A DNA stretch of 26,511 bases from Clostridium sp. (GTDB lineage Bacteria; Bacillota_A; Clostridia; Lachnospirales; Lachnospiraceae): NCBI GenBank assembly GCA_023666975.1, contig JAMPAW010000036.1, positions 1 through 26,511 of the forward strand, given 5' to 3'. This document shows, piece by piece, positions 1 to 26,511 of this stretch; the stretch's first letter is position 1; every line of letters starts with the position of its first letter. The notes beneath the pieces were generated by a model that was not told where the DNA came from, searched no databases, and saw nothing but the letters and a program-made list of their open reading frames with translations. The position numbers and the translations under genes were made by a program.

Positions 1-70
1 AGTAATTTTGGAGAAACAAGGCAGGATATAATGGAATTTACCTTTCAAGGCTGCTGTTTTTTGCAGGGAT

Positions 71-99
71 TTGACGGATACCACAAAATATCATATAAT
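71..99 (+). promoter_or_regulatory. Putative sigma-A promoter upstream of the first GT gene
   Basis: TTGACG at 71-76 and TATAAT at 94-99 are separated by exactly 17 nt, close to the sigma-A consensus. Transcription would begin near 106 and give a leader of about 75 nt before the gene at 183. The -10 box overlaps the left arm of an inverted repeat (97-133), so a DNA-binding regulator or read-through from upstream could affect it. Seen in sequence; activity is inferred. Confidence 0.6.
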
Positions 100-136
100 A
101 GCACTATTGGTATACACTATCCATAGTGCTATTTTT
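97..136 (+). terminator. Inverted repeat followed by T run (terminator, or operator-like palindrome)
   Basis: The arms AATAGCACTAT (97-107) and ATAGTGCTATT (123-133) are perfectly complementary over 11 bp around a 15-nt loop, and a T run (132-136) follows. This fits a rho-independent terminator for a gene left of the window, although the stem is AT-rich. Because the putative promoter's -10 box lies in the left arm, transcripts starting near 106 would not contain the whole hairpin, so it could equally act as an operator. A frame open from base 1 to a stop at 124-126 may be the tail of that upstream gene but matches nothing I recognise. Confidence 0.5.
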
Positions 137-182
137 GCGGATGGACGGTTTGGGAAATAAATTCGGCGGATGAAGGTGGCCC

Positions 183-1208
183 ATGAAGAAAATAAGCATT
201 TTAATTCCGTGCTACAACGAAGTGGAAAATGTGGATCTGATGGCGATGGCAGTCACGAATGTGATGGCAGAGGCATTGCCGCAATATGATTACGAACTAT
301 TGTTTATTGATAACTGTTCCACGGACGGCACGCGGGACAAGCTGGAGAAACTGTGTCAGGATGATAAGCGGATCAAAGCGATCTTTAATGTGACGAATTT
401 CGGGCAGTTTAATTCTCCGTTTCATGGGATGTGCCAGACGACGGGAGACTGCACGATCAGCATGTGCTGCGATTTTCAGGATCCCGTGGAGCTGATACCG
501 ACCTTTGTTCATGAGTGGGAGCAGGGACATAAGATCGTCAGCGGGATCAAATCTACCAGCAGGGAAAACGGCTTTATCTACTGGATGCGCTCCTGCTATT
601 ATAAAATGATCAAGAACATGTCCGACGTGAAGATGATCGAGCATTTTACAGGCTTTGGTCTCTATGATAGGTCTTTTATCGCGATCTTAAAGGAGTTAAA
701 CGATCCGGTCCCGTTCTTGCGCGGGATCGTGGCGGAGTACGGCTCCGGTTTTAACCGGAAAGAAATTTTCTATGAGCAGGCGAAGCGCCGCGCAGGAAAG
801 ACGCATAATAATTTTTTCAGTCTGTATGACGCGGCGATGCTGAGCATTACCTCCTACACGAAGGTGGGGCTGCGCGTTGCAACGCTGCTCGGTTTTTTGT
901 CGTCCGGTATCAGTATGATTATCGCATTGGTCTACCTGATCATGAAATTGTGCAACTGGGATAATTTTCAGGCAGGCAATGCGCCGATGGTGCTCGGCGT
1001 CTATATTCTGGGGTCCATTCAGTTGTTTTTTATCGGACTGATCGGGGAATATATCTTAAATATCAATACGCGTGTGATCCACCGGCCGCTTGTTGTCGAG
1101 GAAAAGCGGCTGAATTTTGGAGACGGCGCGGCGGACTCGCAGGACGCGGCGAGACCGGAGGAGGCAGGGCGGATTAACATGCAGGCGGCTGAAAAGGCGG
1201 ATGAATAG
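183..1208 (+). CDS. GtrB/DPM-type GT2 glycosyltransferase with two C-terminal TM helices
   Basis: This 341-residue GT2 enzyme starts with the usual nucleotide-binding strand (ISILIPCYNE, residues 4-13) and continues through DNCSTDGT (43-50). Two hydrophobic helices lie at about 231-256 and 267-292, the architecture of bactoprenol-phosphate glycosyltransferases (GtrB, ArnC, DPM1), which load a sugar onto undecaprenyl phosphate at the cytoplasmic face. The metal-binding region reads MCCDFQDP (94-101), where relatives usually have DADLQDP, so the first Asp of the DxD is Cys. A charged, Ala/Glu-rich tail of about 40 residues follows TM2. Start ATG 183 is preceded by a GAAGGTGG-like site. It stops 5 nt before the GT8 gene. 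Its sugar is unknown. Confidence 0.85.
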   Translation: MKKISILIPCYNEVENVDLMAMAVTNVMAEALPQYDYELLFIDNCSTDGTRDKLEKLCQDDKRIKAIFNVTNFGQFNSPFHGMCQTTGDCTISMCCDFQDPVELIPTFVHEWEQGHKIVSGIKSTSRENGFIYWMRSCYYKMIKNMSDVKMIEHFTGFGLYDRSFIAILKELNDPVPFLRGIVAEYGSGFNRKEIFYEQAKRRAGKTHNNFFSLYDAAMLSITSYTKVGLRVATLLGFLSSGISMIIALVYLIMKLCNWDNFQAGNAPMVLGVYILGSIQLFFIGLIGEYILNINTRVIHRPLVVEEKRLNFGDGAADSQDAARPEEAGRINMQAAEKADE

Positions 1209-1213
1209 GAGCA

Positions 1214-2236
1214 ATGGCAGATCAGATGAATATCCTATACCAATTTAATGAAGCCTATGCGCCGTTCGCGGGAGCCTCGGTCACGTCACTGTTTGAGAAT
1301 AACAGAAGAACGGGAGAGATTGTCATTTACATTCTTGGGGAAGGCTTGTCCGCTGAAAGCATCCGGCGTTTTGAGGGGCTTGCAGAGCAGTACGGGAGAA
1401 CGATCATATTTTTGGATGCGGACGCAGCGATGGAACGCATGAAGGAGATAAATTTGCCGACTTATCGCGGTTCCTACGCGGCAAATTTACGATTGTTTCT
1501 GACAGATATTCTGCCTGAATCCGTGGAGCGGATCTTATATTTGGATGCGGACACGGTTGTATGTAATGCACTTGATTCATTTTATATGACAGATATGGGA
1601 CAAAAGGTCGTTGGTATGGTGATTGATTCGCTGGCGGAACGGCATAAACGGGACATAGGTCTTTCTACAGATTCAGAATATTATAATTCTGGCGTGATCC
1701 TGTTTAATATGAAGAAATGGAGACGGGCGGATTATACACAGCAGATTGTCGATCATGTTCTTCATGTGAGGAGCCATTATCCGGCGCCGGATCAGGATTT
1801 GCTGAATGTCTGCTGCCGTGGCGCGATTTTTCGGCTGCCGATCCGGTATAACTTACAACCAATCCATCTTGCTTTTTCGTATCGGCAGTATCATTGCTTT
1901 TTTGGACAGACATCATATTATGGAAAAGCAGAGATCGAACAGGCAGTACGGTCGCCGGGGATTTTGCATTTCTTTCGGTTTGTGGGGGAGTTCCCGTGGC
2001 ATGAGAATACGCTTCACCCTGATCGGGAAGTGTTCGACAAGTATTTGGCACTTTCGCCGTGGCGTGATTATCAGAAGAAAAAAGCACAGGTTGGAGCTAT
2101 ATTAAAAATCGAGAAAGGCCTGTATCGGATATTGCCGCGCGGCATTTTTATCATGCTGTTTAAGTTGAGTCATATGTTGTTTATCGAGAGAGCAAATAGG
2201 GATTCACTGAAAAATAAGACAAATAAAAACATGTAG
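1214..2236 (+). CDS. GT8 family glycosyltransferase
   Basis: A 340-residue retaining GT-A enzyme of the GT8 (LgtC/general stress protein A) type. It has the N-terminal NILYQFN strand, the DxD in LYLDADTVV (DAD 111-113), the YYNSGVILFN segment, DQDLLN and a late HFF..EFPWHE region, in family order. These enzymes transfer glucose or galactose from UDP-sugars in the cytoplasm. The C-terminus is basic and hydrophobic and may contact the membrane. The start is uncertain: AGGAG (1207-1211) lies only 2 nt from ATG 1214 and 14 nt from ATG 1226. The family usually begins at MNILY, which is the ATG at 1226. Donor and acceptor cannot be read from sequence. Confidence 0.88.
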   Translation: MADQMNILYQFNEAYAPFAGASVTSLFENNRRTGEIVIYILGEGLSAESIRRFEGLAEQYGRTIIFLDADAAMERMKEINLPTYRGSYAANLRLFLTDILPESVERILYLDADTVVCNALDSFYMTDMGQKVVGMVIDSLAERHKRDIGLSTDSEYYNSGVILFNMKKWRRADYTQQIVDHVLHVRSHYPAPDQDLLNVCCRGAIFRLPIRYNLQPIHLAFSYRQYHCFFGQTSYYGKAEIEQAVRSPGILHFFRFVGEFPWHENTLHPDREVFDKYLALSPWRDYQKKKAQVGAILKIEKGLYRILPRGIFIMLFKLSHMLFIERANRDSLKNKTNKNM

Positions 2237-2273
2237 AGTGGAGAAAGTTGCCAGCGGCGTATGAGGAGAAAGC

Positions 2274-3086
2274 ATGGCAGGATATAAAAGATCGGATGGA
2301 AAGCCGGCCACGATCAGCATTATCACCGTCTGCTATAACGCGGAGCGCGTCATAGAACAGACAATCCGTTCCGTGGCGGAGCAGACATATCCGCATATCG
2401 AGTATCTGATCATAGACGGCGCGTCAACGGACGGTACGGAGACGCTGGTGCGCCCTTATGCCCAAAAAGGCATATTACAGTGGTATTCTGAGCCGGATCA
2501 TGGGATTTATGATGCCATGAATAAAGGTGCGAAAAAAGCAACGGGTGATTATCTTTATTTTTTGAATGCAGGGGATACGCTTTTTGATAACGGCGTGATG
2601 GAACGGATGGCGGCGCGCTGTCAGCCTTCCCGTGCCGAGGTGCTTTATGGCAGCATTACCTATGTGCATCCTGACGGGCATACCGAGCAGCGTTTATACG
2701 GGAAATCCTGCGGCAGTCTGCTTTATTATCTGACGGGGGACTGCATTAACCATCAGGCAATATTGGCGCACAGAGAATGCTTTCGTCATGTACGGTTTGA
2801 TGCGGAGCATTACCGGATCTGTGCGGACAGGGATTGGATGCTGCGTCTAAAAAAGAGAAAAATACCGTTTATCTGTACCGGAGAGATGATTGCGTATTAT
2901 TCGCTGGATGAGAACAGTGCGAGCGTCAAAGACAAAGCGGACTATCGGCGGGAGGCGAAGAACTGCATCAAAAAGAATCTGCCGTTTGGGTATCCGGTGT
3001 TTGCATTGTTTGAGTTCTGTAGGAACAATCGTGTGCTCGGAAAAATGTTGCATGGAGTGTACAGGGTGTTGTATATTCGGAAGTGA
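2274..3086 (+). CDS. GT2 family glycosyltransferase (WcaA-like)
   Basis: A 270-residue single-domain GT2 enzyme: ISIITVCYNAE (14-24), IDGASTDGT (47-55), SEPDHGIYDAMNKG (72-85) and the metal-binding NAGD (98-101), where many relatives have N/D-x-D-D. There is no transmembrane helix, so it should act on a lipid-linked intermediate at the cytoplasmic face. GAGGAG about 8 nt upstream supports ATG 2274. It closely resembles the GT2 at 25480 over the catalytic half, so the two are paralogues within one locus. Like the two genes before it, it is visibly GC-richer than the genes that follow. Donor and acceptor are unknown. Confidence 0.88.
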   Translation: MAGYKRSDGKPATISIITVCYNAERVIEQTIRSVAEQTYPHIEYLIIDGASTDGTETLVRPYAQKGILQWYSEPDHGIYDAMNKGAKKATGDYLYFLNAGDTLFDNGVMERMAARCQPSRAEVLYGSITYVHPDGHTEQRLYGKSCGSLLYYLTGDCINHQAILAHRECFRHVRFDAEHYRICADRDWMLRLKKRKIPFICTGEMIAYYSLDENSASVKDKADYRREAKNCIKKNLPFGYPVFALFEFCRNNRVLGKMLHGVYRVLYIRK

Positions 3087-3133
3087 GATTGAAGAAGATT
3101 ATAATGAATATAGCAACATGAAGTATCTATGAA

Positions 3134-3280
3134 ATGAAACATTTGTGCATGCTTATGATCGTGAAATATTGCTTATTGACACCTAGTGTAACAGGTTGTA
3201 TTCTAAAGTGGATGATGCAGTCAGAAACAAAGAAGAGTTTTTGCAAGGGCTATGAAGCGGACTGTAAAGAGATAAGATGA
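3134..3280 (+). other. Spacer with small open frame coupled to flippase start
   Basis: The 190-bp gap before the flippase (3087-3276) holds a frame that can be read from ATG 3134 (48 codons) or ATG 3212 (22 codons) and stops at 3278-3280, overlapping the flippase ATG as ATGA. No good ribosome-binding site precedes either start and I recognise no family. A neighbouring frame reads DAVRNKEEFLQG before running into a stop, and could join the GYEADCKEIR end of this one, so the stretch may be the frameshifted 3' remnant of a lost gene. Alternatively it is a leader peptide or chance. Low confidence that it is translated. Confidence 0.2.
3176..3204 (+). promoter_or_regulatory. Putative sigma-A promoter upstream of the flippase
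   Basis: A perfect -35 box TTGACA (3176-3181) is followed after exactly 17 nt by TATTCT (3199-3204), a good -10 match. Transcription would start near 3211, giving a 65-nt leader to ATG 3277. It sits where GC-rich genes give way to AT-richer genes, consistent with a second transcription unit for the flippase and following genes. Confidence 0.6.
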
Positions 3281-4689
3281 CAAGAAAAATTGATAGATTA
3301 AGCAAATTACGACCAACCAATGCATTTATTAACGCATCGCTAATTTATATAGTAGCGAATGGAATTGGTCAAGGAACAACGCTCCTTGTTAATACGTTTT
3401 TTACAAGGCATATGTCGCAAAGCGATTACGGACTTTATAGCAATTATTATTCTTTGGTAGCCATGTTGGGACCAATTGTGGGGGCAAATTTGTATGATGG
3501 ATTAGCGAATGCCTACATGGACTATAAGGAAAAAATTCACGATTTTAGATCTTCCGTTTTGTTATTGTCATTGATATGGGGCAGCACAATATCGTGTGTG
3601 ACAATTTGGGTGTTTGGGGTAGTTAGCTGGTCAATACCGCTGATCGGTGTCGTGCTCAGCCTTATACACGCATATGGTTTTTTCGCTATTAACTATTATC
3701 TTCAATCTATGAATATGGAAAACCGGTTTATTAGGAAAGGAATCGGTCTGTGTGTGCCCAATATTCTGCAGGCGTTGTTTGGCGTCATTGCGGTTATACT
3801 ATGCAATAACTATATCAGTCGTGCAGCAGGATCTGCAGTGGGAGTTGCATTATGTGGTGCAATAGGAGTATTTCTGATATGCCGTGATACAAGGCCGAGA
3901 TACAACGCAGAATATTGGAAATATGCACTGAGAATATCGCTTCCGGCAATCATCAGTTCCATTGCAGCTATGATCATGCAGCAGAGTGATAAAGCAATCA
4001 TCACAGAACTGATTAATTCTGAGACAACGGCTATTTATGCGTTGATCTATAATATCGGCTATATTTTGTATGCGGTTCAGCAGGCTACTAATGGCGTGTG
4101 GCAGGTATGGTATTATAACACGTTGGAAAACAAGAACTATGAGCGGGTGCCATTTGTTCAGAAATGGTATCTGTTTGTTATGCTTATTTTGGCTACCGGA
4201 TTGTATATGATAGCGCCCGAAGCGGTCAAAATATTATCACCAAGCAGCTATTGGCAGTTTGAATATGTGGTACCGTTTATCATAGGGTCGTATTTTATGC
4301 TGATGCATTCTATATGCTTGTCAACATTACATTATTATAAGAAAAATGGAGTGGCTTCGTGGATCGTATCGGCAGCTGCAGTTATGAATGTTATGTTGAA
4401 TTATTTGCTGATACCTCATTTTGGCGGGATTGCCGCTGCCTACACTACAGTGATTGCATATTTGTTTATTTATGCGGTTACTAGCGTATATTTGGTAGCC
4501 AAGAAGCAATATTATTTCCGAGGGAAATATTTTCTGCTTTTTAGCGCAGGAGTCATATTGATGGGAATGATATTTTATATTGTTATGGATCAAATATGGA
4601 TCAGATATGGCGTATTTATCATTCTATTGTTGATAGAAGCGTTGTATTTGTATATAAAAAGGAAAACTCTGAAAAATATATTGAATTGA
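3277..4689 (+). CDS. Wzx-type polysaccharide flippase (MOP superfamily)
   Basis: A 470-residue, strongly hydrophobic protein with about 12-14 predicted membrane helices and the oligosaccharide flippase layout: an N-terminal amphipathic stretch, then FINASLIYIVANGIGQG (about residues 17-33), TRHMSQSDYGLYSNYYS after the first helix, and a second half containing QQSDKAIITELI. It should flip the undecaprenyl-diphosphate-linked repeat unit to the outer face, implying a Wzx/Wzy-type or related pathway. A promoter (3176-3204) lies just upstream. The site before the ATG (AAAGAGATAAG) is a weak Shine-Dalgarno, so coupling to the small upstream frame is possible. No polymerase was recognised nearby. 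Confidence 0.9.
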   Translation: MTRKIDRLSKLRPTNAFINASLIYIVANGIGQGTTLLVNTFFTRHMSQSDYGLYSNYYSLVAMLGPIVGANLYDGLANAYMDYKEKIHDFRSSVLLLSLIWGSTISCVTIWVFGVVSWSIPLIGVVLSLIHAYGFFAINYYLQSMNMENRFIRKGIGLCVPNILQALFGVIAVILCNNYISRAAGSAVGVALCGAIGVFLICRDTRPRYNAEYWKYALRISLPAIISSIAAMIMQQSDKAIITELINSETTAIYALIYNIGYILYAVQQATNGVWQVWYYNTLENKNYERVPFVQKWYLFVMLILATGLYMIAPEAVKILSPSSYWQFEYVVPFIIGSYFMLMHSICLSTLHYYKKNGVASWIVSAAAVMNVMLNYLLIPHFGGIAAAYTTVIAYLFIYAVTSVYLVAKKQYYFRGKYFLLFSAGVILMGMIFYIVMDQIWIRYGVFIILLLIEALYLYIKRKTLKNILN

Positions 4690-4706
4690 GTGTGAATAAA
4701 AAAATC

Positions 4707-4712
4707 AGGAGG
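4707..4712 (+). promoter_or_regulatory. Ribosome-binding site fixing a TTG start
   Basis: A full AGGAGG lies 8 nt before TTG 4721, the strongest Shine-Dalgarno in this part of the window. No ATG in frame is similarly placed, so TTG is the start of the sialyltransferase-like gene. Confidence 0.8.
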
Positions 4713-4720
4713 CAACAAAT

Positions 4721-5839
4721 TTGGGAAAAAGAGGATTGGTGATCATCTACGACCCACATGCGTTAATGCAGTTTTTACAGTTTTATTGTATGGGTGATTA
4801 TGTGGCGGTGTGGGATGCGTTATGTCTGCCGAAAGAGGATGGAAAGGAAGAGATGCATTCTCATTGTGAGCGGACAGGTGTGTTTCAAAATATATACACA
4901 GGGGAGTCAGAGTACAAGAGCCTGTCTGTGAGTGCTAAATTCAAGCTGTTTATCCCGATGGTATGGTTCAGCATTACGGGACGGCGAAAAAAGTATTGTA
5001 GGCAGACGCTGAATCAATATGTAGGCAATGTAGATAAATATGACATTCTTGCGGCAAACATAGATACGGGTTTTATAAGTGGTATGTTGGCATCCTTTGG
5101 CAGGGAGAAAGAGGTTATTTATTTTGAGGACGGAATAGGAGACTATTCCATATATCGAAAACATTGGCGTCCATACTGTAGTGCGGGATTTTTTGAAGAT
5201 CTTCAGTGTGTTGTAATGGCTAGACTGGGGTATTTTGGAAAGTGTTTCACTTATCTGAAACCTACAAAAGACACGATTAAGTATTGTTCTATAAGAGAAG
5301 AGTTGCGATACAGAAATTACAAGGAAATACGGCAGTTTCAGCTTAATCCAAATATGTTACTGAAATTTAGGGGGGTGCTGAATCAGACTTATCCTGAATT
5401 GAGTAATCTTATGATAGATGAAAAAACAGCGATAGCTTTTACGGAACCGATTGAACCTGATTGTGATGAGGCAAAGGAATACGCGGATAGATTTGTGCGC
5501 GTAATATGTCAAAAACATACTCGCGTTCTGCTAAAGTGCCATCCCAGAGAGAATGTGGATAAATATTTATTTCCAGAAAACATTGCGGTAGAGGTGGTTC
5601 CAAAGGATATTCCGGCTGAACTGCTGTTTCCTTATATAAATGGGAACGCTTGCTATTTTATGTTTGCCAACAGCGTTTTACTAGGCGTAGGACCGTATAA
5701 TCTGGATGTAAATATTGTGTATTTGAAGGATATAAATAATGAAGGCTATCAAAAGTATCAAAATATTGTGGATTATGATGGTATAAAAGCATTGTGTGAC
5801 AGATTTATTAAGAATCAATATAATATGATAGGCATGTAA
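4721..5839 (+). CDS. Sialyltransferase-like glycosyltransferase (GT52/polysialyltransferase type)
   Basis: This 372-residue soluble protein carries the two short motifs typical of bacterial sialyltransferases: an acidic-acidic-Gly motif in YFEDGIGDY (E136, D137, G138) and an HP motif in KCHPRE (H274, P275). In families GT38, GT52 and GT80 these residues bind and catalyse transfer from CMP-sugars. The next gene is a cytidylyltransferase, which supports a CMP-activated donor made by this locus. TTG start set by AGGAGG. The family call rests on motifs and length, not an alignment; the donor need not be sialic acid. A G6 tract at 5370-5375 lies in the coding region and the frame is intact. Confidence 0.7.
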   Translation: MGKRGLVIIYDPHALMQFLQFYCMGDYVAVWDALCLPKEDGKEEMHSHCERTGVFQNIYTGESEYKSLSVSAKFKLFIPMVWFSITGRRKKYCRQTLNQYVGNVDKYDILAANIDTGFISGMLASFGREKEVIYFEDGIGDYSIYRKHWRPYCSAGFFEDLQCVVMARLGYFGKCFTYLKPTKDTIKYCSIREELRYRNYKEIRQFQLNPNMLLKFRGVLNQTYPELSNLMIDEKTAIAFTEPIEPDCDEAKEYADRFVRVICQKHTRVLLKCHPRENVDKYLFPENIAVEVVPKDIPAELLFPYINGNACYFMFANSVLLGVGPYNLDVNIVYLKDINNEGYQKYQNIVDYDGIKALCDRFIKNQYNMIGM

Positions 5840-5841
5840 TT

Positions 5842-5870
5842 TTGAAATGACATTGTGGCATTTTTACATA
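5842..5870 (+). promoter_or_regulatory. Possible weak promoter before the cytidylyltransferase
   Basis: TTGAAA (5842-5847) and TACATA (5865-5870) are 17 nt apart in the 89-nt gap. Spacing is ideal but the -10 match is only fair, and AT-rich spacers give such matches by chance. An AAAGGGGAAAG ribosome site follows before ATG 5929. Confidence 0.3.
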
Positions 5871-5928
5871 CCGATTAAAACAGGAAGAAAAAATTATAGA
5901 TGTTGGTCGAAAGGGGAAAGTATATCGG

Positions 5929-6693
5929 ATGAAGTATTTGGCGATTATTCAGGCAAGAATGGGGTCAAGCAGATTACCCAATAAAGTATTAAGGCCGTTA
6001 TGTGGGAGGCCCATGCTGCAGCATATTGTGTCAAGAATGCAAAAGAGTGAGTGTATTGATCACATTATGGTTGCAACTACAGTGAAAGAAGATGATAATG
6101 CAATAGAAGAACTTTGCCGTCAAATACAGATAGAATGTTATAGAGGGTCTGAAAATGATGTGCTAGATCGCTATTATCAAGCAGCGAGCAGATACAAGCC
6201 TCAAAATGTAGTAAGGATCACGGCCGATTGTCCATTTATAGATCCGGTTGTCGTTGATCACATTATTCAAATTCATGAAAAAGGGGGATACGATTATACA
6301 TCTAATGTGTTGGTGGAGACATATCCTGACGGATTAGATACAGAAGTTTTTAAAATTTCGGCATTAGAAAGGGCATGGAGAGAGGCAAATTTGGCATCTG
6401 AGCGGGAACATGTGACACCATACATTAAATGCAAGGGAGAGTTCAAGCGGTATTCCGTGGAGCGCAGTCCGTCGCTTGCAACGAAAAGATGGACTGTTGA
6501 TACGGAAGCAGATTTTGCGCTGGCTGTGCAGGTGTACAATGCCTTGTACGATCAAGATAGTATTTTTTTGATGGAGGATATTCTTAAATTTCTGGAAAAT
6601 CATCAACAGATTGAACGATTAAATGAAAATATTGTGAGAAATGAAGGATACTTAAAGTCAGTCGCACATGACTATATAATACGGGAGGATTAG
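5929..6693 (+). CDS. spsF: SpsF-like cytidylyltransferase (CMP-sugar synthase family)
   Basis: A 254-residue nucleotidyltransferase of the SpsF/acylneuraminate cytidylyltransferase family. The N-terminal CTP-binding loop reads IIQARMGSSRLPNKVL (residues 5-20), followed by GRPMLQHIVSRM, VATTV (48-52) and RITADCPFIDP. Such proteins transfer CMP from CTP to a sugar acid or related sugar. It lies 4 nt before the aminotransferase gene, so both are co-translated. The upstream neighbour is sialyltransferase-like, matching CMP-donor synthesis. No NeuB-type PEP-condensing synthase is in the window, so what is activated is unclear. The symbol names the family and does not imply a spore-coat role. Confidence 0.82.
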   Translation: MKYLAIIQARMGSSRLPNKVLRPLCGRPMLQHIVSRMQKSECIDHIMVATTVKEDDNAIEELCRQIQIECYRGSENDVLDRYYQAASRYKPQNVVRITADCPFIDPVVVDHIIQIHEKGGYDYTSNVLVETYPDGLDTEVFKISALERAWREANLASEREHVTPYIKCKGEFKRYSVERSPSLATKRWTVDTEADFALAVQVYNALYDQDSIFLMEDILKFLENHQQIERLNENIVRNEGYLKSVAHDYIIRED

Positions 6694-6697
6694 AAAA

Positions 6698-8005
6698 ATG
6701 GGTATATCGCAGAAATTGTATGAAAGAGCAAAAAAGATAATTCCGGGTGGAACCCAGTTATTAAGTAAGAGACCTGAAATGTATTTGCCAGGACTATGGC
6801 CGGCTTATTATGAATCAGCAAAAGGTTGTTATGTTACAGATTTAGATGATAATCGATATTGTGACATGAGCTTTATGGGGATAGGGGCGAATGTTTTAGG
6901 CTATTGTGACGAAGATGTGGATCGGGCTGTTATAGATGCGGTGAGAAAGGGAAGCATGTGTACATTGAATGCACCGGAAGAAGTGGAATTGGCAGAGATA
7001 TTATTAGAATTGCATCCTTGGGCGGATATGGTGCGGTATGCCAAAACGGGCGGAGAAGCATTATCCGTGGCGGTTAGGATTGCACGGTCATGTACGGGGA
7101 AAGAAATTGTGCTTGTATGTGGATATCATGGGTGGCATGATTGGTATCTTGCTGCTAATTTGGAAAAGGGAGATCCGCTTTCTTATGTGCATTTGAGTGG
7201 ATTAGAACCTAAGGGAGTGCCAACTGGACTCGCGGATACTAATTTTATTTTTTCATATAATGATATAGAAAGATTTCAGGAATTAATTCAAAAGTATGAC
7301 GGCAAAATTGCAGCGGTTGTTATGGAACCAATCAGAAATATATATCCGAAAGATGATTTCTTACAGAAAATAAGAAAAGTAACAGAGGAGAAAAATATCG
7401 TACTGATTTTTGACGAAGTGTCTGCGGGGTTTCGGTTATGTTGCGGTGGTGCACACTTAGTATTGGGAGTGATACCGGATATGATTACGGTAGGAAAGGC
7501 GATGAGCAATGGGTATCCCATGGCAGCAATATTGGGTAAAGAAAATGTAATGTATTCCGCACAGGACACTTTTATAAGCAGTACCTATTGGACGGAAAGA
7601 ATTGGGTTAGTGGCTTCTGTAGCTACGATACGCAAGTATCGGAAAGAGAAAGTGGATGAGCATATTAACAAAATTGGAAAGTCTGTCAAGGCGGGGCTTT
7701 GCAAGGCGGCGGACAGGCATGGAATTGCTATAGACATTTCTGGCATTGATCCATTGGTACACTTTGAGTTCTGTTACAAGGATTCGCTGGTGTATAAAAC
7801 ATTTTTTACGCAGGAAATGTTAAAAAGAGGATATTTGGCCACGACTGCTGTGTATGCGAGTTATGCACATACTGATGAGAATGTGGCTGGTTATTTGGAT
7901 GCTGTAGATGAAGTTTTTGGAGTAATGCAGGTACAAATCCTAAACGGGAAAATACCACAGCTGGAAGGGGAAGTCTGCCATTCGGGGTTTCAGAGATTGA
8001 CTTGA
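6698..8005 (+). CDS. Class III aminotransferase, glutamate-1-semialdehyde aminomutase-like
   Basis: A 435-residue PLP enzyme of the GSA aminomutase/class III transaminase family. It shows KTGGEALSVAVRIAR (phosphate loop, 116-130), GYHGWHDW (142-149), LIFDEVSAGFR (Asp239, which contacts the pyridine nitrogen) and the Schiff-base lysine in TVGKAMSNGYPMAA (Lys267). All expected catalytic residues are visible. Its place between an SpsF-like cytidylyltransferase and an aldo/keto reductase argues for an amino-sugar role rather than haem synthesis; the usual hemL pathway neighbours are absent. It probably aminates a terminal or internal carbonyl of the sugar later activated with CMP (inference). An AGAAAA-type weak site precedes ATG 6698. 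Confidence 0.85.
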   Translation: MGISQKLYERAKKIIPGGTQLLSKRPEMYLPGLWPAYYESAKGCYVTDLDDNRYCDMSFMGIGANVLGYCDEDVDRAVIDAVRKGSMCTLNAPEEVELAEILLELHPWADMVRYAKTGGEALSVAVRIARSCTGKEIVLVCGYHGWHDWYLAANLEKGDPLSYVHLSGLEPKGVPTGLADTNFIFSYNDIERFQELIQKYDGKIAAVVMEPIRNIYPKDDFLQKIRKVTEEKNIVLIFDEVSAGFRLCCGGAHLVLGVIPDMITVGKAMSNGYPMAAILGKENVMYSAQDTFISSTYWTERIGLVASVATIRKYRKEKVDEHINKIGKSVKAGLCKAADRHGIAIDISGIDPLVHFEFCYKDSLVYKTFFTQEMLKRGYLATTAVYASYAHTDENVAGYLDAVDEVFGVMQVQILNGKIPQLEGEVCHSGFQRLT

Positions 8006-8045
8006 ATAAAAATGTAATGCGTTATCTTGAATGACAGGAGAATGA

Positions 8046-8954
8046 ATGATGGCAGAATTATGTTTAGGGACTGCTCAGATGGGAATGCAATATGGTATCA
8101 ACAATAAAATTGGCAAACCACAGAAACAGGATGTATTTGAAATATTAGATTTGGCAATAGAGAATGGGATAAAAATGATTGATACCGCTAGCGCATATGG
8201 GGAAGCAGAGGAAATACTTGGGGAATATTTACAAGAAAATGCGGACAGGGCAAGGGAAATTCAAATTATTTCAAAGCAGAATGCTACGCTAGGACAAATG
8301 AATAGTATGGAAGCAGAACAAATAATTAGAAATGAATTGGAACAGTCCCTTTGCAGATTGAAGAGAGAGTATTTAGATGGTTATCTTATGCATTCCTATA
8401 GAGCGATCGACAGAATAGAGACGTTAGAAATATTTCAAAAAATAAAAGAGGATGGTCTGGTAAAGAAGATAGGTGTCTCTGTTTATGAGATCGATGAAGC
8501 TGAAATTGCAATAGAGAGCGGTATGGTCGATTATTTGCAGATGCCGTGCAGCATTTTTGATCAACGAGGATTGACAGACGGAGTATTTCTAAGAGCAAAG
8601 GAGCAGGGAGTTGTTGTTTTTGCGCGAAGTGCTTTTTTGCAAGGGCTTTTAATGATGGAAGAAAGTGAAATACCAGAATATTTGCAGGATATTGTTCCCT
8701 ACATTAGAAAATTGAATGAATTGCTTGTGGAGTATCATATTGAAAAAAAGCATGCCATTATAAAGTTTATTTTATCCGAGTCGTTGATTGACTATATGGT
8801 ATTTGGTGTTGATTCAAAGGAGCAACTACAGGATATTTTGAAGGAAAAGGATAAAGCGGATTTGCCGAAAGAGTTTATAGGAGAAATAAAAAAAGAGTTT
8901 AGCAACATATCTTCAAGACTGGTTTTACCGATTCATTGGGGGAGAGAGAAATAG
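8046..8954 (+). CDS. Aldo/keto reductase in sugar-modification module
   Basis: A 302-residue aldo/keto reductase beginning LCLGTAQMGMQYG. The catalytic tetrad is present: Asp46 and Tyr51 in MIDTASAYG, Lys77 in IISKQN and His116 in YLMHSY. These enzymes reduce carbonyls with NADPH or NADH; in polysaccharide loci they often act on keto- or aldo-sugar intermediates. AGGAG (8036-8040) lies 5 nt before ATG 8046 and 8 nt before ATG 8049, so the second ATG may be the real start (one residue shorter). It follows the class III aminotransferase by 40 nt, and they may act on the same precursor (inference). Confidence 0.85.
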   Translation: MMAELCLGTAQMGMQYGINNKIGKPQKQDVFEILDLAIENGIKMIDTASAYGEAEEILGEYLQENADRAREIQIISKQNATLGQMNSMEAEQIIRNELEQSLCRLKREYLDGYLMHSYRAIDRIETLEIFQKIKEDGLVKKIGVSVYEIDEAEIAIESGMVDYLQMPCSIFDQRGLTDGVFLRAKEQGVVVFARSAFLQGLLMMEESEIPEYLQDIVPYIRKLNELLVEYHIEKKHAIIKFILSESLIDYMVFGVDSKEQLQDILKEKDKADLPKEFIGEIKKEFSNISSRLVLPIHWGREK

Positions 8955-9025
8955 CAAACAAGTTTGATCAGATACACGATTTTTGAGACAGAACGAGAGG
9001 ATAATCATAAAGCGGAGGCGGATAA

Positions 9026-10876
9026 ATGGTTGATCGCATGGGAATGGCAAAGGCATATCATGGGATGGATAACAATACAAAAAATAGGATAGATTGGTCA
9101 GTCTATGATTTTTTGCTTCTGTTCGGTTGCATAGTGGCTGGGGCATTGATGATCGCTCGGTGCTTTTTTGGTACGGAAATAACGGATGAGGCGTATTACG
9201 TGGCAGATGCAAAAGCAATGTTAGAAGGGAATCTTCCCTATGCATACTGCACATATTCCTATGGCAGCGGCTCTTGTTTTCTCCTTATTCCGTTGATTGC
9301 TTTATATAGGATTTTTCAGCCGGAACTGACTGGGGTTTTTCTATTTTCCCGAATATGCTTTCTCGTCCTGTGGTATCTGATTTTGATTATGATATACAGG
9401 ATTTTATGCAAGAACGTGAGACGTTGTCATGCACTGCTTTTTGTCGGGATGCTAATTCCATATAAATGCGGCATCGTGTTTTTTAATTTTTCTTATAATA
9501 CTGTTCCTTGTGTATTGATATTGCTGGCGGCCTTTCTGCTGTATGACGTCTTGGAAAACCGAAGCAGGTATGGCACCCTTGAAATTCTGGTGTCAGGATT
9601 TACCTGTGGAATTGCTTTTTTTGCACAGCCGGGATATGGACTAGCAATTGTGGTTTTTGGCATCCTTCTTTTGATTAGAAGCCGCGGAGCGAAAGAAAAG
9701 ATAAAAAATATTTGCTGTTATGCCGCGGGCGGAGTGGCGGAGGTATGCGTTGTATTTATTCCGATCATCATTCAGGCGGGATTTGCCACTGTCTGGGCGG
9801 GCGTATCCAGATATTTTCATTCCTATCCGTCCAATGCTACAATGTCTGTTATGACTCCGCGTAGCAGAGCATGGAGCTTGGTTGTAAATTTCCGACAGTT
9901 TGTAATCCTTTTCATTATTATAGCACCAGTGATCTATCTGTTTTCAAGACGATATGTGCGGGAGAATGAACAGAAACTGTCTAATAAGGAATATCAATAT
10001 ATTGGGATTGCTGTTGCGGGGTGTTTGCTCATTGCTTCCTTTTTGAAAAATACTGTCTACTCAGATGCTGTTAGTTATATGGTGGCGATGATTGGAACGA
10101 TTATGTTTTGTGCCTTATTGCTGTGCAAAGCGTATGAAAAGCAAATGCTTTTAATCTATGTAGGAATTTATCCAATCTTGTTTGCTGTGGGTGAAGCAAT
10201 TTGTGTAGATTCCGGCAATTCGATAGGAAGATTTACCGCTGGTGTACCAACGCTTGCGATATGTGTGTTGGTTCTATTGGAGGAAAAATCGGAGATTATC
10301 CGTCTTCTTGCGACGGTATTGGCAGGGGTTTGTGTGTTAGAACTTGGACTAAGCGTATTTACACATGTATATCGGGATGACAGAATCTGGAATCTCCGCT
10401 ATCGAGTGGAAGATGGTGTATATAAGGGAATCTTTACGACGGAGGCAAGAGCGAAAGCGCTTCCTGAACTGGAAACATATTTGAATCAGTACATTAAAGA
10501 CGGGGAATTTTATGAGTTTCACGATTTGGCTCCGTATGGATATTTGATGATGCATACGGGTGAGCCTTGCAGTATTGCGACATGGGATACCTTGAATTAT
10601 CGATATGGAAAGAATGCGCCGGCAGAGCTTTATGAGTATTACAGGCGTAGACAAACGATACCGGATAAGCTTTTTTATGTAGATTCTGGGGACGGTATCT
10701 CGATTGAGGACATTGCGTTTCGATATAATGAGTTTGTCGAAACCTATTATGAGAAGATAGATGAAGTGGAATGGAATGATACTTTTTTTCGTGTTGTGGT
10801 ATATGAATATAGAGGCGGATTTGATGGAGATTATGATTATTGGATTGACAGGCACATGATCGTACCGGGACAGTAA
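9026..10876 (+). CDS. GT-C fold membrane glycosyltransferase (PMT/ArnT-like)
   Basis: A 616-residue membrane protein: one helix at about 28-47, then an acidic loop TDEAYYVADAKAMLEGNLPY with the Asp-Glu pair (D54, E55) that GT-C enzymes use in catalysis, then roughly ten more helices, and a soluble C-terminal domain of about 165 residues. GT-C enzymes use lipid-phosphate sugars on the outer face. A GtrB-like GT2 that could make such a donor lies two genes downstream (12110), suggesting a donor/transferase pair. AAGCGGAGG upstream supports ATG 9026; ATGs at codons 5, 7 and 14 are less well placed. The exact family and sugar are unknown. Confidence 0.75.
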   Translation: MVDRMGMAKAYHGMDNNTKNRIDWSVYDFLLLFGCIVAGALMIARCFFGTEITDEAYYVADAKAMLEGNLPYAYCTYSYGSGSCFLLIPLIALYRIFQPELTGVFLFSRICFLVLWYLILIMIYRILCKNVRRCHALLFVGMLIPYKCGIVFFNFSYNTVPCVLILLAAFLLYDVLENRSRYGTLEILVSGFTCGIAFFAQPGYGLAIVVFGILLLIRSRGAKEKIKNICCYAAGGVAEVCVVFIPIIIQAGFATVWAGVSRYFHSYPSNATMSVMTPRSRAWSLVVNFRQFVILFIIIAPVIYLFSRRYVRENEQKLSNKEYQYIGIAVAGCLLIASFLKNTVYSDAVSYMVAMIGTIMFCALLLCKAYEKQMLLIYVGIYPILFAVGEAICVDSGNSIGRFTAGVPTLAICVLVLLEEKSEIIRLLATVLAGVCVLELGLSVFTHVYRDDRIWNLRYRVEDGVYKGIFTTEARAKALPELETYLNQYIKDGEFYEFHDLAPYGYLMMHTGEPCSIATWDTLNYRYGKNAPAELYEYYRRRQTIPDKLFYVDSGDGISIEDIAFRYNEFVETYYEKIDEVEWNDTFFRVVVYEYRGGFDGDYDYWIDRHMIVPGQ

Positions 10877-10910
10877 CGGATTAAGCAAGCAAAAAGAGGA
10901 TAGTGGTAAA

Positions 10911-12113
10911 ATGGCAAAAATAATGGTAGTCGCTGGGGGAGACTGGCAGATTGAACTAATCAAGAAAGCAAAAAGCATGGGGCATTATGTAATCTGTTCA
11001 AATTTATATGAAGATTCGCCGGCATTTCCGTTTGCAGATGCCTGTGAAGTGGCGAATGTATTGGACAAGGAGAAGAACCTTGAGATTGCGAAAAGGTATA
11101 TGCCGGATGCGGTTATATCCGATCAGAGTGATATTGCGGTCCCTACCGTTGCTTACTTGAATGAAAAGTTGGGATTGCAAGGAATCGGGATGGATAAGGC
11201 AGATTTGTTTACAGACAAATCTCTCCAAAGACAGTTTTGCAGAGAACATGGCATTATGATTCCAGATTTCGCGGTGTGCGAGACACCAGAAGATGCATTG
11301 CCACTGCTAGAAAAGTATGGAAAAATTATAATTAAACCCATAGACAGCCAGTCAAGCCGCGGTGTATATACGATTGAAGGTGAAGGGCAGCTTAGAGCCA
11401 GATATCGCGATTCCGTGGTATGGTCGAACCGCAGGAAGGAATTTCTCGCAGAAGAGTATATCAACGGGGATGAATTTACGGTAGATGGTCTGGTCATTCA
11501 GGGACATCACTACCCGCTCTGTATATCAGTGAAGGAGATGTATCCTCAAAACCCTAATATTTCCAGAACACAGTCTTATAGTTATTTGTCGGACAAGTAT
11601 GATTATGACTTGTTGCGTGAGACAAATCGGCATTTGGTGGAGGCGATAGGGTTACCGATGGGACTAACGCATTCGGAGTATAAGGTGCATAACGGTCAGT
11701 TCTATTTAGTGGAAGCCGGAGCCCGAGGAGGCGGCAGTAATCTGTCAGGCAAGATTGTTCCATTCATGTCTGGGATAGATAATTATGAATACTTGATCAA
11801 AGAGGCGCTTGGGGAATATGTGGACGAAGATACAGTTAAGAATAAGGTGTTTTCAAGAAATCGTTATGTGGTGATGCGCTTTTTTGATTTTGGAGAAGGA
11901 AAGGTTAGGGAAGTGGAAGGTCTTGCGTATTTAAGGGATCATCCCATGCTGATTGATTATCAGTTGGAAGTAAAGGCTGGGGATGTATTGCGTCAGCCTG
12001 AATATGGAAGACTCCGCCCAGGACATTTTATTATTGGTGGCAAGAATAAGGAGATTGTGGAAAAGGAAGCGCTTCAAATAGTGAATGCGGTTAGGGTGAT
12101 GTTTGAATCATGA
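10911..12113 (+). CDS. ATP-grasp ligase (carboxylate-amine ligase-like)
   Basis: A 400-residue ATP-grasp protein. The N-terminal preATP-grasp part starts MVVAGGDWQIELIKKAK. The central region has IIIKPIDSQSSRGV (Lys142 and a Ser-rich nucleotide loop), AEEYINGDEFTVDG (180-193), THSEYK (Glu256) and VEAGARGGGSN (Glu268 metal ligand). Family members couple a carboxylate, via an acyl phosphate, to an amine or similar nucleophile. With a PLP enzyme, an aldolase and an adenylating enzyme in the next 4.3 kb, it may form an amide between an amino or keto acid and a sugar amine (inference). Its stop overlaps the next start as ATGA (12110-12113), indicating translational coupling. An AGAGG site precedes ATG 10911. 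Confidence 0.85.
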   Translation: MAKIMVVAGGDWQIELIKKAKSMGHYVICSNLYEDSPAFPFADACEVANVLDKEKNLEIAKRYMPDAVISDQSDIAVPTVAYLNEKLGLQGIGMDKADLFTDKSLQRQFCREHGIMIPDFAVCETPEDALPLLEKYGKIIIKPIDSQSSRGVYTIEGEGQLRARYRDSVVWSNRRKEFLAEEYINGDEFTVDGLVIQGHHYPLCISVKEMYPQNPNISRTQSYSYLSDKYDYDLLRETNRHLVEAIGLPMGLTHSEYKVHNGQFYLVEAGARGGGSNLSGKIVPFMSGIDNYEYLIKEALGEYVDEDTVKNKVFSRNRYVVMRFFDFGEGKVREVEGLAYLRDHPMLIDYQLEVKAGDVLRQPEYGRLRPGHFIIGGKNKEIVEKEALQIVNAVRVMFES

Positions 12114-13075
12114 ATGTATATGAAAATAAAAGAGAAAAGATCAGTTTTGTTATCCCGTGTTATAATTCAACGAACACGATAGCCGGTGTCGTGAAGGAAA
12201 TTCAAGAAATTATGAATGGCGAGATGAGCGGATATGACTATGAGATTGTATTGGTTAATGATGGGTCCCCGGATGGGACCACCTACGGCGCTATTCTCGA
12301 TCTTGTGAAAAAGGAGAAATATATTAAAGGTGTCAATCTTGCCCGCAATTTTGGACAGCCATCAGCGGTCATGGCCGCACTCCATCAGACGGTAGGGGAT
12401 TATGTCGTGTGCGGAGATGATGACGGACAGACACCATTTAACGAGCTGCCAAAACTCTTTGCCAAGATCAGGGAGGGGTATGATTTGGTCGAGGCGAGGT
12501 ATGCAACGAGAGAAAAGCGTTCGCTGTTTAGAAAGTTTGGAACAATGCTGAATGAAGGGATGGCAACGTGGTTGATTGCAAAGCCAAATGGATTAGAGCT
12601 TACCACATATTGGGTGGTGAAGAGATTTGTGGTAAATGAAATGATTGCCTATCCTAATTCCTATCCGTACTTGGGGGGGCTTATGCTCAGGGCGACACAG
12701 AACGCATGCAATGTCGATGTGTCTCATAGAGAGAGGGTATCCGGCAGTTCCGGATATAGCTTTAAGAAAATGCTGGAGTTATGGCTGAACGGTTTTACGT
12801 CATTCTCGGTAAAGCCGCTTAGACTGATGTCCATTATTGGAATTCTAGTCGCAATGATTGGATTTTTATATGGGGTGATCACGATCATCAGGAAATTTAC
12901 TGATCCTGCTATGATAGTAGGTTATAGTTCTATCATGTCAGTAAATCTGTTTATGTTTGGTGTACTTTCATTTTTTATGGGGCTAATAGGAGAGTATGTG
13001 GGTAGAATCTATATTTCCTTGAATAAGGCACCGCAGTTTGTGATTAAAGATTATAAGGAATCGGATGAAATGTAG
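12110..13075 (+). CDS. GtrB/DPM-type GT2 (undecaprenyl-phosphate glycosyltransferase-like)
   Basis: A 321-residue GT2 enzyme with ISFVIPCYNS (11-20), VNDGSPDGT (49-57), NLARNFGQ (76-83), the acidic CGDDDGQTP (Asp103-105) and two C-terminal helices (about 237-261 and 275-297). This is the GtrB/ArnC/DPM1 architecture that makes polyprenyl-phosphate sugars. It lies inside the ligase/PLP/aldolase cassette and starts within the ATGA shared with the ATP-grasp gene. The GT-C genes at 9026 and 16451 are candidate users of its product. A G7 tract (12673-12679) codes for Gly-Gly in frame, and a long inverted repeat lies at 12895-12946. Confidence 0.88.
   Translation: MNVYENKREKISFVIPCYNSTNTIAGVVKEIQEIMNGEMSGYDYEIVLVNDGSPDGTTYGAILDLVKKEKYIKGVNLARNFGQPSAVMAALHQTVGDYVVCGDDDGQTPFNELPKLFAKIREGYDLVEARYATREKRSLFRKFGTMLNEGMATWLIAKPNGLELTTYWVVKRFVVNEMIAYPNSYPYLGGLMLRATQNACNVDVSHRERVSGSSGYSFKKMLELWLNGFTSFSVKPLRLMSIIGILVAMIGFLYGVITIIRKFTDPAMIVGYSSIMSVNLFMFGVLSFFMGLIGEYVGRIYISLNKAPQFVIKDYKESDEM
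12895..12946. repeat. Two-part inverted repeat inside the GT2 gene
   Basis: ATTTACTGA (12895-12903) pairs perfectly with TCAGTAAAT (12938-12946), and within it ATGATAG (12911-12917) pairs with CTATCAT (12930-12936). The inner and outer stems are separated by 7 nt on one side and 1 on the other. It encodes part of the loop between the two membrane helices. It could form an RNA hairpin affecting translation, or be chance. Confidence 0.5.
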
Positions 13076-13084
13076 GGATGTGGA

Positions 13085-14086
13085 ATGGAAGACAGGAAAC
13101 GGACAAGAGAGGAATATGGCGGTTTTCTGCCGTTGGAACTGAATCCGGGCCAGGAACTGTTTGCAAGATATGAGAAATTTTTGCTTCGGTTTAATTCAGT
13201 CAAAGCGGCATTGGCATACTTGCTGGACAAATTGCCATGCAGAAAAATTTATATTCCGTATTACTACTGCCCGTCTACGACAGACGCAATTAAGACGATG
13301 GGAAAAGAAGTGTACCTTTACCATGTAGACGATCAACTGATGCCGATAGCGGTTCCTGATGAACGGGACAGCGGCGTGTTGCTGGTAGATTACTTTGGTG
13401 TGAGAGACGGACAGGTAAACACGCTTGCCAAATCGTTCCAATCTGCAGAGGTGATTATAGACTGGGCGCATTCTTTTTATGCGGCACCCGTAATCGAACG
13501 GCATATTCATAATCTCTATTCTGCGAAGAAATTTTTTGGCGTTCCGGATGGCGCATATTTGATTTCAGCTCATGCTGTTTCTGTTGTGCAGGTTCTGACG
13601 GAGGCCTATGCTTACGGAGAGTACCTTATGTTGAGCTATGAAAAAGGTACAAATGCTGCATACGCAATGAAAAAAGAGGCGGATAGTGTGATTTCAGGCA
13701 ATTATGGATACATGTCGAAGCTCGCGATTGGACTACTTCGAAATGTTGATTATGAGCGGGTAGCAGAACGGAGAAGTGTAAATTATATGACCCTCCATCG
13801 TGCCCTAAAGAGTAGAAATGAACTGGAGTTGCCGGAAAATTGCATCCCATATCAGTACCCGATGCTGGTGAGGGGACGTGGAAGAAATATTAAACGGAAG
13901 TTGATAGAAGATAGGATATTTGTATCGACATTATGGTCGGGCCAGGAGCTGATGAGCAATGGAAATCCCTTTGAATTGGATATGGTAAAACATTGCATTT
14001 TTCTTCCACTTGATCAACGGTATCATGAATTAGATATGGAGTATATAGCCGGAAAGGTTAAGGAGTGGACGGATGAAAATACTTGA
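13085..14086 (+). CDS. Short DegT/DnrJ-fold PLP-dependent enzyme
   Basis: A 333-residue protein I read as a divergent, shortened DegT/DnrJ/EryC1-type PLP enzyme. FNSVKAALAYLL (36-47) matches the Ser/Gly-Ala cofactor loop, IYIPYYYCPST (55-65) the following strand, IIDWAHSF (124-131) the Asp and His that hold the pyridine ring, and SAKKFFGVPDGAYL (146-159) the lysine loop, with Lys149 aligning with the Schiff-base lysine. Typical members have 360-400 residues. It probably transaminates a keto substrate, perhaps the product of the adjacent aldolase (inference). An AGGGATG site precedes ATG 13085. It overlaps the aldolase gene by 14 nt, so the two are likely made together. Confidence 0.68.
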   Translation: MEDRKRTREEYGGFLPLELNPGQELFARYEKFLLRFNSVKAALAYLLDKLPCRKIYIPYYYCPSTTDAIKTMGKEVYLYHVDDQLMPIAVPDERDSGVLLVDYFGVRDGQVNTLAKSFQSAEVIIDWAHSFYAAPVIERHIHNLYSAKKFFGVPDGAYLISAHAVSVVQVLTEAYAYGEYLMLSYEKGTNAAYAMKKEADSVISGNYGYMSKLAIGLLRNVDYERVAERRSVNYMTLHRALKSRNELELPENCIPYQYPMLVRGRGRNIKRKLIEDRIFVSTLWSGQELMSNGNPFELDMVKHCIFLPLDQRYHELDMEYIAGKVKEWTDENT

Positions 14087-15113
14087 CACGACGGTTCGCG
14101 ATGGCAGCTATGCAGTAGACTTTAAGTTTAGCTGCAAGGATGTACGTGATCTGGTAGCCAGATCGGAAAAAATCGGGTTAGAATATATTGAGATTGGTCA
14201 TGGACTTGGTCTAAATGCCAGTTCTGCGGAATATGGATATTCCCTACAAACCGATGTCGAGTACATGCAGGCTGCACGTGCGGCTGCCGAGCATGCCAAG
14301 CTGGGCTTCTTCTGTATCCCGGGGATTGCGAGATTAGAAGATATTGCGATCGCAAAGGCGCATGGAATGGATTTCATCAGGGTAGGTGTTAATGTTAATG
14401 AGTACCAGAAGGCATTTCCATATTTAAAATATGCACATAAGGCGGGCGTGGAAGTGTTTGTGAATTTTATGAAAACATATACGGCAACCTATGAAGAGTT
14501 TGCCCTTGCATCCAAAGAAGCGTATGAATATGGCGTAGAGTGTGTTTATATCGTAGACAGTGCTGGTTGCATGAATACGGAAGAAATAGCTGGGTATTTA
14601 AAGGCTGCACGCATGCATTCTGATGTAAAGCTTGGCTTTCACGGACATAATAATTTGGGGCTTGCGATTGAAAATACGTACTTTTGTGTTACGGAAGGGA
14701 TTGATTTTATTGATTGTTCATATCAGGGATTAGGGAGAAGCCTTGGAAATGCATCGCTAGAACAGATGGTAATGGTACTGGAAAAGAGAGGGCACAAAAC
14801 AGGGTTTGACATCCCAAGGGTACTCGAATATGGATATGCGGGGTTGAGAAATATTGTGAGGGATAGACTTATTAATCCGCTCGATTATATATGTGGCTAT
14901 GCCGGATTCCATTCAAGTTTTATAAAAGATATTTACAAATGCTCTGTGGATAAAAGAGTTGATCCGCTAAGACTTATCATTGCGTATAGCGAAGTAAATA
15001 AAGCCAGCATGGATCATGATATATTATATCGCGTGGCGGAGACGTTGCCGCAGGACTTGGAGGATAATCCATATGGATTTGCAGAGTACTTCTCGGAAGT
15101 GTACAATCAATAG
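14073..15113 (+). CDS. DRE-TIM aldolase, DmpG/HMGL-like (4-hydroxy-2-oxo-acid aldolase family)
   Basis: A 346-residue TIM-barrel aldolase of the HMGL-like superfamily, closest by eye to 4-hydroxy-2-oxovalerate aldolase (DmpG). It has LDTTVRDG (Arg9, Asp10), IGHGLGLNASSAEYG (41-55), CIPGIARLED (81-90), DSAGCMNTEE (162-171), the metal-binding GFHGHNN (His190, His192) and GLGRSLGNASLE (219-230). DmpG cleaves or forms a bond between pyruvate and an aldehyde. The position after RDG where DmpG has Met-His is Ser-Tyr here, so the general base may differ. No DmpF-type aldehyde dehydrogenase is nearby. In this setting it probably builds a 4-hydroxy-2-oxo acid for the glycan (inference). AAGGAG precedes ATG 14073 inside the PLP gene. 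Confidence 0.8.
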   Translation: MKILDTTVRDGSYAVDFKFSCKDVRDLVARSEKIGLEYIEIGHGLGLNASSAEYGYSLQTDVEYMQAARAAAEHAKLGFFCIPGIARLEDIAIAKAHGMDFIRVGVNVNEYQKAFPYLKYAHKAGVEVFVNFMKTYTATYEEFALASKEAYEYGVECVYIVDSAGCMNTEEIAGYLKAARMHSDVKLGFHGHNNLGLAIENTYFCVTEGIDFIDCSYQGLGRSLGNASLEQMVMVLEKRGHKTGFDIPRVLEYGYAGLRNIVRDRLINPLDYICGYAGFHSSFIKDIYKCSVDKRVDPLRLIIAYSEVNKASMDHDILYRVAETLPQDLEDNPYGFAEYFSEVYNQ

Positions 15114-15139
15114 ATTCAAGTAAGCATGAGGATTATAAG

Positions 15140-16438
15140 ATGAATAAATATCAAGTGCAGGAAAAGTTATTTAACCTCTATTGTCTGTATGATGTGATTG
15201 TGATGTATTTGCATCTTCACTTAAGTCCACGGATGCAGAGGGAGATTCAGAACAGGAGATTGCGAAAGCTGATCAAAAAGGCATACAGAAATCCATTTTA
15301 TAAAGAAAGATTTGATCGTTCCGGTGTGAGACCGGAGGATATTCAGACAAAGGAGGACCTAAAGAAGCTGCCGGTTTTAACAAAAAGTGAATACAGGACG
15401 TGGATGCTGGAGGAGCTGAAGAGACCGGAAACGCGCTTTTTTAAGCTAACCCACACCAGCGGGTCAACCGGAATTCCGACAACAAACATTTTTCCACCGA
15501 GGGAGTACGCAACACATTACATGGCAGACTTTTTTGGCTGGATCAGGGGGGGATACAATCCTTTTTTCGGGAAATCCTTGACAAAACAGCCGGGTGATGC
15601 AGCGGTTGGAACCAATTCGTTGATCCAAAAAGTGGGGATTCTCAGGCGTGAGTGCTTTGATACGCGATGGGAAAGGGAACAGATCATTGAGAAGATGAAC
15701 AGTTATAAGCCGGACTTTATATTAGCAAATAGCTCGGAATTACTCTATATTGCACAGTATAGTTTGGAACATTCGCTACCGATCCATAAACCGAAGTATT
15801 ATTGCCCAAACGGGGAAAATATAGAAGGACTAGCAGAAAAAAAACTTAGAGAAGTATATGGGGACGGATTGATTAACCTGTATGGATGTACCGAAATGGG
15901 TTCCTTTGCTGTGCGAAAATCGAACGATAACGGATATTATATAACGGAAGATTTGGTAGCGGTCAATGTCGTGGAGGGAGATGAAAAAGGGGAAGGCAGT
16001 CTTCTTGTCACGCCGCTTTACAGGACCCATTATCCGCTGATCAATTATGAGATAGGTGATATTGCTTGCTTGGAAATAAGAGATGGCGTAGATTATATTT
16101 CTAAGATAAAGGGAAGAAAGGAAGAGGTTTTTTGTTGGAAGGATGGCAGTCAGACAATCTTTATGCGCTTATATGACATTACAAGAGAGTTAAATGATAT
16201 ATATCAGATTCGGTTTATCCAAGAGTCATACGAAAAAATAGTTTTTCAGGTCGTAAAAGATATTGTGTCTGAAAAGACCTGTGAGTTTTTAGAAAGCTAT
16301 TTAAGAAAAGCGTTCGAAGGTCAGTTTCCTAAGAATATAGAAATAGAAATCCAGTGGATGAAGGTGATTCCGCCGGATCCGAACGGGAAAATCAGAATGA
16401 TGATCAGCAAGGTACAGGAAAAAGAAATGAGTGAATGA
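15140..16438 (+). CDS. CapK/PaaK-like adenylate-forming enzyme
   Basis: A 432-residue member of the phenylacetate-CoA ligase/CapK group of the ANL superfamily. Visible motifs are the P-loop THTSGSTGIPT (104-114), YGCTEMG (from about residue 248), INYEIGD (A7-like) and NGKIR near the C-terminus, where the A10 lysine lies. It should adenylate a carboxylic acid. CapK homologues are frequent in capsule loci with poorly known roles. Here it follows the aldolase by 26 nt and could activate that enzyme's acid or its aminated form (inference). A GAGG site precedes ATG 15140. A G7 tract (15546-15552) is in frame. The N-terminus (12-30) is hydrophobic and may associate with the membrane. Confidence 0.84.
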   Translation: MNKYQVQEKLFNLYCLYDVIVMYLHLHLSPRMQREIQNRRLRKLIKKAYRNPFYKERFDRSGVRPEDIQTKEDLKKLPVLTKSEYRTWMLEELKRPETRFFKLTHTSGSTGIPTTNIFPPREYATHYMADFFGWIRGGYNPFFGKSLTKQPGDAAVGTNSLIQKVGILRRECFDTRWEREQIIEKMNSYKPDFILANSSELLYIAQYSLEHSLPIHKPKYYCPNGENIEGLAEKKLREVYGDGLINLYGCTEMGSFAVRKSNDNGYYITEDLVAVNVVEGDEKGEGSLLVTPLYRTHYPLINYEIGDIACLEIRDGVDYISKIKGRKEEVFCWKDGSQTIFMRLYDITRELNDIYQIRFIQESYEKIVFQVVKDIVSEKTCEFLESYLRKAFEGQFPKNIEIEIQWMKVIPPDPNGKIRMMISKVQEKEMSE

Positions 16439-16450
16439 GGATAGAAGTGG

Positions 16451-18189
16451 ATGAAGATAAAACAATACTATGGGCTGTGGATACTGCTTTTTACTGTAAT
16501 AGCGTTTACTATTTTCTTAACAGTGCAGGGAGATAAATTATATTTTTACTTGAATGATAATTTTGAGTTTGACATTGTGCATTTCAAAATGTTTAAGGAT
16601 AATAATCTTTGGGTCGAGAGGGCTGCACCGGTTCCTTTCTTGGGTGGGGTTGATCGTTCTTTTTTTGTTATGAAGAATAATCTAAAAAGCATGTTGTATT
16701 ACATTCTTGATACCAAAGTAGCATTTTGGAGTTGTTTTGTGATTGCAATTTTTTGCTCGGGGGGGGGTGCTTTCTTTTAGGAAACTCTATAAAAAAGCTT
16801 ATACGGGAAAATATTGACCCCAATATTTTCTGTATATGTGGAATTATATACATTTTTGGAGGAATGTGGTATAGTGAAATTATAGGATTTGCCTTGATTC
16901 CCTGGTGGGTGTTTGTTACTGCTGAAATATATAGGACAAGAAGGTCGTATATATGCTTGATATACCCGTTTTTAATTCACAATATTTCTACACCGTTGAT
17001 AGGAATTTTTCTCATTTTTTATACGGTGCTTTTTTTTACAGGAGTGATGATAAGAGAGAAGAAAGGAAACAGGGTGCTGGCTTTTTCGCTTGGAGTAATC
17101 ATGTCGAGCGTTATTATTTTTGACAATAAGCTGCTTGGATTTGTTCTAAATGGTTCACAGGAGACAGTAAAAGGTTTTGCGCAGCTAGATGGATTATATA
17201 GTGATACACTGAAAGAATGCATGGTAAAACTAAGAAATGCGCTGTTATTTAGAGGAAGCTTTTATCATGCCGGGTTGTGTATATGGAGATATGTGGCGTT
17301 GCCGCTGATTCTGATATTTTTTGTGGTGTTTAATTTTTGTGGCAAGTTTTTTAAGATAGATAAAGGTTTTTTGATAACATATGATTGCTTGATGGGCGTC
17401 TTGTTTATAAATGCATGCGGTTATGCCTTTAACGAGTGCCGCGCTATTCGTGTATTGATCCCTTTTTTGTCAGGATTTTCATTTGAAAGATTTCTATGGC
17501 TTAGCCCATTCATTGTGCTGATGAGTATTGCTATGATCCTTCAATACTTAAGCAACAGGAGGAAAATTTTCGGTACTTTGATTATCATAGCAGCATTGCC
17601 ATTAAGCGTGGTCTTGGATCCGATGTATAGCACTCTTTATTCCATGTACAATACCTTGCATTTGAATTATGTTGCAGTGGTAAAGGGAATAGTAGGTGAT
17701 GCGTGGTGGCGATGGGATGATTTTTATGCAGAAAACTTATTTGAACAAATCAAGGAGGAGATTTCTTATGATGGCGAGTGGTCCGTGGCATATGGACTGG
17801 ATCCAGCGGTGTTGCAATATAATGGGATAAAGACACTTGATGGATATTATAATGTTTATTCAAATGTGTATAAAGAAAAATGGGAAGAATTGATCGCTCC
17901 GGTTTTAGAGAGAAGTGAATCGGTAAAAGAGTATTGGGATAATTCAGGGGGGATCCGAGCATACATTTATTCCACGGAATGGGATTTCCCAGGAAAGCAT
18001 TCGATCAGTGAAATTGATTCGGCAGATATGCTCATAAATCCGGATGTGTTAAGGGAATTGAACGGAGAGTATGTTTTTTCGCTTGTGAAAATTTCCAATG
18101 CGGAAGAACTGGGACTAGACTATATTGGCCTTTGGAGCGATGAAAAGGGGATTTATGATGTAAGAGTATATCGGTTCATGTTATATTAA
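16451..18189 (+). pseudogene. DUF6044/YkoS-like multi-TM protein, frameshifted at a G9 tract
   Basis: As read, translation from ATG 16451 ends at TAG 16778-16780 (109 residues), and the rest is open in another frame to TAA 18187-18189. One extra G in the tract at 16759-16767 (G10, or G7) joins both into a 579-residue protein. It has an N-terminal helix, an acidic loop (LNDNFEFD), PVPFLGGVDRSF, many helices and a soluble C-terminal domain with DPAVLQYNGIKTLDGYYN, a pattern I associate with DUF6044 (Bacillus YkoS). Such proteins resemble GT-C glycosyltransferases, so it may modify the glycan outside the membrane. Either a phase-variable gene caught off, a fixed pseudogene or a homopolymer error. 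A GAGG site precedes the ATG. Confidence 0.8.
16759..16767. repeat. G9 homopolymer causing frameshift
   Basis: Nine consecutive G bases, the longest G run in the window, mark exactly where the DUF6044-like frame breaks. G10 or G7 restores a continuous protein reading CSGGGCFLLGNS or CSGGCFLLGNS. Such tracts are prone to slipped-strand mispairing. Confidence 0.9.
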
Positions 18190-18240
18190 AATGATATTGG
18201 TCGCTTGCTTGGGTGATATGAGGGGAGAAAGACGGATGTT

Positions 18241-19458
18241 ATGAAGGTAGTGCATTTAGCGACAACCGATTTAGGCGGCTCTTATAAGGCGGTGGAGCGG
18301 ATTCACCGCGCGCTTTGCATGTGCGGCGTGGAATCCAATGTGCTGCTGCGAACCAAATATCATGAGGACAGCATCGGAACACAGGTGATCGACACGCCAT
18401 GGAAAAGTCTCGTATCCAAAGCAAAGAATGTCGGGAATCTGCTGTTGTCAAAGGGTGAGATCATCACGGATCGTTTCGGAACAGATATGTCCGGGCATCC
18501 TGCGGTCCGAGAGGCGGATGTGATCATCCTGCATTGGGTGAATTCGTTTATCGGTTATCGCAATTTGGAGCAGCTTCTTGCGCTTGGGAAACCGGTTATC
18601 TGGGTGGCGCATGATATGTGGAACTGCACGGGAGGCTGTCATTATGATCGTTATTGCGGGAGATACGAGCAGGGGTGTGGGAAATGTCCGCTGATCGGTT
18701 CCCAAAAAGAAAATGATGTATCACGCCGCAATTTTAACAGAAAAGAACAGGCGGGGAATATGCGGCGGGAGGCGGGAACACTCACGCTGGTCGGACCGAG
18801 CCGGTGGAGTGTAGAATGCGCGGGGAAGAGCCGCATTTGGCAGGGAAAGCGTATCACTTGGATTTCCAATCCGATTGATTATGAGCAATATCGCAGAATG
18901 GATGACCGGGAGGCACTGCGCGTAAAATACGGACTGACAACGGATAAAAAGATCATTCTGTTCGGAGCCTGCGGCGCGCTGTCGAATCGGACAAAGGGGG
19001 CGCAGAACCTGTTAAAGGCACTGCAAAAGTTGGATGCGGCAGGCTATTTGTTGGCGGTATTTGGAAATAAAAAGGGCGAACGGATGGAAGACTGCCCATT
19101 GGAGACGCGCTATCTCGGCTATCTTCATTCCGAGGAGGACATGACGGAAGTCTATAATCTGGCAGATGTGTTTTTTGCTCCGTCTGAGCAGGAGAGCTTT
19201 TGTTATACGGTGGGAGAGGCGCTTGCCTGCGGGACGCCCGTCGTGGGATTTGGTATCGGCGGGATCGCCGAGCAGGTGAGGCATAAAGAAAACGGATATT
19301 TGGCGGAGTATGGCAATTATGAGCAGCTTGCCGACGGCGTCCGCTATTGTACGGAGCAGCCGATGAAATATATCAGAAATGCCAATTCATTGAAGGAGAT
19401 TGGGGAAGAATATAAGGAGCTGTGTGAGGAATTGCTCAGAGAAGGCAGAGGTGAATAG
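18241..19458 (+). CDS. GT4 family glycosyltransferase with Cys-rich loop
   Basis: A 405-residue GT-B enzyme of family GT4. The N-terminal domain begins VVHLATTDLGGSYKAVERI. A cysteine-rich stretch follows HDMWNCTGGCHYD with Cys129, 133, 139, 146 and 149, as in WcaC-like GT4 proteins. The C-terminal domain has APSEQESFCYTVGEALACG, with the E-x7-E pair Glu318/Glu326 that binds the nucleotide sugar. It should add a sugar to the growing lipid-linked unit in the cytoplasm. GAGGGGAGAAAG precedes ATG 18241. It is markedly GC-richer than the genes just upstream (58% by hand count at 18481-18540), suggesting a different origin. One base separates its stop from the next start. Confidence 0.88.
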   Translation: MKVVHLATTDLGGSYKAVERIHRALCMCGVESNVLLRTKYHEDSIGTQVIDTPWKSLVSKAKNVGNLLLSKGEIITDRFGTDMSGHPAVREADVIILHWVNSFIGYRNLEQLLALGKPVIWVAHDMWNCTGGCHYDRYCGRYEQGCGKCPLIGSQKENDVSRRNFNRKEQAGNMRREAGTLTLVGPSRWSVECAGKSRIWQGKRITWISNPIDYEQYRRMDDREALRVKYGLTTDKKIILFGACGALSNRTKGAQNLLKALQKLDAAGYLLAVFGNKKGERMEDCPLETRYLGYLHSEEDMTEVYNLADVFFAPSEQESFCYTVGEALACGTPVVGFGIGGIAEQVRHKENGYLAEYGNYEQLADGVRYCTEQPMKYIRNANSLKEIGEEYKELCEELLREGRGE

Positions 19459-19459
19459 C

Positions 19460-20575
19460 ATGGGGCAAAACTCGTTCAAACAACAACGGACCCGTGTTGT
19501 TTCTGGTGATTGCAGTGCGATCACGGGCATGAAAGAGAAGAATGCTTCAATTGAAGCGACGAGATTTGTCTGCTCCATTGTTGTGTGTCTGCATCATTTC
19601 AGGATGTTTTCGGATGTCATGCCGTATGGCGGGGGATATTTGGGCGTTGACTTTTTTTTGATCATAAGCGGATATTTTTTGGCAAAGGGTAATAGTGGAA
19701 ACATTGAGGATGGAAAAATACGAAAGACTGCGAAATATTTTTGGAGCAGGTGGAAAAGGCTATTTCCGCAATATATCTGTATATGGTTTATAGCGCTGAT
19801 TGTCCGGTTGCTTGTGATAGAAAAACCGATCACATGGGGCATACACTATTATATTCGGGAAGCGTTGATGATAGAGATATGCTGTCTGCCGTCGGGCGAG
19901 AGGGTGATCCCAACGGACTGGTACTGCGGGTATCTGTTAATGGCATTGGTCATTGTTTTCGCAGTGCGCAGTTTCTTTGATAAGAAGTATTTTGACTGGT
20001 CAGCGCTTACAGCCGGCGGAGTATGTTATCTTATTTTATCATTGTGTTATGGACATTTGAATTTATATCCTCAGTACGCATGTATCATTTGCATTGCGTT
20101 GTTACGAGCTGTCGCTGGTGTCCTTATGGGGTGTGCGGCGCAGAGAGTCAGCGGTATCCTAAACCGAGGCGCTTGTGAAAAATGGGATAAATGGAAAAAG
20201 TGTATATGTCTGTTTTTGGGAAGTGTATTCATTTTGTACATGACATTGTATGATAACGCTTATCGGATTACCGACTTTTTGGTGGTGTTCGTATTTTGGT
20301 TTCTGTTTGTCTATGGCATTACAGATGAAAGAATCCGGCCGGGGCAGAATCTCTCGCGAGTTTTCAGATACCTGGGGCGGTTATCATATACAATTTATCT
20401 GATTCATTATGTAATTGTGCAAATATTTGTGAGGTTTTCATTGTTTATAGGAAAAGACTGGAAGCTGGTATCTGTTATTTTTCTGATACTTGTGGTGGCG
20501 GTCGCGGCTTTGATTGACTGTATTATGGAGAGCACTTCGCGTAGTTGTGGCAGACATTTATCACAAGACGATTAA
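19460..20575 (+). CDS. Acyltransferase 3 family membrane O-acyltransferase
   Basis: Read from ATG 19460, this is a 371-residue acyltransferase-3 (OafA/NodX-like) protein with about ten membrane helices. Diagnostic segments are FVCSIVVCLHHFRMF (catalytic His45/His46 region) and GGYLGVDFFLIISGYFLAK (58-76). These enzymes carry acyl groups, usually acetyl, across the membrane to extracytoplasmic glycans. I chose 19460 because it follows the GT4 stop directly with an AGAGGTG site; an ATG at 19400 lies inside the GT4 gene, and ATG 19529 would also keep the whole family domain. It contains a T8 run (19652-19659) but the frame is intact. Confidence 0.88.
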   Translation: MGQNSFKQQRTRVVSGDCSAITGMKEKNASIEATRFVCSIVVCLHHFRMFSDVMPYGGGYLGVDFFLIISGYFLAKGNSGNIEDGKIRKTAKYFWSRWKRLFPQYICIWFIALIVRLLVIEKPITWGIHYYIREALMIEICCLPSGERVIPTDWYCGYLLMALVIVFAVRSFFDKKYFDWSALTAGGVCYLILSLCYGHLNLYPQYACIICIALLRAVAGVLMGCAAQRVSGILNRGACEKWDKWKKCICLFLGSVFILYMTLYDNAYRITDFLVVFVFWFLFVYGITDERIRPGQNLSRVFRYLGRLSYTIYLIHYVIVQIFVRFSLFIGKDWKLVSVIFLILVVAVAALIDCIMESTSRSCGRHLSQDD

Positions 20576-20662
20576 GGGGGCATGTTTTAATGCTAACGAT
20601 AGAAAATTCACTGGCCGATTAGAATAGTAAGTTTTTTTGGAAAGGGGCAAAGGGCGGATAAA

Positions 20663-21625
20663 ATGAGATACTGGAATGCATTTGTTATTCGAGTATACAA
20701 TTTCACAATATCTTTAAGGATTATCAACTGGGACGTATGGTTTTTTAGAAAAGTACGAGTATGGCTTCATAGTCACATTTGCCGTGAATGCTATGCCTGT
20801 TTTGGGAAGGAAAACCCCAGCAAAGTATTTTATGTAATACGATGCCCTAAGAACGATTTGGGTTTTTTTGGTTTATATAATTTTGTTGTGTTTCATATGA
20901 AAAAAGCCGATGAGTTTGGCGCGATACCAGTGGTCGATCTGAAATATTATCCCAATGACTATATTATGGAGGATAAAGACATAGGAAGAAATAATTGTTG
21001 GGAATTCTATTTTAAGCAGGCGGAAAACATCAGTATTGATGAGGTTTATCACAGCAGATCTGTTATAATGAGTAGCGGTTCTTACATTCCCTCTTTATCG
21101 GAAGTTTATGATATAAATGAATTAATGAAAAGTCATGTTTTGGTGACAAAATATTTAGAGCCCGCTAATTCTATAAAGGAGTTGTGCAGAAAGAGACGAC
21201 TAGATTTGGGGATGGAAGGAAAAAAGATATTAGGTGTTAAGTGCAGGGGAACAGATTTTGCGCGGACAAAGCCATCTAAACATAGCATCGTACCAGACGC
21301 GGAACAGATCATTCGAGTTATCAAGGAGAAAGAGACGGAATGGGGAAAATATGATGCTGTTTTTGTGGCAACAGAGGACAAATATTTATATCAGTCATTA
21401 AAAGAAGAATTTGGAGATCGAATGATTTCCAATGATAAAAATCTGATTGGCGACACCGGCGGAAAATGGCTGAATGAACTGTTTTGTGACAAAATGAAGG
21501 GGATAAAGCAGGAGATGATGACAAAATATCTGATATCCATATTATTACTGGCTACCTGTGATGCGCTGATTGCTCCGGTTGTAGGGGGGGGCGCTTGGGG
21601 CAATGCGGATCAAGGGAGCGTATGA
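20663..21625 (+). CDS. Fucosyltransferase-like glycosyltransferase, 3' end shifted at a G8 tract
   Basis: A GT-B-like protein with GVKCRGTDFA (191-200, the Arg-Gly-Thr-Asp motif of GT11/GT23/NodZ-type fucosyltransferases) and FVATEDKYLYQSLKEEFGDR. As read it has 320 residues and ends GGGAWGNADQGSV. With one G fewer in the tract 21584-21591 it would read APVVGGALGAMRIKGAYEHV and continue to TAA 21660-21662, giving 332 residues; that stop lies directly against the next gene's AGGAG. The restored end is clearly more protein-like. The shift removes the last 20-odd residues near the nucleotide site, so activity may be switched or reduced. AAGGGCGG precedes ATG 20663. Sugar specificity is unproven. 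Confidence 0.8.
   Translation: MRYWNAFVIRVYNFTISLRIINWDVWFFRKVRVWLHSHICRECYACFGKENPSKVFYVIRCPKNDLGFFGLYNFVVFHMKKADEFGAIPVVDLKYYPNDYIMEDKDIGRNNCWEFYFKQAENISIDEVYHSRSVIMSSGSYIPSLSEVYDINELMKSHVLVTKYLEPANSIKELCRKRRLDLGMEGKKILGVKCRGTDFARTKPSKHSIVPDAEQIIRVIKEKETEWGKYDAVFVATEDKYLYQSLKEEFGDRMISNDKNLIGDTGGKWLNELFCDKMKGIKQEMMTKYLISILLLATCDALIAPVVGGGAWGNADQGSV
21584..21591. repeat. G8 homopolymer causing 3' frameshift
   Basis: Eight consecutive G bases in the codons for the late VVGG segment of the fucosyltransferase-like gene. Loss of one G extends the protein to a stop at 21660-21662 next to the following ribosome-binding site. Confidence 0.9.
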
Positions 21626-21677
21626 ACACGTTTATTTATTTGATCTGGGAACTTATGAGTAAAGGAGTATTATATTA

Positions 21678-22790
21678 ATGAATTCGATATATGTAACCCG
21701 TTCCTCCATGCCAACGCTGGAAGAGTATGTAGATGAGATCAGAGACATTTGGGATACGCATTGGCTTACGAATATGGGAGAAAAGCATATTCGTCTGCAA
21801 GCAGAACTGGCGCAGTATCTTGGAGTGGAGAATGTAGAACTCTTCACAAACGGACATATGGCACTGGAATTGACCATGCAGGCAATGAGGCTACGGGGGG
21901 AGGTCATAACAACTCCGTTTACGTTTGCGTCAACAACTCATGCGATCGTACGCAACGGGTTAACGCCGGTTTTTTGTGATATTCGAGAAGATGACTTTAC
22001 GATAGACGTGGAGAAGATAGAAGGATTAATCACGGATAAGACCTGTGCGATCGTTCCGGTGCACGTATATGGTAATTTATGCAATATGGAGGAAATCGAA
22101 AGAATTTCCAAAAAGTACGGGTTAAAAGTGATTTATGATGCGGCGCATGCCTTTGGGGTGAGCTATAAGGGAAAAGGGGTTGGAATCTATGGGGATGCAT
22201 CGTGTTTTAGTTTCCACGCAACGAAAGTTTTTAATACAATAGAAGGTGGTGCAGTCTGCTATAAAGACAAAGCGTTTGGCATGGAATTGTATCGTTTGAA
22301 AAACTTTGGGATTAGGGGAGAAGAAGTTGTAGACGGAGTTGGAGCGAATGCAAAGATGAATGAGTTTTGCGCGGCAATGGGGTTATGCAATCTTAGGTAT
22401 GTTGATGAGGAAATACGGAAACGGAAGCAGGTTGTGGAGCATTACAGAGAGCGTCTGCGCAATGTAAAAGGATTGAGATTGAACAATGTTCAAGAAGATG
22501 TTCAGACAAATTATTCGTATTTTCCAATTGTTATTGATGAGAAAATATTTGGAAAGAGCAGGAACGAGGTATATGATCTGTTAAGAGAAAAAGGAATCTA
22601 TACGAGAAAGTATTTTTATCCGTTGACGAATACATTTGATTGCTATCATGGAATGTATGATGTATCGGAGACACCGATCGCGTTATCTATCAGCAAGCGT
22701 GTACTGACATTGCCATTGTATGCGGATCTGGAACTGAACATCGTCGATCGAGTCTGTGATATGCTCCGGGAACGTGGAGAGAAATCATAG
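21678..22790 (+). CDS. DegT/DnrJ/EryC1/StrS family sugar aminotransferase
   Basis: A 370-residue PLP sugar aminotransferase with all hallmarks: FTNGHMALELTM (56-67), ITTPFTFASTTHA (77-89), VPVHVYGN (126-133), IYDAAHAFG (152-160, Asp and His on the cofactor) and FSFHATKVFNTIEGGA with Schiff-base Lys183. The motif set resembles enzymes that aminate 4-keto-6-deoxy-hexose nucleotides (VioA-like), a family-level guess. The dehydratase making a 4-keto sugar is not in the window. A hexapeptide acyltransferase two genes on may N-acylate its product. AGGAG (21663-21667) precedes ATG 21678. A G6 run (21895-21900) is in frame. Confidence 0.9.
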   Translation: MNSIYVTRSSMPTLEEYVDEIRDIWDTHWLTNMGEKHIRLQAELAQYLGVENVELFTNGHMALELTMQAMRLRGEVITTPFTFASTTHAIVRNGLTPVFCDIREDDFTIDVEKIEGLITDKTCAIVPVHVYGNLCNMEEIERISKKYGLKVIYDAAHAFGVSYKGKGVGIYGDASCFSFHATKVFNTIEGGAVCYKDKAFGMELYRLKNFGIRGEEVVDGVGANAKMNEFCAAMGLCNLRYVDEEIRKRKQVVEHYRERLRNVKGLRLNNVQEDVQTNYSYFPIVIDEKIFGKSRNEVYDLLREKGIYTRKYFYPLTNTFDCYHGMYDVSETPIALSISKRVLTLPLYADLELNIVDRVCDMLRERGEKS

Positions 22791-22875
22791 AAAGTCAAGA
22801 TAGATGACGCTGTGAGGGGCGCGAACGGCAGGCTGATGAAAGAAAACAGAATTAAAGCGAAAGGAAAATCACGGT

Positions 22876-23898
22876 ATGGAATGTGCACCGATCCTGATCG
22901 TAACGTTAAACAGGTATGATCATTTGAGAAGATGTATCGAGTCATTAAAGCAGAATTCTTTGGCAAAGGATACGGATCTGTATATTGGGCTGGATTATCC
23001 GTCGGATGAACGTTATCAGAAAGGATATGAGCAGGTCAAGAAGTATTTGGAAGGCGATATTGACGGCTTTCGCAATGTGATTGTTGTGAGACATACGGTA
23101 AATCAGGGGGTGCTTGAGAATATCCGAATATTGAGGGAAATCGTTTATGAGAAGCATGGGAGATTTATTTTTTCAGAGGACGATAACGAGTTCTCACCGA
23201 ATTATTTGGAATATATGAATCGATGTCTTGAAAGGTATGAGAACGATGAGTCCGTATTGGCAATTGCAGGATACAATTATCCAATCGACACAGATGGCTT
23301 TCAGGGAAATGTGTTTCGGTATTCTATATATTTTCCGGCCTGGGGTTATGGAATATGGAGAGAAAAAGAATTACAGATGCGAAAACAGATTCATATGAGT
23401 TTCTTTGAACAATGCTATAGAGATGGCTCCTACATGCGAATGTTGTCGAAAGCAAGCAGAAATCAGTATGCGAACATGGTCAAGGGTATGCTTGAATATA
23501 CTCATGATCTGATTAAGGACGGACAGATTATGGAGGTTGATCTGGCATATGGACTTTATATGGCCTCAGCGGGAAAGCAAATGATTTTTCCGGTTAAGTC
23601 CAAGGTGCGCAATTGCGGTTATGATGGAACTGGTGTCAATTGTGGAGAACTTGCTTATAAATCGTGGAAGAAAGCAGACCATAGAAATTTTCAATATGAG
23701 ACGCAGAAGATAGATGAACAAGAGACGTTTTCGAATCAAATAGAGGAATGTGATATTTCACAGAGGCAGCTCAATGATAGGATGAATGCGTTTTTTTCTG
23801 TTCCGAAGAAGGAGTATGTGCGGGTGAGAATCGCATATATGGCATCAAGGCTGCTGGGGATAAAGACGGTACGCCGATTGATTTATAAACTAAGGTAG
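22876..23898 (+). CDS. GT-A glycosyltransferase, GT2/GT13-like
   Basis: A 340-residue protein opening APILIVTLNRYDHLRRCIES, with LYIGLDYPSD (35-44), an acidic metal-binding FSEDDNEFSPNYLEYMN (Glu-Asp-Asp 101-103) and PAWGYGIWREKE later. The EDD context resembles GT13 (GnT-I-like) and distant GT2 enzymes, which add GlcNAc or other sugars with inversion. There is no membrane helix; the basic C-terminus may bind the membrane. The 85-nt gap upstream holds only an AAAGG-type ribosome site and no clear promoter. Donor is unknown. Confidence 0.75.
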   Translation: MECAPILIVTLNRYDHLRRCIESLKQNSLAKDTDLYIGLDYPSDERYQKGYEQVKKYLEGDIDGFRNVIVVRHTVNQGVLENIRILREIVYEKHGRFIFSEDDNEFSPNYLEYMNRCLERYENDESVLAIAGYNYPIDTDGFQGNVFRYSIYFPAWGYGIWREKELQMRKQIHMSFFEQCYRDGSYMRMLSKASRNQYANMVKGMLEYTHDLIKDGQIMEVDLAYGLYMASAGKQMIFPVKSKVRNCGYDGTGVNCGELAYKSWKKADHRNFQYETQKIDEQETFSNQIEECDISQRQLNDRMNAFFSVPKKEYVRVRIAYMASRLLGIKTVRRLIYKLR

Positions 23899-23927
23899 CG
23901 AAAGAAAGTTTCAGAGGGCAGGGGAAT

Positions 23928-24491
23928 ATGACGAGTTTTTATACGACGGAAGAATTAAGGGAATTGGGGTTGAAAGACTTTGGCGAACATGTTCTGATCA
24001 GCAGAAAGGCGAGCATTTATGGTGCAGAAACCATTTCGGTCGGGAACCATGTGCGGATAGATGATTTCTGCATTTTGAGTGGACGGATTGATGTGGGAAA
24101 TTATGTTCATATTGCTGCTTATACGGCTTTATATGGTGGGAAAGATGGTGTTTTTATAGAGGATTTTGCAAACCTTTCTTCAAGAATTTCCGTGTATAGC
24201 GTGAGCGATGATTATTCTGGAGAGACTATGACAAATCCGATGGTGCCGGATAAATATAAGAATGTAGAAAGCGCCCCGGTATGGATTGAAAAACATGTGA
24301 TCATTGGTTCGACAAGTGTTGTGATGCCGGGAGTCAGACTGGCAGAGGGGAGTGCGTTCGGCAGTTTTTCATTTATTAAAGGCGATTCGGAGCCATGGAG
24401 TATCAATGCAGGGATTCCTGCCAAAAAGATAAAGGATAGAAAAAAAGAGGTATCAGAGTTAGAGAACAGATTATTGAGTGAGAAAAAGTAA
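23928..24491 (+). CDS. Hexapeptide-repeat acyltransferase (WbbJ/LbH type)
   Basis: A 187-residue left-handed beta-helix acyltransferase. Hexapeptide repeats run through ISRKASIYGAETISVGNHV (about 24-42), IDVGNYVHIAAYTALYGG and HVIIGSTSVVMPGVRLAEG, and the family-typical SINAGIPAKKIKDR close follows. It should move acetyl from acetyl-CoA to a sugar hydroxyl or amine in the cytoplasm. Proximity to the DegT aminotransferase makes N-acetylation of the new amino sugar plausible (inference). ATG 23928 follows CAGGGGAAT after a 29-nt gap. The last 25 residues are a charged helix. Confidence 0.88.
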   Translation: MTSFYTTEELRELGLKDFGEHVLISRKASIYGAETISVGNHVRIDDFCILSGRIDVGNYVHIAAYTALYGGKDGVFIEDFANLSSRISVYSVSDDYSGETMTNPMVPDKYKNVESAPVWIEKHVIIGSTSVVMPGVRLAEGSAFGSFSFIKGDSEPWSINAGIPAKKIKDRKKEVSELENRLLSEKK

Positions 24492-24630
24492 TTATGAAGC
24501 GGATGTACTTGATATACGAGAGGACATGCAATGGCATAAGTAGATGCGGTATGTGCCTATTTAGAGTCGCATATTGACTGGGAATGTGAAGTGCATAGGA
24601 ATTATGCAGAGCAGAATATGGGAGATTGAT

Positions 24631-25422
24631 ATGGGGAATAGAGTGTTGGTGACAGGAGCAACAAAGAACCAAATAGATGCAATTGCGACAATGATATTAA
24701 ATCTGAAGGAAAAGTCGCCAAATCTTGTGGATGAAATGATTGTGTTTCATGATGGGGTTTCCAATGAAATTCAAGAGAAAATCAGGGAAATCATGCCGGT
24801 TACTTTTATTCGGTATCAATGTCCGATTTCCTTATGGCGGAGATTGCAGAATAAAACGCTTCGATATTTCTCGTCCATGATTTTTTGCAAATTAGAATGC
24901 TTGAGACTACTGGACGAATATCAGACAGTCATATGGATTGATTATGATATTGTAATAAAGGATGATATCAGCGAGATTTTAGGAAGGGAGGAAGCATTTT
25001 CATTTCTTTTTTGTGAAAAAGATAAGATGCAATTGAAGGATATGTTTTATCCCAAGATAAAAAAGGCAAATATGGAAGGCTATGATTTGAGCGTGCCAGG
25101 TATTTGCGCATCATTATTTGTTTTTAAGCGGCAGGGGCAACCATATCGGGAATACTATCGTTGGTGCTATGAGATGACCCGCCGGTATATGAAATATCTT
25201 TGGCTTCCGGAACAGTGTATTTTTTGTATGATGATTCAAAGGTTTGGTATCAAATGCGGACAATTGGATGAAAGGAAATATAACACGCATCCGAAAGATG
25301 ATGGAGATGATGTTAAGATTATTCATGCGATGGGGCAACCGAAATTTTGGAATGGTCTTGAGAATGCCGAGTGGAACCGCTATCATCAGGAATGGGAGCG
25401 GATAAAGGGTACAAAGCGATAG
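24631..25422 (+). CDS. GT8-like glycosyltransferase
   Basis: From ATG 24631 this is a 263-residue GT-A protein with N-terminal RVLVTGATKNQIDAIATM and a DxD-type motif in VIWIDYDIVIKDDI (Asp104, Asp106), followed by PGICASLFVFKRQG and LPEQCIFCMMI, an order seen in GT8-like enzymes. I call it GT8-like with moderate certainty. GGGAG about 6 nt upstream supports this start; an upstream TTG at 24574 would add 19 residues without a good site. The 139-nt gap before it (24492-24630) shows no convincing promoter or terminator. Substrate unknown. Confidence 0.72.
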   Translation: MGNRVLVTGATKNQIDAIATMILNLKEKSPNLVDEMIVFHDGVSNEIQEKIREIMPVTFIRYQCPISLWRRLQNKTLRYFSSMIFCKLECLRLLDEYQTVIWIDYDIVIKDDISEILGREEAFSFLFCEKDKMQLKDMFYPKIKKANMEGYDLSVPGICASLFVFKRQGQPYREYYRWCYEMTRRYMKYLWLPEQCIFCMMIQRFGIKCGQLDERKYNTHPKDDGDDVKIIHAMGQPKFWNGLENAEWNRYHQEWERIKGTKR

Positions 25423-25470
25423 AATATTGTGGAAGAAAAGGAAGATGGATTGTTAAAATTTAAGAGTAGT

Positions 25471-25475
25471 GGAGG
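25471..25475 (+). promoter_or_regulatory. Ribosome-binding site deciding the GT2 start
   Basis: GGAGG (within a GGAGGGG run) sits 4 nt before ATG 25480 and supports that start over a GTG at 25429, which would add 17 residues not typical of the family. Confidence 0.7.
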
Positions 25476-25479
25476 GGCT

Positions 25480-26199
25480 ATGTTGGTCAGTATCATAACG
25501 GTATGTTATAACAGTGAAAAGACAATTGAACAAACGATTCAGAGTGTACTGCGTCAAACATATCCGCATATTGAATATATCATTGTAGATGGAAACTCTA
25601 CGGACGGTACTATGAAAATTGTCGAACATTATCGGGAGAAATTTGCCGGTCGTATGAAAGTGGTATCTGAACCGGATCAAGGAATTTATGATGCGATGAA
25701 TAAAGGCATACGGATGGCGTCTGGGGATTTGATCGGGATCATTAACAGCGATGATTATTATGAGGATAATGCGGTTGAACTCATGGTAGGTCATATGCCC
25801 AAGGAACCATATGCCGTTCTATACGGGGAAATGCGCCATTTGGTAGATGATGTGGAGGAATCCGTTACGATCGTTTCGCCATATTTTTTGGAATGGCGCT
25901 CCATGAATCATCCGTCCTGTTTTATCACGAGAAAAACATATGAAAAGTATGGGCTGTATGATACGAAGTATTGCTGTGTCGCCGATTATGATTTGTTCTT
26001 GAGATATAAGAAACACGCGGGGATCCTGTTTGTTCCAATATACGAGATTATTGCAAATATGCGGAGCGGGGGAGCAAGCAGTACGCAAAGAGCCTATTTT
26101 GATTTGCTAAAGCTTCAGGTAGACTATGGAATGATGACAAAGCAGAAAGCGTGGAGTCTTAGGCAGAAAGCAAAAATCACAAGTATAAAAAGGAAATAA
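25480..26199 (+). CDS. GT2 family glycosyltransferase (paralogue of 2274 gene)
   Basis: A 239-residue GT2 enzyme: LVSIITVCYNSE (2-13), IIVDGNSTDGT (34-44), SEPDQGIYDAMNKG (63-76), the metal motif NSDD (89-92) and MNHPSCFITRKTYEKYGLYD, where the acceptor-side His-Pro lies. No membrane helix. It is strikingly similar to the gene at 2274 across the first 100 residues, but has the standard NSDD where the other has NAGD. The GGAGG site and family N-terminus fix ATG 25480. Four bases separate its stop from the next start. Donor unknown. Confidence 0.88.
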   Translation: MLVSIITVCYNSEKTIEQTIQSVLRQTYPHIEYIIVDGNSTDGTMKIVEHYREKFAGRMKVVSEPDQGIYDAMNKGIRMASGDLIGIINSDDYYEDNAVELMVGHMPKEPYAVLYGEMRHLVDDVEESVTIVSPYFLEWRSMNHPSCFITRKTYEKYGLYDTKYCCVADYDLFLRYKKHAGILFVPIYEIIANMRSGGASSTQRAYFDLLKLQVDYGMMTKQKAWSLRQKAKITSIKRK

Positions 26200-26203
26200 G
26201 AGA

Positions 26204-26476
26204 GTGAAAATCCTATGTTTTTATCTTCCTCAGTTTCATGAGACACTGGAAAATAATGAATGGTGGGGAAAAGGGTATACAGACTGGCGGGCAGCAAGAA
26301 ATGCAAAGCAGTATAGCAAAAAGCAGAGGCAGCCGAGAGTGTCGTTGAACGACAATTATTATGATTTGGCGGACGAAGATGCGGTAACGCTGAAATGGCA
26401 GGCGGAATTGGCAAAAAAATATGGGATTTACGGTCGCAAAGGGAAATGGTGCAGCGCCGCAAAGGGACAGCCTTGA
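26204..26476 (+). CDS. WbsX-family protein, 5' part only (frame breaks near 26434)
   Basis: From GTG 26204 (AAGGA about 8 nt upstream) the protein reads ILCFYLPQFHETLENNEWWG (3-22), GYTDWRAARNAK and AELAKKYGIYG, the conserved opening of WbsX-type proteins (GH99-like domain, found in O-antigen and capsule loci, usually 350 residues or more). After GIYG (about residue 77), where relatives continue with an aromatic FCYYHYWF-like segment, the sequence becomes unrelated (RKGKWCSAAKGQP) and stops at 26474-26476. None of the three + frames resumes the family. So the gene is cut by a rearrangement, insertion, or contig-end artefact. Confidence 0.7.
   Translation: MKILCFYLPQFHETLENNEWWGKGYTDWRAARNAKQYSKKQRQPRVSLNDNYYDLADEDAVTLKWQAELAKKYGIYGRKGKWCSAAKGQP
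26435..26467. repeat. Short direct repeat at the WbsX break
   Basis: CGCAAAGGGA occurs at 26435-26444 and again at 26458-26467, starting exactly where the WbsX reading diverges from its family. A 10-bp repeat this close to a breakpoint could mark an illegitimate recombination or assembly join; it is too short to prove either. Confidence 0.5.
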
Positions 26477-26511
26477 AAGGAAAAAATAATTCGCACTAAT
26501 TCCATAGAAGG

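Follow-up and report, generated by a model that had tools for sequence, protein, structure and literature searches.

The window, by which we mean the whole stretch of 26,511 nucleotides analysed here, contains an unusual, closely packed set of five genes, and the question is whether they serve one pathway, and if so, what that pathway makes. An ORF check bore out the positions, overlaps and gaps that an earlier note had given for these genes, all of which have ATG starts. The ligase and GT2 genes overlap by 4 nt (ATGA at 12110-12113) and the PLP enzyme and aldolase genes by 14 nt (14073-14086), while 9 nt separate the GT2 and PLP genes, and 26 nt the aldolase and CapK-like genes. The flanks are also tight, with a membrane protein gene 34 nt upstream and a DUF6044 gene 12 nt downstream. 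The relevant features are:

9026..10876, + strand: membrane protein of 616 aa with multiple helices, candidate GT-C transferase; no Pfam match
10911..12113, + strand: ATP-grasp enzyme of the L-amino acid ligase type; PF13535 ATP-grasp_4, PF18603 LAL_C2
12110..13075, + strand: GT2 of the ArnC/GtrB type
13085..14086, + strand: short PLP aminotransferase with the DegT fold by structure model; no family model
14073..15113, + strand: HMGL/DmpG-like pyruvate aldolase with a swapped Tyr13/His280 pair; PF00682, PRK08195
15140..16438, + strand: PaaK/CapK-like adenylate-forming enzyme
16451..18189, + strand: DUF6044 membrane protein, candidate GT-C; PF19510 in both ORF pieces
21678..22790, + strand: DesI-like sugar aminotransferase; PF01041, 325 bits

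A rare four-gene cassette with an optional neighbour

We collected 24 loci via the PLP enzyme, whose presence in them is therefore by design, and drew their gene maps by tblastn with flanks of at most 10 kb; searches for the aldolase covered 13 whole genomes, and those for the ligase covered the loci and 299 genomes from the family to which genome G003 belongs. A ligase 63-78% identical to that of the window was present in 11 of the 24 loci (L001-L008, L012, L016 and L024), and the genomes of these 11 loci encode an aldolase 54-70% identical to the window's; none of the 24 loci had only one of the two at such identities. All four core genes, i.e. those for the ligase, GT2, PLP enzyme and aldolase, were found in 10 of these 11 genomes. 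GT2 copies with 65-82% identity adjoin the ligase gene in 8/11 core loci, and no GT2 match was detected in genome G007 at E <= 1e-40. The PLP enzyme and aldolase genes are adjacent or overlapping in the window and in 7/11 core loci (L002, L004-L008, L012), and the gene order differs in L001, L007, L008 and L012. Among the 299 genomes, a close ligase and a close aldolase each occurred once, both in G003, and weaker matches were limited to three ligases at 42-45% and three aldolases at 31-37% identity. No relatives were found in the viral contigs scanned.

Using equal contig size as a proxy for the same contig, and dropping contigs below 3 kb, at least 46 of 94 aldolase contigs matched contigs from the PLP list in exact size; in a control with shifted sizes (93 of the 94 aldolase contigs), the mean was 0.2 and the maximum 2 shared contigs. 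The match lists used held 120 of 408, 120 of 2178 and 120 of 437 matches, of which 94/120 rows for the aldolase and 97/120 for the CapK-like enzyme were kept, and shared counts are thus lower bounds. Moreover, in the window and 8/11 core loci (L007, L016 and L024 being left out), sequence distances correlated at 0.80 for ligase and GT2 (10/2000 permutations) and at a Spearman coefficient of 0.36 for PLP enzyme and aldolase (142/2000 permutations as high), with aldolase distances correlating with those of the other core genes at 0.36-0.56.

The CapK-like gene was present in just 2-3 of the 11 core loci, and a cassette of five genes was rejected on this count. Its product is a PaaK-like adenylase that falls under every family cut-off (TIGR02155, 63 bits vs a cut-off of 646). 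For its 36 closest relatives, 9 of 30 contigs of at least 3 kb share their exact size with a PLP or aldolase contig; for the remaining relatives among the matches listed, 3 of 67 do so. In total, we conclude that the ligase, GT2, PLP enzyme and aldolase form a real, rare cassette, and that the CapK-like gene is an optional neighbour outside the conserved core. Co-occurrence, which had been suggested earlier as a check on this gene set, holds for four genes, mostly in the same order, and does not extend to the CapK-like gene as a constant member.

Enzymes of the cassette

The gene families assigned earlier (ATP-grasp, GT2, PLP, pyruvate-type aldolase and CapK-like adenylase) are backed by Pfam and NCBIfam matches and, for the PLP enzyme, by its modelled fold. 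The ATP-grasp enzyme carries both the ATP-grasp domain (PF13535, 47 bits, cut-off 27) and LAL_C2 (PF18603, 45 bits, cut-off 29.4) above cut-off, the combination expected of an L-amino acid ligase, and matches an L-amino acid ligase in the PDB (3vot, 2.4e-15). In 14 aligned ligases, E268 and R272 are invariant and E256 is almost invariant. This ligase is predicted to link an acid by an amide bond to a 4-amino sugar nucleotide. The GT2 has a PF00535 domain and matches the PRK10714 ArnC model best among NCBIfam models, at 166 bits and below the equivalog cut-off of 529; it is predicted to be a polyprenyl-phosphate sugar transferase.

The aldolase matches PF00682 (HMGL-like) at 124 bits, passes the cut-off of the PRK08195 subfamily (264 bits, cut-off 229) and does not reach that of the TIGR03217 equivalog (226.7 bits, cut-off 286). 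In DmpG, the metal ligands are Asp18, His200 and His202, together with Arg17, and the catalytic pair is His21 with Tyr291. The window's aldolase belongs to the same family and keeps the metal ligands and the arginine (R9, D10, H190 and H192); by contrast, His21 is replaced by Tyr13 and Tyr291 by His280. Both the retained residues and the swapped pair are found in 120/120 aldolases among the matches listed, the window's own included. A further difference from DmpG is that Pfam scans of 20 proteins from the window showed no aldehyde dehydrogenase.

For the PLP enzyme, searches of Pfam and NCBIfam, PF01041 included, were empty at E <= 0.001, as was a PDB sequence search at E <= 1. Its structure model has a DegT aminotransferase fold, and the nearest folds are sugar aminotransferases; the modelled fold and a PLP lysine, predicted to be K149, point to the DegT/DnrJ/EryC1/StrS group, of which the PF01041 match is missing. 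The aldolase gene is absent from the locus DNA of the PLP relatives L009-L011, L013-L015 and L017-L023; a genome search found no aldolase in G009, which has a PLP relative, and the best match in G011, which also has one, was only 28% identical. Thus, the substrate of the PLP enzyme need not be the product of the aldolase. In the G003 family, 30/299 genomes matched in a PLP-relative search, of which 7 with E >1e-38 were left out and 23 counted, including G003 and G011 from the discovery set.

The DUF6044 gene consists of two ORFs in different frames, with the frame switch near a run of nine Gs at 16759-16767. Homologues of the 616-aa membrane protein adjoin the ligase gene (L006), lie within the locus (L008) or adjoin the gene for WecE (L037). 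Because the structure model of this protein failed (pLDDT 39), its GT-C label is one that we infer; both membrane proteins may be GT-C transferases.

WecE and the likely amine acceptor

WecE is the dTDP-4-amino-4,6-dideoxygalactose transaminase, which makes dTDP-Fuc4N. Its gene lies directly upstream of the ligase gene on the same strand in L003, L008 and L024, within the operon in L012, and upstream of the ligase gene across another ORF in L016; L001 has broken pieces upstream and an intact copy on the opposite strand. WecE exceeded the curated cut-off in 10/11 aldolase genomes compared with 96/299 genomes of the G003 family (Fisher p = 1.2e-4 with G003 removed from the comparison set, a p-value that is only a guide since the genomes compared are related, partly from other families and mostly metagenome bins). 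In G002, G004, G005 and G007, WecE and the cassette are on separate contigs, and G006 holds the cassette without WecE above cut-off (best match 156 bits). RmlB was over its cut-off in 13/13 genomes, and WecD in 0/13, with one weak 28-bit match.

WecE is also common in the G003 family without the cassette. In loci without the aldolase, other ATP-grasp subfamilies adjoin WecE (L011, L014, L022), and such subfamilies lie within ~1 kb of WecE in L032 and L034.

In the window itself, WecE was not found among the 20 proteins scanned by Pfam. The only such transaminase is the product of the DesI-like gene 9.5 kb downstream of the ligase gene, which misses the cut-offs of both DesI (298 bits, cut-off 650) and WecE (187 bits, cut-off 375); in this strain, it may supply dTDP-4-amino-4,6-dideoxyglucose as the acceptor. 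Altogether, the link to WecE, which the earlier note lacked, likely names the amine acceptor.

Proposed pathway, alternatives and precedents

The best explanation, and one that we hold to be somewhat better than an even bet, is a lipid-carrier pathway whose product would be a 4-amino-4,6-dideoxyhexose with an acyl, probably an aminoacyl, group on its nitrogen. It builds on what was computed here, i.e. families, PLP fold, catalytic residues, cassette conservation, WecE linkage in relatives and WecD absence over cut-off; all substrates are presumed, as is the order of the aldolase, PLP enzyme and ligase reactions. WecE in relatives, and possibly the DesI-like enzyme in the window, would make dTDP-4-amino-4,6-dideoxyhexose (Fuc4N or Qui4N). 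The aldolase would join pyruvate and an aldehyde to a 4-hydroxy-2-oxo acid, which the PLP enzyme would transaminate to a 4-hydroxy-2-amino acid. The ATP-grasp enzyme would then convert the acid via an acyl phosphate to an amide on the 4-amino group of the sugar, replacing acetyl transfer by WecD; the GT2 would move the sugar to undecaprenyl phosphate, and a flippase and a large GT-C-like membrane transferase would place it on a surface glycan. The idea that an acid is amide-linked to a sugar on the lipid phosphate of the GT2, raised before from the sequence alone, is upheld as the best reading.

Alternatively, the ligase could attach the 4-hydroxy-2-oxo acid or another carboxylate, with the PLP enzyme making a second sugar amino group or acting elsewhere in sugar-nucleotide synthesis. 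That the nearest folds of the PLP enzyme are sugar aminotransferases, and that its relatives without an aldolase occur near WecE and other ATP-grasp genes, would fit this; however, WecE already supplies the amino sugar in 10/11 genomes, and the PLP enzyme and aldolase genes keep together in the window, in 7/11 core loci and, by size, on at least 46/94 aldolase contigs, so that we regard this alternative as rather unlikely. It is improbable that the aldolase makes a 3-deoxy-2-keto acid from which the products of other window genes form a CMP-activated residue resembling sialic acid. The window does encode a cytidylyltransferase, a class III aminotransferase, an aldo/keto reductase and polysialyltransferase-like proteins; genes for the first three recur in L005 and L006, and for the first two also in L004. 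In L001, L003-L006 and L016, genes for Wzx and polysialyltransferase-like proteins come after the core. But this reading is weakened by four core loci (L002, L007, L008 and L012) that have the ligase, PLP enzyme and aldolase while none of those genes was matched in the flanks of at most 10 kb, L002 ending at the ligase.

It is more improbable still that the five genes have nothing to do with one another and came to lie together through shuffling of a capsule locus. The coming and going of the CapK-like gene, the varying order in L001, L007, L008 and L012, and aldolase distances that track the other genes just moderately (0.36-0.56) are in line with shuffling, which may indeed hold for the CapK-like gene; for the other four genes, it is contradicted by co-occurrence, with ligase and aldolase together in 11/11 genomes and at least 46/94 aldolase contigs shared by size, and by the ligase-GT2 distance correlation (0.80, 10/2000 permutations).

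Returning to the lipid-carrier pathway, its most specific form, in which a 4-amino-4,6-dideoxyhexose on undecaprenyl phosphate bears an amide-linked gamma-hydroxy amino acid made from pyruvate by the swapped-pair aldolase, would be a new surface sugar in gut bacteria; we put this forward tentatively, at somewhat less than even chances. If this is true, the sugar would represent one branch of a wider modular group, with various ATP-grasp ligases attaching various acids to sugars made by WecE; two such ligases sometimes occur, suggesting dipeptides. The cassette points to a likely sugar and places an unannotated aminotransferase family in a context; the two swapped residues of the aldolase are directly testable.

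Among the matches listed from the open-licence literature, we recognised no description of this gene set. Going by the available excerpts of two papers, the closest tested precedent is the type B flagellin locus of C. difficile (CDR20291_0244-0247), in which an ATP-grasp gene (PF13535) and an FdtB-like gene share one locus and an ATP-grasp mutant loses the terminal flagellin sugar (PMC5207246), which is Fuc3N N-acylated with taurinyl-Ala-Gly (PMC5207245). As far as these excerpts go, both systems have a PF13535 ATP-grasp enzyme together with a dTDP-amino-sugar transaminase, which in relatives of the window is WecE, and the product there is an N-acylated amino-dideoxyhexose, as predicted for the cassette. 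By contrast, the excerpts describe FdtB and Fuc3N rather than WecE and Fuc4N, and ornithine cyclodeaminase and FemAB-like genes rather than an aldolase and a PLP enzyme, and they do not name a lipid-phosphate GT2. The Pfam names for the 20 window proteins, from a general Pfam scan of the window only, include none for FdtB, FemAB or ornithine cyclodeaminase. The cassette suggests a broader, modular C. difficile-like chemistry of peptidyl-capped sugars in gut and rumen commensals.

Two other systems resemble parts of the proposed pathway. In enterobacteria, WecE makes dTDP-Fuc4N, which WecD acetylates to dTDP-Fuc4NAc; similarly, the WecE equivalog adjoins the cassette in relatives, but WecD is over cut-off in none of the 13 genomes, and the ligase would stand at WecD's place. 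In the Arn (Ara4N) pathway, the amino sugar is made on a UDP-pentose, N-acylated by formyl transfer and moved by ArnC to undecaprenyl phosphate. The order proposed here, from amino sugar through N-acylation and an ArnC-like GT2 to undecaprenyl phosphate, would be the same, while the substrate would be a dTDP-6-deoxyhexose instead of a UDP-pentose, a ligase would replace formyl transfer, and the GT2 falls under the ArnC cut-off.

Conserved cassette and its co-occurrence

Scanning contigs with an alignment of the PLP enzyme identified 24 loci, 11 of which (core loci L001-L008, L012, L016 and L024) contain a ligase 63-78% identical to that of the window. The genomes of these 11 loci also encode an aldolase 54-70% identical to that of the window and well separated from the remaining HMGL proteins there (24-29%); in the L024 genome, the aldolase gene is on a different contig from the locus. 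A GT2 gene adjoins the ligase gene in 8/11 core loci (65-82% identity), is adjacent to it in L012 (49%) and lies within L008 (47%); in genome G007, no GT2 match was found at E <= 1e-40. Among the 11 core loci, a CapK-like gene is present in L004 and L008, and a weaker one in L012. We conclude that the conserved cassette comprises four genes, not five. The genes noticed in the window were confirmed, and the interpretation in the earlier note, which proposed a five-gene cassette, is partly supported: the co-occurring core of ligase, GT2, PLP enzyme and aldolase is upheld, and the CapK-like gene falls outside it.

Because the PLP enzyme served as the query for locus discovery, we also compared hit lists. 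At least 46 of the 94 aldolase-list contigs (>=3 kb) were exactly equal in length to a PLP-list contig, compared with a mean of 0.2 shared in a shifted-length control (93 of the 94 contigs). For the CapK list, at least 9/30 contigs of the closest relatives (control 0.1) and at least 3/67 of the remaining relatives (control 0.3) were length-matched. Among 299 genomes from the same family as G003, taken as Lachnospiraceae from the naming of L003, a close aldolase and a close ligase were each found once, both in G003. Pairwise ligase distances correlated with those of the GT2 (0.80; 10/2000 permutations as high) and the PLP enzyme (0.79; 11/2000), while aldolase distances fitted those of the other genes more weakly (0.36-0.56; 56-142 of 2000).

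Carriers are labelled Lachnospiraceae, Oscillospiraceae and other Clostridia as well as, in metagenome bins for which mis-binning is possible, Bacteroides (L012) and Spirochaetales (L016). In the latter bin, the PLP gene is seemingly interrupted (L016:5738-6690, two tblastn pieces).

Link to WecE

WecE lies directly upstream of the ligase gene in L003, L008 and L024, inside the operon in L012, and upstream with an unrelated ORF between in L016; in L001, WecE fragments lie upstream (L001:6177-6497) and an intact copy is on the opposite strand ~8 kb beyond the PLP gene. The four copies scanned with model NF008687 (L003, L008, L012, L022) scored 503-636 bits (cut-off 375). WecE was above cut-off in 12/13 genomes searched, including 10/11 aldolase genomes, compared with 96/299 genomes of the G003 family (Fisher p 1.2e-4, G003 excluded from the comparison set) and 1/14 control genomes; a genome-wide search of G006 gave no WecE above cut-off. 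Moreover, 23/299 family genomes contained the PLP family at E <= 1e-38, and WecE was present in 12 of these 23 versus 84/276 others (p 0.03); in 8 of those 12, the two are <=13 kb apart on one contig.

In enterobacteria, WecE is followed by the acetyltransferase WecD. WecD was above cut-off in 0/13 genomes (single weak match, 28 bits) and in 1/14 controls. RmlB was above cut-off in 13/13 genomes, which is weak evidence because RmlB is common. In several relatives, WecE is thus the likely partner missing from the original gene set.

Proposed pathway and aldolase active site

Most likely, the aldolase would convert pyruvate and an aldehyde to a 4-hydroxy-2-oxo acid, the PLP enzyme would convert this to an amino acid, the ligase would couple the amino acid to the amino group of a dTDP-4-amino-4,6-dideoxyhexose, the GT2 would transfer the acylated sugar to undecaprenyl phosphate, and a membrane transferase would use the lipid-carried sugar outside. 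The PLP-enzyme step is the weakest, since this enzyme is also found without the aldolase. In the window, we found a DesI-like aminotransferase and no WecE; therefore, Qui4N is a possible sugar in this case, the alternative being a WecE gene outside the contig. Activation of a second acid, e.g. for the acyltransferase at 19400-20575, is a possible role of the CapK-like enzyme.

In the aldolase, numbered from an alignment to 1nvm, the DmpG metal ligands and arginine are retained (R9, D10, H190, H192). His21 and Tyr291, the catalytic pair of DmpG, are replaced by Tyr13 and His280 in 120/120 sequences (among the matches listed, 120 of 2178). These sequences also share an invariant K134, a residue that could bind a charged aldehyde. 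The Tyr/His swap also occurs in three sister aldolases of 42-45% identity (L026-L028). L029, L030 and L031 likewise contain sister aldolases (42-45% identity) with this swap, near weak matches to AMP-binding (L029, L031), two DegT-like (L029) and ATP-grasp (L030) proteins.

The top results of an open-licence literature search contained no recognised description of this gene set. The nearest gene-tested system found there is C. difficile type B flagellin. In that system, ATP-grasp and FdtB-like genes share a locus and the ATP-grasp mutant loses the terminal sugar (PMC5207246), and Fuc3N is N-acylated with taurinyl-Ala-Gly (PMC5207245); this case shows that such a product type exists in Clostridia. 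Compared with that system, the cassette differs by its predicted aldolase/PLP route, its predicted Fuc4N-type acceptor and its GT2.

Related loci and other genes of the window

Different ATP-grasp subfamilies adjoin WecE in L011, L014 and L022; in other loci they are separated from it by about 1 kb at most (L032, L034) or by 3.5 kb (L033). L019 and L034 each contain two ATP-grasp genes, and L014 contains one plus a second in two pieces; the combination of PLP enzyme, GT2, WecE and two ATP-grasp genes in these three loci suggests dipeptide-like caps. L012 and L022 additionally carry an NDP-hexose 2,3-dehydratase, again deoxysugar-nucleotide chemistry. In L012 (205-3752), this gene and one for a Gfo/Idh-like reductase immediately precede WecE, and the amino sugar is likely a 2-deoxy version. 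PLP-enzyme relatives in L010, L011 and L014 occur with hexapeptide acyltransferase, glyoxalase-like and GNAT genes, and in L011 and L014 also with an AMP-binding enzyme; no aldolase was found in the sequenced locus DNA examined.

In the window, genes for a polysialyltransferase-like protein, a cytidylyltransferase, a class III (GSA-like) aminotransferase and an aldo/keto reductase (4721-8954) likely specify a predicted CMP-activated residue; the last three recur by the cassette in L005 and L006, and L004 has two of these three. The precomputed Pfam accession PF27533 is assigned to listed relatives of the CapK-like protein (15140-16438) and was absent from the results of a Pfam scan of the window protein. 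Finally, a DUF6044 membrane protein gene (16451-18189) is in two frames, split near a nine-G run (16759-16767), possibly a phase-variable tract or an assembly error.
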